64,000 nucleotides of DNA from Streptomyces sp. NBC_00247 (lineage in GTDB: Bacteria > Actinomycetota > Actinomycetes > Streptomycetales > Streptomycetaceae), in contig NZ_CP108093.1 of the NCBI RefSeq assembly GCF_036188265.1, positions 6,477,001 through 6,541,000 of the forward strand, in the 5' to 3' direction. A program made the position numbers and the translations under genes. Below the pieces are notes generated by a model. It was given only the letters and a program-made list of their open reading frames with translations. It had not been told where the DNA came from and made no database searches. This document shows positions 1 to 64,000 of the stretch, piece after piece; the stretch's first letter is position 1; each line of letters begins with the position of its first letter.

Positions 1-1725
1 GCCGGCTTCGTTGCGGTACACACCGGAGATCGTACGGATCTGGCCGGCGTGCCGTCCGTAGGCCTTCTCCAGGGCGGCGGAGATCTCCCCGACGGTCGCC
101 TTCGCACGGGCCGCGTTCACCGCGAGTTCCAAGAGGTTCCCGGTGGCGGCTGCGGCGTGCGTCAAGGCACGCAGCGCGTCTTGGCAGGTGTTCTCGTCGC
201 GTTCCTCGCGCAGGCGGCGGAGTTTCTCGATCTGCTGGGCGCGGACGGAGGAGTTGTCGACGGCGCGGACGTCGATCTTCTCGTCGGTCTCCACGCGGTA
301 TTTGTTGACGCCGATGACGGTCTGGCGTCCGGAGTCGATCCGGGCCTGGGTGCGGGCAGCGGCCTCCTCGATACGCAGTTTGGGGATGCCGGCCTCGATG
401 GCCTGGGCCATGCCGCCTGCCTGTTCGACTTCCTGGATGTGCTGCCAGGCGCGTCGGGCGAGGTCGTACGTCAGTTTCTCCACGTACGCGGAACCGCCCC
501 ACGGGTCGATCACCCGCGTGGTGCCGGACTCCTGCTGGAGCAGCAGCTGGGTGTTGCGGGCGATACGCGCCGAGAAATCGGTGGGCAGCGCGAGCGCCTC
601 ATCGAGGGCGTTGGTGTGCAGCGACTGCGTGTGCCCCTGGGTCGCCGCCATCGCCTCCACACACGTACGCGTCACGTTGTTGAACACGTCCTGCGCGGTC
701 AGTGACCAGCCGGAGGTCTGCGAATGGGTGCGCAGGGAGAGTGACTTGGGGTTCTTCGGGTCGAACTGCCTCACCAGCTTCGCCCACAGCAGTCGCGCGG
801 CCCGCAGCTTGGCGATCTCCATGAAGAAGTTCATGCCGATCCCCCAGAAAAAGGACAGCCGCGGAGCGAACGCGTCGACCTCCAGGCCCGCGCCCAGCCC
901 GGCCCGCAGGTACTCCACGCTGTCGGCCAGGGTGTAGGCCAGTTCCAAGTCGGCCGTCGCCCCCGCCTCTTGGATGTGGTACCCGGAGATCGAGATGGAG
1001 TTGTAGCGCGGCATGCGCTGTGAGGTGTAGGCGAAGATGTCGGAGATGATCCGCATCGAGGGCTTCGGTGGATAGATGTAGGTGTTGCGGACCATGAACT
1101 CCTTGAGGATGTCGTTCTGGATGGTCCCCGCCAGCTTCTCCGCCGGCACCCCCTGCTCCTCGGCGGCCACGATGTAGAGCGCGAGGACCGGCAGGACGGC
1201 CCCGTTCATCGTCATCGACACGCTCATCCGGTCGAGCGGGATGCCGTCGAAGAGCCGGCGCATGTCATAGATCGAGTCGATCGCCACCCCCGCCATGCCC
1301 ACATCACCCGTCACCCGGGGGTGGTCGCTGTCGTACCCGCGGTGGGTGGGCAGATCGAAAGCGATCGACAGACCCTTTTGACCCGCTGCCAGGTTGCGCC
1401 GGTAGAAGGCGTTCGACTCCTCGGCGGTGGAGAACCCGGCGTACTGACGGATCGTCCATGGCTGATTGACGTACATCGTGGGGTATGGGCCACGCAGGAA
1501 CGGGGCGACGCCGGGATACGTATCCAGGAAGTCGAGGCCCTCCAGGTCCTGACCGGTGTAGAGCGGCTTGACCGCGATGCCCTCCGGGGTCTCCCACGTC
1601 AGGTCGGCGACACCGGACCCGGTGGCCTCCTTGACCGCGCTGCGCCACCGGTCCTCGGAACCGGCCGCGGGGGTCGGCCCGTGGAGCGGGAGTTCGGAGA
1701 AATCGAGGATGCGGGGGGTGCTCAA
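1..1725 (-). CDS. mutB: Methylmalonyl-CoA mutase large (catalytic) subunit, 3'-truncated by window edge
   Basis: Interconverts methylmalonyl-CoA and succinyl-CoA with adenosylcobalamin, linking propionate and branched-chain catabolism to the TCA cycle and supplying extender units. The 575 visible codons cover the N-terminal substrate-binding barrel. Family motifs read on the minus strand include [48 protein letters not shown] and [17 protein letters not shown]. About 150 C-terminal residues, including the cobalamin domain with DxHxxG, lie outside the window. The start is a TTG that overlaps the mutA stop (TTGA) and has GGGAG seven bases upstream. mutB therefore follows mutA in one translationally coupled operon. 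The identification is secure and the TTG start is likely. Confidence 0.93.
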
Positions 1726-3584
1726 GACGTGACTCCCATCCGGTCGAGTGCGGCGGACAGCACGGCGACGGCATCGCAGCCGGCGTAGACGTACCCGTCC
1801 ACGGAAGGCTCTGCGGTGCCGGGTCCGCCTGCGAGGAACACGGTTGTGGCGCCGACCGCACGCAGGGCGGCGGATACCGCCGCGGCCTGCTCCTCGTACA
1901 GCGCGTCGCTGGAGCAGAGGACGGCCATGCCGTCGGCACCGCTCGTCAGGTAGGCCTCGGCGGCTGTCGCCGGATCCACCGGCACAGGGGCGTGGACCGT
2001 GGTGACGCCTCCCGCCTGGAACAGGTTGGAGACGAAGGTGGCGCGGCCGGTGTGCGCGGCCGGCGGGCCCAGGGCCGCCAGGAAGACGGTGGGTCGGGCG
2101 CCCGTCGCCGCCAGGTGTACGTCGCTGCGGGCGCGCAGGGCCTCGTACGCCTCGTCGCGTCGGACACGCGGCAGTCCGCCGGTGAGCGGAGCCGGCGCGG
2201 GTTCTCGTTCGACCGGCTCTTCGGAGACAAGCGGGAACTCGCTGACCCCGGTGACGGGTTCGCGTCGGGTGGCCAGCTTCCTGGAGCGCGTTGCCCAGGT
2301 GGCGGTGAGGCGATCGGCGACCAGGCCGGAGCGCAGGGCGGCGGCCTGGCCGCCCGCCTTCTCGATGGTCTGAAAGAAACCCCACGCCGCATGGGCGAGT
2401 TGGTCGGTGAGCTGCTCGACATAGTACGAGCCTCCCGCCGGATCGATCACCCGGGCCAGGTGGGACTCCTCCATGAGGATCGTGGAGGTGTTGCGGGCGA
2501 TCCGGCGAGCGAACGCGTCGGGCAGGCCCAGCTCCTGGTCGAACGGGAGCACGGTGACCGAGTCCGCACCGCCCACGCCCGCCGCCACGCAGGCGACGGT
2601 GGTGCGCAGCATGTTCACCCACGGGTCGCGGCGGGTCATCATCACCGGCGAGGTAACCACGTGCTGGCGCTGGACGCCCGCCCCCGGGACCCCGCAGGCC
2701 TCGGCGACACGCGCCCACAGGCGCCGGACGGCACGTAGTTTGGCGATGGTGAGGAACTGATCGGCGGTCGCCGCGTAACGGAACTCCAGCCGGCCGAAGG
2801 CCGCTTCGGCGCTCAGGCCCGCCTCGGTGAGGGCGCGTAGGTAGGCGACCCCGGTGGCCAGCGAGAGGCCCAGCTCCTCGGCGGCGCTGCCGCCCGCCTC
2901 GTGGTACGGCAGGGCATCGACCGCCAGGGCGCGCACATGGGGCCAGGCGGCCGTCTGCGCGGCGAAAGCGGCGGCCTCCGCGAGGTCCAGTCTCTGACCG
3001 GTCCGGGCCTCGTGGCCCAGCGGGTCGGCGCCCAGCGAGGCGTGGGCGGTCTCGGGGGACACCGCGCGCTCGGTGAACAGGCGCAGCAACGTACGTGCCG
3101 CGTCCAGGTATTGGGCGCCGGCGTCCAGGGCGACGGGGACGAGGTTCAGGTAGACCCCGTCCAATGCCCGGGAGAGGCCGTCGATGGGGAGGCCGCCACG
3201 GCCCACGGTGAACCAGAGGGAGGTGACTCCGTTCTCCAGGTCGGTGAGCGCCGCCTCGTTCAGGCGCACCGGGTCGGTGCCCGCGATGAGCTGGCGCACG
3301 TCCCAGCCGTTCACGGTGGTGCCTTCCGGCCTGCCTCCGCGAACGAAGGGGGCGAAGCCGGGGAAACAGGTGTCGAAAGCTGCCCCCTCGGGCGGCGCGG
3401 TGTACAGCGGCCGGGAGGTGAGCCCGTCCTCGATCGGGGTGGACAACGCGTCTTCCGCGGCCTCGCCGGAGGCTTCCTTGCCCGACTTGCGCAGCACGCC
3501 CTCTACAAGGCGTTGCCACTGCTCATGCGTCGCGTCAGGGAACTCGGCGGCCAGGGAGAGCCCGTCATCAGGCAGGACCGTCAT
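1722..3584 (-). CDS. mutA: Methylmalonyl-CoA mutase small subunit
   Basis: Non-catalytic partner of the cobalamin-dependent mutase heterodimer. The 620-residue product has the length usual for actinomycete MutA. It shares the mutase barrel and cobalamin-like domain architecture but lacks the family's DxHxxG cobalamin ligand motif. Recognisable segments include [34 protein letters not shown] and the mutase signature [19 protein letters not shown] near residue 385. The C-terminal quarter is a Rossmann-like region (residues about 490-620). It is the first gene of the mutAB pair and its stop overlaps the mutB TTG start. No strong promoter was identified upstream, where 339 bases separate it from the divergent kinase gene. 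Confidence 0.92.
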
Positions 3585-3649
3585 GGCTCGAAAGCTAGGG
3601 GTGGCCGCTAAAGCCGCTCCATAGCGCCCGATGTGCGGTCGTCACCGCC

Positions 3650-3796
3650 ATGACTGAAGCCGGGGAGGCCGTCCTGACCTTGACGGGGCGGCTCGGGCAT
3701 TCGCCCACTTCGATTACGCTGAGTTACTATGCTCGCCTCGTGTCGGAAGCCGGCAGTACGGGGCGCGGCGCCATCGACGGGCTGCTCGGGGAGTAA
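3650..3796 (+). pseudogene. Remnant of a tyrosine recombinase (integrase) C-terminus
   Basis: The only open stretch is 48 codons from ATG to TAA. It encodes the C-terminal catalytic box of phage-type integrases: RLGHSPTSITLSYYARL, matching the family pattern LGHxxxxxTxxxYxHL with the nucleophilic Tyr, followed by an acidic tail ending GAIDGLLGE. No upstream catalytic domain is present: the next gene upstream is mutA in the opposite direction. This is therefore a decayed end of an integrated element rather than a working gene. The rest of the 339-base gap between mutA and the kinase gene (3585-3923) holds no other gene I can support. Confidence 0.6.
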
Positions 3797-3923
3797 GGGG
3801 GCGATGTGTCGGTCGAAGCTCCACGGTTTCTCCCCCAGCGCCTCTGGCACGCTGGGTGCCCCGCTGCACTCGCAAGAGGGTTTCCGTGGATTGCAAGGTT
3901 GAAGAGATGGGTGGCTTGAGAAA

Positions 3924-4769
3924 GTGCTGGAAGAGGTTGTTGCGACCCGCTACGTCACGCCCCTGCGTGAGGGGGGTTCGCTCCCGGGGATCGTCGAGGC
4001 CGACGACCTCGGTACGTACGTCATGAAGTTCACCGGGGCGGGGCAGGGCCGCAAGACCCTCGTCGCGGAGGTCATCTGCGGGGAGCTGGGCCGCCGCCTC
4101 GGGCTGCGGGTACCGGAACTGGTGACCATGCAGCTCGACCCGGTCATCGGGCTCGGCGAGCCCGACCAGGAGGTGCAGGAGCTGCTCAAGGCGAGCGGCG
4201 GTCTGAACCTCGGGATGGACTACCTTCCCGGTTCGCTGGGCTTCGACCCGCTCGCCTACCACGTCGATCCGGCGGAGGCCGGGCGGATCGTCTGGTTCGA
4301 CGCGCTGATCAACAACGTCGACCGGTCCTGGCGCAACCCCAACATGCTGGTCTGGCACGGCGACGTCTGGCTGATCGACCACGGCGCCACGATGATCTGG
4401 CACCACAACTGGCCGGGCGCCCAGACGTCCGCGGCCAAGCCGTACAACGCCTCCGACCACGTGCTGGCGCCCACGGGCCCGGACGTGGCGGCAGCCGCCG
4501 CAGCCCTCGCGCCGCTCGTCACCGAGGAGCTGCTCACCGAGGTGGCGGCCCAGGTGCCCGACGAGTGGCTGTCCGGCGAGCCCGGCTTCGACTCGACGGA
4601 CGAACTGCGGCGCGCGTACGTGGCACCCCTGCTGGCTCGTGCCGCCACCATCCACGAGCGCGTCGTCATGGACGCCCCGGCGCCCACCGGCCCGTCCAAG
4701 GCTCCTGGCTGGCTCGCCGACCGCCTCGCCCCGAGGGCTCAGGCGACGGAGAAGGGCGAGAGCCGATGA
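3924..4769 (+). CDS. HipA-like kinase domain protein
   Basis: A 281-residue protein of the actinobacterial HipA-like (phosphatidylinositol 3/4-kinase fold) family. The segment WFDALINNVDRSWRNPNML carries the catalytic Asp and metal-binding Asn expected for the HipA fold (NxDRxxxN), and WLIDHGAT supplies the second metal-binding Asp. The N-terminal part (residues 1-90) holds the nucleotide-binding lobe, with YVMKFTGAGQG as the probable ATP-lysine strand. It lacks the HipB antitoxin neighbour of true persistence toxins. Instead it is coupled by an ATGA overlap to a DUF3037 gene, a conserved actinomycete pair. The start is GTG at 3924 and the substrate is unknown. Confidence 0.8.
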   Translation: MLEEVVATRYVTPLREGGSLPGIVEADDLGTYVMKFTGAGQGRKTLVAEVICGELGRRLGLRVPELVTMQLDPVIGLGEPDQEVQELLKASGGLNLGMDYLPGSLGFDPLAYHVDPAEAGRIVWFDALINNVDRSWRNPNMLVWHGDVWLIDHGATMIWHHNWPGAQTSAAKPYNASDHVLAPTGPDVAAAAAALAPLVTEELLTEVAAQVPDEWLSGEPGFDSTDELRRAYVAPLLARAATIHERVVMDAPAPTGPSKAPGWLADRLAPRAQATEKGESR

Positions 4770-5149
4770 GTGGACGCGCCGTCTTCGAGTACGCGCTGCT
4801 GCGCGTCGTCCCCCGTGTCGAGCGTGGGGAGTGCTTCAACGCGGGGGTGCTCGTCTACTGCCGGGCACACGCGTTCGTGGCCGCCCGCACCCATCTCGAC
4901 GAGGGCAAGCTGAGGGCGCTCGATCCCGCCGCCGACGTCGTCGGAGTGCGGGCCGCGCTACGGGCGGTGGAGAACGTCTGCGGCGGCGGTGACGCGGCCG
5001 GCCAAGCGGCCGGTGACGACGCCGGGCGGCGGTTCCGCTGGCTGATCGCCCCCCGCTCCACGGTCGTCCAGCCGGGCCCCGTGCACACCGGCCTGACCCT
5101 GGACCCGGCGGCCGAGGTCGAGCGCCTGCTCGATCTGCTCGTCCGCTGA
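4766..5149 (+). CDS. DUF3037 family protein
   Basis: A 127-residue protein beginning MSGRAVFEYALLRVVPRVERGE, typical of DUF3037 (function unknown). The conserved N-terminal part (FEYALLRVVPRVERGECFNAGVLV) is followed by a variable middle (residues 75-90, GGGDAAGQAAGDDAG) and a conserved end with FRWLIAPRSTVVQPGPVHTGL. The start was placed at 4766 because it overlaps the kinase stop codon (ATGA) and matches the family N-terminus. A longer in-frame reading upstream would overlap the kinase by 200 bases. It probably acts with the upstream HipA-like kinase. A hairpin terminator follows. Confidence 0.82.
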   Translation: MSGRAVFEYALLRVVPRVERGECFNAGVLVYCRAHAFVAARTHLDEGKLRALDPAADVVGVRAALRAVENVCGGGDAAGQAAGDDAGRRFRWLIAPRSTVVQPGPVHTGLTLDPAAEVERLLDLLVR

Positions 5150-5169
5150 GGGCCCCGTACCGCACCACC

Positions 5170-5208
5170 CGAAGGGGCTGTCCGTGACTGTCGCGGGCGG
5201 CCCCTTCG
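5170..5208 (+). terminator. Hairpin terminator after the kinase/DUF3037 operon
   Basis: A 9-bp perfect inverted repeat, CGAAGGGGC and GCCCCTTCG, with a 21-base loop, begins 21 bases after the DUF3037 stop. It has no T-run, as is common for high-GC actinomycete terminators. Confidence 0.6.
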
Positions 5209-5304
5209 CCGTCTCCTTCGGTGTGACACGCACCCCTGGGTGTCCCGTGCCGCTCCCGGCGAGTTCTGCCCGTCGCGGTGTCCGGCACGCGCACTCGCGG
5301 CGTT

Positions 5305-5345
5305 GGCCAAAAGCCCTGGTGGCTCCGGTGCAAGGGCTTTTGGCC
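5305..5345. terminator. Strong intergenic hairpin
   Basis: A 13-bp perfect inverted repeat (GGCCAAAAGCCCT, 15-base loop, AGGGCTTTTGGCC) lies between DUF3037 and the reductase operon. The T-run inside the descending arm makes it a plausible second terminator insulating the fabG promoter. It could also be a remnant of a small mobile or repetitive element. Confidence 0.5.
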
Positions 5346-5413
5346 GCCCTGCGGTCGCACGCAGCGGACACCCCTCCTCATGGGCAAACATTGCCGGGCG
5401 CGGCACCAGGCCG

Positions 5414-5471
5414 TTGACACCGAGTGCCAGGGCTTCTAGCGTCACCATCACAACAGTACTAAGCGCTTGCT
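5414..5471 (+). promoter_or_regulatory. Promoter and candidate TetR-type operator of the reductase operon
   Basis: TTGACA (5414-5419), a 17-base spacer and TAGCGT (5437-5442) form a good sigma-70-class (HrdB-like) promoter. The predicted transcription start is near 5449. Immediately downstream, ACTAAGCGCTTGCT (5458-5471) is centred on the palindrome AAGCGCTT. That resembles operators of TetR-family regulators of fatty-acid genes and sits where a bound repressor would block initiation. The promoter match is seen in the sequence. The repressor is inference, as none is encoded next to it. Confidence 0.5.
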
Positions 5472-5558
5472 CAGTCAGTCGGGCCGTATCCGGAGTGTCC
5501 GGTGCGGTGACTTACCGGTGTCGACGGGGCAGCGATCCAACGGCGAGGAGAACCCAGC

Positions 5559-6320
5559 ATGTCCACCACCGAGCAGCGTGTCGCCATCGTGACGGGAGCG
5601 GCGCGAGGCATTGGGGCCGCGACCGCCGTACGCCTGGCGGCCGAGGGCCGCGCCGTGGCCGTACTCGACCTCGACGAGGCCGCCTGCAAGGAGACCGTCG
5701 AGAAGATCACCGCCGCCGGCGGCACCGCGCTCGCGGTCGGCTGCGACGTGTCGGACGCCGCGCAGGTGGAGGCCGCCGTCGCGCGTGTCGTCGCCGAACT
5801 CGGAGCTCCGACGATCCTGGTCAACAACGCGGGCGTGCTCCGCGACAACCTGCTCTTCAAGATGAGCGAGTCCGACTGGGACATCGTGATGAACGTCCAC
5901 CTCAAGGGTGCGTTCCTGATGGCCAAGGCCGTCCAGAAGCACATGGTGGACGCCAAGTTCGGGCGTATCGTCTCGCTCTCCTCCTCGTCGGCGCTCGGCA
6001 ACCGCGGCCAGGCCAACTACTCGGCCGTCAAGGCCGGTCTGCAGGGCTTCACCAAGACCCTCGCCATCGAGCTCGGCAAGTTCGGCATCACCGCCAACGC
6101 CGTCGCGCCCGGGTTCATCGTGACGGAGATGACCGCCCAGACCGCGGCCCGCGTCGGGATGGGTTTCGAGGAGTTCCAGGCCGCCGCCGCCACGCAGATC
6201 CCCGTCCAGCGCGTGGGCCGCCCCGACGACATCGCCAACGCCATCTCCTTCTTCACCGGCGACGACGCGGGCTTCGTCTCCGGCCAGGTGCTGTACGTCG
6301 CCGGCGGCCCGCTCAACTGA
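5559..6320 (+). CDS. fabG: 3-oxoacyl-ACP reductase-type short-chain dehydrogenase
   Basis: A 253-residue classical SDR. Visible motifs are the cofactor loop TGAARGIG (residues 12-19), DVSD after strand 4, NNAG near residue 90, catalytic Ser in SLSSSSALG, YSAVK (the YxxxK pair) and the post-catalytic VAPGFIVTEM. FabG-like enzymes reduce 3-oxoacyl thioesters with NADPH. The close match to FabG in the GxxxGxG loop and C-terminal substrate loop supports this over a sugar or steroid SDR. It is the first gene of a two-gene operon with its own promoter; the second SDR starts 20 bases after its stop. A specific substrate cannot be read from the sequence. Confidence 0.82.
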   Translation: MSTTEQRVAIVTGAARGIGAATAVRLAAEGRAVAVLDLDEAACKETVEKITAAGGTALAVGCDVSDAAQVEAAVARVVAELGAPTILVNNAGVLRDNLLFKMSESDWDIVMNVHLKGAFLMAKAVQKHMVDAKFGRIVSLSSSSALGNRGQANYSAVKAGLQGFTKTLAIELGKFGITANAVAPGFIVTEMTAQTAARVGMGFEEFQAAAATQIPVQRVGRPDDIANAISFFTGDDAGFVSGQVLYVAGGPLN

Positions 6321-6340
6321 CCCGAAGGACGAGGGACATC

Positions 6341-7096
6341 ATGACTGTGCAGGACAGCGGGAAGGTCGCGCTCGTCACCGGCGCGAGCCGGGGCATCGGG
6401 TACGGCGTCGCCGAGGCGCTCGTCGCCCGCGGCGACCGGGTCTGCATCACGGGCCGCGGCGAGGAGGCGCTCAAGGAGGCCGTCGAGCGGCTGGGCTCCG
6501 ACCGGGTGATCGGCGTCGCCGGGAAGGCGCACGACGAGGCGCACCAGGCGCAGGCGGTCGAGCGCACCATGGAGGCGTTCGGCCGCGTCGACTTCCTCGT
6601 CAACAATGCCGGGACGAACCCGGTGTTCGGACCCATGGCGGACCTCGACCTCGGCGTCGCGCGCAAGGTCTTCGAGACCAACGTGATCTCGGCACTCGGG
6701 TTCGCCCAGCGGACCTGGAAGGCCTGGCAGGCGCAGAACGGCGGGGCGATCGTCAACATCGCCTCGGTGGCCGGGATTTCGGCTTCCCCGTTCATCGGTG
6801 CGTACGGCATGAGCAAGGCCGCCATGGTCAACCTGACGCTTCAGCTGGCCCACGAGTTCGCGCCGGTCGTCCGGGTCAACGCGATCGCCCCGGCCGTCGT
6901 CAAGACCAGGTTCGCCGAGGCGCTCTACGAAGGCCGCGAGGCGGAGGTGATCGCCGCGTACCCCATGGCCAGGCTGGGAGTTCCCGAGGACATCGGAGGG
7001 GCGGCCGCCTTCCTCACCTCGGAGCAGGCGGGCTGGATCACCGGACAGACGCTGGTGATCGACGGGGGAATCTTCCTCAATGCCGGAGTGAGCTGA
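6341..7096 (+). CDS. SDR family oxidoreductase (second FabG-like)
   Basis: A 251-residue short-chain dehydrogenase with TGASRGIG (13-20), NNAG, catalytic Ser in IASVAG and YGMSK. The end ITGQTLVIDGG is typical of the family. The ATG at 6341 follows GAAGGACGAGGGA and was chosen over any upstream codon because the longer reading crosses the first SDR gene. Cotranscription with the preceding fabG is likely (20-base gap), and a hairpin terminator lies after the stop. It may act on a related acyl thioester or alcohol. The pairing of two SDRs suggests successive or complementary reductions, but this is inference. Confidence 0.8.
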   Translation: MTVQDSGKVALVTGASRGIGYGVAEALVARGDRVCITGRGEEALKEAVERLGSDRVIGVAGKAHDEAHQAQAVERTMEAFGRVDFLVNNAGTNPVFGPMADLDLGVARKVFETNVISALGFAQRTWKAWQAQNGGAIVNIASVAGISASPFIGAYGMSKAAMVNLTLQLAHEFAPVVRVNAIAPAVVKTRFAEALYEGREAEVIAAYPMARLGVPEDIGGAAAFLTSEQAGWITGQTLVIDGGIFLNAGVS

Positions 7097-7131
7097 GCGG
7101 CCTGCCACGGTTCGCCCCGATTGACGCAAGT

Positions 7132-7165
7132 GCCCCGCCGGGCCTGGTGATTGGCCCGGTGGGGC
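7132..7165 (+). terminator. Terminator of the SDR operon
   Basis: GCCCCGCCGGGCC and GGCCCGGTGGGGC form a 13-bp stem with one G-T pair and an 8-base loop, 35 bases after the second SDR stop. The descending arm overlaps the -35 region of the next promoter. Confidence 0.65.
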
Positions 7166-7178
7166 GCTGCGGTATGGT
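7151..7178 (+). promoter_or_regulatory. Candidate promoter of the peptide-binding lipoprotein
   Basis: TTGGCC (7151-7156) and TATGGT (7173-7178) are separated by 16 bases, about 33 bases ahead of the start codon. The -35 element lies in the terminator hairpin of the preceding operon. Confidence 0.4.
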
Positions 7179-7211
7179 CTGCCGACCCATGGCTGATCGA
7201 GGAGCGTGCAC

Positions 7212-8789
7212 GTGTTCTACCGGGCCAGTCTGCAGGCTGCTGCAGCCCTAGCATCCCTGTCACTCGTCGCCGGCTGCAGCGTGTTCTCCGGCAGCAGTTC
7301 GGACGTCGACCAGCACATCTCGGTCGGGACGACCAGCTCGCCCTCGACTCTGGACCCCGCCGGAGCCTGGGACAACTCCTGGGAGCTGATGCGCAACGTC
7401 TTCCAGACCCTGGTGTCCTTCCCCACCGGCAGTACGAAGCCCGAACCCGACGCGGCGGAGTGCACCTTCACCGACTCCACGAGCATGGCCTACCGCTGCA
7501 CGCTCCGGGACGGCCTGGAGTTCTCGGACGGCGAGACGCTCGACGCCGAGGCGGTCAAGTACTCCATCGACCGGATCGTGGCGATCAAGGCGAAGGGCGG
7601 CCCGCTCGGTCTGCTGGGCTCGCTCGACCGGGTGGAGACCAAGGGTGACGACCTGGTCATCTTCCACCTGAACAAGTCCGACGCCACCTTCCCCTTCGTT
7701 CTCGCCACCCCGGCCATGTCGATCGTCGCGCCGAAGCAGTACCCCAAGGACAAGCTCCGCACCGGTAATGCGGTCACCGGCTCCGGTCCGTACGTCCTCG
7801 GCCACTACGAACCCCACAAAGTCGCGGAGCTGAAGAAGAACGACAGCTACAAGGGGTTCGCGGACCGGAAGAACGACTCGGTCACCATCAGGTACTACGA
7901 GAAGTCCGACGCGATGGTCACGGCGCTGAGGGGCGACAAGATCGACGCCACCTACCGCGGCCTCACCGCCGACGAGGTGATCGGCCTCCAGGGGAGCAAG
8001 GAGGAGAACAAGGGTCTCCAGCTCGTCGAGTCCGTGGGCGCCGACATCCGCTTCCTCGTCTTCAACCCGAAGGATCCCGTCGCCGGCAAGCGGGCCGTGC
8101 GCGAGGCCGTCGCCCGCGTCGTGGACCGGGACTCCCTCGTCGCCAAGGTTTACCAGGGCACGGCCGAACCCCTCTACTCCATCGTCCCGAAGGGCATCGC
8201 CGCCCACACCACCAGCTTCTTCGACGCCTTCGGGGACCCCGACGTGAAGGAGGCGCGGGAGGTGCTCGCCGACGCCGGGATCACGGAGCCGGTCGAAATG
8301 ACGTTCTGGTACACCACGGACCGCTACGGTTCCTCGACCGCACCGGAGTTCGAGGAGATCAAGCGCCAGCTGGAGAAGTCGGGACTCTTCAAGATCACTC
8401 TGAAGAGCGCGCCCTGGAGCACCTTCCAGGAAGGCTTCAACAAGGGCGACTACGCGGTCTTCGGCCGCGGCTGGTTCCCCGACTTCCCGGACCCCGACAA
8501 CTTCATCGCGCCCTTCGTCGGCAAGGAGAGCGCCACCGGGGGCATGTACGTCAACAAGAAGATCACCGAGGAGATCCTGCCCGCCTCGCGCCAGGAGAGC
8601 GACCGCGGCGCGGTCAGCAAGCAGTTCGCCGAGGCCCAGCAGATCATGGTGCAGGACATCCCGCTGCTGCCGCTCTGGCAGGGCAAGCTCTACATCGCGG
8701 CCGGCGAGGACATCGGCGGCGGCGAGCGCGCCCTCGACCCGCAGACCGTCATGCAGATGTGGGAGCTGTACCGCAAGGCCAGCTGGTAA
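7212..8789 (+). CDS. Peptide/dipeptide ABC transporter substrate-binding lipoprotein (SBP family 5)
   Basis: A solute-binding protein of about 525 residues. The signal peptide ends in the lipobox LVAGC (Cys near residue 21), followed by a Ser-rich linker. The mature domain has SBP_bac_5 features: GTTSSPSTLDPAGAWD at the N-terminus, YRCTLRDGLEFSDGETLDAEAVKYSIDR, GSGPYVLGHYEP, AVREAVARVVDRDSLV and a C-terminal IMVQDIPLLPLWQ. It would capture peptides or related solutes outside the membrane for an Opp/Dpp-type importer. No permease or ATPase adjoins it, so it is an orphan binding protein here. GTG 7212 is preferred over the in-frame GTG at 7206 because GGAG lies seven bases upstream of 7212. Confidence 0.85.
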   Translation: MFYRASLQAAAALASLSLVAGCSVFSGSSSDVDQHISVGTTSSPSTLDPAGAWDNSWELMRNVFQTLVSFPTGSTKPEPDAAECTFTDSTSMAYRCTLRDGLEFSDGETLDAEAVKYSIDRIVAIKAKGGPLGLLGSLDRVETKGDDLVIFHLNKSDATFPFVLATPAMSIVAPKQYPKDKLRTGNAVTGSGPYVLGHYEPHKVAELKKNDSYKGFADRKNDSVTIRYYEKSDAMVTALRGDKIDATYRGLTADEVIGLQGSKEENKGLQLVESVGADIRFLVFNPKDPVAGKRAVREAVARVVDRDSLVAKVYQGTAEPLYSIVPKGIAAHTTSFFDAFGDPDVKEAREVLADAGITEPVEMTFWYTTDRYGSSTAPEFEEIKRQLEKSGLFKITLKSAPWSTFQEGFNKGDYAVFGRGWFPDFPDPDNFIAPFVGKESATGGMYVNKKITEEILPASRQESDRGAVSKQFAEAQQIMVQDIPLLPLWQGKLYIAAGEDIGGGERALDPQTVMQMWELYRKASW

Positions 8790-8877
8790 TCGGGGTGAAC
8801 GGGGGACACCGGCCCGCTGTCAGAGGGGCCGGGTAGGTTCTCTGTCAAGAACCGAATGCTCTCTGGAGGCTGTCCAC

Positions 8878-9564
8878 GTGACCGACACCGACCTGCTGCT
8901 GCCCGAGTCCTGGCGCGGCGTCCTCGGCGACGAAATGCAGAAGCCGTACGTGAAGGAGCTTGCGGACTTCGTCGAGGAGGAGCGGGCCAAGGGGCCGGTG
9001 TACCCGCCGCGCGACCAGGTCTTCGCAGCTCTGGACGCCACTCCTTTCGACCGGGTGAAGGTGCTCGTTCTCGGCCAGGACCCGTACCACGGCGAGGGGC
9101 AGGGCCACGGGCTGTGCTTCTCCGTGCGGCCCGGCGTCAGGACGCCCCCCTCGCTGCGCAACATCTACAAGGAGATGCAGGAGGAGCTCGGCCTCCCCGT
9201 CCCGGACAACGGTTACCTCATGCCGTGGGCCGAGCAGGGCGTCCTGCTGCTCAACGCGGTCCTCACCGTGCGCGCCGGCGAGGCCAACTCGCACAAGGGC
9301 AAGGGCTGGGAGAAGATCACCGACGCGGTGATCCGAGCCGTGGCCGAGCGCCCCGAACCGGCCGTGTTCGTCCTCTGGGGCAACTACGCACAGAAGAAGC
9401 TCCCGCTCATCGACGAATCGCGCCACGTGGTCGTGAAGGGCGCACACCCCTCGCCGCTCTCCGCGAAGAGGTTCTTCGGGTCGCGGCCCTTCACCCAGAT
9501 CAACGAAGCCGTGGCCGCCCAGGGCCACGCCCCCATCGACTGGCGCATCCCCGACATCGGCTGA
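8878..9564 (+). CDS. ung: Uracil-DNA glycosylase, family 1
   Basis: Removes uracil from DNA in base-excision repair. The 228-residue product has the water-activating loop GQDPYHG (catalytic Asp68), the uracil-stacking LCFSVRPG, the Leu-loop motif HPSPLS near the C-terminus and VFVLWGNYAQKK. Length and motifs match the Ung family throughout. The start is GTG at 8878, after CTCTGGAGGCTGTCCAC. It stands alone, with 88 bases from the preceding lipoprotein gene and 257 bases before the next gene. The 257-base gap holds no gene I can support. Confidence 0.95.
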   Translation: MTDTDLLLPESWRGVLGDEMQKPYVKELADFVEEERAKGPVYPPRDQVFAALDATPFDRVKVLVLGQDPYHGEGQGHGLCFSVRPGVRTPPSLRNIYKEMQEELGLPVPDNGYLMPWAEQGVLLLNAVLTVRAGEANSHKGKGWEKITDAVIRAVAERPEPAVFVLWGNYAQKKLPLIDESRHVVVKGAHPSPLSAKRFFGSRPFTQINEAVAAQGHAPIDWRIPDIG

Positions 9565-9821
9565 TCCCGGACGGGCGGGGCGCCCGGTCCACGCGGAGGG
9601 GGGACCAGAGGGGGCGCGGCCCGCGGGGCCGGTGGGCCGTCCTGCCGCGCCTGAGCGTGATCGCCCACCGGTGCGGCTAGGGTCTGTCCCGTCACCGGAG
9701 CCGGGTCCGGCACGCCACGGCGGAAGGTTCCGGGGCCCGCGCCCGCCCCGTCCCGCACCCGTGCAGGGCCCGCTCCCGCACCGCGGCCCCCGTTGCCGCA
9801 CACCCGATGAGGGAGGCCGCA

Positions 9822-10301
9822 GTGGCGGAGCAGCAGCAGTCGGCGACGGACGCCGTCAGCACCCGGATCGGCCAGGCGGTCATGCTCCTGCACGGTGGGG
9901 ACCGCGAAGAGGCCCGTAACCGCTTCGCGGACCTCTGGTCCGAGCTGGGTGAGGACGCCGGCCCGGTCCACCGCTGCACCTTGGCGCACTACATGGCCGA
10001 CACCCAGGACGATCCCGGTGACGAACTGACCTGGGACCTGCGCGCGTGGAACGCGGCGGCCGAAGGGCTGACCGGCGAACGGCCCGCCGCTCGCCAGGAC
10101 CTCCTCGCCCTGCACGCCTTCTCCCCGGCGCTGCACCTGGGCCTTGCCGCGGACTACCTCAAGCTCCATCGCCCCGAGGCCGCCCGCCACCATCTGGACC
10201 GCGCCCGGAAGGCGGCGGACGCGCTCCCCGACGGAGGCCGCGGCAACGGCGTCAGGACCGCCATCGACCGGCTGGCCGCGCGGCTCCGCGAGGAACGCTG
10301 A
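9822..10301 (+). CDS. TPR-like conserved hypothetical protein
   Basis: A 159-residue soluble protein rich in Ala, Arg and Leu helices. Segments such as AVMLLHGGDREEARNRFADLWSEL and LAADYLKLHRPEAARHHLDRARKAADAL have the A/L/G spacing of helical repeats (tetratricopeptide-like), which usually mediate protein contacts. No catalytic motif is visible. GTG 9822 was chosen because GGGAGG lies five bases upstream, whereas the in-frame ATG at 9807 has none. The stop codon lies in the first copy of a 16-bp duplication, so the 3' end has been reshaped by slippage. Function unknown. Confidence 0.7.
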   Translation: MAEQQQSATDAVSTRIGQAVMLLHGGDREEARNRFADLWSELGEDAGPVHRCTLAHYMADTQDDPGDELTWDLRAWNAAAEGLTGERPAARQDLLALHAFSPALHLGLAADYLKLHRPEAARHHLDRARKAADALPDGGRGNGVRTAIDRLAARLREER

Positions 10302-10432
10302 GCAAAGCACCCACCCAGCTGAGCAAAGCACCCCCCACGCGCACCTACCGGCTCTCCGGCGCTCCCGGCCGCGCTCCCGGCCGCGCTCCCGGCCGCGCTC
10401 CCGGCCGCGCTCCCGGCCGCGCTCCCGGCCGG
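10297..10432. repeat. 16-bp duplication followed by six 12-bp tandem repeats
   Basis: GCTGAGCAAAGCACCC occurs at 10297-10312 and 10318-10333. The first copy contains the stop codon of the TPR-like gene. At 10361-10432 the unit GCTCCCGGCCGC is repeated six times in perfect register (the last copy ends GG). It lies between the TPR-like gene and the convergent lipoprotein gene. It could be a slippage-prone spacer or a GC-rich transcription barrier. No reading frame through it looks genuine. Confidence 0.85.
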
Positions 10433-10483
10433 GACGACCGGCTTTCCCGGCCGCCGTACGCCTGCTCCGCCGGAGGGGCCGTC

Positions 10484-10927
10484 TCAGTGGCCGTACGCCT
10501 GATCGCAGATCTTGGACTGCGGGCTCGTGGCGGACCACCCCCCGATACCGCGTCCGAGCGCGCAGACGCCCTTGCCGGACGCCGGAACACGAGGCAGGCC
10601 GGACACCGTCAGGGTCGGGAGCGTGACGGGCGGGCGCGGCGGTGGGTAGGCCGCCGGCGGAGCGCCGCCCGGCGGCTCCACGCGCGGCCCGGACGCGGAA
10701 GCCGGGTCCGGGTACGCCGGGGCGGACGCGGACGGGGAGGTCTCCGGCAGGGCGTCCAGCGCCTCACGGGCGGGCGGCTGGCCGATCTGCGGCTCCACCT
10801 CCTGGACGGGGCGGTTCGGCGCCGGCGGCGGAGCCCCCGGCCCGCCGGGGTTGACCGTCACACAGCCGGACACGGTGGCGACCGCCACGCCCACGAGGAC
10901 CGCCACGGTCATTCTGGTTCGTTGCAC
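10484..10927 (-). CDS. Small proline-rich secreted lipoprotein
   Basis: A 147-residue protein. Its signal peptide MQRTRMTVAVLVGVAVATVSGC ends in a lipobox (VSGC), predicting lipid attachment at Cys22 on the outer membrane face. Residues 23-110 are a Pro/Ala/Ser-rich, probably disordered linker (GGPGAPPPAPNRP, PPAAYPPPRPP). A short conserved-looking end contains two Cys residues (GVCALGRG and SKICDQAYGH) that could form a disulfide. No enzymatic domain is seen. The gene is convergent with the TPR-like gene and separated from it by the tandem repeats. Function unknown. Confidence 0.72.
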   Translation of the reverse strand: MQRTRMTVAVLVGVAVATVSGCVTVNPGGPGAPPPAPNRPVQEVEPQIGQPPAREALDALPETSPSASAPAYPDPASASGPRVEPPGGAPPAAYPPPRPPVTLPTLTVSGLPRVPASGKGVCALGRGIGGWSATSPQSKICDQAYGH

Positions 10928-11206
10928 CCGGTAACTCTGCGGGTGAGCAGGGCGTTGCGGGAGTCCGTACGCGCCGAATGCCCCGCACGAGTGACCCGGT
11001 CAGCGCGCTGCGAACGGCGCCCGTTCGTACGGCGAAACGATCATCACGGGTGAACGGACGGCTCGTTCGCGCCGGTGCGTGCCCGGTGCGTGCCGTCGGC
11101 GCGTTCGAGGTCCCGCCGTCCTTCCGTCCGTCCGGCCGGTCGTCGCCGTCGCGCCCGTATGCTGCCGGGATCAAGGACGCGCGTACGGCAAGGTGAGGGA
11201 GTATTC

Positions 11207-12121
11207 GTGAAGGTCGGCTGCATCGGACTCGGGGACATCGCGCAGAAGGCCTATCTGCCCGTGCTCACCGCTCTGCCCGGGATCGAACTGCACCTCCAGA
11301 CCAGGACCCCCGCCACCCTGGACACCGTCGCCGCCGCGCACCGGATCCCCGCCGCGCGGTGCCACACCACCCTGGACTCGCTGCTGGAGCAGGGGCTCGA
11401 CGCCGCGTTCGTCCATGCTCCGACGACCGTCCACCCGGAGATCACCGCTCGGCTGCTGGAAGCCGGTGTCCCGACCTACGTCGACAAGCCGCTCGCGTAC
11501 GAACTCGCCGACTCCACCCGGCTGGTGGAGCTCGCCGAGGAACGCCGCACCAGTCTCGCGGTGGGCTTCAACCGGCGTCTGGCCCCCGGCTACGCGCAGT
11601 GCGCCGACCACCCGCGCGAGCTGATCCTGCTGCAGAAGAACCGGGTGGGACTGCCCGAGGAGCCCCGGACGATGGTGCTCGACGACTTCATCCACGTCGT
11701 GGACACGCTGCGCTTTCTGGCCCCCGGCCCCGTCGACCGGGTGTCGGTACGGGCCAGGATCGAGGACGGGCTGATGCACCACGTCGTCCTCGAACTGTCC
11801 GGCGACGGCTTCACCGCCATCGGCATGATGAACCGCCGGGGCGGCTCCACCGAGGAGATCCTCGAAGTCTCGGGCCAGGACAGCAAGCGGCAGGTCCTCA
11901 ACCTCGCGGAGGTCATCGACCACAAGGACCGGCCCAGCCTGCGCAGGCGCGGCGACTGGGTGTCCGTCGCCCGCCAGCGCGGCATCGAGAGCTGTGTGAC
12001 CTCGTTCCTCGACGCCGTACGCACCGGCGTGACGCTCAGCGCGCGTGACGCGCTCGCCACCCACGAACTGTGCGAGCGCGTGGTGCTGGAGGCGCTGGAA
12101 CAAGCCTCGTACGGCCGCTGA
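11207..12121 (+). CDS. Gfo/Idh/MocA-family oxidoreductase
   Basis: A 304-residue NAD(P)-dependent oxidoreductase. The N-terminal Rossmann domain begins MKVGCIGLGDIAQKAYLPVL (GxGxxA dinucleotide motif) and is followed by VHAPTTVHPEITARLLEAG and the family catalytic-loop motif YVDKPLAYE (EKP-like). The C-terminal alpha/beta domain is shorter than in many sugar dehydrogenases. Family members oxidise sugars, inositols or related polyols, or reduce biliverdin; the substrate here cannot be read. GTG 11207 was chosen because AGGTGAGGGA lies just upstream and the glycine-rich loop follows directly. The gene is convergent with a small secreted SH3-like protein. Confidence 0.82.
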   Translation: MKVGCIGLGDIAQKAYLPVLTALPGIELHLQTRTPATLDTVAAAHRIPAARCHTTLDSLLEQGLDAAFVHAPTTVHPEITARLLEAGVPTYVDKPLAYELADSTRLVELAEERRTSLAVGFNRRLAPGYAQCADHPRELILLQKNRVGLPEEPRTMVLDDFIHVVDTLRFLAPGPVDRVSVRARIEDGLMHHVVLELSGDGFTAIGMMNRRGGSTEEILEVSGQDSKRQVLNLAEVIDHKDRPSLRRRGDWVSVARQRGIESCVTSFLDAVRTGVTLSARDALATHELCERVVLEALEQASYGR

Positions 12122-12242
12122 CGGCGAGGGCGTCCGAGGTGCTCCGCCGGTCCCACGGCGCGGCGAACGTGACCACGCGAGGACCCGGCGGGCCGAGGAG
12201 TGGCGCACCCTCCCGTCCCGGCCGGCTCCGGCGGCTCAGGCC

Positions 12243-12276
12243 GTCCGCGTGGGCCCGGCGTCCGCGTGGGCCCGGC
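12243..12276. repeat. 17-bp tandem duplication
   Basis: GTCCGCGTGGGCCCGGC occurs twice head to tail between the convergent oxidoreductase and SH3-like genes. It is probably slippage. No gene is affected. Confidence 0.8.
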
Positions 12277-12289
12277 CCACCCCGGGGCC

Positions 12290-12598
12290 TCAGACGGGGA
12301 CGACGGCCCCTTCTCGCATCCAGCCCCGGCCGTCCGCCGCCGCGTCGGTGGTGACCAGGACGTAGCCGTACTCGTTGTAGGAGGCGCCCTCGCAGGTCGA
12401 CGCTCCGACTATGTCGCCGGCGTACTTGGTCTTGACGACGACACTGTTCGGGTTGGGGTTCTCGTACACTCCGGCGGTCGGCCAGACGACCTTGTACTGA
12501 CAGCCTGCCGCGGCGGTGGCCCCCGGGGCGGTGGCGACCGCTCCGGCCAGGACGAGCGCGGTGGCCAGGACGGTGGTGGCGGAACGGGTCATGCCCAT
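12290..12598 (-). CDS. Small secreted SH3-like protein
   Basis: A 102-residue product. It has a Sec signal peptide (MTRSATTVLATALVLAGAV, probable AxA cleavage near ATAAAG), followed by about 70 residues resembling a bacterial SH3 domain: YKVVWPTAGVYENPNPNSVVVKTK and a final GWMREGAVVPV, with two Cys residues likely to pair. Bacterial SH3 domains of this type are common in extracytoplasmic actinomycete proteins and may bind cell-wall peptides. The gene stands alone. The 286-base gap upstream (12599-12884) shows no further gene. Confidence 0.72.
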   Translation of the reverse strand: MGMTRSATTVLATALVLAGAVATAPGATAAAGCQYKVVWPTAGVYENPNPNSVVVKTKYAGDIVGASTCEGASYNEYGYVLVTTDAAADGRGWMREGAVVPV

Positions 12599-12884
12599 GA
12601 TCGGGGACTCTCCTCAACGGACGACAGTGTGTCAGGCACATGATCATAGAGCGGTGTCGCGTCACGACACCGCCTCGGGAGGTGCCCGTCAGCTCCTCTC
12701 CCGGTGTCGCGGATTCCCGGATTCCCTGGCGGCCGGTGCGGGCCGAGCCGTCAGCGGCGCACGGAGCCGGACGGGCCGAAAACCGGCTCGCGTGTCATAA
12801 CCCGCCTCCGGACTCCCTCGTTGCCTCTCATGGGTGCCGGAACGATCAAGGCACCGATCATCCAGTCTGATGGGGAGTTCACGC

Positions 12885-14204
12885 GTGAGGCCTCAGGCCA
12901 CCGACACGTATCAGATCACCGGCCAGCGCCGTCCGGCCGACCGCGACAGAACCGGCCGGCGCGTCCTGGCGGCGCCGGCCGCCCCGCGGACGTCCGCCCC
13001 GTCCTTCCTCGGCCGGCACGACGACTCCGCCCTGCGCGCCGCACTCGCCGCCGCGACCGAGGACACCATCGTCTACGACCTGACGGGCATCGGGCGCCAG
13101 TACGCCGCCCTCCGCGCCGAACTGCCCGACGCCGAAGTCCGGTTCGCCATGAAGGCGTGCCCGGTGGACGAGGTGCTCGGTCATCTCGCCCGGCTTGGTT
13201 CCGGCTTCGACGCGGCCGGCCCGCAGGAGATCGTCCAGGCGTTGCGCACCGGGGTGGCCCCCGGCCTGATCCACTACGGCAACACCGTCAAGTCCGACCG
13301 CAACATCGCCGACGCCTACCGGCTGGGCGTGCGCGACTTCGCCACCGACAGTCGGGAGGACGTGGCCGCGATCGCCGAACACGCCCCGGGGTCAGCCGTG
13401 TTCTGCCGTCTCGCGACGACCGGTGACGGCGCGTTGTGGGGCTTGAGCCACAAGTTCGGCTGTTCCCCCGAAGACGCCCTGCGGGTGCTCCTCGACGCCC
13501 GGGACGCCGGGCTCGTGCCCTCCGGCCTGTCGGTGCACGTCGGCTCGCAGCAGATGACGCCCGAGGCCTGGGGCGAGGCGATCGGGACAATCGCCGCCAC
13601 GCTGGAGGCGCTCCACCGGCACGGCGTCGTCCCGGAACGGATCAACCTCGGCGGTGGACTGCCCGCTCTCGGCGTCCTCGACCGGCACGGCCGGCCGCTG
13701 GAGCCGCCGCTGGACAAGATGTTCACGGTGATCCGCGAGGGCATGGAACGGCTGCGCGCCATCAACCCCGCACCGCTCTCCTTCTTACTGGAACCCGGCC
13801 GCCACCTGGTCGCCGACCACGGCGCGATCCGCGCCCATGCCGCCCGGCTCACCTCCCGCCACCGGGCCGACGGCACGCGTGAGGACTGGCTCTACCTCAG
13901 CTGCGGGAAGTTCAACGGCCTGTACGAGATGGACCAGTTGAGGTACCGGCTGGAGTTCCCGACCCGCCCCGGTGAGCCGCTCGTCGACGCCGTGGTGGCC
14001 GGTCCGACATGCGACAGCGACGACGCGTACGCCCAGCAGGGCGGCTCGGTACGGGTCCCGCGCACCATCGCCTCCGGCGACCCCGTCTGGGTCCACTCCT
14101 GCGGCGCGTACGCCGTCGCCTACACCACCCAGGGATTCAACGGCTTCGCCCCGTTGCCGTACACCTGCGTCGGCGGCCCGGCTCCGGACGGAGAGAGCGC
14201 ATGA
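12885..14204 (+). CDS. Fold-type III PLP-dependent decarboxylase (ornithine/diaminopimelate decarboxylase family), TTA codon
   Basis: A 439-residue alanine-racemase-fold decarboxylase. Key motifs are VRFAMKACP with the PLP-binding Lys, HVGSQQMTPE, INLGGGLP (phosphate-binding glycines), FLLEPGRHLVA and the C-terminal catalytic Cys motif GPTCDSDD. GPTCDSxD is characteristic of ornithine/lysine-type rather than diaminopimelate enzymes, so the product is probably a diamine such as putrescine or cadaverine. GTG 12885 has GGGGAG seven bases upstream; an in-frame ATG at 12870 is the alternative. Codon 301 (13785-13787) is TTA, one of only two TTA codons I noticed in the window, suggesting bldA-dependent translation and accessory metabolism. 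It is coupled by ATGA to the GNAT gene. Confidence 0.85.
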   Translation: MRPQATDTYQITGQRRPADRDRTGRRVLAAPAAPRTSAPSFLGRHDDSALRAALAAATEDTIVYDLTGIGRQYAALRAELPDAEVRFAMKACPVDEVLGHLARLGSGFDAAGPQEIVQALRTGVAPGLIHYGNTVKSDRNIADAYRLGVRDFATDSREDVAAIAEHAPGSAVFCRLATTGDGALWGLSHKFGCSPEDALRVLLDARDAGLVPSGLSVHVGSQQMTPEAWGEAIGTIAATLEALHRHGVVPERINLGGGLPALGVLDRHGRPLEPPLDKMFTVIREGMERLRAINPAPLSFLLEPGRHLVADHGAIRAHAARLTSRHRADGTREDWLYLSCGKFNGLYEMDQLRYRLEFPTRPGEPLVDAVVAGPTCDSDDAYAQQGGSVRVPRTIASGDPVWVHSCGAYAVAYTTQGFNGFAPLPYTCVGGPAPDGESA

Positions 14205-14758
14205 CGCAGACCCGTGTCCGGCTGCTCCTGGAGGACGACTGGGACGAGGTGGTCGCGCTGGAGGAACACGCCTACGCGGCGAGTGGCCTGTCGGAGGGGA
14301 GGGAAGCACTGCGCTCCCGGCACCGCGCCTCGCCCTCGACCTGCTTCGTGGCGGAGCACGCGGGCCGCTTCGGCGGCTACCTGCTCGCCCTGCCGTACCC
14401 GCTTTTCCGCTGCCCCGACCTGAGCCTGACCGAGATGGGCGCGGCCTGGGACGGCGTCGTGGGGGACAACCTGCACCTTCACGACGTCGTGATCGCCGAG
14501 CCGGTGCGCCGCAGGGGTCTGGCCCACCGGATGCTGCGGCAGCTGGAGGAGACCGGGCGTGCGCGTCGCTACCGGACGCTCTCCCTGGCCGCCGTCGGCG
14601 GTTCACGGGCGCTCTGGGCCGCGTGGGGCTTTCGCGCCCGGCCCGGGATCGGGCTGCCCGCGAGCTACGGCGCCGAGGCGGTCTACATGACGAAGCCGCT
14701 GGAAGCCGCCGCCACCGGTCCGGACGGCACCCGGTCTTCCACGGCGGGAGCGGGCTGA
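14201..14758 (+). CDS. GNAT-family N-acetyltransferase
   Basis: A 185-residue GNAT protein. It has an N-terminal strand-helix MTQTRVRLLLEDDWDEVVALEE, and the acetyl-CoA motif A is LHDVVIAEPVRRRGLAHRML (R/QxxGxA pyrophosphate loop). The motif B region is SRALWAAWGFRARPG, typical of the fold. Its ATG overlaps the decarboxylase stop, so the two are almost surely co-expressed. The obvious hypothesis is N-acylation of the amine made by the decarboxylase or of its amino-acid precursor. This is inference from context. A perfect hairpin terminator follows the stop. Confidence 0.8.
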   Translation: MTQTRVRLLLEDDWDEVVALEEHAYAASGLSEGREALRSRHRASPSTCFVAEHAGRFGGYLLALPYPLFRCPDLSLTEMGAAWDGVVGDNLHLHDVVIAEPVRRRGLAHRMLRQLEETGRARRYRTLSLAAVGGSRALWAAWGFRARPGIGLPASYGAEAVYMTKPLEAAATGPDGTRSSTAGAG

Positions 14759-14780
14759 GCGCGGCTGTACGACGACGTCC

Positions 14781-14808
14781 GCCGTCCCCGCCCGGCGGCG
14801 GGGACGGC
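14781..14808. terminator. Bidirectional terminator between convergent genes
   Basis: A perfect 12-bp stem, GCCGTCCCCGCC and GGCGGGGACGGC, with a CGGC loop sits between the rightward GNAT gene and the leftward glutamine-synthetase-like gene. It can serve both. Confidence 0.75.
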
Positions 14809-14839
14809 GGCGGGCGGGGACAGCGGACGTGACGCTCCG

Positions 14840-16180
14840 TCAGTACCGCCAGCGAACGGCTTCGACGACGTCCGCGTCCGAGTGCCCCGCGAACAGCTCC
14901 GCCTCCGCCCGCCGGACGGCCAGTACGGCCTCGTACAGCTCGGGGCCGAGCGCCTGCCGCAACAGGGCGGACTTCTCGAACGCGTCGGCCGCCTCCGGCA
15001 GGCTCGCCGGAAGACGTTCGGCGCTCGCGAGGGCGGCGGGGTCGCTCCGGGTCTCGGGAGGCAGCGGCATACCGGCGTCGAGCCCGGCGAGCCCGGCGGC
15101 CAGCACCCCGCCGACCGCCAGATACGGATTGGCGGCGGCGTCGAAGCACTTGACCTCGGCGTTGGCCTGCCCGGCGGCCGAGCCGGTGATCAGACGCAGC
15201 GCCGCCTCGCGGTTCTCCAGGCCCCAGCAGCGGTACGCCCCGGCGAAGTGGGAGGGGACCAGGCGCAGATAGGAGGCGACGCCGGGCGCACCGAGGGCGA
15301 GCAGGGCGGGAAGCTCGGCCAGCACCCCCGAGAGGAACTGCTCGGCCTCGGGGTGCAGCCCGTGACGGCCGGGTCCGCCGTGGGCGAGGTTCTGGCCCTG
15401 CCGCCAGAGGCTGAGGTGGAGGTGGCCGCCGTTGCCGATCGCGCCCTCGGTGAAGACGGGCGCGTACGAGACCCGCAGCCCGTGCCGGGCGGAGACGGCC
15501 CGGACGGTGTGGCGTACCAGCATCGTGGTGTCGGCCGCCTCGACAGGCCCCTCGGCGGCGACGGAGACCTCGAACTGCCCCGCTGCGTACTCGGGGTGGA
15601 GCTGCAGCACGGTCAGGCCCTGCGCGGTGAGGGCGCGAAGCACCTCCCGCAGGTAGTCGGAGCGCTCGACGAAGCGGGTCATCCCGTACCCGGGCCCGGA
15701 CGCCGCGGGGTCTCCGGCGGCGTCGGCCACCACCCACTCGATCTCGATCCCGGCCAGCACCGAAAACCCGCGGCGCTCCACGTCCTCGGTGGCCCGGCGG
15801 GCGAAGCCGCGCTGGCAGCCGGGGTGCGGAGCGCCGTCCTGGGTGTAACGGTCGGCCGGAGCCCAGGCCCAGCCGGGCTGGGCTGCGAGCGGGGTCAGCC
15901 GGTCGAGGTCGGGGACGAGCCGGAGGTCGCCCATCGGGCCGGCACTCGAAGCCGTGGTGGTGAAGGAGTCGTCCACCAGGGCGAGGTCGAAGCAGGGAAC
16001 CGCCCCGACACCGTGCTCGGCGGCGTGTTCGAGCTGGGCGAGCGGGACGGACTTCACCCGGGTGAGCCCGGCGTTGTCGACCCAGCCGAACACCACCCCG
16101 TCGATTCCTTCGGCGGCGAGCCGGACTTCGGCCGCCCGGGCCTGAGCGGCCCGTTCGGCCCGTGAGTACGTGGTGGTCAT
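14840..16180 (-). CDS. Glutamine-synthetase-like ligase (possible gamma-glutamylpolyamine/amide synthetase)
   Basis: A 446-residue member of the GlnA superfamily. ATP-dependent enzymes of this group join an amine to the gamma-carboxyl of glutamate. Visible motifs are IEIEWVV, GNGGHLHLSLW (catalytic loop), RLVPSHFAGAYRCWG and ENREAALRLITG (ATP/glutamate site), and AEVKCFDAAANPYLAVGG. The sequence departs from housekeeping GlnA: the adenylylation Tyr region is missing, and the size matches GlnA3/GlnA4-type paralogues that use polyamines or other amines. Lying convergent to a diamine-type decarboxylase and acetyltransferase, it may act on the same amine. The start was set at 16180; an in-frame ATG at 16189 is equally possible, and neither has a clear ribosome-binding site. 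Confidence 0.8.
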   Translation of the reverse strand: MTTTYSRAERAAQARAAEVRLAAEGIDGVVFGWVDNAGLTRVKSVPLAQLEHAAEHGVGAVPCFDLALVDDSFTTTASSAGPMGDLRLVPDLDRLTPLAAQPGWAWAPADRYTQDGAPHPGCQRGFARRATEDVERRGFSVLAGIEIEWVVADAAGDPAASGPGYGMTRFVERSDYLREVLRALTAQGLTVLQLHPEYAAGQFEVSVAAEGPVEAADTTMLVRHTVRAVSARHGLRVSYAPVFTEGAIGNGGHLHLSLWRQGQNLAHGGPGRHGLHPEAEQFLSGVLAELPALLALGAPGVASYLRLVPSHFAGAYRCWGLENREAALRLITGSAAGQANAEVKCFDAAANPYLAVGGVLAAGLAGLDAGMPLPPETRSDPAALASAERLPASLPEAADAFEKSALLRQALGPELYEAVLAVRRAEAELFAGHSDADVVEAVRWRY

Positions 16181-16334
16181 GCCGTCCATGCTGGCGTTCG
16201 CGGCAGTACGATCTCCAGCTGCCGAGCGGGAGTTCACTCGTCCGTGAAAGCGGGAGCGGTGAGGTGACGACACCTCGCCCGGGGCTGACGGATCTCCACC
16301 AACCCCCGGCATGCACAGTGGCGTTGCGGGTCGG

Positions 16335-17369
16335 TCAGGCGTGCCGGAGACAGAGGCTTCCCCACTGGAAGCCCGCGCCGATGCCGGACAGCACGTAGGT
16401 GTCTCCCGGGAGCAGGGAGCCTTCGGCGACGGCGGTGTGGAGTGCGGTGAACACACCGGCCGATCCGGTGTTGCCCAGCCGGTCGATGGTGACGGGGGCG
16501 CGCTCGCGGGGGACACCCAGGACCGCCATGGTCTCGTTGAGAATGTTCAGGTTGGCCTGGTGCAGGAAGAAGTGCCGCACCTGGTCGACCGGCACGCCGG
16601 CGCGGTGGGCGGCGCTGGTGATGCTCTCGGGCAGACGTGTGGTCGCGGCGTCCCAGACGGCGCGGCCGTCCATGGACAGGTAGTGGTCTCCGGCGGCGAC
16701 GGTGGCGGTGCTGGTGGGCACCCGGGAGCCTCCGGCGGGGATCTGGACGGCGTAGGACAGCTGGGAACCCAGGTCGTAGGAGAGCAGACCGGCCCCGGGG
16801 GTGTCGGTGCGGGTGAGCACGACAGCCGTCGCGGCGTCGCCGAAGAAGACACCGGTGGTGCGGTCGGTGGGATCGGTGACCCTGGACGCGCAGTCGGCCG
16901 CGAGCAGCAGGACGGTGGTGATGGAGGGGTTCTGCAGGAGGTGGGCCGCGATCAGCATGGCCTGGATGCCGGACGCGCAGGCGGCGGTCGTGACGTCCAG
17001 GGAGAGCGCGCGGTGGGCGCCGAGGGCGTCCTTGACGATGAGCGCGGTCGACAACAGCGGCTGGTCCCACGTGTAGGTGGCGACGATGACCGCGTCCAGC
17101 CGGGCGGGCTCGATACCGGCGGCTTCCAGAGCCGGGTGGGCGGCGGCGACGCACATGTCGGAGGTCGCCAGGTGCGGGGCCAGACGGCGGCGTTCGCGGA
17201 TTCCGGTGCGGCTGACGATCCACTCGTCGCTGGTGTCCAGGGAGCGGGTGAGCTCCTGGTTGGTGACGACCGCCGGCGGCAGGTGGATTCCCGTCCCGGC
17301 GACGGCGAACGGTACGGACAGGCCCGTGCCGGTCTGGTGGAAGAGATTCTGGTCCAGGGCGACGGTCAT
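16335..17369 (-). CDS. 3-oxoacyl-ACP synthase III-type (FabH-like) enzyme
   Basis: A 344-residue KAS III fold protein. The catalytic triad is visible: Cys131 in TTAACASG, His270 in FLHQAN and Asn300 in RLGNTGSAGV. The N-terminal GIHLPPAVVTNQELTRSLDTSDEWI and TGIRERR segments are FabH-like. KAS III enzymes condense an acyl-CoA starter with malonyl-ACP, and some cluster-borne relatives act as acyltransferases. ATG 17369 was chosen because GGAG lies nine bases upstream and the family N-terminus begins there. No ACP or malonyl transferase gene adjoins it, so a specialised role, perhaps making or delivering an acyl starter to the NRPS, is plausible but unproven. The 270-base gap upstream has an AT-rich promoter-like patch near 17515-17545. 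Confidence 0.85.
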   Translation of the reverse strand: MTVALDQNLFHQTGTGLSVPFAVAGTGIHLPPAVVTNQELTRSLDTSDEWIVSRTGIRERRRLAPHLATSDMCVAAAHPALEAAGIEPARLDAVIVATYTWDQPLLSTALIVKDALGAHRALSLDVTTAACASGIQAMLIAAHLLQNPSITTVLLLAADCASRVTDPTDRTTGVFFGDAATAVVLTRTDTPGAGLLSYDLGSQLSYAVQIPAGGSRVPTSTATVAAGDHYLSMDGRAVWDAATTRLPESITSAAHRAGVPVDQVRHFFLHQANLNILNETMAVLGVPRERAPVTIDRLGNTGSAGVFTALHTAVAEGSLLPGDTYVLSGIGAGFQWGSLCLRHA

Positions 17370-17639
17370 CGCAGGTCGCTCCGCTCGGGGGCCGTCGGTG
17401 CTTCTCGGAGCATTTCCATCGTCCTTTTCGTTCTCTGTCGGTTCGTCATCGGCCCGGACGAGCGGGCGCCGCGTCGAAAGCCGCCGCATCGTCTCACGGT
17501 GATCGGCTCATCGGATCAAGCATTAATTCGATAGCGTGATGAAGTGAATGACCGCTTGACGGTCCATTCCTGGGAATGCGTGTCGTGCTCCGCGTGCGGG
17601 AATCCGGTGGCGACGGCGTCGGCGTCGGGCGGCCGAGGG

Positions 17640-18431
17640 TCATGACGACCTCTGTTCGGGCAGAGACGTACGCAGGGACGGCACGGAGCCGAGCAGCGCC
17701 CGGGTGTAGGGGTGGCTCGGTGCGCGCAGGATCGCCCCGGTGGGAGCGACTTCGACGATCCGGCCGTGCCGCATGACCGCCACGGAGTCCGAGACGTGGC
17801 AGACCGCCGGCAGGTTGTGGCCGATGAACAGCATGGAGAGCCCGAGCCTCCGCTGGAGCTCACGGATCGTGTTGAGGACGGCGGCCTGCACCGAGACGTC
17901 GAGCGCCGAGGTGATCTCGTCGGCGATCAGCAGGCCGGGCTCCACGGACAGCGACCGGGCCAGGGCGACCCGCTGGCGCTGGCCGCCGGACAACTGCCGG
18001 GGCAGACGATCGGCGAGCCCGGGATCCAGACCGACCAGGCCGAGCAGCTCGGTGACGCGCTCGGCGCGGGCGGCCCGGTCGAGCCGGCGGAAGACCGTGG
18101 CGGCCTCGACGAGTGTCTGGCGCGCCGTCATCCGGGGATCGAGCGCGGTGTCCGGGTCCTGGAGGACGACCTGCACCGTGCGGGCGAGCCGCCGCCGGTC
18201 GCTGACGGTACGGGTGCGGACCTCGCGGCCGTCGATCAGGACCCGGCCACCGTGCACGGGAACGAGGCCGACGATCGCCCCGGCCAGGCTGGACTTCCCC
18301 GAGCCGGACTCGCCCACGAGACCGAGTGTGGTGCCGGACGGGATATCCAGGGACACACCGTCCACCGCGGGTCGGGAGTCACGCGGGCCGGGGTGGCGGA
18401 CGGTGAGGCCGATCACCTGAAGCGTGGTCAT
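17640..18431 (-). CDS. Peptide ABC transporter ATP-binding protein (OppF/DppF type)
   Basis: A 263-residue ATPase. Motifs are Walker A GESGSGKSS, signature LSGGQRQRVALARSL, Walker B LLIADEITSALD and switch GHNLPAV (normally ISHDL). The end HPYTRALLGSVPSL is the OppF/DppF hallmark. It has no oligopeptide-transporter C-terminal Fe-S-like extension of its own; that tail is on the partner ATPase. The ATG at 18431 overlaps the stop of the fused gene upstream (ATGA), fixing the start. It is the last gene of a four-gene leftward operon and is the second ATPase of one importer or exporter. Confidence 0.9.
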   Translation of the reverse strand: MTTLQVIGLTVRHPGPRDSRPAVDGVSLDIPSGTTLGLVGESGSGKSSLAGAIVGLVPVHGGRVLIDGREVRTRTVSDRRRLARTVQVVLQDPDTALDPRMTARQTLVEAATVFRRLDRAARAERVTELLGLVGLDPGLADRLPRQLSGGQRQRVALARSLSVEPGLLIADEITSALDVSVQAAVLNTIRELQRRLGLSMLFIGHNLPAVCHVSDSVAVMRHGRIVEVAPTGAILRAPSHPYTRALLGSVPSLRTSLPEQRSS

Positions 18432-20296
18432 GACGCGCGCACCGCCTCGGGGGCCGCCACCGGCACTGGATACCAGCAGGCGACCCGGTGACCGGCGTCC
18501 ACGTCCTCCAGCGGCGGAGCCTGTCCGGCGCAGCGGTCCTGGCGGCGGGGGCAACGGGGCTCGAACGGACACCCCGCCAGGGGTGCGAGCGGATCGGGCG
18601 GCGCGCCCTCGACCGTGGGCAGCGGCCGGCCCCGGTCGGCGCCGAGGTCCGGTACCGAGGCGACCAGGGCCCGGGTGTACGGGTGCCGGGCCCCGTCGGC
18701 GAGGCGGCCGACGGGCAGGGCCTCGACGACCGTGCCGGCGTACATCACCAGGACCCGCTCGCAGAACTCGCCCACGAGCGCGACGTCGTGGCTGATGAAC
18801 AGGATCGCCGCGGAGGTGTCCCGGCGCAGGTCGGTGAGCAGCTCGGTGATCTGACGCTGCACGGTGACGTCGAGTGCCGTGGTCGGCTCGTCGGCGATGA
18901 CCAGCCCCGGCCGCACCATCAGCCCCGAGGCGATCATCACCCGCTGGCGCTGCCCGCCGGAGAGCTGGTGCGGACGTGAACGCAGCAGCGCAGGGGGCAG
19001 GGCCACCCGGCGCAGGGCGTCGGCGGCCTCCTTCGCCGCCCGCGCTCGGCTCGCGCCCCGGTGGGCCCGGACGGCCTCGGTGAGCTGGGTGGCGATGCGC
19101 AGGGACGGGTTGAGCGCCGAGGCCGGATTCTGGAAGATCATCGACAGGCCCGTCGCGAGGTGCCGGTCCCGCTCCTTCGGCGTCAGGACGGAGAGGTCCG
19201 CCCCGAGCAGGCGCAGCGTGCGCCTCGACGTCCGGGCGCCGTACGGGAGCAGGTCGGCGACGGCGAGGGCGGTGAGCGACTTGCCCGACCCCGACTCACC
19301 GACGAGCCCGACGATCTCGCCCGGACGCAGCGAGAGGGACACCCCGCGCACCGGCCGGATCGGGCCGCCCGGGGTGGGGAGTTCGACGGTGAGGTCCTCG
19401 ACCTGAAGGACCAGCCCGTCCTCGGCGGGGCCGCTCGGAGCGGGCACCGGCGCGGGTTCGCGCGGCAGCTGTCCGCGTCGCGCGGCGTGTCCGGCCAGGA
19501 CCTCTCCGAGCAGCTGGAAGGTCAGGGCCGCGTAGAGGATGGCCAGTCCCGGGGCGAGGGCGGGCACCGGCTCGGCGTAGATCCGGTCGAGACCCTGGCT
19601 GAGCAGTTGCCCCCAGTCGTAGCCGGGCGGCTGGACGCCCAGGCCGAGGAAGCTCAGCCCGGAGAGCGCGACCAGGGCGGTGCCTCCCGCCGTGGTGACG
19701 CTCAGGAGCAGCGGCTCCGCGATGTTGGGCAGGACGTGCCGCCACAGCAGGCGGTGCCGGCGCAGGCCGAGGACCCTGGCCGCGGCCAGGTGGTCGCTGC
19801 CCGCGACGCCCGCGGCGAGGGTCTGGGCGAGCCGGGCGAATCCGGGGACGGCCGCCGCCGCGAGGGCCAGCACCGCCCCGGTGGCGCCCGCGCCGAACAC
19901 GACCGCGAGGAACATCGCGACGAGGAGTGCCGGGAAGGCGAGCAGCAGGTTGATCACCCCACCGGTCAGCCGGCGCCCGCGCCGGCCGAGGACGGCGGTG
20001 CACGCCCCGAGGAGGACTCCCGCGGTCGCGCCGAGCAGGACGGCACCCAGTGCGAGCAGCAGCGAGGGGCGGGTGGCCGTCAGGACGCGGGCGAGCAGGT
20101 CCCGTCCGAGGCCGTCGGTGCCGAACGGGTGGACGGCGGACGGGCCCTGGAGCACGGCCGAGGGGTCCGGACGTTCGGCTGCCGCGCCCCAGATCAGCGG
20201 GCCCACCAGCGCGAACGCGACGAGCGAGGCCAGCATGAGTGCGGTGGCCAGAGCCAGGGGAGAGCGGGGAAGCCGGGAGGAAGGGCTCATGGTCAC
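18428..20296 (-). CDS. Fused peptide ABC transporter permease-ATPase (OppC-OppD type)
   Basis: A 622-residue fusion. Residues 1-280 are a DppC/OppC permease: an N-terminal membrane helix, HPFGTDGLGRDLLARVLTATR, several membrane segments and the EAA-loop region AARVLGLRRHRLLWRHVLPN. Residues 305-610 are an OppD ATPase with GESGSGKSL, QNPASALNPSLR, LSGGQRQRVMIASGL, LVIADEPTTALD and ISHDVAL, then the family's Cys-rich end (GCPFEPRCPRRQDRCAGQ). Permease-ATPase fusions of this type are common in actinomycetes. The start is a GTG overlapping the permease stop (GTGA); ATG 20292 is an alternative. It is coupled to both neighbours. Confidence 0.9.
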   Translation of the reverse strand: MTMSPSSRLPRSPLALATALMLASLVAFALVGPLIWGAAAERPDPSAVLQGPSAVHPFGTDGLGRDLLARVLTATRPSLLLALGAVLLGATAGVLLGACTAVLGRRGRRLTGGVINLLLAFPALLVAMFLAVVFGAGATGAVLALAAAAVPGFARLAQTLAAGVAGSDHLAAARVLGLRRHRLLWRHVLPNIAEPLLLSVTTAGGTALVALSGLSFLGLGVQPPGYDWGQLLSQGLDRIYAEPVPALAPGLAILYAALTFQLLGEVLAGHAARRGQLPREPAPVPAPSGPAEDGLVLQVEDLTVELPTPGGPIRPVRGVSLSLRPGEIVGLVGESGSGKSLTALAVADLLPYGARTSRRTLRLLGADLSVLTPKERDRHLATGLSMIFQNPASALNPSLRIATQLTEAVRAHRGASRARAAKEAADALRRVALPPALLRSRPHQLSGGQRQRVMIASGLMVRPGLVIADEPTTALDVTVQRQITELLTDLRRDTSAAILFISHDVALVGEFCERVLVMYAGTVVEALPVGRLADGARHPYTRALVASVPDLGADRGRPLPTVEGAPPDPLAPLAGCPFEPRCPRRQDRCAGQAPPLEDVDAGHRVACWYPVPVAAPEAVRAS

Positions 20297-21261
20297 ATCT
20301 CCCGAATCGCCGAGCGGGGGTCGAGCAGGGCGAGCAGCACGTCCACCAGGAGGCCCGCGAGCAGCACGGCGGTGCCCAGCACCAGAACCATGGCCTGGAC
20401 CACCGGGTAGTCCTGTGCGACCACGGACTGGGCCATGGCGGAGCCGATCCCCGGCCAGGCGAAGACCTTCTCCACCAGTACGGTGCCGGCGATGAGACCG
20501 GGCAGCAGGCTCCCCGCGACGGTGAGTGCGGCGGACGCCATGTTGGGTGCCGCGTGCCGCAGGTAGCGGCGCGCGGACGACAGCCGTTTGCTCCGGGCGG
20601 TGCGCAGATAGTCCTCGTCCAGCACCTTCAGCGCCTCCACCCGGACGATGCGCAGCAGCACGGCGGTGGGGGCGAGGGAGAGCGCGAGGACGGGCAGGAC
20701 GAACGACTCGGCGCCCGCCGCGCCAGCCACCGGGAGGAGGTGGAGGCCGATCGACAGCGACGCGGTGAGCCCGGCGGCGAGGACGAAGTCGGGCACCCCG
20801 GCCAGACCCGCGGTGACGCCGGTGAACACCAGCTCGGTGCGCGGGCGGCGGCCGTCACGGGTGCGGACGGCGGCCAGCAGACCGCCGGGCAGGGCGACGG
20901 CGAGGGTGGCCAGGAAGGCGAGGACGGCGATCTCCAGGGTGGCCGGCAACCGGGTGCGGACCAGTTCCGCGACCGGCGCCCCGGTGACCAGCGACGTACC
21001 GAGGTCACCGTGCAGGAGGCCGCCGAGGTAGTGGCGGTACTGGGAGAGGAAGGAGGCGTCGAGCCCGAGGGCGTGCCTGCGCGCGGCCACCAGGCCGGGG
21101 GCGGCGTCGACGCCGAGCGCCGCCCGGACGGGATCGCCGGGGATGAGGCGGATCATCGCGAACGACGCGGTGACCACGACCCCGAGGGAGAGGAGCAGCC
21201 GGACGCCGCGGCGGCCGAGGAACACGGTCCACGGGTGCCGCAACAGCTGGGGTACGGACAT
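20293..21261 (-). CDS. Peptide ABC transporter permease (OppB/DppB type)
   Basis: A 322-residue inner-membrane permease with about six transmembrane segments. It has the typical N-terminal helix followed by MIRLIPGDPVRAALG, the central block RLPATLEIAVLAFLATLAVALPGG, the EAA-like coupling loop DYLRTARSKRLSSARRYLRHA and VEKVFAWPGIGS before the last helices. It pairs with the fused OppC-OppD protein to form the channel. It starts 14 bases after the binding-protein stop and its own stop overlaps the next gene, so all four are one operon. Confidence 0.9.
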   Translation of the reverse strand: MSVPQLLRHPWTVFLGRRGVRLLLSLGVVVTASFAMIRLIPGDPVRAALGVDAAPGLVAARRHALGLDASFLSQYRHYLGGLLHGDLGTSLVTGAPVAELVRTRLPATLEIAVLAFLATLAVALPGGLLAAVRTRDGRRPRTELVFTGVTAGLAGVPDFVLAAGLTASLSIGLHLLPVAGAAGAESFVLPVLALSLAPTAVLLRIVRVEALKVLDEDYLRTARSKRLSSARRYLRHAAPNMASAALTVAGSLLPGLIAGTVLVEKVFAWPGIGSAMAQSVVAQDYPVVQAMVLVLGTAVLLAGLLVDVLLALLDPRSAIREM

Positions 21262-21275
21262 GGTGCGGCCCCGGG

Positions 21276-22868
21276 TCACTGGTGGAGGCGGATGCTGGTC
21301 GGGACGATCTGGCCGCCGAAGGTGGTGGCGAAGGTGGTGCGGTGGCCGTACACGCCGCTTCGGCCCTGGGCGATCGGCAGCGCGTCGGCCGAGCGGAAGA
21401 GCGCGGCGGAGGCACGGTTCCAGCTGCCGCATCCCGTCGTGTCGGTCGCCCGGAGGGCCTCGGCGACCAGAGCGTCGTACTCGGGATTGGCCACCCCCGC
21501 GAAGTTGAGGCCCCGGGCGGGGGCGGGGCCGGAGAAGAAGGGGACGAAGCCGACCGGCAGGGCGAACCCCGGCGTGCTGCCGACCACCACGTCGAAGTCG
21601 CCGCTCTGGTACATGGCGTTGACGAGGGCGGGCAGGCTCTCGGTGACCAGGTCGACCTCGGCGCCGAGCGCCGTCCACTCCCGGGCCATGAGCTCGGCGA
21701 CGGAGACCAGGGTCGGGCCGAGGTCGGGGCTGGTGATCAGGCGGAGCCGGAGCGGTCGGCCGTTCTTGGCGAGCGGGCCGCCGGCGGAGCGGGCCCAGCC
21801 GGCCGCGCGCAGTGCCCGGGTGGCGTCTCGCGTGGGCAGGTTGGCGTCGGCGAGGTCGGCGTGGCAGACGGCGCCCTCGGCGCCGAAGTCGGTGGCGGGG
21901 CTGCCGGTGCCGCCGACGGCGACGTTGGCGAGCCCCTGGCGGTCCAGGGCGGAGACCAGGGCGCGGCGCACCGCCCGGTCCCGGAGCGTCCGCCCGGGAC
22001 GCTGGTTGAAGAAGGTCAGCCCGACCACGGTCGCCACGTCGGAGGTGGACAGGCCGCGTCCGGTGAGCCGGGCCCGGTCCGGCCCGCTCACGCCCGCGAT
22101 GTCGATGCCCCCGGTGAGCAGCAGGTTCGCCGCCGTGGAGGCCTGGGGCACCACCGAGACGACGATGCGCGCGGGGAGGCCGGGTTCCCGGGTCGTCGCC
22201 CCGGCGGGTCCCCAGGAGTAGTCGTCGCGGACGGTGAACTCGTAGGGCCCGCCTGGGGTGTAGCGGGTGAGTACGTAGGGGCCGGTGCCCTCGGTGGCCC
22301 GGTCCAGCGCATGGGGCCTGCCGAGTCCAGCGGGGCAGACGACCGGCAGCAGGCCGACGGTGCGGGTGAGGAACGGGAAGGGGGCGGCGGTGGTCACCGA
22401 CACCGTGCCGGTGCGGTCGTCGGCGTTCGCTTCGAACGGGACGTTCGGCAGCACGGTCTGAGCTCCGGCGAGCTGGTTGGCCAGGTCGCCCGCGTAGGTC
22501 AGGGACCGGGCCACCGCAGAGGCGGTGAGCGCGGTTCCGTCGGAGCAGGTGACGCCCGGTCGGAGGGTGAATCCGGCCGTGGTGGCCGTGGCCCGCCAGG
22601 AGGTGGCCAGGCCGGAGACGAGGGTTCCGTCGGGGGCGAGGTTGACCAGGGAGTCGTAGGCGTAACGGGCCTGGGAGGCGCCGAAGGCGGAATACGGGTC
22701 GAAGCTCGGCGTCTCGCTGGACGCGGCGATGCGGACGGTGCCGCGGATCACCGGCGGGGTGGTGGTCGAGGAGGTGGTGACTCCGCCGCAACCGCCCAGC
22801 GCGACGGCCGCGGCGGCCAGGGCGGCCGCCAGGGCGACCGGTGGGGTGCGTCGGAGCATGGGCGTCAT
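21276..22868 (-). CDS. Peptide ABC transporter substrate-binding lipoprotein (SBP family 5)
   Basis: A 530-residue lipoprotein. The signal peptide MLRRTPPVALAAALAAAAVALGGC ends in a lipobox (LGGC). The mature protein starts with a Thr-rich linker and then family-5 motifs: RIAASSETPSFDPYSAFG, FTLRPGVTCSDGTALTASAVARSL, GTGPYVLTRYTPGGPYEF, DRAVRRALVSALDRQGLANVAVGG and a C-terminal ALFRSADALPIAQ. The ATG at 22868 precedes the signal peptide; a second ATG lies three codons later. It is the first gene of the peptide-transporter operon, divergent from the NRPS-side operon. It may recapture a peptide (product, shunt or signal), or be an ordinary nutrient transporter that happens to border the cluster. 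Confidence 0.88.
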   Translation of the reverse strand: MTPMLRRTPPVALAAALAAAAVALGGCGGVTTSSTTTPPVIRGTVRIAASSETPSFDPYSAFGASQARYAYDSLVNLAPDGTLVSGLATSWRATATTAGFTLRPGVTCSDGTALTASAVARSLTYAGDLANQLAGAQTVLPNVPFEANADDRTGTVSVTTAAPFPFLTRTVGLLPVVCPAGLGRPHALDRATEGTGPYVLTRYTPGGPYEFTVRDDYSWGPAGATTREPGLPARIVVSVVPQASTAANLLLTGGIDIAGVSGPDRARLTGRGLSTSDVATVVGLTFFNQRPGRTLRDRAVRRALVSALDRQGLANVAVGGTGSPATDFGAEGAVCHADLADANLPTRDATRALRAAGWARSAGGPLAKNGRPLRLRLITSPDLGPTLVSVAELMAREWTALGAEVDLVTESLPALVNAMYQSGDFDVVVGSTPGFALPVGFVPFFSGPAPARGLNFAGVANPEYDALVAEALRATDTTGCGSWNRASAALFRSADALPIAQGRSGVYGHRTTFATTFGGQIVPTSIRLHQ

Positions 22869-23500
22869 GGTGCCACCGGAGGGTGGGCTGTGATGACCCA
22901 ACTGGCTTGTGCGGTAAGCGCGTTCGAATGTCCCCAACCACCTGGCGGCCGGGGCTGGAGCCGTCGGGGGGCTACGGGGCGACCGATCTTGATTCACCCG
23001 TTCGGGGGGCGGGGGCGTTGGGCGCCCGGCCCTTCTCCGGAACGGCACGTGGGCGGAGTGCCGTCGTCGCCGCAGCGGTGGTGTCGGGTGGTACGGAGCG
23101 GCGCAGGGACGGGCGTATCGAAGGTGCGCGGGAGGTGCGTCGAAAGGGTATCGGAGAGCGCGTCGAAAGGTGTATCGAAGTCGCAGTGGAGGCGCATTGA
23201 TCGAGGGGGGTAATTGGTTAATCGTATTAAGTGTCTTCGTGTGCGCCGTGGTTGAAAGGGTTACGCGAAAACTTCACGAGCACTCGCACGAGTGAACAGA
23301 AGGGGGCTGCTTGGTCCAGGCGGGTGGGTTTCCACTACGGTGATCACGGGATCGGATGGTGTGTTCCGGCATCCGGGAATTCCGATTCGCCAAGTGGGCC
23401 CCGGATATTCGAGAGTGAATCCCGCCCGGCCGTGCATTGCTCCGGCTTTCGTCGTGCCCGGGTTCCCTGTCATACGTATGCGTGGAGAGGATGGAGAATC
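22869..23500. promoter_or_regulatory. Divergent control region between the peptide transporter and the NRPS-side operon
   Basis: This 632-base stretch has no convincing gene. It contains heptamer-like direct repeats at 23118 (TCGAAGG), 23140 (TCGAAAG), 23151 (TCGGAGA), 23163 (TCGAAAG) and 23175 (TCGAAGT), spaced 22, 11, 12 and 12 bases. It also contains the AT-rich palindrome TTAATCGTATTAA at 23218-23230 and the inverted repeat CACTCGCACGAGTG at 23281-23294. Direct heptamers at 11- or 22-bp spacing are the binding pattern of SARP-type activators. The AT-rich patch just after them is where a promoter would be expected. A specific -10/-35 pair could not be fixed. Confidence 0.5.
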
Positions 23501-23839
23501 ATGCCGCCAGTAGTCCCGCCCTTCCTGATCGGCCTCATCGTCGCGCCGCTGGCCAAGCGCCTGCTCAAGCCGCTGGTGAGTGGAGTCGTCAAGACGTCCG
23601 TCGGTATCGCGATGGAGGTGAAGAAGGCCGCTCAGGAGGCCGGGGAGAACATCCACGACCTCGCGGCCGAAGTGGCCGCCGACGTGGTGGCCGCGCAGAT
23701 CGCCGCCAGTGAGACCGAAGGGCACTCCGTCGTCGGCCAGCGTGCCACCGGGAGCGGCGCCAAGGACGGACCGGAGGGGGACGTGAGGACCCCGAAGATC
23801 CGTGCCACCGCCGGTTCCGCCGCCGGCAAGTCCCACTGA
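23501..23839 (+). CDS. DUF5132 family small protein
   Basis: A 112-residue protein. The N-terminus MPPVVPPFLIGLIVAPLAKR is a hydrophobic, probably membrane-inserted helix. It is followed by an amphipathic helical segment (GIAMEVKKAAQEAGENIHDLAAEVAADVVAAQ) typical of DUF5132, then a polar tail. Actinomycete DUF5132 genes often neighbour transporters bearing HMA-like domains, as here, so a membrane accessory role for the following ABC protein is likely but untested. The ATG at 23501 has GGAGA upstream. Longer readings back to 23231 cross promoter-like DNA and were rejected. Confidence 0.72.
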   Translation: MPPVVPPFLIGLIVAPLAKRLLKPLVSGVVKTSVGIAMEVKKAAQEAGENIHDLAAEVAADVVAAQIAASETEGHSVVGQRATGSGAKDGPEGDVRTPKIRATAGSAAGKSH

Positions 23840-24169
23840 CGGACCGTAAGAGCCGGGGCCGCCGCCCAAGGTCGTCCCGCAATTCCTGCCCGGTGTGCGG
23901 CGTCGGCCGCGGCACCTCACCGCGCCGTCGGAACGTCCCGCACGCATCCCGTACGCGGGTGCTCCTCCGCCTCGCGATGCACCGCGTCCGACGCCCACAC
24001 CGATCCACCAGGGACAGCGGGACGGACTTCGGGCGCGCACGCCGGCCGATCCCGGCGGGGCGTGCCCGGGCGGCGGCCCTTCGCAGGACGTTCGACCGTA
24101 GAGACCCGCTGTCCAGACCCTCCCGTCACGTCAGACCTTCCCGCTCCGTCGCCGCATTCCGTCGTGTCC
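23840..24169 (+). other. Gap without a supported gene
   Basis: These 330 bases lie between the DUF5132 and exporter genes. No reading frame here has a ribosome-binding site or a recognisable product, and no strong hairpin or promoter was found. It may contain the true N-terminus of the exporter if an upstream GTG (24062 or 24161) is used. Confidence 0.5.
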
Positions 24170-26506
24170 ATGGCGGTCTCCCGCGACCTCCGCAAACAGG
24201 TGATCGTACACATGCCATCGCTACTGGGTGCCGCAGCCGGACTCCGCTCCGTGGAATCGGGTGCGAGCCCGCGCTCGGTCGTCCCGGGCCGCCAGCGCTG
24301 GGACGTCGAGCTGGTGCTCGGGCGGCCCCGGACGGCCGAGATCCTCGCCGCCGTGCTGCGCCGCGTCCCCGGGATCACCGAGGCCCGGGCCAGCTCGGTC
24401 ACCGGCGGAGTGCTCGTCCGGCACGACGCGCGGCTGCGCGCCGCGGACGTCGGCCGGATCATCCGCGGAGCCGTCACCGGGGTCGCCCGGAACGCGACCG
24501 GAGCGGGACGTCCGGCACCGGACTCCGCCGTCGTTCCGGCCCCGCGCGCGGACCTCGGCCCGGTCGTGCGCCCGGTGCTCGCCGTCGGCGGCGGGATCGT
24601 GGCGGGGACCGCACTGGTCAAGGGGGCGGCGAGGAGCAAGCAGTGGGTGGCCGCGGGCGGGGTCGCCGCGGCGACCGCGATCGTCCTCCGGAAAGCCTGG
24701 CGCCAGACGGCAGAGGCGCCCCGGCACGCGGCCGGGCCCGGTGCGGAACGCCACCCCCTGCTGGAGATCGTCGGACCGCACCGCCGCCGCCTCTACCGGG
24801 CCGCCGCCCTGTCCGTCGCCTGCCAGGCCGCGGAGATGGCGCTCGGCACCTTCCTCGGATGGACCGGACTCGTCCTCATCAAGGGCGAGGCGGCTCCGCT
24901 GGTCAGCCTCGGCCTGACCACCGCGTCCGCCCAACTCCTCGGGCTGGCAGGGCTGGTGGCCGCCGCCTGTGCCGCGGTGGCCGGCCTCTCCTACGCCTCG
25001 AACCTGCAATGGCGCCGGCTCGGCCAGGACATCGAGCACGACTGGCGGAGTCGTACGTACCGACACGTCCAGCATCTCGAACTGGCCCACTTGGAAGGTG
25101 AGCGGACCAGCCGGGTGACCGGCACCCTCACCAACGACGTCGGCCAGTTGGGCGCCTTCTTCGCCGGCCCGGCCAACGACGTGCTGCAACTCGGCACCAG
25201 CCTCGCCGTCCTGGTGCCGGCGTTCCTGCTGCTGGCACCGCAGATCGCCTGGATCGCGTTCCTGCCGATCCCGGTCGTCGCCTGGCTCTCCCTGCACCAC
25301 CAGAACAAGTCCGCGGCCACCTACGCCGCCACCGGCGAGCACCGGGCCAGGCTCGGCAGCCAGGTGATCAACTCACTCGAAGCCGGTGCGACCGTCAAGA
25401 GCTTCTGCACCGAGGACCATGAGGCGACACGCGTCGACGAGCTCAGCGAGTCGGTCCAGGAGAGCAGCCGGCAGGCCGACCGGAGCACGATCCGCCACGC
25501 CGAGACCGTCCGGGCCTGCACCACCGCGTCCATGGCCGGCACCCTGCTGATCGGCGGCCGTTCGGTACTCAACGGCACCCTGCGTTTCGAGGTGTTCAGC
25601 CCGCTGATCGGGCTGCCCCAGATGCTGCTGATGCGGATGAGCCGGCTCGGCGGCATCGCCGACCAGTACCAGCGCACCCTTGCCTCCTACGACCGGGTCC
25701 AGCGTCTGCGTGCCCTGCCCGTCGAGACCGACAGCGGCGAGGGAAGGCTCGAACCCACCGAGGTGCGGGGTGAGATCGTTCTCGACAAGGTCACCTTCGC
25801 CTACCCCGGCCGTCCGGCGACGCTGGAGAATCTCTCGCTGACCGTTCCGGCCGGACAGGTGACCGCTCTGGTGGGCGCCACCGGCTCCGGCAAGACGACG
25901 ATCGCCAAACTGCTGATGCGCTACCAGGACGCGGAATCCGGCCGGGTACTGCTCGACGGCAGGGACGTCCGCGACCTGCGGCGGCACGACCTGCGCCACG
26001 CGATCGGCTTCGTCGCGCAGGACCCGTTCCTCTTCGACGGAAGCATCGCCGACAACATCCGCTACGGCACTTTCCACGCCTCGCACGAGGACGTGCTCAG
26101 GGCCTCGGCCATGGCCGAGGCGCACACCTTCGTCGCCACCCTGCCCGACGGCTACGACACGCTGATCGGTGAACGCGGCGCCACGCTCTCCGGCGGCCAG
26201 CGGCAGCGGATCGCCCTGGCGCGCGCGATCCTCAAGGACTCACCGGTCGTCATCCTCGACGAGGCCACCTCCGCCGTGGACAACGAGACCGAGGCCGCCA
26301 TCCAGCGCACGCTGCGCGGCTTCGCGGCGGACCGGACGATGATCGTCATCGCCCACCGGCTCTCCACGGTCCGCCACGCCGACCGGATCTACGTCATGGA
26401 CAAGCGCGGCATCGTCGCCGAGCAAGGCACCCACGACGAACTTCTCGCCCAGCACGGGCTCTACACATCCCTCTGGCAGCTCCAGGCCGGCGAAATCGCC
26501 GCCTGA
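24170..26506 (+). CDS. ABC exporter (permease-ATPase fusion) with N-terminal HMA-like domain
   Basis: A half-transporter of about 778 residues. Residues 1-110 resemble a heavy-metal-associated domain (beta-alpha-beta-beta-alpha-beta pattern: RWDVELVLGRPRTAEILAAVL, GVLVRHDARLRAADVGRII) but lack the CxxC metal ligands. Two hydrophobic helices follow, then an MsbA-type six-helix exporter domain (about 210-500) and an ATPase with Walker A GATGSGKTT, Q-loop GFVAQDPFLFDG, signature LSGGQRQRIALARAI, Walker B VVILDEATSAVD and H-loop IAHRLSTV. It probably homodimerises. Located 103 bases ahead of the NRPS gene and reading the same way, it is the likely exporter of the peptide. The start is uncertain: ATG 24170 was chosen for lack of better signals; ATG 24212 is possible. 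Confidence 0.85.
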   Translation: MAVSRDLRKQVIVHMPSLLGAAAGLRSVESGASPRSVVPGRQRWDVELVLGRPRTAEILAAVLRRVPGITEARASSVTGGVLVRHDARLRAADVGRIIRGAVTGVARNATGAGRPAPDSAVVPAPRADLGPVVRPVLAVGGGIVAGTALVKGAARSKQWVAAGGVAAATAIVLRKAWRQTAEAPRHAAGPGAERHPLLEIVGPHRRRLYRAAALSVACQAAEMALGTFLGWTGLVLIKGEAAPLVSLGLTTASAQLLGLAGLVAAACAAVAGLSYASNLQWRRLGQDIEHDWRSRTYRHVQHLELAHLEGERTSRVTGTLTNDVGQLGAFFAGPANDVLQLGTSLAVLVPAFLLLAPQIAWIAFLPIPVVAWLSLHHQNKSAATYAATGEHRARLGSQVINSLEAGATVKSFCTEDHEATRVDELSESVQESSRQADRSTIRHAETVRACTTASMAGTLLIGGRSVLNGTLRFEVFSPLIGLPQMLLMRMSRLGGIADQYQRTLASYDRVQRLRALPVETDSGEGRLEPTEVRGEIVLDKVTFAYPGRPATLENLSLTVPAGQVTALVGATGSGKTTIAKLLMRYQDAESGRVLLDGRDVRDLRRHDLRHAIGFVAQDPFLFDGSIADNIRYGTFHASHEDVLRASAMAEAHTFVATLPDGYDTLIGERGATLSGGQRQRIALARAILKDSPVVILDEATSAVDNETEAAIQRTLRGFAADRTMIVIAHRLSTVRHADRIYVMDKRGIVAEQGTHDELLAQHGLYTSLWQLQAGEIAA

Positions 26507-26609
26507 CCGCAGACACGGGCCGCCCCCGCCGACCGCGTGACACACACCGCGGCCGGCCCGGTCGGCACGCCCTGCGCGCATGCCCACCCATACTTCTGGA
26601 GGTACCCCC

Positions 26610-29600
26610 ATGTCCCGTCGTGACGGTGACGTCCTTTCCCTGACCGCTGCCCAGCGGGAGATCTGGCTCGCCGAGCAGGGCTCCCGGACGCCGATCCCCG
26701 GCTACCGCGTCGGAGAGTGCCTGGAGATCCACGGTCCGGTCGATCCTGAGCTCTTCGAAACCGCGCTGCGCCGGGTCGTCGACGAGGTCGACGCCCTGCA
26801 CGTGACCTTCGTCGACGACGGTGAAGGCCCGCGCCAGATCCTCCGCGAGACCTGGGACTGGGAGCCCGCACACCTCGACTTCGGCGAGGAGCCGGATCCC
26901 CGGGCGGCAGCCCTGCGATGGATGGAGCAGGACCTCGCCCGCCCGTTAGACCTCGCCCACGACCCGCTGTTCGGTCACGCGTTGGTCCGGCTGTCGCCGA
27001 CCGAGTACCTCTGGTACCTGAACTACCACCACCTGGTGCTGGACGCGATCAGCAGCTCCATGGTCCGGCAGCGGGTCGGCGAGGTGTACTCGGCCCTGGC
27101 CGGGGGCGGCGAGGTGGCGCCCTGCCCGTTCGGCTCCCTCCGGGATCTGGTCGACAGCGACGCCGCCTACCGCGTCTCCGCCGACTTCACCGCCGACCGC
27201 TCCTACTGGACCGAGCGCTTCGCGGATCTCCCCGCCCCGACACGGCTCACCGACACCTCCGCGACCGATCCCCACCGTCCCCTGCGCCTGGCCGGGGAGC
27301 GGGAACTGCGCAGCCCCGAGGCGCTGCGCGCCGCGGCCGGCCGGGCCGGTGTCCGGTGGTCCCGTCTGGTGATCGCGGCGACGGCGCTCTACGCCCACCG
27401 GCTGAGCGGCGCCCAGGACGTGGTGCTCGCCCTTCCCGTCACCGCCCGCCGGGGCTCCGGGCGCAGCCTGATGACCGTGCCCGGCACCATGTCCAACGTG
27501 GTGCCCCTGCGGCTGACCGTGCGCCCCGACATGCCCTGGGGCGACCTCGTCGCCCAGGTGGCCCGGGAGGTCGAGTCGGCCGTCGCGCACGAGCGCTACC
27601 GCAGCGAGGACCTGCTGCGCGACCTCGGCGCGCCCGGCGGCATCGGCACGGCGTTCCCGCTGATCGTCAACATCATGGCCTTCAACGCCAGGCCGACTTT
27701 CGCCGGACACCCCGCCTCGGTGCACCACTTCGTGTCGGGGTCGACCACCGACCTGGCCCTCTGGGTGTTCGACTACCGGGACGGCAACCCTCCGCTCCTC
27801 CGGCTGCACGGGGCTCCGGAGGCGTACGGCGACGACGACCTCGCCGCGCACCAGCAACGGCTGCTCGCCCTGCTCGACGCCGTCGCGGAGTGCGACCCGG
27901 ACCAGGCCGTGGGCCGGCTCGATCTGCTGACGCCCGAAGAGCGGGGTGGGTTGGCGGTGTTGGGCGCGGGTCCGGTGGCCGGGGTGTCCGGTGAGGGTCT
28001 GTTGGAGTTGTTCCGGGCTCGGGTTGCTGAGGTTCCGGAGGCTGTGGCGGTGGTGGGTCCGGATGTGTCGTTGTCGTACGCGGAGTTGGACGCGCGGGCG
28101 AATCGTCTGGCGCATGTGTTGGTGGGGCGGGGTGCGGGGCCGGAGCGGTTGGTCGCGGTGGCGTTGCCGCGGTCGGCCGGTCTGGTGGTGGCGGTTCTCG
28201 CGGTGTTGAAGACGGGTGCGGCGTACGTTCCGGTGGATCCGGAGTATCCGGTGGCGCGGATCGCGTATCTGCTGGAGGACGCCCGGCCGGTGTTGTCGGT
28301 GACGGACATGAGTACGGGTGGGCGGTTGCCGGAGGGTCCGGCGGGCCGGCTCGTGGTGGACGAGCCGGGGACGGCGGCCCTGGTGGCGGGGGCTCCGGCG
28401 ACGGATCCGATGGTGGTCGTCGATCCGGCGCATCCGGCGTACGTGATCTACACCTCGGGTTCCACGGGCAGGCCCAAGGGTGTCGTGGCGACCCACGGCG
28501 GCCTCCTCGACCTGCTCGGCGACCACCTGCGGGTGCAGTTCGCCCCGCTGCTGAAGGACCGGGAGCGGCTGCGGGTGGCGCTGACCACCTCGGTCTCCTT
28601 CGACGCCTCCTGGAACCAGCTGATGGCCCCCTTCGCGGGCCACGAGCTGTACGTCCCGGACCACGCGACCTGGACCGACCCGGAGGCGTTCGTCGAGTAC
28701 GTGGTGCGCCACCGGCTGGACTACGTCGAGGCCACCCCCTCCTACCTCCACGAGCTCGTCCCGGCCGGACTGCTGAGCGATCCCCGGCACCGCCCCGCCC
28801 TGGTCGCGGCGGGTGGCGAAGCCGTGCCCGAGCAGCTGTGGGAGCGGCTGCGGGCAGCCGAGGATTCCTCCTGCCTCAACCTGTACGGACCTTCCGAGTG
28901 CACCGTCAACTCGGTTGCCGCACCGATGGGTTCGAGCCCGCTCCCGGTCATCGGCAGGCCCGTCACCAACTCCCGGCTGTACGTGCTCGACGCCGCGCTG
29001 CAGCCCGTGCCGGTGGGTGTTCCGGGTGAGCTGTACATCGCCGGCGCGGGTCTGGCGCGGGGCTACCTGAACCGTCCCGGTCTGACCTCGGGGCGGTTCG
29101 TGGCGGACCCGTTCGGCGAGGGCGGCACGCGCATGTACCGCACGGGCGACCTGGTGCGGTGGAACCCCGAAGGAAACCTCGCGTTCCTCGGCCGCACCGA
29201 CGACCAGGTCAAGATCCGGGGACACCGGATCGAACCCGGCGAGATCGAGGCGGCCCTGACCGGTCACCCGGGGATCGCCCGCGCCGTCGTCACGGTGCGC
29301 ACCGACGACGGACCCCGGCTGGTCGCCCACGTCGTCCCCGCCGAGGGGCAGGCCGTCGCGGCCGACGCACTGCGGACCTGGCTGCGCGAGCGGCTGCCCG
29401 CGTACATGGTGCCGTCCGCCCTCATGGTGCTGGACGCGCTGCCGCTGACCCCGAACGGCAAGCTCGACCGGCGTGCCCTCCCGGCGCCCGAGCAGCGGCC
29501 CGCAGCACCGGGGCGGGCTCCGCGCACCGCGGTCGAGCACCTGCTCCAGGGGCTGTTCGCCGAGGTCCTGGGGGTCACCGAAGCCGGACTGGACGACAGC

Positions 29601-32600
29601 TTCTTCGATCTCGGCGGGCACTCCCTGCTCGCCACCCGGCTGGTCGCCAGAGCCCGGTCGGTGCTGGGCGTGGAGCTGCGGCTGCACGACCTGTTCGACG
29701 CGCCGACGGTGACGGAACTGGCGGCGGCGGTGGACGCCGCGGGCCGGGCGCGCCCGGCACTGGTACGCCGTGAGCGGCCCGGGCCCCTCCCGCTCTCCTC
29801 CGCGCAACGCCGCCTGTGGTTCCTGCACCGGATGGAGGGCCCGAGCGCCACCTACAACATCCCGCTGACGCTGCGGCTGTCCGGAAGCCTGGACCTGCGC
29901 GCCCTGGAAGCCGCCCTCGCGGACGTGGTGGAGCGGCACGAGAGCCTGCGTACCGTCTTCCCGGTGGCCGACGGCGTGCCGTGGCAGCGCGTGCTCGACG
30001 CCGACGCCGCACGACCGGGCCTGCCGGTGACCGAGACCACCGGGAGCGAGCTGCCCGACAGGCTGGCACGGGCGGCCCGGCGCGGCTTCGAACTCTCCGA
30101 CGAGCCGCCGCTGCGCGCCGAACTGTTCCGGCTCGGCACCGAGGAGCACGTGCTGCTGCTGGTGACGCACCACATCGCCGGCGACGGCTGGTCGACCGGG
30201 CCGCTCTCGCGGGACCTGACGACCGCCTACGCGGCCCGCAGCGAGGGAGCGCCGCCCCGGTGGTCGCCGCTCCCGGTCCAGTACGCCGACTACACCCTCT
30301 GGCAGCAGGAGCTGCTCGGTGACGGCACCGGCCCCGACTCGCTGCTCGACAGCCAACTCGCCTACTGGCGTGCGCGGCTGGCGGACCTGCCCGAGCAGAT
30401 CGAGCTGCCCTTCGACCGGCCCCGCCCCCTGGCGATGACCTACCGGGGCGCCCACCTTCCGGTACGGATCGACGCCGAACTGCACCAGGACCTGCGGGCA
30501 CTCGCCCGCGACGGCGGAGCCAGCCTCTTCATGGTGCTCCAGGCATCCGTGGCCGCCCTGCTGGGCAAGCTCGGCGCCGGTACCGACGTCCCCATCGGCA
30601 CGCCGATCGCGGGGCGCACCGACGAGGCCCTGGACGACCTGGTCGGCTTCTTCGTCAACACCCTGGTGCTGCGCACCGACCTGTCCGGAAACCCGTCGTT
30701 CACCGAACTGCTGGGCCGGGTGCGCGCCGGGGCGCTGGAAGCGTACGCGCACCAGGAGATGCCGTTCGAGCACCTGGTGGAGGCGCTGAACCCGACCCGG
30801 ACACTCGCCCACCACCCGCTGTTCCAGACCATGCTCACCCTCCAGAACGCACCGTTCGGCACCTTCGACCTGCCGGGGCTCCGGGTGGCGACCGACCTGG
30901 TCCCCACCGGGACGGCCAAGTGCGACCTGAACTTCGTCCTGTCCGAACAGCCGGACGGCGAGGGCCTGTCGGGCGTCGTCGAGTACAGCACCGATCTGTT
31001 CGACGCTGCCACCGTCGCCGGGATCGTCGAGCGGTGGCAGCGACTGCTGCGCGCCGTCGTCGCCGCCCCCGGCCGGCGGATCGGCCAGGTGGACGTGCTC
31101 TCCGCCGACGAGCTCCGGGCCCTGCTGCCGGCCGTCACCGAGCAGGCCGGGGCGCTGCCGGAAAGCGTTCTGCCCGCGCTGTTCGAGCGGCAGGTACGCG
31201 CGAACCCCGCGGCGACCGCCCTCAGCGACGGCGCGGCCACCCTGACGTACGGCGAGTTGAACGCCCGCGCCAACCGGCTGGCGCACGCCCTGATCCGCCG
31301 GGGAGTGGGGCCGGAGCAGCTGGTGGCGCTGGCACTGCCGCGCTCCGCGGAGCTGGTCGTGGCGGTCCTCGCCGTGCTCAAGACCGGCGCCGCGTACGTC
31401 CCGGTGGACCCGGAGTACCCCGCCGCCCGCATCGCCTATCTGCTCCAGGACACCCGGCCCGCACTCCTCGTGACGACGAGCCGGACCGGAGACCGGCTCG
31501 AAGCCGAAGGCGTGGACCGGCTGCTGCTGGACACCGCCGCCCTGGACGGGCTGCCGGACACGGACCCGGGGATCGCCCTCGACCCGGGCCACGCCGCCTA
31601 CGTCATCCACACCTCCGGTTCCACCGGCAACCCCAAGGGCGTGGTGGTCCCGCACCGCAACGTGGTGCGCCTGTTCGACACCACCCGGGAGCTGTTCGGC
31701 TTCCGTGCCGACGACGTGTGGACCCTCTTCCACTCCTACGCCTTCGACTTCTCGGTGTGGGAGCTGTGGGGCCCGCTGCTGCACGGCGGCCGTCTGGTGG
31801 TCGTGGACCACGAGACCAGCAGGTCGCCCGGCCGGTTCCTGGAACTGCTCGCCCGCGAGCGGGTGACGGTGCTCAACCAGACCCCGTCCGCCTTCTACCA
31901 GCTGGCGCAGGCGGACGCCCAGGCTCCGGAGACCGGCCGCCGGCTCGCCCTGCGCACGGTGGTGTTCGGCGGCGAGGCGCTGGAGCACGGCCGGCTGTCG
32001 AGCTGGTACGAGAGGCACGCGGACGACGCGCCGCGACTGGTCAACATGTACGGCATCACCGAGACCACGGTGCACGTCACCCACGCGGCGCTCGACAGGG
32101 CCCCCGCGGCCGCCGGCCGGATCGGCACGGCCCTGCCGGACCTGCGGGCGTACGTGCTCGACGACGGGCTGCGGCCGGTGGCCCCGGGCGTGCCCGGCGA
32201 GCTGTACGTCGCGGGCGCGGGCCTGGCGCGCGGCTACCTGAACCGGCCCGGCCTGACCTCGGGGCGGTTCGTGGCGGACCCGTTCGGAGCACCGGGATCG
32301 CGCATGTACCGCAGCGGCGACGTGGTGCGCCGCACGGCGGACGGCGGTCTGCGCTACGTCGGGCGCGCGGACCAGCAGGTGAAGGTGCGCGGGTACCGGA
32401 TCGAACTCGGCGAGATCGAGGCGGCGCTGGCCGCGTGCCCCGGTATCGCCCAGGTCGCCGTCCTCGCACGGCAGGACCGGGCCGACGACACCCGGCTGGC
32501 CGCCTACCTGGTGCCCGCCCCGGGCGCCGCCCCCGAAACCGCCGAGCTGCGCGGGTACCTGCGCGAGCGGCTGCCGGAGTACATGGTGCCGTCGGCGTTC

Positions 32601-35600
32601 GTCCTGCTGGACGCCCTGCCGCTGACCGTCAACGGCAAGCTGGACCACCGGGCCCTGCCCGCCCCCGGCACCGCCCCGGCGGCCACCGGCCGCGCGCCGC
32701 ACACCCCGCAGGAGCAGATCCTCTGCGAGCTGTTCGCGGAGGTCCTGGGGGTGGCGTCGGCCGGTGTGGAGGACGGGTTCTTCGACTTGGGCGGGCACTC
32801 CCTGCTCGCCACCCGCCTGGCCGCCCGCATCCGCGCGACGCTCGGCGTGGAAATGCCGCTGCGCACCCTGTTCGAGGCGCCGACCCCGGCGGGACTGGCC
32901 GCCGCCCTGGTGGCCGCCGGGCCGGCCCAGGCCGCATTGGTGAAGCGCGAGCGACCCGAGGCGGTCCCGCTGTCGTTCGCGCAGCGGCGGCTGTGGTTCC
33001 TGCACCAGTTGGAGGGGGCGGGCGCGAACTACCACATCTCCTTGGCGTGGCGGCTGACCGGGGATCTGGACCGGCAGGCCCTGGAAGCGGCCGTGGCGGA
33101 CGTGGTGGCCCGGCACGAGAGCCTGCGCACCGTCTTCCCCGCCGTGGACGGCACGCCGTACCAGCGGGTGCTGGACGTGACGGCGGCCCGCCCGCGGCTG
33201 CTCGTGGACCGGACCACCGAGGCCGGACTGTCCGCCCTGATGGCGACGGCGAAGGACCGTCCCTTCGATCTGGCGGTCGATGTGCCGCTGCGGGTCCAGC
33301 TGTTCGAGCTCGCGCCCGACGAGCACGTCCTCCAGGTGGTGCTCCACCACATCGCGGGCGACGGCTGGTCGCTGGGCCCGCTCACCCGGGGACTGACCGC
33401 CGCCTACGCGGCGCGCCACCGCGGCGAGGAGCCGCAGTGGGCGCCGCTGCCCGTGCAGTACGCCGACTACACCCTGTGGCAGCACGAGCTGCTCGGGGAC
33501 TCCGCCGACCGGGACAGCCTGTTCGCCGGACACGCGGACTACTGGACCCGGCAGCTGGCAGGGCTGCCGGAGTGCGTCCAGCTGCCCACCGACCGGCCCC
33601 GCCCGCCGATCGCCTCGCACCGGGGCGGTTCCCTGCGCGCCGGGCTGGACGCCGAGCTCCACCGCGGTCTGAGCGAACTCGCCCGCGCGCACGGGACCAG
33701 TCTGTTCATGGTCCTCCAAGCCGGACTCGCGGCGCTGCTGAGCAAGCTCGGCGCGGGCGACGACATCCCCGTCGGCAGCCCGGTCGCCGGCCGGACCGAC
33801 CAGGCGCAGGACGAACTGGTCGGCTACTTCGTCAACACCCTGGTGTTCCGTACCGACACCTCGGGCGATCCGACGTTCGCCGAGCTGCTCGACCGGGTCC
33901 GGGACACGGCCCTGGCCGGGTACGCCCACCAGGACCTGCCGTTCGAGTACCTGGTCGAGGTCCTCAACCCGTCCCGCTCGCTCGCGCACCACCCGCTGTT
34001 CCAGGTCATGCTGGTGCTGCAGAACGCGCCCCGCGCCGACTTCGCGCCGCCCGGGCTGCGCGTGGACGACATGCCGTCGGCGTCGACCACGGCCAAGCTC
34101 GACCTGATCTTCACGATGTCCGAACGGTACGCCGAGGACGGTTCCCCGGACGGGATCGACGGAGCCGTCGAGTACACCACCGACCTGTACGACCCGGCGG
34201 CCGTGAAGACGATGACCGCGCGGTGGGAGCGGCTGCTCCGCCTCGCGGTCGCCGACCCGCGGCGGCGGCTCAGCGGGCTCGATCTGCTGACGCCCGAAGA
34301 GCGGGGTGGGTTGGCGGTGTTGGGTGCGGGTCCGGTGGCCGGGGTGTCCGGTGAGGGTCTGTTGGAGTTGTTCCGGGCTCGGGTTGCTGAGGTTCCGGAG
34401 GCTGTGGCGGTGGTGGGTCCGGATGTGTCGTTGTCGTACGCGGAGTTGGACGCGCGGGCGAATCGTCTGGCGCATGTGTTGGTGGGGCGGGGTGCGGGGC
34501 CGGAGCGGTTGGTCGCGGTGGCGTTGCCGCGGTCGGCCGGTCTGGTGGTGGCGGTTCTCGCGGTGTTGAAGACGGGTGCGGCGTACGTTCCGGTGGATCC
34601 GGAGTATCCGGTGGCGCGGATCGCGTATCTGCTGGAGGACGCCCGGCCGGTGTTGTCGGTGACGGACATGAGTACGGGTGGGCGGTTGCCGGAGGGTCCG
34701 GTGGGCCGGCTCGTGGTGGACGAGCCGGGGACGGCGGCCCTGGTGGCGGGGGCTCCGGCGACGGATCCGATGGTGGTCCTCGATCCGGCGCATCCGGCGT
34801 ACGTGATCTACACCTCGGGTTCCACGGGCAGGCCCAAGGGTGTCGTGGCGACCCACGGCGGCCTCCTCAACCTGCTCGCCAACCAGCTCCCCCTGGTCTT
34901 CCGCGCGAAGGAGCGGATGCGGATCGGGCTGACCACCTCCGTGTCCTTCGACGCCTCCCTCGACCAACTGCTCGCCCTCTTCGCGGGCCACGAACTGCAC
35001 GTCCTGGACGAGGCGACCAGGACCGATCCCCGGGCCTACCTCGACTACGCCGCCCGGGTCGGACTGGACACCGTCGGCGGCACCCCGTCCTACCTGCAAC
35101 TCCTCATCGAGAACGGCCTGCTGGAGCACCCTCGTTGGCGTCCCGCGCTGATCGGGCTCGGCGGCGAGACCGTCCCCGAACAGCTGTGGGAGCGGCTGCG
35201 GGCGGCCGACGGGGTGACGTCCCTGAACTACTACGGGCCGTCCGAGTGCACGGTGGACTCCGTCGTCGCGGCACTGGAATCCAGCCCGCACCAGGTCATC
35301 GGCCGGCCGCTCGACGGCGTCCGGCTGTACGTGCTCGACGCCGCGCTGCGGCTCGTGCCGGTGGGTGTTCCGGGTGAGCTGTACATCGCCGGCGCGGGTC
35401 TGGCGCGGGGCTACCTGAACCGTCCCGGTCTGACCTCGGGGCGGTTCGTGGCGGACCCGTTCGGCGGGGGCGGCACGCGCATGTACCGCACGGGCGACCT
35501 GGTGCGGTGGAACCCCGAAGGAAACCTCGCGTTCCTCGGCCGCACCGACGACCAGGTCAAGGTCCGCGGCTACCGGATCGAACTCGGCGAGATCGAGGCG

Positions 35601-38600
35601 GTCCTCGCCGACCACCCCCAGGTCGCACGGGCCGCCGTGATCGTCCGGCAGGACCGCGCCCAGGACTCCCGCCTGGTCGCCTATCCGGTGCCCGTCACCG
35701 GCGCCGAGCTCCGGCCAGAGGACCTGCGGGCACACCTGCGCGAGCGGTTGCCCGACTACATGGTGCCGACCGCCTTCGTCCCGCTCGACGCCCTGCCGCT
35801 GAACACCAGCGGCAAGGTGGACCGGCGCGCCCTGCCCGAGCCCGAGACCGCGACACCGGCCGGCCGGGAACCGCACACCCCCGCGGAACACGTGCTGGCC
35901 GGGCTGTTCGCCGAGGTACTGGGCCTGCCGCAGGTCAGCGTCGACGACGACTTCTTCGATCTCGGCGGACACTCCCTGCTCGCCACCCGGCTGGTGGCCA
36001 GGGTCCGTACGACGCTGGGCGTGGAACTGCCCCTGCGCACCCTCTTCCGCACCCCGACCGTGGCGGGGCTGGCCGCCGGGCTCGGCGGCGCGGACCGGGC
36101 CCGACTCGCCCTGGAGCGAGGGGAGCGGCCCCAGCTGGTGCCGCTGTCGTCCGCCCAGCGCAGGCTCTGGTTCCTGCGCCAGCTGGAGGGCGCCGACTCG
36201 GTCTACAACATGCCGCTCGCGTGGCGGCTCCGGGGACCGCTGGACCTGGCGGCCCTGGAAGCGGCCCTGGGCGACCTCGCCGACCGCCACGAAACCCTGC
36301 GCACGGTCTTCCCGAGCACGGACGGCGTGCCCCACCAGCGGGTGCTGGCCGCGGGGGAGGCCCGCCCGAGGGTAGCGGTCACGCAGGCCGACGAGTCGGC
36401 CCTGCCGGGACTGCTGGCCGGAGCTGTGGCGCGTGGCTTCGACATCGCGGCCGAACCCCCGTTGCGCGCCGAGGTGTTCGCGCTCTCGGCGGACGAGCAC
36501 GTGCTGCTCCTGGTGATGCACCACATCGCCGGTGACGGCTGGTCGCTCGGTCCGCTCGCCGCCGACCTGGCCACCGCGTACGCGGCGCGCCGGGAGGGCG
36601 GGGCGCCCCGGTGGGCACCCCTGCCGGTGAGTTACGCCGACTACACCCTGTGGCAGCACCGGTTGCTCGGTGAACCGGCGGACCAGGAAAGCCTGTTCGC
36701 CCGAGAGAGCGCCTACTGGACCCGGACGCTCGCGGAACTGCCGGAGCAGATCAGGCTCCCCGCCGACCGCAACCGCCCCGCCACCCCGTCCTACTCCGGC
36801 GGCCACCTGGCGATCGAACTCGACGCCGAACTCCACGACGGGCTGATCCGGCTCGGTCGGCAGCACGGCGCCAGCGTGTACATGGTGCTGCAGGCCGCCC
36901 TGGCCTCGCTGCTGGACAAGCTCGGCGCGGGCACGGACATCCCGGTCGGCAGCCTCATCGCCGGCCGGACCGATCAGGCGCTGGACGACCTCATCGGGTT
37001 CTTCGTCAACACCCTGGTGCTCCGCACGGACACCAGCGGCGACCCGTCCTTCGCCGAGCTGCTGGACCGGGTCAAGGAGAGCGCGCTCGGCGCGTACGCG
37101 CACCAGGACCTGCCGTTCGACCACGTGGTCGAGGCACTCAACCCGTCCCGCTCGCTCGCCCGCCAGCCGCTGTTCCAGGTGCTGCTCGCGCTGCAGAACG
37201 TGCCGAGCACCGAGTTCGCGCTGAGCGGTCTGGACACCGAGATCGTCCTGGTACGGACGCCCACGGCCATGTTCGACCTCGGCTTCCACCTGCTGGAGCG
37301 CGGCGGCCCCGGCGGGGCGGCCGAGGGCGTCGTCGGCCGGGTCGAGTACAGCACCGACCTGTTCGACCCCGCCACGGTCCGGACTCTGGTCGCCCGGTGG
37401 CAGCGGCTGCTCGCGGCCGTGGTCGCCGCACCGGAGCGCCCGCTGAGCAGGATCGACGTCCTCACCGCCGAGGAACGCCGCGAGCTCCTGGTCGACCGCA
37501 ACGACACCGCCCGCCCCGTCCCGGGCTCCACCCTGCCCGCCCTCTTCGAGGCGCGGGTCCGGGCCACTCCGGACGCCCCGGCGGTGCTGTTCGAGGACAC
37601 CGTGCTCACCTACCGCGAGCTGAACCGCCGGGCGAACCGCCTGGCCCACGCGCTGATCGCGCGCGGTGTGGGCCCGGAGCAGACCGTCGCCCTGCGGCTG
37701 CCCCGCTCCGCCGAGTTCGTGGTCGCGGTCCTGGCGGTGCTGAAGACGGGCGCGGCGTACCTGCCGGTCGACCCGGACTACCCGGCCGTCCGCATCGAGT
37801 ACATGCTGCGGGACGCCCGTCCGGCCGTGGTGCTCGACGACCTCGCGGCCGTCACACCGTCCGGCCCGCTGCCGGAGCACGATCCGGCCGTCCCGGTGGA
37901 CCCCCGCCACCCGGCGTACGTCATCTACACCTCCGGCTCCACCGGCCAGCCCAAGGCCGTGGTGATGCCCGCCGGCGGGCTGCTGAACCTGCTGGACTGG
38001 CACCACCGGACCGTCGGCGGCGAACCCGGCACGCGTACCGCGCAGTTCACCGCGATCAGCTTCGACGTCTCGGTGCAGGAGGTGCTCTCCGCGCTGCTGT
38101 ACGGCAAGACCCTCGTGGTGCCGACCGAGGAGCAGCGTCGCAGCTCCGAACTGTTCGCCCACTGGCTGGACCGGCACCGCGTCGAGGAACTGTTCGCGCC
38201 GAACCTGGTGATCGAGGCGATGGCCGAGGCCGCCGAGGAGGCGGGGCTGGACCTGCCGCACCTGCGGCTGGTCGCCCAAGCCGGAGAGGCGATGCGGCTG
38301 GGCGGTGCAGTGCGCCGCTTCCAGGCGCGCCGCCCGGGCCGGGTGCTGCACAACCACTACGGGCCCGCCGAGACCCATGTGATCACCGCCTACGCGCTGC
38401 CGGCCGACCCCGCCGACTGCCCGCTGCCGGTGCCGATCGGCCTTCCGGTCGCCAACTGCCGGGCTTACGTGCTGGACTCGGCCCTGCGACCGGTGGCCCC
38501 CGGCGTGCCGGGCGAGCTGTACCTCGCCGGAGCGGGGCTCGCCCGCGGCTACCTGGACCGGCCGGGGCTGAGCGCCGGACGCTTCGTGGCCGACCCGTAC

Positions 38601-41600
38601 GGCCCGGCGGGTACGCGGATGTACCGCACCGGCGACCTGGTGCGCTGGCGCGCCGACGGCGAGCTGGAGTTCGCCGGCCGGATCGACCACCAGGTCAAGG
38701 TACGCGGCTTCCGGATCGAGCCGGGCGAGATCGAGGCCGAGCTCACCGCGCACCCGGGCGTCGCCCAGGTCGCGGTGCTCGCCCGGGAGGACCGGATCGT
38801 CGCCTACGTCGTCCCCGCCGCCCTCGATTCCGACGAGGCCGGGACCGGGTCCGGTGCGGGGGCGCTGGCCGCGTACCTGCGCGACCGGGTGCCCGCGTAC
38901 ATGGTGCCGACCGCGTTCGTCCTGCTCGACGCGCTGCCGCTGACGCCCAACGGCAAGCTGGACCGGGCAGCCCTGCCCGCTCCGGAGCCCGCGACGGCCG
39001 CGGGCGGCCGGGCGCCGCGCACGCCCCAGGAGCAGATCCTGTGCGAGCTGTTCGCCGAGGTACTGGGCCTCGCCCGGGTCGGGGTCGAGGAGGACTTCTT
39101 CGCGCTGGGCGGGCACTCCCTGCTCGCCACCCGACTGGTCTCGCGGGTCCGGGCGACCCTCGGGGTCGAACTGGAGCTGCGCGCGCTGTTCCGGAACCCG
39201 ACCCCGGCCGGAATGGCGGCCGGACTGCACGACGCCACGACCGCGCGACAGGCCCTGGTGCCCAGGCCCCGCCGCGAACCGATGCCGCTGTCGTTCGCGC
39301 AACGGCGGCTCTGGTTCCTCCAGCAGTTCGGGGCGCCGAGCGCCACCTATCACATGCCGCTCGCCCTGCGGCTGTCCGGAGACCTCGACCGGGACGCGCT
39401 GAGCGCCGCGCTCGTGGACGTCGTGACCCGGCACGAGACCCTGCGCACGGTCTTCCCGCACACGGGCGGAATCCCGCACCAGCGGGTGCTGGGCAGCACC
39501 GAGGCAGCCGTCCCGCTGACCGTGCGTACGGCCGGCGAGAAGGAGGTACGCGCCCTGCTGCGGGAGTCGGCGGTGCGCGCCTTCGACCTGACCTCCGAAG
39601 TACCCCTTCGGGCGCAGCTGTTCGCCGTCGCGCCGGACGAGCACGTGCTGCTGCTGGTCATGCACCACATCGTCGGGGACGGCTGGTCCATGGGCCCGCT
39701 CGCCCGTGACCTCGCCGCCGCCTACACCACCCGGCAGGCCGGCGAGGCGCCCGCGTGGCCGCCGCTGCCGGTGACCTACGGCGACTACACCCTGTGGCAG
39801 CACGAGATCCTCGGCGACGAGAACGACGCCGACAGCGTGTTCACCCGCCAGGTCGCCTACTGGAAGCGGACACTGGCCGGCCTGCCCGAACAGCTCCAAC
39901 TGCCCGCGGACCGGCCGCGCCCGGCCGTCATGTCGTACGGCGGCGATCTGCTGGAACTCAGGATCGACGCCGAACTGCACGTGAGACTCGTGGAGTTGGC
40001 GCGACGGTCCGGTGCCACCCTGTTCATGGTGCTGCAGGCGGCGTTGGCGGCGTTGTACACGCGGTTGGGTGCGGGGGAGGACATCGCGATCGGGAGTCCG
40101 ATCGCGGGTCGTACGGACGAGGCGCTGGACGATCTGGTCGGGTTCTTCGTGAACACGCTGGTGTTGCGTACGGACACGAGTGGTGATCCGAGTTTCGCGG
40201 AGTTGCTGGGCCGGGTGCGGGAGTCGGCGTTGTCGGGTTACGCGCACCAGGACGTGCCGTTCGAGCACCTGGTGGAGGCGCTGAACCCGTCCCGCTCCCT
40301 CTCCCACCACCCCCTCTTCCAGACCGGGCTGGTCGTGCAGAACGCGCCGGGCGGCGACTTCGAGCTGCCTGGCCTGAAGGTCTCCCAGATGGCCGTGCTC
40401 ACCGGGACCGCACGGCTCGACCTGACCTTCGGTTTCGCGGAGGAGCACGGACCCGACGGCGCACCCGCCGGGCTCGGTGGAGCCATCGAGTACAGCACCG
40501 ACCTGTTCAACCGCCCCACGGTCGAGCTCCTGGCCGCCAGGTGGACCCGGCTGCTGGCCGCGGTCGCCGCCGCGCCCGATCGCCCGATCGGCGGGATCGA
40601 CCTGCTCACCGACGGTGAACGCGGCGAACTGCTGCCCACCGCCGAGGACACGGCGCCCGGAGGAAGCCTCCCCGAGCTCTTCGCGGCGCAGGTGGCGTCC
40701 ACGCCGGACGCGGTCGCGCTGGTCTGTGGCGACGAGGAGTTGACGTACCGCCAGTTGGATGTGCGGGCGAACCGGTTCGCGCGTGCGCTGGTCGGGCGGG
40801 GGGTGTGTCCGGAGCAGGTCGTGGCGGTGGCTCTGCCTCGGTCGGTGGAGTCGGTGGTGGCGGTTCTCGGTGTGCTGAAGGCCGGGGCCGCGTACTTGCC
40901 GGTGGATCCGGGGTATCCGCGGTCGCGGATCTCCTTCATGCTGGCGGACGCCCGCCCGGTGGTGGTGGTCGACGATCCGGCGATGGTGACCGATGCGGAC
41001 GGGTTGCCGGAGACCGATCCGGGGGTCGTGGTCGACGTCCGGCATCCGGCCTACGTGATCTACACCTCGGGCTCGACCGGCCGCCCCAAGGGCGTCGCCG
41101 TGAGCCACGCCGGCGTCTTCGGCCTGGTGGCGGCGCAGGTGGACCGGCTCGGCGTGAAGCCGGGCAGCCGGGTGCTCCAGTTCGCCTCGCCGAGCTTCGA
41201 CGCGTCCTTCTGGGACCTCTGCAGCGCGACTCTCACCGGCGCCACCCTCGTGCTGGCCCCGGCCGAGTCCCCGTTGGAAGCCCTGACGGACCGGCGGCTC
41301 GCCGTCACCCACGTGACGCTGCCACCCTCGGCTCTCGCCGCACTGGACACCGCCGCACTCACGGCCACCACGCTGGTGGTGGCGGGCGAGGCGTGCCCGC
41401 CGGAGCTGGTGGCCCGCTGGGCCCCCGGACGCCGGATGATCAACGCCTACGGCCCGACCGAGACGACCGTGTGCGCGACCATGAGCGACCCGCTCTCCCC
41501 GGCATCCGGCGTGCCGCCGATCGGGCGACCGGTGGCCGGCTTCCGGGTGTACGTACTGGACGAGCGGCTGCGCCTCGTACCGCCGGGTGTGGAAGGGGAG

Positions 41601-44600
41601 TTGTACGTCGCCGGGCCAGGTCTGGCACGCGGCTACCTGAACCGGCCGGGTCTGACGGCAGGGCGGTTCACCGCCTGCCCGTTCGGACCGGCGGGTACGC
41701 GGATGTACCGCACCGGCGACCTGGTGCGGCACCGGACCGACGGCGCGCTGGAGTACGTCGGCCGCGCGGACCAGCAGGTGAAGGTCCGCGGCTTCCGCGT
41801 CGAGCCCGGCGAGGTCGAGGCCGCACTGGCCGAGCACCCCGCCGTCGCCCAGGCGGCCGTCGTGGCCCGGGACGACCGGCTCGTCGGCTACGTGGCGACC
41901 CGCTCCCACCAGGCGGTACGTCCCGCGGAGCTGGCCGCGCACCTGCGCGAGCGGCTGCCGGACTACCTGGTGCCGTCCGTCTTCGTGGTGATGGACGCGC
42001 TGCCGTCGACGCCGAACGGGAAGCTGGACCGGGCGGCGCTGCCCGCGCCCGGAGCGACTTCCGAGGGCAGCGGGCGGATGCCGCGCACGCCGCAGGAGCA
42101 GATCCTCGCCGGGCTGTTCGCCGAGGTGCTGGACGTGGCGGAGGTCTCGGTCGACGACGACTTCTTCGCCCTGGGCGGGCACTCCCTGCTCGCCACCCGG
42201 CTGGTCGCCAGGGCGCGTTCGGTGCTCGGCGTGGAGCTCGGGCTGCGGGCACTCTTCCAGGCGCCCACCGTGGCCGGTCTGGCACAGACGCTGACCGAGG
42301 CGGGCCGGGCGCGCCCGGCGCTGACCGCGTACGAGCGGCCCGCGACCGTGCCGCTCTCCTTCGCCCAGCGCCGGCTCTGGTTCCTGCACCGCATGGACGC
42401 CACTGCCGCCACCTACCACATCCCGCTGGCCCTGCGGCTGACCGGAACACTCGACCGTGGAGCGCTGGACCAGGCGCTCGCTGACGTGGTGGCCCGGCAC
42501 GAGAGCCTGCGGACGGTGTTCCCGGAAGTCGGCGGCGTACCGTGCCAGCGCGTACTGGACTCCGCCCCGGTCCGCCTGCCCGTCCGGCCGGCCGAGGTGA
42601 CACGGGCCGAACTGGCCGACCGCCTCGCCGAGTCCGCCCGGCAGCCCTTCGACCTGGCGACGGAGCCGCCGCTGCGGGCGGAACTGTTCGCCGTCGCGCC
42701 GGACGAGCACGTGCTGCTGCTGGTCATGCACCACATCGCCGCCGACGGCTGGTCCACCGGACCGCTCGCCCGCGACCTCGCCGAGGCGTACGCGGCCCGC
42801 TGCGAGGGCAGGACGGTGAACCGGCCTTCCCTGCCCGTGAGTTACGCCGACTACACGCTGTGGCAGCGCGAGCTGCTCGGCGACGCCGCCGACCCGCGCA
42901 GCCGGTTCGCCGAGCAACTCGACTACTGGAAGCGGCAGCTGTCCGACCTGCCCGAGCTGCTCCAGCTGCCCACCGACCGTCCGCGCCCCGCCGTCGCCGG
43001 CTGGCGCGGCGACCACATCGGACTGGAACTGGACTCCGAACTGCACGCGAACCTCGTCGAGCTGGCGCGGAGCACCGGAACGAGTCTGTTCATGGTGTTG
43101 CAGGCGGCGTTGGCGGCGTTGTACACGCGTTTGGGTGCGGGGGAGGACATCGCGATCGGGAGTCCGATCGCGGGTCGTACGGACGAGGCGCTGGACGATC
43201 TGGTCGGGTTCTTCGTGAACACGTTGGTGTTGCGTACGGACACGAGTGGTGATCCGAGTTTCGCGGAGTTGCTGGGCCGGGTGCGGGAGTCGGCGTTGTC
43301 GGGTTACGCGCACCAGGACGTGCCGTTCGAGCACCTGGTGGAGGCGCTGAACCCGTCCCGCTCCCTCTCCCACCACCCCCTCTTCCAGACCATCCTGGCC
43401 GTGCAGAACGCCCCCATGGGACGGTTCTCGCTGCCCGGACTGGACGTCGCCACCTACGCCGTGGCGACCAGGACCGCCAAGTTCGACCTCGGGGTCAGCA
43501 TGGTCGAACAGTTCGGCCCGGACGGAAGCCCGGCCGGAATCCTCGGCGCGGTCGAGTACGCGACCGACCTGTTCGACCGGTCGACGGTCGACTCCCTGGT
43601 CCGGCGCTGGACGCTCCTGCTGGAGGCCGTCACCGCCGACCCGGAGCAGGCCATCGGAGGGATCGACCTCCTCGGCACCGGCGAGCGGCACCGGCTGCTG
43701 GAACAGGACAACGCGACCACCCGGGACGTGGACACCGTCCCGCTGCCGCAGGCCCTCGCGGCGCAGGTGGCGTCCACGCCGGACGCGGTCGCGCTGGTGT
43801 GTGGCGACGAGGAGTTGACGTACCGCCAGTTGGATGTGCGGGCGAACCGGTTCGCGCGTGCGCTGGTCGGGCGGGGGGTGTGTCCGGAGCAGGTCGTGGC
43901 GGTGGCTCTGCCTCGGTCGGTGGAGTCGGTGGTGGCGGTTCTCGGTGTGCTGAAGGCCGGGGCCGCGTACTTGCCGGTGGATCCGGGGTATCCGCGGTCG
44001 CGGATCTCCTTCATGCTGGCGGACGCCCGCCCGGTGGTGGTGGTCGACGATCCGGCGATGGTGACCGATGCGGACGGGTTGCCGGAGACCGATCCGGGGG
44101 TCGTGGTCGACGTCCGGCATCCGGCCTACGTGATCTACACCTCGGGCTCGACCGGCCGCCCCAAGGGCGTCGTCGTGAGCCACGCCGGTGTGGCGAGCCT
44201 GGTCGCCGGACAGATCGAGCGCTTCGCGATCGAACCCGGCAGCAGGGTCCTCCAGTTCGCCTCGCCCAGCTTCGACGCGTCGGTCTCCGAGATCTTCACC
44301 GCGCTGCTGTGCGGCGCGGCCCTGGTGCTGCCCCCCGCGGCGGAGCCGCTTGCCGCACTGACCGATCCGGGCCTCGGCGTCACCCACGTGACCGTGCCCC
44401 CTTCCGTCCTGGCCACCGTGCCGGACGGCGGGATCACCGCGTCCACGCTGGTGGTGGCGGGCGAGGCGTGCCCGCCGGAGCTGGTGGCCCGCTGGGCCCC
44501 CGGACGCCGGATGATCAACGCCTACGGCCCGACCGAGACGACCGTGTGCGCGACCATGAGCGACCCGCTCTCCCCGGCGGCCGGCGTGCCGCCGATCGGC

Positions 44601-47600
44601 CGGCCGATCGCCAACGCCCGGGTGTACGTGCTGGACGACCGGCTGCGGCCGGTGCCGACCGGCGTCACCGGGGAGCTGTACGTGGCGGGCGCGGGCCTCG
44701 CGCGGGGCTACCTGAACCGGCCGGGCCTGACGGCCGGAAGGTTCACCGCCTGCCCGTTCGTACCGGGTGAGCGCATGTACCGCACCGGCGACCTGGTGCG
44801 CCGGCGCGGCGACGGCCAGCTGGAGTACGCCGGCCGCGCCGACGACCAGGTCAAGGTCCGCGGCTTCCGCGTCGAGCCCGGCGAGGTCGAAGCCGCGCTC
44901 GCCGAGCACCCCGCCGTCGCCCGGGCCGCCGTCGTGGCCCAGGACGACCGGCTCGTCGGCTACGTCGTCCCGCACCGGGACACCGCCCGGGACGACGGGC
45001 TGGAAGCCGACCACGTGGGCGAGTGGCAGGACATCTACGACGCTCTGCCCATCGCCCCCGAAGAAGCGGCCTTCGGACACAACTTCGTCGGCTGGAACAG
45101 CAGTTACGACTCCGGCCCGATCCCTGTCGAGCAGATGCGCGAGTGGCGGGACGCCACCGTGGCCCGCATCCTGGCCCTGCGTCCGCGCAGGGTGCTGGAA
45201 GTCGGCGTCGGTACCGGCCTGTTGCTCTCGCAGGTCGCGCCCCACTGCGAGACCTACTGGGCGACCGACTTCTCCGCCACCGCGATCGACGCCCTGACCG
45301 CCCAAGTGGCGCACGAGGAAGGGCTGACCGGGCGTGTGGAGCTGCGGACCCGCCCGGCGCACGACATCGAAGGGCTGCCGGCAGGGGAGTTCGACACCAT
45401 CGTGATCAACTCGGTGGTGCAGTACTTCCCTTCCGCCGACTACCTCGCCGACGTGATCGGAAAGCTGATGGGGCTGCTCGCCCCCGGCGGTGCGCTCTTC
45501 ATCGGTGACGTCCGCAACCTGCGGCTGCTGCGCCCGCTGGCCACCGCCGTCCAGCTGCACCGGACCGGCGACGGCACCGACCCCGAGGACGTGCGCCGCG
45601 CGGTGGAGCAGGCCGTCAGGGTGGAGAAGGAACTCCTGGTCGACCCGGACTTCTTCACCGCGCTGCGGACCCGTGGCACCGGCATCGGCGCGGTGGTCGT
45701 GGAGGTCAAGCGCGGCCTGCACCACAACGAACTCTCCCGGTACCGCTACGACGTGACGCTGCACCACTCACCGGCCGCCCCCGAGGCCCCGGGCCGGTCC
45801 GTCGAGCTGGCGTGGGGGCGGCAGATCGCCGCGCCGGCCGAGCTGCGTGAACTGCTCGCCCAGCGGCACGCCCCCGACGTGCTCCGGCTCACCGGGGTGC
45901 CGAACCGCCGCGTGGTGCGCGAAGCCGCCCTGGCCAGGGCGGTGCGGGACGGGGAGGCCCGGCCCGCGGAGCTGATGGAGCGGCTGCGCGCGGCCGGGGA
46001 ATCCTCCGAGGAGAGCGGCCTCCTCGATCCGGAGGAGTTCCACGCCCTCGGCCGGGAGCTCGGCCGCGTGGTCGCGGTCACCTGGTCGGCGACCGCGTCC
46101 GACGCCCTCGACGTCGTCTTCGCCGACCCGCGTACCCTCCACGGCTCCCCGGTCGAGGCGTACCGGCCGACCGGGGCGGCCGACGGGGCGCTGTCGTCGC
46201 TGACCAACCGTCCGACCGGCAGCCGGGGGACCGGCGCCCTCCTCGGCGAACTCCGCGACTGGCTGCGCGGGCGGCTGCCCGACTACCTGGTTCCCTCGGC
46301 GTTCGTGGCGCTGGACGCGCTGCCGTTGACCGGCAGCGGCAAGCTCGACCGGCGCGCACTGCCCGCCCCCGACCTCGGCGCCGCCGCGGCCGGACGGGCG
46401 CCGCGCACCCCGCAGGAACAGCTCCTCGCCGAACTCTTCGCCGAGGTGCTCGGGCTGGCACAGGTGGGGGTCGAGGACAGCTTCTTCGACCTGGGCGGGC
46501 ACTCGCTGCTGGCGACCCGCCTGGCCTCCAGGGTCCGCACGACCCTCGGCGCCGAGCTGGAGGTCCGGACCCTGTTCGAGACCCCGACGGTGGCCGCGCT
46601 GGCGGCCCGGCTGGACGGCTCCGGAGCGGCGCGGCCCGCGCTGACCGCCCGCCCCCGCCCCGAGCGGGTCGAGCTCTCCTTCGCCCAGCGCCGCCTGTGG
46701 TTCCTGCACCGGATGGACGGGCCGAGCGCCACCTACAACATGCCGCTCGCACTGAGCCTGACCGGCGACCTCGACCGCTCCGCCCTGCACGCCGCGCTCG
46801 CCGACGTGATCGGCCGGCACGAGAGCCTGCGGACCGTCTTCCGCGAGACCGACGGAGTCCCGTACCAGGTCGTGCTGAGCACCGAACGGGCGCGCCCGGC
46901 GCTCCCGGTGGTCGAGATCGACGAGAGCCGGCTGGCCGGGGCCCTGGCGGACGGGGCACGGCACGGATTCGACCTCGCCGAGGACCTGCCGGTCCGGGCG
47001 GAGCTGTACGCGCTCGCCCCCGACCGGCACGTACTCCTGGTCGTGGTGCACCACATCGCCGCGGACGGCTGGTCGATGGGACCGCTCTCCGCCGACCTGG
47101 CGGCGGCCTACGCGGCGCGCTGCCGGGGCGAGGAACCCGCGTGGTCCCCGCTGCCGGTGCAGTACGCCGACTACACCCGCTGGCAGCGCGACCTGCTCGG
47201 CGACGCCGCCGACCCGGAGAGCCTGTTCGCCCGGCAACTCGGCTACTGGAAGGAGGAGCTGGCGGGCATCCCGCAGCAGGTGCAACTGCCCGCCGACCGG
47301 CCCCGGCCGCCGGTGGCCTCCCAGCGCGGCGACCGGGTCGTGGTCCAACTGGACCCCGAACTGCACCAGGCACTGCGCGACCTCGCCGCGGCACGCGGCG
47401 CCAGCATGTTCATGGTGCTGCAAGCCGGTCTCGCCGCCCTGCTCACCCGGCTCGGTGCCGGTACGGACATCCCGGTCGGCAGCCCGATCGCCGGACGGAC
47501 CGACCAGGCACTCGACGAGCTCGTCGGCTTCTTCGTCAACACCCTGGTGCTGCGCACCGACACCGGCGGCGACCCCGGATTCGCCGACCTGCTCGGCCGG

Positions 47601-50600
47601 GTGCGGCAGAAGGCGCTCGGCGCGTACGACCACCAGGACGTGCCGTTCGAGTACCTGGTCGAGGTGGCCAATCCGGTGCGGTCGCTCGCCCACCACCCGC
47701 TGTTCCAGGTGATGCTGGCCCTGCAGAACGCGCCGCTCGGCGAGTTCGCGCTGCCAGGCCTGGAGACGGGGCACGTGGCGGCCCCGACCGGGACCGCACG
47801 GGTCGACCTGACGTTCAGCCTGGCCGAGCGGTTTTGCCCGGACGGCGGCGCCGACGGTCTGGCCGGCGCGGTGGAGTACGCCACCGACCTCTTCGACGCG
47901 TCCACCGTGGAGCTGCTGTTCGAGCGCTGGGCCCGCCTGCTGCGCGCGGCGGTCGCCGACCCGGACCGCCCGATCAGCCGGATCGACCTCATGTCCGACG
48001 AGGAACGCCACCGGCTGCTGTACGAGGTCAACGACACGGCCGCGGAGCTGCCCTCGGCCTCGGTGCCGGAGCTCTTCGCCCGGCAGGTGCGGGCCACCCC
48101 GGACGCGGTGGCGGTCGTGGCGGGCGCCACCGAGCTGACCTACGCGGAACTCGACCTGCGGGCCGACCGCCTGGCGAGGGCGCTGATCCGCCAGGGCGTG
48201 CGCCCCGAGACGCCCGTCGCGGTCCTGCTGGACCGCTCGGCGGAGCTGGTCGTGGCGATCCTGGCGATCATCAAGGCCGGCGGCGCCTACGTACCGCTGG
48301 ACCCGCGCTTCCCCTCCTCCCGGATCGACCTGATCCTGCGGGAGAGCGGAGCTTCCGTCGTGCTCACCGAGGAGGTGCTCACCGCCCTGGTGCGGTCCGC
48401 GGCAGGCGGTCCTGGCGTGGTCGAGGTGCCGTGCCGGGAGGACCAGGTGGCGTACATCATGTACACCTCCGGTTCCACCGGGCGTCCGAAGGGCGTGGCC
48501 GTCACCCACCGGGACGTGGTGGGTCTCGCGCTGAGCCCCGAGTGGCGCGGTGGCGGACACGAGCGGGTGCTGATGCACTCCCCGACCGCCTTCGACCTCT
48601 CGACCTACGAACTCTGGGTCCCGCTGCTGGGCGGCGGGACGATCGTGGTCGCACCGCCCGAGCGGATCGACCTCGACCTGCTGCACCACACCATCACCAC
48701 GCACCGGGTGACCGGGCTGTGGCTGACCGCCGGACTCTTCCGGCTGGTCGCCGAGGAGCGTCCGGGCCTGCTCGCCGGGGTGCGCGAGGTGTGGACCGGC
48801 GGCGACGTGGTCTCCCCCGCCGCCGCCGCCCGGGTCCTCGCGGCCTGCCCCGGCATCGAGGTGGTCAACGGCTACGGCCCCACCGAGGCCACCACCCTGG
48901 CCACCTGCCACCGGGTGCGCGAACTCCCCGAGAACGCCGCGACCGTGCCGATCGGCGCGCCGATGGCGAACATGCGCACCTATGTGCTCGACGACCGGCT
49001 GCGGCCGGTGCCGACGGGCATGGTCGGTGAGCTGTACCTCGCGGGGACGGGCGTGGCCCGCGGCTACTTCGGCCGGCCCGGCCTCACCGCGGAGCGCTTC
49101 ACCGCCGATCCGTACGGCCCGCCCGGGAGCCGTATGTACCGCACCGGCGACCTCGCCTGGTGGCTCCCCGACGGCACGCTGGAGTTCGCCGGACGCGTCG
49201 ACCACCAGGTCAAGCTGCGCGGACTGCGGATCGAGCCCGGAGAGATCGAGGCGGTCCTGGCGGGCTGCGCGGGCGTCGCCCAGGCCGCCGTGGTCGCCCG
49301 CGAGGACCGGCCGGGGGACAAGCGGCTGGTCGCCTACCTGGTGGCCGCGCCGGAAGGCGTGCCCGAGACGGCCGAACTGGCCGGCCGACTGCGCCGGGAA
49401 CTCCCCGACTACATGGTGCCGGCGGCGTTCGTCACCGTGGACGCGCTGCCGCTGACCGCCAACGGCAAGCTCGACCGGGCCGCCCTGCCCGCCCCCGACT
49501 ACGGGGCGCCGGCCGTCGGGCGCGGACCGCGGACCCCGCAGGAGCAGCTCCTGTGCGGCCTCTTCGCCGAAGTCCTCGGACGCGATCAGGTCGGCATCGA
49601 CGAGGGCTTCTTCGACCTGGGCGGTCACTCGCTGCTGGCCGCGCGGCTGGCCTCCCGGGTCCGCGAGACCCTCGGCCTGGAGCTGGGCCTGCGGCTGCTG
49701 TTCGAGGCGCCGACCGTGGCCGGGCTCACCGAACGCCTGGCCATGAACGATCCGGAAGACGCCTTGGACGTGCTGCTGCCCCTGCGGTCGACCGGTACGG
49801 AGCCGGCCCTGTTCTGCGTCCACCCCGGCGGCGGCATCAGCTGGTCGTACAGCGGGCTGCTGAACCACCTCGGCCCGCAGCACCCGGTCTACGCGCTCCA
49901 GGCACGCGGCCTCGGCCGGCCCGAGCCGCTGCCCACCTCCTACGAGGAGATGGCGTCCGACTACGCCGACCACGTCCAGAAGATCCAGCCGCAGGGCCCC
50001 TACCTGCTGCTCGGCTGGTCCGCGGGCGGGCTGATCGCCCACGCGCTGGCCTGCGAACTCCAGGCGCGCGGCGAGCGGACCGCGCTGCTGGCGATCCTCG
50101 ACGCGTACCCGGTGAAGGACGTGCGGTTCGAGGAGGAGCCGGTGCCCACCGTGCGGGACGTGCTCGTCGGAGTGCTCGACGTCGACCCGGACGAGCTGGG
50201 CGACCGGGACATCACCTACGCCGAGGTCGCCGAGGTGCTGAACCGGCGGGGCAGCGCCCTGGCCGGGCTGAACGAACGGCAGGTCGAGGTGATCGTCCAG
50301 ATCATGATCAACAACGCCAAGCTGGCGGTCGACTTCGTACCCGGCACGTACGACGGGGACCTGCTGCTCTTCAACTCCACGATCGGCCGGGGCGACGACG
50401 ACGCCGGCCCGAAGGTCTGGCACCCGTACATCGGGGGCCGGATCGAATCGCACGAGGTCACCACCCGGCACGACCAGATGACCCAGGCGGGATCACTGGC
50501 CCAGATCGGGCCGATCCTGGCCGCCCGGATCGCCGGAGCCACCACCGCTTCCCAAGACGCCGGAGCCACCACCGCTTCCGGAGCCGCACCGGCCCCCCGC

Positions 50601-50657
50601 GATGCCGTCACCACCGCGGACGCCGGTGACACCACCCCTTCCCCTCAGGAGGACTGA
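26610..50657 (+). CDS. Giant heptamodular non-ribosomal peptide synthetase
   Basis: One chain of 8015 residues. Order: C1-A1-T1, C2-A2-T2, C3-A3-T3, C4-A4-T4, C5-A5-T5, C6-A6(N-methyltransferase)-T6, C7-A7-T7-TE. All seven T domains have GGHSLLA with the phosphopantetheine Ser. C2-C7 have HHxxxDG; C1 has HHLVLDA. A-domain cores YTSGSTG (A2 has HTSGSTG) and the GKLDR or GKVDR lysine are present in all seven. No epimerisation domain is visible. Pocket residues predict X1-Thr-X3-Pro-Phe-N-MeTyr-X7. ATG 26610 was chosen because GGAGG lies seven bases upstream; an in-frame ATG at 26580 lacks one. Codon 113 (26946-26948) is TTA, the only one I found in the gene, implying bldA-dependent translation. 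MbtH begins three bases after the stop. I do not recognise the product. Confidence 0.97.
26637..29720 (+). other. NRPS module 1: starter-type C, A1 (unassigned), T1
   Basis: C1 (residues about 10-434) begins [13 protein letters not shown] and resembles starter C domains of acylated peptides and siderophores (DptA or DhbF-like) rather than the six internal C domains. Its active site is HHLVLDA (His140-Asp145), with Ala in place of the usual Gly. A1 (451-959) pocket by eye, positions 235/236/239/278/299/301/322/330/331: D A N E V A L V N. I cannot match this to a known substrate; the polar N239, E278 and N331 suggest a polar or basic residue. T1 carries Ser1005. The start of A1 shares a 592-bp tract with A3. 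Confidence 0.8.
27917..28508 (+). repeat. 592-bp tract in A1, near-identical to 34277-34868 in A3
   Basis: The two tracts align without gaps at a constant offset of 6360 bases with about three differences. They span the C-A linker to just past core A3 and use many more T- and TTG-type codons (TTGGCGGTGTTGGG, GTTGCTGAGGTT) than the flanking sequence. A second shared tract, about 28975-29213 with 35323-35561, covers A6-A8. Between them the substrate-binding cores differ. Confidence 0.92.
29782..32895 (+). other. NRPS module 2: C2, A2 (Thr), T2
   Basis: C2 (about 1058-1501) has HHIAGDGWS. The A2 (1519-2019) pocket reads D F W N V G M V H plus the invariant Lys, which is the established threonine code (DFWNIGMVHK or DFWNVGMVHK). 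The supporting segments are [19 protein letters not shown] and [12 protein letters not shown]. Thr at position 2 offers a hydroxyl for macrolactonisation by the terminal TE, as in several depsipeptides. T2 follows at 2030-2096. Confidence 0.9.
32965..36075 (+). other. NRPS module 3: C3, A3 (unassigned), T3
   Basis: C3 (about 2119-2554) has HHIAGDGWS. The A3 (2571-3081) pocket by eye: D A D G I L Y V D. There is no match I can name; D239 and D331 could favour a basic or polar side chain. Its first 592 bp and its A6-A8 part are near-identical to A1, but the substrate-binding core differs. The lysine motif is SGKVDRR. T3 is at 3088-3156. No epimerisation domain follows. Confidence 0.78.
34277..34868 (+). 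repeat. 592-bp tract in A3, partner of 27917-28508
   Basis: The second copy of the module 1/3 duplication. It ends at the base before the segment encoding the specificity pocket. Confidence 0.92.
36139..39215 (+). other. NRPS module 4: C4, A4 (Pro-like), T4
   Basis: C4 (about 3177-3612) has HHIAGDGWS. The A4 (3641-4126) pocket reads D V Q L A A H V I, differing from the proline code DVQLIAHVV at two conservative sites. [15 protein letters not shown] and [10 protein letters not shown] are proline-domain hallmarks. The A3 core ends QPKA rather than the usual PKG. Proline or a substituted proline/pipecolate is expected. T4 is at 4134-4203. Confidence 0.85.
40020..40325 (+). repeat. 306-bp tract in C5, near-identical to 43086-43391 in C6
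   Basis: The offset is 3066 bases with about three silent differences. It covers the late C-domain block from [19 protein letters not shown] to [12 protein letters not shown]. It shows the same atypical codon choice as the shared A-domain tracts (GCGTTGGCGGCGTTG). Confidence 0.9.
40681..41113 (+). repeat. 433-bp tract in A5, near-identical to 43756-44188 in A6
   Basis: The offset is 3075 bases. A second identical tract resumes at 41368-41524 and 44443-44599 with exactly the same offset. The intervening 254 bp (41114-41367 and 44189-44442) are equal in length but diverged, and contain the codon for pocket position 239 that separates the Phe and Tyr codes. Confidence 0.92.
42352..46600 (+). 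other. NRPS module 6: C6, A6 with N-methyltransferase insert (N-MeTyr), T6
   Basis: C6 (about 5248-5683) has HHIAADGWS. The A6 pocket reads D A S T V A A V C, the tyrosine code, differing from A5 only at position 239 (Ser for Trp). An N-methyltransferase is inserted after core A8 at about residues 6128-6386. It begins [15 protein letters not shown] and has SAM motif [16 protein letters not shown], then [11 protein letters not shown] and [15 protein letters not shown]. The A domain then resumes and ends [10 protein letters not shown]-methyl-tyrosine is predicted. T6 is at 6596-6664. Confidence 0.9.
43756..44188 (+). repeat. 433-bp tract in A6, partner of 40681-41113
   Basis: The second copy of the module 5/6 shared tract, ending at the same codon in front of the exchanged core. 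Confidence 0.92.
46672..49720 (+). other. NRPS module 7: C7, A7 (unassigned, hydrophobic pocket), T7
   Basis: C7 (about 6688-7123) has HHIAADGWS. The A7 (7151-7628) pocket by eye: D L Y W W G G T L. The W278, G301, G322 and T330 set is shared with valine-type codes (DALWIGGTF), but L236, Y239 and W299 are unusual. An aliphatic or arylglycine-like residue is possible and none is proven. T7 is at 7638-7704, in front of the thioesterase. Confidence 0.8.
49770..50505 (+). other. NRPS terminal thioesterase domain
   Basis: An alpha/beta hydrolase of about 245 residues. It begins [20 protein letters not shown] and has the nucleophile elbow GWSAGG (Ser7804), a downstream Asp in LAILDAYPV and a likely His near the end (TRHDQM). 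It releases the heptapeptide by hydrolysis or cyclisation. A disordered Ala/Thr tail with a short internal direct repeat (50532-50579) follows. Confidence 0.88.
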
Positions 50658-50660
50658 CAC

Positions 50661-50876
50661 ATGACCAACCCCTTCGACGACCAGGACGGCACCTTCCTCG
50701 TCCTCGTCAACCACGAGAACCAGCACTCCCTCTGGCCGCGGTTCGCGGACGTACCCGAGGGCTGGACCGTCGCCCACGGCCCCGACACCCACGCCGCCTG
50801 CCTGGCCCACGTCGAGGAGTCCTGGACCGACATGCGGCCCAAGAGCCTCGCCGACGCCATGGACACCCGGCGGTAG
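50661..50876 (+). CDS. mbtH: MbtH-like NRPS chaperone
   Basis: A 71-residue MbtH family protein, which binds and activates A domains. The signature residues are all present: NHENQHSLWP, VPEGW, HAACLAHVEESWTDMRPKSL (NxExQxSLWP...PxGW...CLxxxxxxWxDxRP). An AGGAGG ribosome-binding site overlaps the last NRPS codons, and the start is three bases after the NRPS stop, so it is translated from the same mRNA. Its presence suggests some of the seven A domains need it for solubility or activity. Confidence 0.96.
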   Translation: MTNPFDDQDGTFLVLVNHENQHSLWPRFADVPEGWTVAHGPDTHAACLAHVEESWTDMRPKSLADAMDTRR

Positions 50877-52198
50877 TGGCCGACATGACCTCGACCGAAA
50901 CCGTGGACGGGGCCCGCGACACCGCGGGCCCCGCCCGGCCCGGCGGCCTCGCCGTGTGCCCCGCCCAGCCGCGCGGCCCCCTCGCGGGCCCCGGCGGGCC
51001 CGACGGCCTCGCCGCGGCCCTGCTCACCCCGGAAGCCCGGCGGGACCCGTACCCGTTGTACGCCCGCATGCGGCGCGACGACCCGGTCCACCGCAGCACC
51101 CAGGGCATCTGGTACCTCACCCGCCACGCCGACGTGGAGGCGGCCCTCGGCGACCTGCGGCTGTCCAACGACCGGGACAGGATGACCCGTGCCTACAGCT
51201 CGCTCGGCGGCGACCTCAAAGCCCTCAGCCGGCTCACCGAGCGGCTCGGCCGGGTGATGAGCAACACCGACCCGCCGGACCACGCCCGGCTGCGCAAACT
51301 GGCCAACAAGGCGTTCACCGCCCGGCGTGTCGAAGCCCTGCGCGACGGCGTACAGCGGATCGTCGACCGGCTCGTCGACGAGGCGGTCGCGGCCGGTCCG
51401 GACGTGGAGCTCATCGAGGCGGTCGCCTCGCCCCTGCCGATGTCCGTCGTCTGCGAGCTCTTCGGCATTCCGGACGAGGACCGGCCGCGGGTCAAGAGCT
51501 GGTTCAGCCGCTTCGGCCGGCTCAGCGAGGACATCGACAAGTCCGAGGCGGCGATCGACGGTTACGAGGAGTACCTGTCCGGGCTCATCCGGCAGCGCCG
51601 GCGTGAACCGGGTGACGACCTGATCAGTGCCCTGGTCGCCACCCAGACCAAGGACGACCGGCTCACCGACTCCGAACTGCTGTCCACCTGCTTCGTCCTG
51701 ATCACCGCCGGGGACGAGACCACCACCCACCTCATCAGCAACGGCGTGCTGGCCCTGCTGCGCAACCCGGACCAATGGGCCAGGCTGCGTGCGGAGCCGA
51801 CACTGATCCGCGGGGCGGTGGAGGAACTGGCCCGCTACGACACGGTGACCCAGGCGATCGTCCGGGTGGTCGCGGAGGACCTGGAGATCGGCGGACGGAC
51901 CTTGCGCGAGGGGGAGCTGGTGTACCTGTTCCTGGGCGCGACCAACCGCGATCCCGAGCGCTTCGAGGACCCCGACCGGCTCGACCTGTCGCGTCCCGGC
52001 AACCGACACCTGAGCTTCGGCCACGGCCCGCACTTCTGTCTCGGCGGCCCGCTGGCCAAACTCCAGGCGGAGGTGGCCATCGGCACGCTGGCGCGCCGGC
52101 TTCCCTCGCTGCGCCTGGCCGACGGGGCGGCGCTGGAGTGGCGGGACAACCCGTTGCAGCGCCGGCTGGCCACCCTCCCGCTCGTCCACCGACCATGA
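50876..52198 (+). CDS. Cytochrome P450 (tailoring)
   Basis: A 440-residue bacterial class I P450. It has I-helix ITAGDETTTH, ExxR in EELAR, and heme loop FGHGPHFCLGGPLAKLQ with the axial Cys. The N-terminus has an unusually Pro/Gly-rich extension (about residues 10-45). The GTG start overlaps the mbtH stop (TAGTG); ATG 50885 is possible. Location inside the NRPS operon makes hydroxylation, epoxidation or aryl coupling of the peptide or of a tethered amino acid likely. No P450-recruiting X domain exists in the NRPS. Ferredoxin partners are not in the window. Confidence 0.92.
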   Translation: MADMTSTETVDGARDTAGPARPGGLAVCPAQPRGPLAGPGGPDGLAAALLTPEARRDPYPLYARMRRDDPVHRSTQGIWYLTRHADVEAALGDLRLSNDRDRMTRAYSSLGGDLKALSRLTERLGRVMSNTDPPDHARLRKLANKAFTARRVEALRDGVQRIVDRLVDEAVAAGPDVELIEAVASPLPMSVVCELFGIPDEDRPRVKSWFSRFGRLSEDIDKSEAAIDGYEEYLSGLIRQRRREPGDDLISALVATQTKDDRLTDSELLSTCFVLITAGDETTTHLISNGVLALLRNPDQWARLRAEPTLIRGAVEELARYDTVTQAIVRVVAEDLEIGGRTLREGELVYLFLGATNRDPERFEDPDRLDLSRPGNRHLSFGHGPHFCLGGPLAKLQAEVAIGTLARRLPSLRLADGAALEWRDNPLQRRLATLPLVHRP

Positions 52199-52224
52199 AC
52201 GACCACGAAGGAGCGGTACCGACC

Positions 52225-52986
52225 ATGGCCCGAGAGTTCGAGGTACGCCGAGAGCAGGACCTGCCCGTCACGCCCGAGCAGGTCTGGGACGCTGTGGCCA
52301 CCGGCGCCGGCAACCTCGGCTGGCTCTATCCGATGGAGATCGAGCCGCGCGTCGGCGGAAAGGCGACCCGGGGAGACGCCACGGTCGTTGCGTGGGAGCC
52401 CCCGTACCACTTCGCCGTCCGGGCGACCCAGGACGGCGGGTTCTCCAACACCCTCAGCTACCGGGTCGAACCGGCCGACGGCGGCACGAGCCACCTGCGG
52501 ATGGGAATCCACTGGGTGCACACGGGCGTCGTCGACGACGCCTGGAACTGGGACGCCAAGACGGACGTGGCCGAGAAGTACGTGGACTTCCACCAGCACG
52601 CCCTGGCCGAGTACCTCAGGCACTTCGCCGGCCGCCCCGCCGTCTACGTCAGGTCCCAGCAGCCCGAACCCACCGCCGATCCGGCCGACTTCGCCGCGCT
52701 GCGCCGGCGCCTCGGCCTCGCCGAGGACGCCGTCGTCGGCGACCGGTTCACCCTTTTCGCCCCTGGCCCCGGCCAGGGCCCCGTCGAGGTGGTCGTCGAC
52801 TGGCTCAGCACCGACTTCGTCGGCCTGCGAGGTCCGGACGCCCTGTACCGGTTCTTCAACGGCAGTACCTGGAACGTGCCGATCTGGCTCGGACACCACC
52901 TGTTCGCCGAACACACCGACGAGCAGCAGGCCACCAAGGAGTGGACGGCCTGGCTCAACGACACCGCCCCCGTTCAGGAGATCTGA
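52225..52986 (+). CDS. SRPBCC (START/AHSA1-like) family protein
   Basis: A 253-residue protein. The N-terminal 140 residues are an SRPBCC helix-grip fold (REFEVRREQDLPVTPEQVWDAVATGAGNLGWL, PRVGGKATRGD, HFAVRATQDGGFSNTLSYRVEP). The SRPBCC domain ends with a long helix (KYVDFHQHALAEYLRHFAG). A second, less recognisable half (about 150-253) is rich in Trp and Phe. Such folds bind hydrophobic ligands and include cyclases and aromatases. AAGGAG lies 11 bases ahead of ATG 52225; an alternative ATG at 52195 overlaps the P450 stop. It could hold or reshape the NRPS product or an aromatic intermediate. The role is unknown. Confidence 0.78.
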   Translation: MAREFEVRREQDLPVTPEQVWDAVATGAGNLGWLYPMEIEPRVGGKATRGDATVVAWEPPYHFAVRATQDGGFSNTLSYRVEPADGGTSHLRMGIHWVHTGVVDDAWNWDAKTDVAEKYVDFHQHALAEYLRHFAGRPAVYVRSQQPEPTADPADFAALRRRLGLAEDAVVGDRFTLFAPGPGQGPVEVVVDWLSTDFVGLRGPDALYRFFNGSTWNVPIWLGHHLFAEHTDEQQATKEWTAWLNDTAPVQEI

Positions 52987-53186
52987 TGGAGACCGCCACC
53001 CGGAGACTGCTCTTCGCCGCCGAACTCGTCGAGGAGAACGGCACGTACGCCCTCGTCGTCCAAGACGTGCGAACGGGCTCCGTGCAGACGACCCCGGTCC
53101 CCAAAGCCATGGTCGACAAGCTCCCGACGTTCCTCTCGGCGCTCACCGCCAAGTTCAACCCGGTTCCACAGCGTCGCCGTTGGTAG
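52986..53186 (+). CDS. 66-residue orphan protein at the end of the NRPS operon
   Basis: A small protein with beta-strand-rich first half (RLLFAAELVEENGTYALVVQDV) and a helical second half (PKAMVDKLPTFLSALTAKF). It has no signal peptide, membrane helix or cysteine and no family I recognise. The ATG overlaps the SRPBCC stop (TGATG), so it is translationally coupled and very likely expressed. Composition and codon use match the neighbouring genes. A hairpin terminator lies 153 bases downstream. Confidence 0.68.
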   Translation: METATRRLLFAAELVEENGTYALVVQDVRTGSVQTTPVPKAMVDKLPTFLSALTAKFNPVPQRRRW

Positions 53187-53339
53187 TTCCGGAGCGGCTT
53201 TTCCGCGCCGGCCCGACCGTGGTGAGGCGCCTTCCTCGCCACCCGGTGTCCGAGTCCTGCGGCCACGGCAGTCCGTGAGGGCCGGCCACGCTTCCCTCAC
53301 CGCGCGGTCTCCTCCTCGTCCACCGGGCGGGGAGCGACG

Positions 53340-53374
53340 GTCACGGGACCCGGACGTGAGGGCTGTCCCGTGAC
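53340..53374 (+). terminator. Terminator of the NRPS operon
   Basis: A perfect 10-bp stem, GTCACGGGAC and GTCCCGTGAC, with a 15-base loop lies after the 66-residue gene. It is the first strong hairpin I found downstream of the NRPS. Confidence 0.65.
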
Positions 53375-53675
53375 GTCGTTCCTCATGGCGTGAGTGCTCG
53401 TCGGTCCGAGCAGGGCTGGTCGGGTCGAGCAGTTGGTGCCGGACGGGCCGTGGGTGTCGTTCCGGCGGGTGGTGCCACCAGCGGATCATGATCACGACGT
53501 CTGCTAGATTGCTTGCGCCGTGCATGGATGATCTGCCGGTACGCCGACACCCACCGCGACCCTCGATGCGGCACGGGAGTCGGCCCGTCGGCCCTCCGCA
53601 CCGGTCGCAGCGTGTACCGGGCCACTGCGCACGGACCACCCGCGCGGCCGACGGCGGGCACCATTGTGGAGAGTA
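53375..53675 (+). other. Upstream region of the lipoprotein gene
   Basis: A gap of 301 bases without a convincing gene. It contains the palindrome GATCATGATC (53485-53494) and a possible -10 element TAGATT (53506-53511), so the lipoprotein promoter probably lies here. No matching -35 could be fixed. Confidence 0.4.
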
Positions 53676-54491
53676 ATGACGAACGTGACCCGCGCCCCCC
53701 GGATGGTCGGCGCCGGACTGGCGGCCCTCGTGATGGCCGCCGGCGCGGCGGCCTGTTCCTCGGACGGTGGGGACAGCCGATCCGCGGCGGGGGCCTCCCC
53801 GAAGGCCGAGGTGCTCACGGAGAACGGCTACCGCGGCCTGACGCCAGGCATGAGCAAGGACGCCGCGCTGGCCGGCGGCACCCTGGAGACGACGGCGATC
53901 TCACAGCTCGGCGGCTGCACCGACTTCACCTTCACGGGGTCAGCCGCCGGCCGGACCTCCCAGGACAGTGCCCGGATGGCGGCGGAGGCCGCGGCCGAGG
54001 CGAAGCTCAAGGACCTCAACGCGAAGGCGGACCAGGCGGCCACCGCCGAGCCGGACCCGCTGCCGACCCTGCCGGCGAACGCCTCCGCGGCGGAGTCCGC
54101 GGAGTTCGCCAAGCGCGCGGCGGAGTCGGCCGGGCACGTGGAGGCCGACACCAAGGTCATCGCGGACGCGGCACAGGCCCAGGCGGACGTCATGAAGCTG
54201 CGTGAGGACCTGGACAAGGCGTTCCTGGCACAAGGCCGGGTCTCCTTCGGCTCCACCGGGCTGCGCGAACTCGCCGTTCCGGCCGCCGCACGGACGGCCG
54301 AGGGCATCGGTGCCGGATCCACCCTCGCGGAGCTCAAGCAGGCCTATGACTCCCACGGCCTCGCGCTGGCCGAGGACGGCCGGTACAGCGTACCCGTCGA
54401 CGGAAAGCAGGACTGGGCGTACGAGTTCACCACCGACGGGGACAAGGTCAGTGGCCTCGCCCTCATCAACGCTGACATGAAGTGCGCCTGA
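53676..54491 (+). CDS. Alanine-rich secreted lipoprotein, function unknown
   Basis: A 271-residue lipoprotein. The signal peptide MVGAGLAALVMAAGAAAC ends at a lipobox-like AAAC, followed by a Ser/Asp-rich linker. Residues 45-85 contain YRGLTPGMSKDAALAGGTLE and a Cys, reminiscent of small beta lipoprotein domains. The middle (about 90-190) is a long Ala/Glu/Lys-rich helix with heptad-like spacing, probably coiled coil. The C-terminal part repeats the first domain's theme (GIGAGSTLAELKQAYDSHG ... YEFTTDGDKVSGLALIN). GGAGAG precedes ATG 53676. It is not obviously part of the NRPS cluster. Confidence 0.75.
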   Translation: MTNVTRAPRMVGAGLAALVMAAGAAACSSDGGDSRSAAGASPKAEVLTENGYRGLTPGMSKDAALAGGTLETTAISQLGGCTDFTFTGSAAGRTSQDSARMAAEAAAEAKLKDLNAKADQAATAEPDPLPTLPANASAAESAEFAKRAAESAGHVEADTKVIADAAQAQADVMKLREDLDKAFLAQGRVSFGSTGLRELAVPAAARTAEGIGAGSTLAELKQAYDSHGLALAEDGRYSVPVDGKQDWAYEFTTDGDKVSGLALINADMKCA

Positions 54492-54721
54492 CCACACATC
54501 AGTCCGGCGTGGAACCAGCACCGTCGGTCGCGCCGGACCGTGCCTGACGAGGACTGACCGGGCCCACCGGCTCCTGGCGGGATCGACGGTGTGGGTGCTG
54601 CCGGGGAGACGCGGGGGCAGTCGGAGACGGGGCGCCGGGCCGGGAAGCGCGTCGACGCTTCCGGAGCACGGTGAGCGGTCCGCGCACTGCGGTTGTCAGT
54701 GGTGGGTGCGATCCTGCCCGT

Positions 54722-54988
54722 ATGGACGAGCTGATGCGGCGTCGGGTGTACGGCGCCGACCATGAGGACCCGGACCCCGGACCACGCCCCGGGCACACCT
54801 ACCGTGAGCTGGTCGGCGGCCCTCTGGACGGGCTGCTCCTCGACGTGACCGGATGGTCGAGGACGGCGCTGGCCGAGGGGGCGGCCCTGATCACGGAGAT
54901 AGGGGCGTACGGCCCGGGCGGCCGAGCCGAGTACGGCCCCCGCCGGGGGGATCTCCAGCGGTGGGACTGGCAGGGCGACACCCCGTAA
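54722..54988 (+). CDS. Conserved hypothetical protein, 88 residues
   Basis: A small soluble protein beginning MDELMRRRVYGADHEDPDPGP, with a central HTYRELVGGPLDGLLLDVTGW. It has no recognised domain. It precedes the FetB-like permease by 63 bases and reads the same way. The start at 54722 was preferred to an upstream GTG because the coding character begins here. Low-complexity Gly/Arg near the end is consistent with a real but poorly conserved actinomycete protein. Confidence 0.55.
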   Translation: MDELMRRRVYGADHEDPDPGPRPGHTYRELVGGPLDGLLLDVTGWSRTALAEGAALITEIGAYGPGGRAEYGPRRGDLQRWDWQGDTP

Positions 54989-55051
54989 CCCCCACCGGCC
55001 TCCGCCTCGGGCCCTGCTCGGCCGTTCCCGCAGGGCCCATAGGGTGGTCCG

Positions 55052-55831
55052 GTGACTCTGAGTGCGGCATCTCTCCTCCCGGTCAACCTCACCCTCGGCA
55101 TCCTGCTGGGTGTGCTCGCGCTGGTGGCGGCGGCCGTGGCGGGGCTCTGTCACCTCTCCCCGGACGACCGGACGCACCGGGCCCGGGAGATCCTGATCGC
55201 CGGGGTGCGTGCGGCGGTCCAGCTCGCCGCGGTCTCCCTCGTCATCGCCTGGGCGGTCCACGAGGTCCTCGGGCTGCTGACGTTCCTGGTCGTCATGTTC
55301 TCGGTCGCGGTGCGTACGGCCGGGCGCCGGATCACCGGCAACCACACCTGGTGGCTGGCGTGCGTGCCGATCGCCGCGGGGGTGGTGCCGGTGGTCGCCT
55401 CGCTGCTGCTGTCCGGCCTCGTACCGGTGAAGGGCGTCGCGCTGATCCCGGTCACCGGAATCCTCATCGGCGGGGCGCTCACCGTGACCGTTCAGGCCGG
55501 GCGGCGGGCGCTGGACGAGCTGGAGCAGCGGCGGGGCGAGGTGGAGGCGGCCATGGCGCTGGGATTCTCGGAGCGGGACGCCCGGGTGGAGATCGCGAGA
55601 CCCTCCGCGTCCGACGCGTTGCTGCCCGGTCTCGATCAGACCCGGACCGTGGGAATGGTCACGCTTCCCGGTGCGTTCGTCGGGATGCTGCTGGGGGGCG
55701 CGAGTCCACTCATGGCGGGCGCGGTACAGCTCTTCGTCCTGATCGCCCTGATGGCCGTGCAGTCGGTCGCGGTCGCGGTCACCGTCGAGCTCGTCGCCCA
55801 GCACCACATCTTCCGGGCCGAGCGGGGATGA
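55052..55831 (+). CDS. FetB/YbbM-family ABC permease
   Basis: A 259-residue integral membrane protein with about seven hydrophobic segments. It has the YbbM/UPF0014 hallmark block GILIGGALTVTVQAGRRALDELEQRRGEVEAAMALGFSERDA and the end PGAFVGMLLGGASPLMAGAVQLFVLIALM. In E. coli FetB works with the ATPase FetA in iron export or homeostasis. No FetA-like ATPase adjoins this gene, so its partner must be elsewhere or its function differs. The start is GTG at 55052. Confidence 0.85.
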   Translation: MTLSAASLLPVNLTLGILLGVLALVAAAVAGLCHLSPDDRTHRAREILIAGVRAAVQLAAVSLVIAWAVHEVLGLLTFLVVMFSVAVRTAGRRITGNHTWWLACVPIAAGVVPVVASLLLSGLVPVKGVALIPVTGILIGGALTVTVQAGRRALDELEQRRGEVEAAMALGFSERDARVEIARPSASDALLPGLDQTRTVGMVTLPGAFVGMLLGGASPLMAGAVQLFVLIALMAVQSVAVAVTVELVAQHHIFRAERG

Positions 55832-55835
55832 CGTG

Positions 55836-55898
55836 CGCCCGCACGGTCACGCCGCTTCGTAACCGGGATGTCCGCCCGCACGGTCACGCCGCTTCGTA
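55836..55898. repeat. 26-bp direct duplication overlapping a gene end
   Basis: CGCCCGCACGGTCACGCC followed by GCTTCGTA occurs at 55836-55861 and 55873-55898 (offset 37). The second copy encodes the last residues and stop of the 69-residue minus-strand gene, and the first copy lies beyond that stop. Confidence 0.85.
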
Positions 55899-56093
55899 CC
55901 GGTGGGCCCGGCCGCCCCGCCACTCGACCCACCGGGGGTCGTCGAGCAGCCGCTCGGCATCGAGGAGGCCTGCCCGCCGCAGGAACTCGACCACGTCGGA
56001 GTCGCCCCTCGCGAGCCCCGCGATCTGCCCCCGGATGGTGACTCGCCGGCCGCCGCTGGGGGACGGGCGGTGGATGCTGATCGGCGCGCTCAT
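55884..56093 (-). CDS. Small conserved hypothetical protein, 69 residues
   Basis: A compact basic protein: MSAPISIHRPSPSGGRRVTI then GQIAGLARGDSDVVEFLRRAGLLDAERLLDDPRWVEWRGG. The pattern of an N-terminal strand, two helices and a Trp-containing turn suggests a small folded domain, possibly nucleic-acid or partner binding. No named family is recognised. It is convergent with fetB and codirectional with the TetR gene. Confidence 0.55.
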   Translation of the reverse strand: MSAPISIHRPSPSGGRRVTIRGQIAGLARGDSDVVEFLRRAGLLDAERLLDDPRWVEWRGGRAHRYEAA

Positions 56094-56218
56094 GATTCCA
56101 GGGTGCGCCGGTCGCGGGACGGGCGCATGAGGGTCGTACCCGCCGGGGCGGTACGGGGTCGGGCCGGCGGGCGCAGTGGGTGTCGTGAGGCACAGGGGCC
56201 GGGCATGTCATCGAACAT

Positions 56219-56863
56219 TCATTCGAGTCTACGCCTGGCGGCGTCGCCCCGTCGTGGTCCTCCGTCCGCCGGTGGCAGGGGCGCGTGGTGGGGGCAGGCC
56301 TCGAATGCCTGGATCGCCAATGCCGCGAAGCGCCGGGAGGCCGCGACGCGGGTGGCGTTCGACGTGGCGTTGATCCCCTTGTTGGCCATGAGTACGAGAA
56401 CCAGGTCGTCCATCACGAAGTCGGACCGCAGCCGTCCTGCCTCCTTGGCCCGCCGGGCGAGTCCGGCGACCGCCCGCACCGTGTACTCACGGCCGGCCGC
56501 GGCATCCGTCGCCCCCGGAAAGGCCGACAGGAACGCCTCGGTGAATCCCCGGTCGCGGGCGTGCAGCTCGCAGATCCGCTCGATCACCCGGCACAGGCCC
56601 TGCCACGGATCAGGATCGGCGCACCCCTCGTCGACGATGGCGCGGCACGCGTGCAGCTGTTCCGCGAACGCGTCGGCGACCAGTGACTGCTTGGTGGGGA
56701 AGTGCCGGTACAAGGTGGCGGGTCCCACCCCGGCACGCCGTGCGATTTCCCGCATCGGCACGTCCAGGCCTTCGGCGGAGAACAGTGCTCGGGCCGCGTC
56801 GAGGATGCGGTCGCGATTGTCCAGCGCGTCGGAACGCTGGGGGTGAGGCAAAGGGGCGGTCAC
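56219..56863 (-). CDS. TetR-family transcriptional regulator
   Basis: A 214-residue repressor. The N-terminal DNA-binding domain is RDRILDAARALFSAEGLDVPMREIARRAGVGPATLYRHF, with the recognition helix near residues 45-55. The C-terminal ligand-binding domain is all-helical. The gene is divergent from the NADP-dependent oxidoreductase, with a perfect 20-bp inverted repeat between them. Repression of its own promoter and of the oxidoreductase is therefore likely. The start was taken as GTG 56863; GTG 56872 is in frame. Confidence 0.9.
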   Translation of the reverse strand: MTAPLPHPQRSDALDNRDRILDAARALFSAEGLDVPMREIARRAGVGPATLYRHFPTKQSLVADAFAEQLHACRAIVDEGCADPDPWQGLCRVIERICELHARDRGFTEAFLSAFPGATDAAAGREYTVRAVAGLARRAKEAGRLRSDFVMDDLVLVLMANKGINATSNATRVAASRRFAALAIQAFEACPHHAPLPPADGGPRRGDAARRRLE

Positions 56864-56880
56864 CGCTCTCACTTTACCTA

Positions 56881-56900
56881 AACGGACGGGGGCGTCCGTT
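56881..56900. promoter_or_regulatory. TetR operator candidate
   Basis: AACGGACGGGGGCGTCCGTT is a perfect 8-bp inverted repeat with a GGGG spacer, 18 bases upstream of the TetR start and in the divergent intergenic region. Its second half recurs as CCGTCCG a few bases further on. Confidence 0.7.
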
Positions 56901-57034
56901 ACCGTCCGAAAGGTGAGGCGGGGCGCTGGGGCCCGCCCCGGCGACGGCGGGGAGGTCCCCTCCGCGCCGAGCGGCGATCGGTGGCCGACCGGGCGTGCAG
57001 CCCTGTCGACGCGATCCGGGACGACGGAGACGAC

Positions 57035-57997
57035 ATGAAGGCAATCGCGATCCAGACGTTCGGAGGTCCGGAAGGTCTGGCCCTGATCGATCTGCCGGTA
57101 CCCGTGCCCGAGGCCGGGCAGGTGCTGATCGCCGCCGAGGCGGTGGGCGTCGCCGGTGCCGACACCCTGATCCGAAGCGGGGCTCTGGCCGCCTACGGGT
57201 TCAAGGAGGGCCACATTCCGGGTGGCGAGGTGGCAGGCAGGGTGATCGCGGTCGGCGACGGTGTCGACACCTCGTGGACCGGCCGCCGGGTGTGGGGCTT
57301 CACCGGCACCGGCGGAGGCTACGCCGAGCAGGTCGTCGTGCCGGTCGAAGAGACCCTTCCCCTGCCCGGCGAGTTGTCCGCCGTCGACGCGGTGACACTC
57401 GGCAGCGCCGGCGTGGTGTCGCACTTCGGGCTCCGCCACGCCCACTTCGCTCCCGGCGAGACGGTCCTGGTGCGCGGCGCGGCCGGCAGCATCGGGATCA
57501 TGGCAGTGCAGCTCGCCGCTCGCGGAGGTGCCGCCGCGGTGGCGGTGACGACATCGTCGGCCGAGCGCGGCGAACGCTTGCGCCGCCTCGGTGCGACCCA
57601 CGTACTGGAGCGCTCCGGTGCCGGAGGGGAAGACGCTCCGGCCGGTTATGACGTCATCATCGACGTCGTGGCCGGTGAGGACATGCCGTCGTTCTTCGAC
57701 CGGCTGAACCCGAACGGCCGCATGGTGGCCGTGGGCGCCGTCGGGGGCCTGCCGCCGGCCGACTTCGGCGCGAAGATCATGGCGGCGTTCCAGAAGTCGA
57801 TGTCCTTCGCCGCTTTCAGCGCGGCCACCGTCACCCCGGCCGACCTGCGGGCCGTGCGCGGCGAGCAGTTCGCCGCAGCCGGCCGCGGGGACATCGAAAC
57901 GGTGGTGCACGAGGTGCTGCCCCTGGAGGGGGCCGTGCTGGCGCACCGGAAGATGGACGCGGGTGAGGTCTTCGGCCGCATCGTGCTGAAGCCGTAG
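57035..57997 (+). CDS. NAD(P)-dependent quinone-oxidoreductase-like MDR enzyme
   Basis: A 320-residue medium-chain dehydrogenase without catalytic zinc ligands. It starts MKAIAIQTFGGPEGLALIDLPVP and has the family turn HIPGGEVAGRV. The cofactor loop is VLVRGAAGSIGIMAVQLAARGG (AxxGxxG, NADPH type), with LGATHVLERS and VIIDVVAG downstream. Such enzymes reduce quinones or activated double bonds, and in TetR-controlled pairs they often serve detoxification. ATG 57035 follows GGAGACGAC. A long hairpin terminator separates it from the convergent uppP. Confidence 0.87.
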   Translation: MKAIAIQTFGGPEGLALIDLPVPVPEAGQVLIAAEAVGVAGADTLIRSGALAAYGFKEGHIPGGEVAGRVIAVGDGVDTSWTGRRVWGFTGTGGGYAEQVVVPVEETLPLPGELSAVDAVTLGSAGVVSHFGLRHAHFAPGETVLVRGAAGSIGIMAVQLAARGGAAAVAVTTSSAERGERLRRLGATHVLERSGAGGEDAPAGYDVIIDVVAGEDMPSFFDRLNPNGRMVAVGAVGGLPPADFGAKIMAAFQKSMSFAAFSAATVTPADLRAVRGEQFAAAGRGDIETVVHEVLPLEGAVLAHRKMDAGEVFGRIVLKP

Positions 57998-58031
57998 CGT
58001 CCGTACTTCCCCCGCGGCCCCGTACGCGAAA

Positions 58032-58084
58032 GGGCCGGGGCGGGTCCGCCTCACACCCTTCGGGTGGTGGACCCGCCCCGGCCC
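58032..58084. terminator. Long bidirectional terminator
   Basis: GGGCCGGGGCGGGTCC and GGACCCGCCCCGGCCC form a perfect 16-bp stem around an inner TTCG-capped hairpin, between the convergent oxidoreductase and uppP genes. Confidence 0.85.
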
Positions 58085-58098
58085 TTCGCCGCGTTCGG

Positions 58099-58971
58099 TC
58101 AGCCCGCCGACTCGCCCGCGTGGGGGCTCAGCACACCCGCCGTGACCAGGGCGAAGAGGACGATGCCGAGGACCACCCGGTAGTAGACGAAGGGCATGAA
58201 GCTCTTGGAGGAGATGAACTTCATGAACCACGAGATGACCACGTAACCGACCACGAACGCAACCAGGGTCGCGAAGACCGTCGGGCCCCAGGAGACGTGG
58301 CCCTCGCCCGCGTCCTTGAGCTCGAAGACGCCGGAAGCCAGGACTGCGGGGATGGCCAGCAGGAAGGAGTAGCGGGCCGCGGCCTCGCGGGTGTAGCCCA
58401 TCAGCAGACCACCGCTGATGGTGGCGCCCGAGCGGGAGACACCCGGGATCAGCGCCATCGCCTGGCAGAATCCGTAGATCAGCCCGTCGCGGACCCCGAG
58501 GTCCTGGAGCGACTTGCGCTCCTTGGCGGCGCGGTGTTTGCCGCCGGCCTCGTCGCGGGCCGCGAGCCGGTCCGCGATGCCGAGGACGATGCCCATGACG
58601 ATCAGCGTCGTCGCGATCAGGCGGAGATCACGGAAGGGGCCCTCGATCTGGTCCTTGAAGGTCACCCCGAGCACGCCGATCGGGATCGAGCCGACGATGA
58701 CCAGCCAGCCCATCTGGGCGTCGTGGTTGCCGCGCATCCCGCGGTCGAAGAGCGACCGGAACCAGGACGAGATGATGCGGGCGATGTCCTTGCGGAAGTA
58801 GATGATCACCGCCGCCTCCGTGCCGATCTGGGTGATGGCGGTGAACGCGGCGCCGGGGTCGTGCCACCCGGCGAATGCGGCGGTCAGCCGCAAGTGTGCG
58901 CTGGAGGAGATCGGCAGGAACTCGGTCAGTCCCTGCACGAACCCCAGGACGAATGATTCGAACCAGCTCAT
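58099..58971 (-). CDS. uppP: Undecaprenyl-diphosphatase
   Basis: A 290-residue BacA/UppP integral membrane phosphatase that recycles the undecaprenyl-diphosphate carrier for cell-wall synthesis; extra copies confer bacitracin resistance. The two catalytic consensus regions are visible: GLTEFLPISSSAHL near the N-terminus and ALIPGVSRSGATI in the middle. About eight membrane segments are present. A charged loop (AARDEAGGKHRAAKERKSLQDL) separates the halves. It appears to be a single gene; 198 bases separate it from the next minus-strand gene. Confidence 0.95.
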   Translation of the reverse strand: MSWFESFVLGFVQGLTEFLPISSSAHLRLTAAFAGWHDPGAAFTAITQIGTEAAVIIYFRKDIARIISSWFRSLFDRGMRGNHDAQMGWLVIVGSIPIGVLGVTFKDQIEGPFRDLRLIATTLIVMGIVLGIADRLAARDEAGGKHRAAKERKSLQDLGVRDGLIYGFCQAMALIPGVSRSGATISGGLLMGYTREAAARYSFLLAIPAVLASGVFELKDAGEGHVSWGPTVFATLVAFVVGYVVISWFMKFISSKSFMPFVYYRVVLGIVLFALVTAGVLSPHAGESAG

Positions 58972-59169
58972 GGGGCTTAGGCCATCCCGGAGGTGATCAG
59001 GCTACGGCCGCGCGACATGGAGGACGCCGGCAGCGTGCGAATACGGTCAGAAAAGGACAAGGCGCAAGCCTCGGAGATCTTTTGTCGTCGGCCGCAGGGT
59101 ATCGCCTGCGGGTGAACGGCTTGCCCCCTGCCCCCGTCCCGGACCCCCGTCGTGCCGCCGGACGCGGAT

Positions 59170-59883
59170 TCAGGCGGCCGTGCCGAACCGGTGGCGTTTG
59201 CGCCAGGCGACCAGCGCGCCCCCGAGGGCCGACAGCACGATGAAGCCGGTGGCGACCAGGAAGGCGGGGGACGTGGGCGAGGCCGCCTCGCTGCCGGCGA
59301 CGACGTAGGCGGCCGTGTTGGGGATGGACCCGAGCCCGGTCGCCAGCAGGAACGGCGCGTACCGCATCCGGGAGGTGGCCGCGCAGTAGTTGGCCGCGGC
59401 GAACGGCACGCCCGGGAAGAGCCGGAGCGCCAGCACGGAACGGAAGCCGTGCCGGCTCAACAGGGAGTCCGCCGCCTTCAGCCAGCGACCGCGCACCAGG
59501 GTGCGCAGCGCGTCCTGGCCCAGCACCCGGCCGAGCAGGAAGGAGACTCCCGCCCCGAGCACCGTGCCGGCCAGGGCCGCGGCGAGACCGGCCTGCGTAC
59601 CGAAGAGTGCGCCTGCCGCCAGGTTGAGGAGAGGGCGCGGCGCGAAGGCGACGGTGGAGACGCCGTACGCCAGCCCGAAGAGCAGGGCCGCCGTGCCGCC
59701 CGTCAGCTGGGACGGCCAGCCGGAGGAGAGCATCCGCTGTGGGTCGAACAGCAGCATGGTCGACGCGGCGGCGGCCAGCACCACCACGAGCAGGGAGAAC
59801 CGGGACCAGGGGGACAGCAGCGCCTTCGAGAAGCGCAGGGCCGGACCGTTGCGGGGACGGGCCGCGGGGACGGGTTCGAACAT
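59170..59883 (-). CDS. TVP38/TMEM64 (VTT domain) membrane protein
   Basis: A membrane protein of about 237 residues related to DedA/VTT proteins, some of which scramble or flip lipids. The conserved core reads FAPRPLLNLAAGALFGTQAGLAAALAGTVLGAGVSFLLGR, followed by LALRLFPGVPFAAANYCAA and a helix with GSIPNTAAYVVAGS. It has five or six hydrophobic segments. The start at ATG 59883 gives the usual family length, although it has no clear ribosome-binding site; an in-frame upstream start at 59967 would add 28 residues. The neighbouring uppP also acts on membrane lipids. Confidence 0.78.
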   Translation of the reverse strand: MFEPVPAARPRNGPALRFSKALLSPWSRFSLLVVVLAAAASTMLLFDPQRMLSSGWPSQLTGGTAALLFGLAYGVSTVAFAPRPLLNLAAGALFGTQAGLAAALAGTVLGAGVSFLLGRVLGQDALRTLVRGRWLKAADSLLSRHGFRSVLALRLFPGVPFAAANYCAATSRMRYAPFLLATGLGSIPNTAAYVVAGSEAASPTSPAFLVATGFIVLSALGGALVAWRKRHRFGTAA

Positions 59884-60376
59884 TTGGGGAGAGTAACGGA
59901 AAGAGGCATGTGATCGCCGTAATGTACGCGTGATGATCTGACGGTCCGACAGGACCGTTCGGTCCACAGTCCGGCGCGCGCCGGCCCGCTCACGCCTCTC
60001 TCAGGGGCCCCGCGCCCCGCGCCCCGCGCCCCGGCGGGCGTGTCCCGCCGCAGCCGGAAAACCTGTCGACGCGCACGCCGCCGACCGGCCATCATCCAGA
60101 CATGTCCCGGTACGCCTTCCTCGCAGCGCCGTCCGCAGTCGCGGACGCGCCGAAGGCTGCCGCGAACACCGCGGCGACGCTCACCGCGGCGGCATCCCCC
60201 GCAGCGGCACTCCTCGCGACGACGCTCCCCGCAGCCGCCTCCGCCGCCCCGGCGTCGCTCGGCGGCGCCCGAAGCTGACCCTCCTCCGACTGTCCGGCGG
60301 ACCCCGCGAGGGGAGGGTCGGACAGGCACAGGGGTCCCCTCTCACGTCTCACGGCTTCGAAACCAAGGAACGAGCC
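59884..60376 (+). other. Upstream region of tuf3
   Basis: A gap of 493 bases. It contains a short GC-rich repeat (GCGCCCC units near 60008-60035) and a possible leader hairpin GACCCTCC (60277-60284) with GGAGGGTC (60312-60319). The hairpin competes with CTGTCC/GGACAG pairing. An Ala-rich reading frame (60102-60278) has no ribosome-binding site and was not called. The tuf3 ribosome-binding site is AAGGAACGAG just before the ATG. Confidence 0.45.
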
Positions 60377-61552
<1,176 letters not shown>

Positions 61553-61647
61553 CCGCGACGGCCCGACGGGGCCGGGGCCCGTCTTCCCACCCGGGGGAGG
61601 CGGGCCCGCCGGACGGTGAGCCCCGCCGGACGCCTCACAATGGGGGA

Positions 61648-62493
61648 GTGAACGAGCCCATACCCGTCATCCGCGATGTCGACTGCGGCACCGCCCGCCT
61701 GCTGCCCGACGTGGACCGGGACCACGCGTGGCTGCTCACGGTCGACGGGGCCCCGCAGTCCTACGTGGACCTGGACGACCCCGCACACCTGGAGTTCGAG
61801 TACGTCCAACGGCTCGCGCACGTGCTGGACACCGTCGCGGACCCCGGCGAACCGCTCGACGTCCTGCACCTGGGCGGCGGGGCGCTGACCCTGCCGCGCT
61901 ACACCGCCGCCACCCGGCCCGGCTCCCGCCAGCGGGTCGCCGAGGCCGACCGGGGACTGCTGGAGCTGGTGGCGGAGCGACTCCCGTTGCCCGACGGCAG
62001 TGGTGTCACCGTGCATGCCGAGGACGCCCGGGAGCTGCTGGAGCGGACCGCCCCGGGCACGGTCGACGTACTGATCGCCGACGTCTTCGGCGGGTCGCGC
62101 GTCCCGGCCCACCTCACCTCGGTCGAGTACGCGCGGGCCGCCGCCCGGGTGCTGCGTACGGACGGGATCTACGCCGCCAACCTCGCCGACAGCGCGCCCT
62201 TCGGGTTTCTGCGTTCCCAGCTCGCCGGCTTCGCCACCGTCTTCCCCGAGCTGGCGGTCGTCGCCGAGCCCGCCGTGCTGCGCGGCCGGCGCTTCGGGAA
62301 CGTCGTCCTGCTGGCCGCGCACACCCCCCTGGACACCGCCGCGCTCACCCGGCGTTGCGCCGGTGACGCCTTTCCCGCCCGGGTCGAGCACGGGCCGGCG
62401 CTCACCCGCCTGATCGGCGGGGCGGAGCCGGTCGGCGACGCCGACGCGGTCGCGTCACCCGAGCCGCCCGAGGGCGCTTTCAGCATCGGCTGA
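61648..62493 (+). CDS. Spermidine-synthase-like methyltransferase-fold protein
   Basis: A 281-residue protein with the spermidine synthase/SAM-binding Rossmann fold: LDVLHLGGGALTLPRYTAA (motif I), a following acidic residue in VAEADRG, then VTVHAEDARELL and DVLIADVFGGSRVPAHL. It lacks the full polyamine-binding signature of SpeE, and fused or stand-alone spermidine-synthase-like proteins of this kind in actinomycetes are uncharacterised. The GTG at 61648 directly abuts GGGGGA with no spacer, and TCACAAT lies about eight bases ahead, so a leaderless transcript is plausible. The last 39 bases overlap the convergent MFS gene. Confidence 0.75.
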   Translation: MNEPIPVIRDVDCGTARLLPDVDRDHAWLLTVDGAPQSYVDLDDPAHLEFEYVQRLAHVLDTVADPGEPLDVLHLGGGALTLPRYTAATRPGSRQRVAEADRGLLELVAERLPLPDGSGVTVHAEDARELLERTAPGTVDVLIADVFGGSRVPAHLTSVEYARAAARVLRTDGIYAANLADSAPFGFLRSQLAGFATVFPELAVVAEPAVLRGRRFGNVVLLAAHTPLDTAALTRRCAGDAFPARVEHGPALTRLIGGAEPVGDADAVASPEPPEGAFSIG

Positions 62494-63810
62494 GGAAGCG
62501 GCGGGGAGGGTGTCGGCCGCCAGGCCCCGGGAAAGGTCCTCGGAGCCGGGTCCGCCCGCCGTGACGGGCACGGTGTGCTCGCGCCGGGTCATGTTCCGTA
62601 CGTCCGGTACGAGCAGCACCAGCGCGGTCGTGATCAGCACCAGAGCGGCACACCCCCACAGCGCCGTCCCCCGCCCGACGAGCCCTTCGACGGGGCCGGC
62701 CACCGCTGTGGCGAGCGGGAGCATCGCGACGGAGCCGAACCAGTCGTAGGCGGAGACCCGGGAGAGCTTGTCCTCGGGGATCTCCTGATGCATCGTCGTC
62801 ATCCAGGACACCCCGAACACCTCTATGGCGACGCCGCTCACGAACATCACGGCACAGAGGCCCGCCACCGGCAGCGGCACGGCGAGCGCCGCCGAGGGGA
62901 GGGCCAGCGGGAAGACGCCGAGCGTGCCCGCGAGCAGCAGTCGCCGGGGCTTCCACCGGGACATCAGCAGCGCCCCGCCGAGCGTGCCCGCACCGAACGT
63001 GGCGAGGGCGGTGCCCCAGGGACCGGAACCGCCGAACTCGTCGCGGGCGACCAGCGGACCGTAGACCGACTCGGCGGCGCCGACGACCGCCACGACCACC
63101 GAGAACTGCGCCACGATCGACCACAGCCAGGGGCGGCCGATGAACTCCTGCCACCCTTCCCGCAGGTCGGTCAGGAGGCCGCCGCCCGGTTCACGGGCGG
63201 GGATGTGGCTCACGTCGAGGAAGGCGCGAAGCCCTCCGGCGACCGCGAAGCCCGCCGCGTCCAGGGCCAGTACCCAGCCGGGGTTCACCGCCGAGGCCAT
63301 GACCCCGCCGAGGGCGGCCCCGCCGATGCCCGCTCCCTGGGACGACATGCGGAAGAAGGAGAAGGCGCGGCCCGCCTGCTCCGCGGTGACGGAGGACATC
63401 AGCATCCCCTCGGCGGCCGGGTTGAAGAAGGCCTGTCCGGTACCGCAGAGCGCGGTGAGGACCATCATCTGCCAGAGTTCGGCGGTGCCGGTCAGCACCA
63501 GCACGGCGAAGGCCGCCTGGGAGACGCAGTTGAGCGCGTTGGCCGCGACCATCACCCGGTGGCGGGGCATCCGGTCCGCGACGGCCCCGCCGATCAGGAT
63601 GAAGACCACCAGCGGGAGGGTGCGGGCGGCGGCGACGAGACCGATGTCCCCGCCGTCCCCGCCTTGCTGGAGCACCGCGAACGAGGTGGCGATGAGGGCA
63701 CTGCTGCTGCCCACACCCGTGATGACGGCGGCGGTGGTCAGCAGGGTGTAATTGCGGCCGGCCCACTCGGGGCGGCGCCGCTTCACGGGGGAAGGCGCGG
63801 GGGATGTCAC
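62455..63810 (-). CDS. MFS transporter (EntS/MFS_3-like)
   Basis: A 451-residue major facilitator with about 12 membrane segments. MFS signatures are GGAVADRMPRHRVMVAAN (loop 2-3 motif A) and TALCGTGQAFFNPAAEGMLMSSV (drug/siderophore exporter type), with a central cytoplasmic loop around LLTDLREGWQEFIGRPW. The closest families are enterobactin exporter-like and macrolide-type efflux proteins. The start was taken as GTG 63810; an upstream start at 63846 is in frame. Its 3' end overlaps the spermidine-synthase-like gene tail to tail. Confidence 0.85.
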   Translation of the reverse strand: MTSPAPSPVKRRRPEWAGRNYTLLTTAAVITGVGSSSALIATSFAVLQQGGDGGDIGLVAAARTLPLVVFILIGGAVADRMPRHRVMVAANALNCVSQAAFAVLVLTGTAELWQMMVLTALCGTGQAFFNPAAEGMLMSSVTAEQAGRAFSFFRMSSQGAGIGGAALGGVMASAVNPGWVLALDAAGFAVAGGLRAFLDVSHIPAREPGGGLLTDLREGWQEFIGRPWLWSIVAQFSVVVAVVGAAESVYGPLVARDEFGGSGPWGTALATFGAGTLGGALLMSRWKPRRLLLAGTLGVFPLALPSAALAVPLPVAGLCAVMFVSGVAIEVFGVSWMTTMHQEIPEDKLSRVSAYDWFGSVAMLPLATAVAGPVEGLVGRGTALWGCAALVLITTALVLLVPDVRNMTRREHTVPVTAGGPGSEDLSRGLAADTLPAASSADAESALGRLG

Positions 63811-63887
63811 CCAGGGACTAAACACGGCGGTGCCCCGCCTTGCCAAATGGATATGTCCCCGCGAGGGCGTGAGGTCCGGCTTTCCCC

Positions 63888-63927
63888 GGTTCCGCCGCCG
63901 CGCCGCGGAAAGCCGGGCGGCGGAACC
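63888..63927 (-). terminator. Hairpin between the MFS gene and the right-edge gene
   Basis: A perfect 12-bp stem, GGTTCCGCCGCC and GGCGGCGGAACC, with a 16-base loop lies downstream of the minus-strand gene that enters from the right edge. It is the probable terminator of that gene. Confidence 0.6.
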
Positions 63928-63973
63928 ACGAGCACCCGAGCCGTGCCCGAAGGGTCCGGTTCGCGGGGCCGGA

Positions 63974-64000
63974 TCAGGAGGTGATGTCCACCAGCCGGAC
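63974..64000 (-). CDS. C-terminal end of a gene entering from the right edge
   Basis: The minus strand reads VRLVDITS followed by TGA, with a hairpin terminator 47 bases after the stop. Only eight codons are visible, so the product cannot be named. It is supported mainly by the terminator and by the absence of another explanation. Confidence 0.35.
   Translation of the reverse strand, partial: VRLVDITS

Follow-up and report, generated by a model that had tools for sequence, protein, structure and literature searches.

The 3′ end of a seven-module NRPS operon in the window, the 64,000-nucleotide stretch of DNA analysed here, is formed by mbtH followed by three open reading frames that encode a cytochrome P450, an SRPBCC protein, and a 66-residue protein. 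The product of the operon is very likely an Ahp-cyclodepsipeptide of the cyanopeptolin/streptopeptolin type, because the module order matches that of the class, with a proline at the position that becomes Ahp. Ahp residues are the hallmark of the cyanopeptolin-type peptides, inhibitors of serine proteases such as elastase, chymotrypsin, and trypsin. The complete reading, in which an Ahp peptide is made with the help of the P450 and its SRPBCC partner and the 66-residue protein belongs with an exporter unit, is moderately probable. The features are listed below (coordinates in the window, strand, and evidence).

23498–23839, + strand: DUF5132 protein encoded upstream of the NRPS, start codon tentative (PF17195, 8.3e-19)
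24110–26506, + strand: ABC exporter with an HMA_2-like N-terminus (PF00664/PF00005)
26580–50657, + strand: seven-module NRPS of 8025 residues, C-A-T ×7 (Pfam, motif counts, A codes)
37926–38825 (approximate), + strand: A domain core of module 4, proline-type code DVQFAAHVIK, proposed source of Ahp
50661–50876, + strand: MbtH-like protein of 71 residues (PF03621, 6.3e-30)
50876–52198, + strand: cytochrome P450 of 440 residues from GTG (PF00067, 1.9e-29; intact motifs; orthologues)
52225–52986, + strand: two-part SRPBCC protein, proposed P450 helper/cyclase (PF10604; predicted fold; own tree branch)
52986–53186, + strand: 66-residue protein, family linked to DUF5132/ABC exporter loci (neighbourhood comparison)

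The median dN/dS values of the operon-end open reading frames are 0.33–0.49 across 16 genomes, and the frames are therefore genes. In the window, the MbtH and P450 frames overlap by 1 nt, as do those of the SRPBCC and 66-residue proteins. The P450 and SRPBCC genes, which the initial annotation also described as overlapping, do so only if the latter starts at the in-frame ATG 52195. The start at ATG 52225, which gives a protein of about 253 residues and no overlap, is likelier, since this codon is preceded by GGAG and lines up with the starts of SRPBCC paralogues. No NCBIfam model for MbtH or SRPBCC scored above its cut-off. Models of anti-phage defence gave zero matches.

Module order and predicted peptide

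The NRPS contains seven Condensation and seven AMP-binding domains, a Methyltransf_12 domain in module 6, and a terminal Thioesterase. It has no epimerase, and Pfam shows no Condensation-type domain beyond the seven. The A codes were extracted by alignment and read using GrsA numbering and code meanings that we take to be the established ones. They predict the module order X1-Thr-X3-Pro-Phe-NMe(Tyr/Phe)-Val-like-TE. Module 6 combines the methyltransferase domain with the aromatic code DASTVAAVCK, which predicts an N-methyl aromatic residue at ring position 5. The code of module 7 is DLYWWGGTLK in the window and in 12 clusters overall and DAYWWGGTFK in three, presumably specifying a Val-like residue. 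The thioesterase after module 7 and the threonine code of module 2 predict a six-residue ring, closed from Thr (position 1) to position 6. The predicted product is thus X1-[Thr-X3-Ahp-Phe-NMeTyr(or Phe)-Val-like], in which the thioesterase would close the lactone onto Thr, and it would belong to a class of serine-protease inhibitors.

The Pro, Phe, and N-methyl-aromatic modules are kept in all 15 cassette clusters examined, where the proline code of module 4 is DVQFAAHVIK, DVQFAAHVVK, or DVQYAAHVVK; the threonine code of module 2 is present in 14/14 clusters covering that module. Module 1 (DANEAGLVNK in the window) varies mildly, with three codes among 14 clusters. Module 3 (DADGGGYVDK in the window), which specifies the residue preceding Pro/Ahp, is hypervariable, with eight codes among 15 clusters, including a threonine code in G014, G062, and G321. 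The remaining modules hardly vary.

The cyanopeptolin ring has Thr at position 1, Ahp at 3, an N-methyl aromatic residue at 5, and Val/Leu/Ile at 6, and is closed by an ester (excerpts of PMC10608790); these positions and the closure correspond to modules 2, 4, 6, and 7 and the thioesterase here. Ahp peptides are described as having an all-L configuration, into which seven C domains in seven modules without an epimerase fit, and as varying mainly at the positions flanking Ahp, where an Abu unit also occurs, so that the hypervariability of X3 is expected for the class (excerpts of PMC9358669). Both Ahp and N-methyl tyrosine are present in streptopeptolins A–C of S. olivochromogenes (part of PMC9966715), and the seven modules predicted here equal the number in anabaenopeptilide (part of PMC3252866). 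The Ahp-cyclodepsipeptides share with the predictions for the window the order Thr-X-(Pro to Ahp)-Phe-N-methyl aromatic-Val-like, the thioesterase, the lack of an epimerase, and the variable pre-Ahp residue. In contrast, the synthetase of the window is a single giant protein of 8025 residues, and its product is a prediction from the genes.

The P450–SRPBCC pair

The catalytic signatures of the P450 are all present and intact: the ExxR motif (317), the acid-threonine I helix (AGDET, 278), and the heme cysteine motif (FGHGPHFCLG, 381). The protein starts at GTG 50876 or ATG 50885, and its initial ~40 residues are variable. Several NCBIfam P450 models match it, all below their cut-offs. Of the solved structures, 8w6z is the top match and is labelled just 'Cytochrome P450'; TamI and PikC are the nearest ones to carry a pathway name. 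The missing X domain, which was initially regarded as an oddity, is not one, as recruitment of P450s by X domains belongs to glycopeptide-type NRPSs.

Orthologues of the P450 were found in 16 of 392 same-genus genomes, and the cassette-type SRPBCC gene in the same 16, directly following the P450 gene in each and with the pair always downstream of mbtH. In none of the 392 genomes was the P450 orthologue found without the cassette SRPBCC gene. The probability of this co-occurrence by chance is 9e-29 (hypergeometric, kinship ignored), and pairwise protein distances of the two families correlate with r = 0.955. Plain inheritance of the cluster could also explain the co-occurrence, because the cassettes all come from one genus and one cluster family, and because MbtH distances correlate as well with those of the P450 (r = 0.89) and the SRPBCC protein (r = 0.88). 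Twenty distinct loci have the pair next to the synthetase. Across 396 genomes sampled phylum-wide, the best P450 relative besides the window is 48% identical (G581), and no SRPBCC, MbtH, or 66-residue protein match lies within ~1.5 kb of the P450 relatives at 19 loci (L124–L142; four from the same genus). The trio was not seen to be widespread outside NRPS loci in the genomes searched, and the literature library searched contains no paper in which SRPBCC appears together with MbtH, cytochrome P450, and nonribosomal peptide.

The SRPBCC protein matches Pfam Polyketide_cyc2 (PF10604) with an E-value of 6.8e-6 and 26.9 bits, 0.5 bit below the cut-off of 27.4; the score rises to 29.5 bits when in-frame neighbouring residues are included, and the whole genome contains 13 matches to the profile. 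The structure prediction, based on an alignment of nine sequences of which the other eight are 82–89% identical to that of the window, has a mean pLDDT of 50.8, with block means of 24–46 in the C-terminal half. In this low-confidence model, residues 11–149 resemble SRPBCC proteins with Z of about 12, and the best match is 8jmy_A (Z 12.3, rmsd 2.6, 114 aligned, residues 13–142). The predicted helix-grip fold and the profile match place the protein in the SRPBCC superfamily. The fold of the N-terminal half in the same low-confidence model is also like those of TcmN, ZhuI, BexL, and DynU16 (Z 10.5–11.3), which, unlike the protein of the window, act in polyketide or enediyne pathways and are absent from its sequence matches in PDB searches. 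A comparison of the N- and C-terminal halves for internal duplication gave an hhalign probability of 0.2, and the duplication was rejected, which is a weak result given the shallow alignment.

The C-terminal half, initially called unrecognised, is shared by relatives with ~40% identity over residues 10–256 and, by this comparison, is part of a widespread HTH-linked family of Actinomycetota. An HTH gene lies upstream at 15 of the 17 paralogue loci with DNA, and these loci lack neighbouring P450 and MbtH matches, whereas none of the 20 cassette SRPBCC loci has an HTH match. In the tree, the 20 cassette sequences lie on one side of a branch with support 100/99; long branches meet in this tree according to a tool warning, and the root is a midpoint only. 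The cassette SRPBCC protein was perhaps recruited once from the regulator-linked family, a course with which the tree is compatible. Twenty plasmid records match the protein, all with <60% identity, so that cassette-level identity is absent; 14 of them annotate a gene there, and in 13 an HTH gene lies under the match. A weak match in G047 (E 8.9e-15, residues 20–193) lies 54 kb from the 66-residue protein gene of that genome and was discarded.

Proposed Ahp formation and alternative roles of the pair

The P450 very probably oxidises Pro-4. It would hydroxylate C5 of this proline while the peptide is bound to the NRPS or after its release, and the helix-grip pocket of the SRPBCC protein would hold the peptide or its semialdehyde for oxidation and/or ring rearrangement. 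We lean towards participation of the SRPBCC protein in Ahp formation. Its action as a dedicated 'Ahp cyclase', which captures the semialdehyde or 5-hydroxyproline and steers the next amide nitrogen into a stereoselective attack, is a tentative extension of this reading. The semialdehyde could also cyclise spontaneously. We consider it rather doubtful that the P450 suffices for Ahp, unaided or followed by a spontaneous ring rearrangement, while the SRPBCC protein binds the product, contributes to self-protection, acts as a chaperone, or delivers the product to the exporter. The general binding of hydrophobic ligands by SRPBCC proteins, the fold predicted here, and the HTH linkage of the nearest relatives, a hint of roles in stress or the sensing of ligands rather than in catalysis, fit such an accessory role. 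The position of the SRPBCC gene directly after that of the P450 in 16 of 16 genomes, and the lack of any P450 orthologue found without it in the 392 genomes, argue against this role.

The initial annotation proposed oxidation followed by SRPBCC-guided cyclisation of the aromatic residues. The idea of an oxidation and cyclisation pair was a good guess, because the P450 and SRPBCC genes are found only together and after mbtH in the 392 genomes, but the module-4 proline is a much likelier target, since the sequence predicted here follows the plan of the Ahp-cyclodepsipeptides. Although the adjacent aromatic modules 5 and 6 are kept in 15/15 clusters, they are already accounted for by the cyanopeptolin plan, the conversion of Pro to Ahp needs some oxidase, and a second P450 (only ~35% identical), encoded downstream in the divergent clusters of G014, G062, and G321, is a better candidate for additional oxidation; the aromatic target is thus highly improbable. 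Also improbable is a plain proline-containing depsipeptide, in which the P450 would hydroxylate Pro, Val, or X1 without forming Ahp: many related P450s are simple hydroxylases, and TamI and PikC are the nearest pathway-named relatives, but the remaining ring positions, including the hypervariability preceding Pro, fit the Ahp class.

Calling the set new was an overstatement, as Ahp-type peptides and a route using a P450 plus helper have already been published. Judging by its title, the 2013 work of Viehrig et al. reportedly concerns a P450 and a helper protein that form Ahp in crocapeptin, and these are likened to the pair of the window by that title only. The presence of an SRPBCC protein in an NRPS operon, initially thought unusual, has a precedent in IchJ of the ichizinone NRPS cluster, a polyketide-cyclase-like SRPBCC protein proposed to close a ring after an oxidase, the inactivation of which left only trace product (excerpts of PMC12144821). 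That cluster, likened by description, also contains MbtH, but employs a flavin oxidase and yields a pyrazinone (excerpts of PMC12144821). No explanation of Ahp formation is contained in the excerpts of PMC10608790, PMC12489977, PMC12838216, PMC9966715, PMC3252866, PMC13122637, and PMC9358669.

The 66-residue protein, DUF5132, and the exporter

The 66-residue protein has zero Pfam and NCBIfam matches, and in this sense matches nothing, as first noted, but it has relatives in other genomes. Its predicted structure (mean pLDDT 80) has a beta-beta-beta-alpha-alpha topology. The 50 Foldseek matches listed are retroviral integrases over 30–61 columns, with a best E-value of 0.089 and query TM of 0.43–0.47, and are meaningless as an assignment of fold.

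DUF5132 matches were found within ~0.5 kb of 19 of the 20 examined non-cassette copies of the 66-residue protein gene, and copies lie beside DUF5132 and ABC exporter homologues at loci without the P450 and SRPBCC genes. The protein is therefore placed outside the P450–SRPBCC set, and the trio does not form one tailoring set as initially suggested. Among 41 related genomes, DUF5132 occurs in just the four that carry the 66-residue protein gene, all of them cassette genomes. The 66-residue protein match is 3–141 nt from that of the SRPBCC protein across cassette clusters, and in the window its gene lies 29 kb from the DUF5132 gene. It is quite probable that the protein goes with the DUF5132/exporter unit, and it would work with this unit at the opposite end of the operon. 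From its gene neighbourhood, the DUF5132 protein is a likely functional neighbour of the 66-residue protein, and the ABC exporter, the HMA_2 match of which (6.7e-5) is under its cut-off, likely exports the product and is a likely neighbour of both. The literature library searched contains no paper on DUF5132.

It is unlikely that the 66-residue protein is instead an MbtH-like or TEII-linked helper of the NRPS or thioesterase. Its gene lies 0–90 nt from a type II thioesterase match in G014, G062, and G321, as do second copies in G016, G024, G038, G280, and G439. Against this role, the gene accompanies DUF5132 and an exporter homologue in G238, G284, and G427, and DUF5132 in G357, where a motif search detected no credible A-domain motif (60 kb each; 20 kb in G357; one nonsense string match in G427 was disregarded).

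The separation of the 66-residue protein from the pair highlights a little-studied DUF5132/ABC-exporter unit common to NRPS and other loci. The compact P450–SRPBCC pair may provide a tractable system for learning how proline is converted to Ahp and a route to predicting new protease inhibitors from genomes. If the SRPBCC protein were an 'Ahp cyclase', the SRPBCC fold would gain a new reaction, and the protein would make up, together with the P450, a portable proline-to-Ahp pair.

Genes at the 3′ end of the synthetase operon

The three open reading frames initially annotated 3′ of mbtH are present in the window:

50876-52198, P450
52195-52986, SRPBCC protein, with a second ATG at 52225
52986-53186, 66-residue protein

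MbtH and the P450 were recognised by Pfam, the SRPBCC protein scored slightly below the cut-off of Polyketide_cyc2, and the 66-residue protein had no Pfam match. The NCBIfam search returned P450 models, all below their own cut-offs, and no MbtH model. The P450 motifs are intact in the window sequence. Median dN/dS values across 16 genomes are 0.33 for the P450, 0.42 for both the SRPBCC and the 66-residue protein, and 0.49 for MbtH. The annotated overlap between the P450 and SRPBCC genes is probably absent, because ATG 52225 has a GGAG 5′ of the codon and aligns with the start of the SRPBCC paralogues.

Since relatives at about 40% align over the full length of the SRPBCC protein and share many invariant residues in its C-terminal half, this half is, judged from the alignments, a family feature and not an addition of the window operon. 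The second half is not detectably a repeat of the first. For the N-terminal half, structure prediction gives a helix-grip fold, although the model is poor.

Among 392 Streptomyces genomes, 16 encode an orthologue of the P450 (E ≤ 1e-100). SRPBCC matches (E ≤ 1e-30) occur in 135 genomes, and cassette-type SRPBCC genes (at least 51% in tblastn, E ≤ 7.6e-64) in exactly the 16 with the P450 orthologue. MbtH is encoded upstream in all 16, and the 66-residue gene is the next gene. The idea that the P450 and SRPBCC protein form a set with the NRPS is thus borne out. Eight further contigs carry the same genes; four equal loci of the genome set (99.7-100%), leaving 20 distinct loci. SRPBCC paralogues (37-45%) are found in 125 genomes. 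Of 17 paralogue loci inspected, two of which belong to a different family within the order, 15 have an HTH match upstream, and none has a P450 or MbtH match in flanks of about 1.5 kb. The 20 cassette SRPBCC sequences are on one side of a tree branch with support of 100/99, to which a long-branch warning applies. Protein distances of the P450 and SRPBCC protein correlate with r = 0.955. MbtH distances correlate with them nearly as well (0.89 and 0.88, respectively), so common cluster inheritance explains part of the correlation.

Distribution of the 66-residue protein family

A profile built from 12 sequences of the 66-residue protein gave 40 matches in 34 of the 392 genomes: 16 in cassettes, five second copies near cassettes (genomes G016, G024, G038, G280 and G439), and 19 in 18 other genomes. 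The matches in G325 and G351 and the second in G411 have E-values of about 0.005 and may be chance. These three and the G246 match were left out of the neighbourhood count, which covers 20 non-cassette copies with surrounding DNA (five second copies and 15 others). A DUF5132 match lies less than 1.5 kb from the 66-residue gene in 19 of the 20, the exception being G411. Homologues of the window exporter (45% or more) were found in the fetched DNA at 12 of the 15 other loci, with no match in that of G050, G357 and G411. Among 41 relatives, DUF5132 occurs in four (G000, G014, G016 and G024), all cassette genomes, and the 66-residue gene solely in the same four. The window contains both genes directly 5′ of the NRPS:

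23498-23839, DUF5132 protein
24110-26506, ABC exporter, with an HMA_2-like N-terminus (the one exporter examined for HMA_2)

In G032, G047, G050, G073, G243, G256 and G279, genes for MbtH and an acyl-CoA-dehydrogenase-like protein adjoin the 66-residue gene, and the fetched DNA holds no cassette-type P450 or SRPBCC match. No credible A-domain motif was found in G238, G284 and G427 (60 kb each) or G357 (20 kb). Because of the neighbourhoods, the background count and the loci lacking cassette-type P450 and SRPBCC matches, the 66-residue family appears to track DUF5132 and the window-type exporter rather than the P450-SRPBCC pair, of which it had been suggested to be a third member. Against this, the 66-residue gene adjoins a type II thioesterase gene in eight places, and the SRPBCC gene inside the cassette. 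A literature search found no mention of DUF5132.

The set of DUF5132, ABC exporter homologue and 66-residue protein recurs in the window (23498-26506) and at loci L049 and L087-L091, including loci whose fetched DNA has no credible A-domain motif. L083 has the DUF5132 and 66-residue genes without an exporter match. A second NRPS cluster type (L045-L048, L082, L084 and L086, from G073, G047, G050, G032, G243, G279 and G256) encodes an exporter homologue (no match in G050), MbtH, the acyl-CoA-dehydrogenase-like protein, the 66-residue protein and DUF5132. Its A code DAGDVGMVDK was found in six of seven, the G050 contig being too short. A DAO-type FAD oxidoreductase is encoded in G047 and G050.

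Synthetase and predicted peptide

In the NRPS (26580-50657), the Condensation, AMP-binding and carrier domains number seven each; module 6 also contains a methyltransferase, and a thioesterase is present. The domain search found no extra Condensation-type domain as a possible epimerase. A-domain codes were read by alignment at the GrsA code positions.

Predicted residues and A-domain codes of the NRPS modules
Module 1: X1, DANEAGLVNK
Module 2: Thr, DFWNVGMVHK
Module 3: X3, DADGGGYVDK
Module 4: Pro, DVQFAAHVIK
Module 5: Phe, DAWTVAAVCK
Module 6: Tyr/Phe, DASTVAAVCK, with methyltransferase
Module 7: Val-like, DLYWWGGTLK

The modules were compared in 15 of the 20 distinct cassettes, with all seven covered in 14 and five within the fetched DNA of G014; G175 is outside the comparison. 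The Pro, Phe and DASTVAAVCK modules are kept in all 15 clusters, and module 2 has a Thr code in all 14 covering it. The last module has DLYWWGGTLK in 12 and DAYWWGGTFK in three. Module 3 displays eight codes, most commonly DADGGGYVDK (five clusters) and DGDGAGYVDK (three), besides DANEAGLVNK, DADEAGLVNK, DADNSGYVDK, DVWTAAAVIK, and the Thr codes DFWSVGMVHK (G014, G062) and DFWNVGMVHK (G321). For L013, L016, L017 and L020 the sequence covers just the final one or two modules, whose codes are the same. The long NRPS reading frame is broken in G225 and G230.

According to PMC10608790, the cyanopeptolin ring has Thr at position 1, Ahp at 3, an N-methyl aromatic residue at 5 and Val/Leu/Ile at 6, with ester closure onto 1. 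By its predicted residues, the window NRPS has the cyanopeptolin module order. The predicted product class is already known, with members described from Chondromyces (PMC10608790) and Streptomyces olivochromogenes (PMC10608790, PMC9966715). The module pattern of the cassettes agrees with features of Ahp peptides given in PMC9358669: variation mainly at Ahp-flanking positions, an Abu unit flanking Ahp, and all-L residues.

The clusters of G014, G062 and G321 (L005, L006 and L102) are divergent sisters (P450 66-68%, SRPBCC 51-58%). Their X3 module carries a Thr code, and they also have a type II thioesterase and, downstream, another P450 (about 35% identical). Other features of the window are:

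12834-16516, Orn/Arg-decarboxylase-like, GNAT and glutamine-synthetase-like genes 5′ of the NRPS, kept in G016, G024 and G038
17640-23048 (-), peptide-type ABC import operon with genes for a binding protein, permeases and ATPases, read partly by eye; it lies 5′ of the NRPS here and follows the cassette in G016 and G038
60377-61552, EF-Tu-like open reading frame of 391 residues, recognised by eye, possibly a divergent second copy

The first group may be the source of an unusual residue at X1 or X3; its flanking Gfo/Idh and KASIII genes have no match at the G016, G024 and G038 loci.

Proposed route to Ahp

The initial annotation envisaged oxidation followed by cyclisation of aromatic residues. 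Its suspicion of oxidation and cyclisation was justified, but, given the cyanopeptolin module order, the P450 and SRPBCC protein very probably act on proline and not on the aromatic residues. By its title, a study of crocapeptin reportedly describes Ahp formation by a P450 plus a helper protein. IchJ provides a second precedent: in PMC12144821, this SRPBCC-like protein of an NRPS cluster is proposed to be a cyclase acting after an oxidase, and its inactivation left only traces of ichizinones. From gene content, order and co-occurrence, we propose that the P450 would hydroxylate C5 of proline, the hemiaminal would open to glutamate semialdehyde, and the amide nitrogen of Phe-5 would close the six-membered Ahp ring. 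The SRPBCC protein may bind the peptide during one or both steps of this hydroxylation and ring-closure route.
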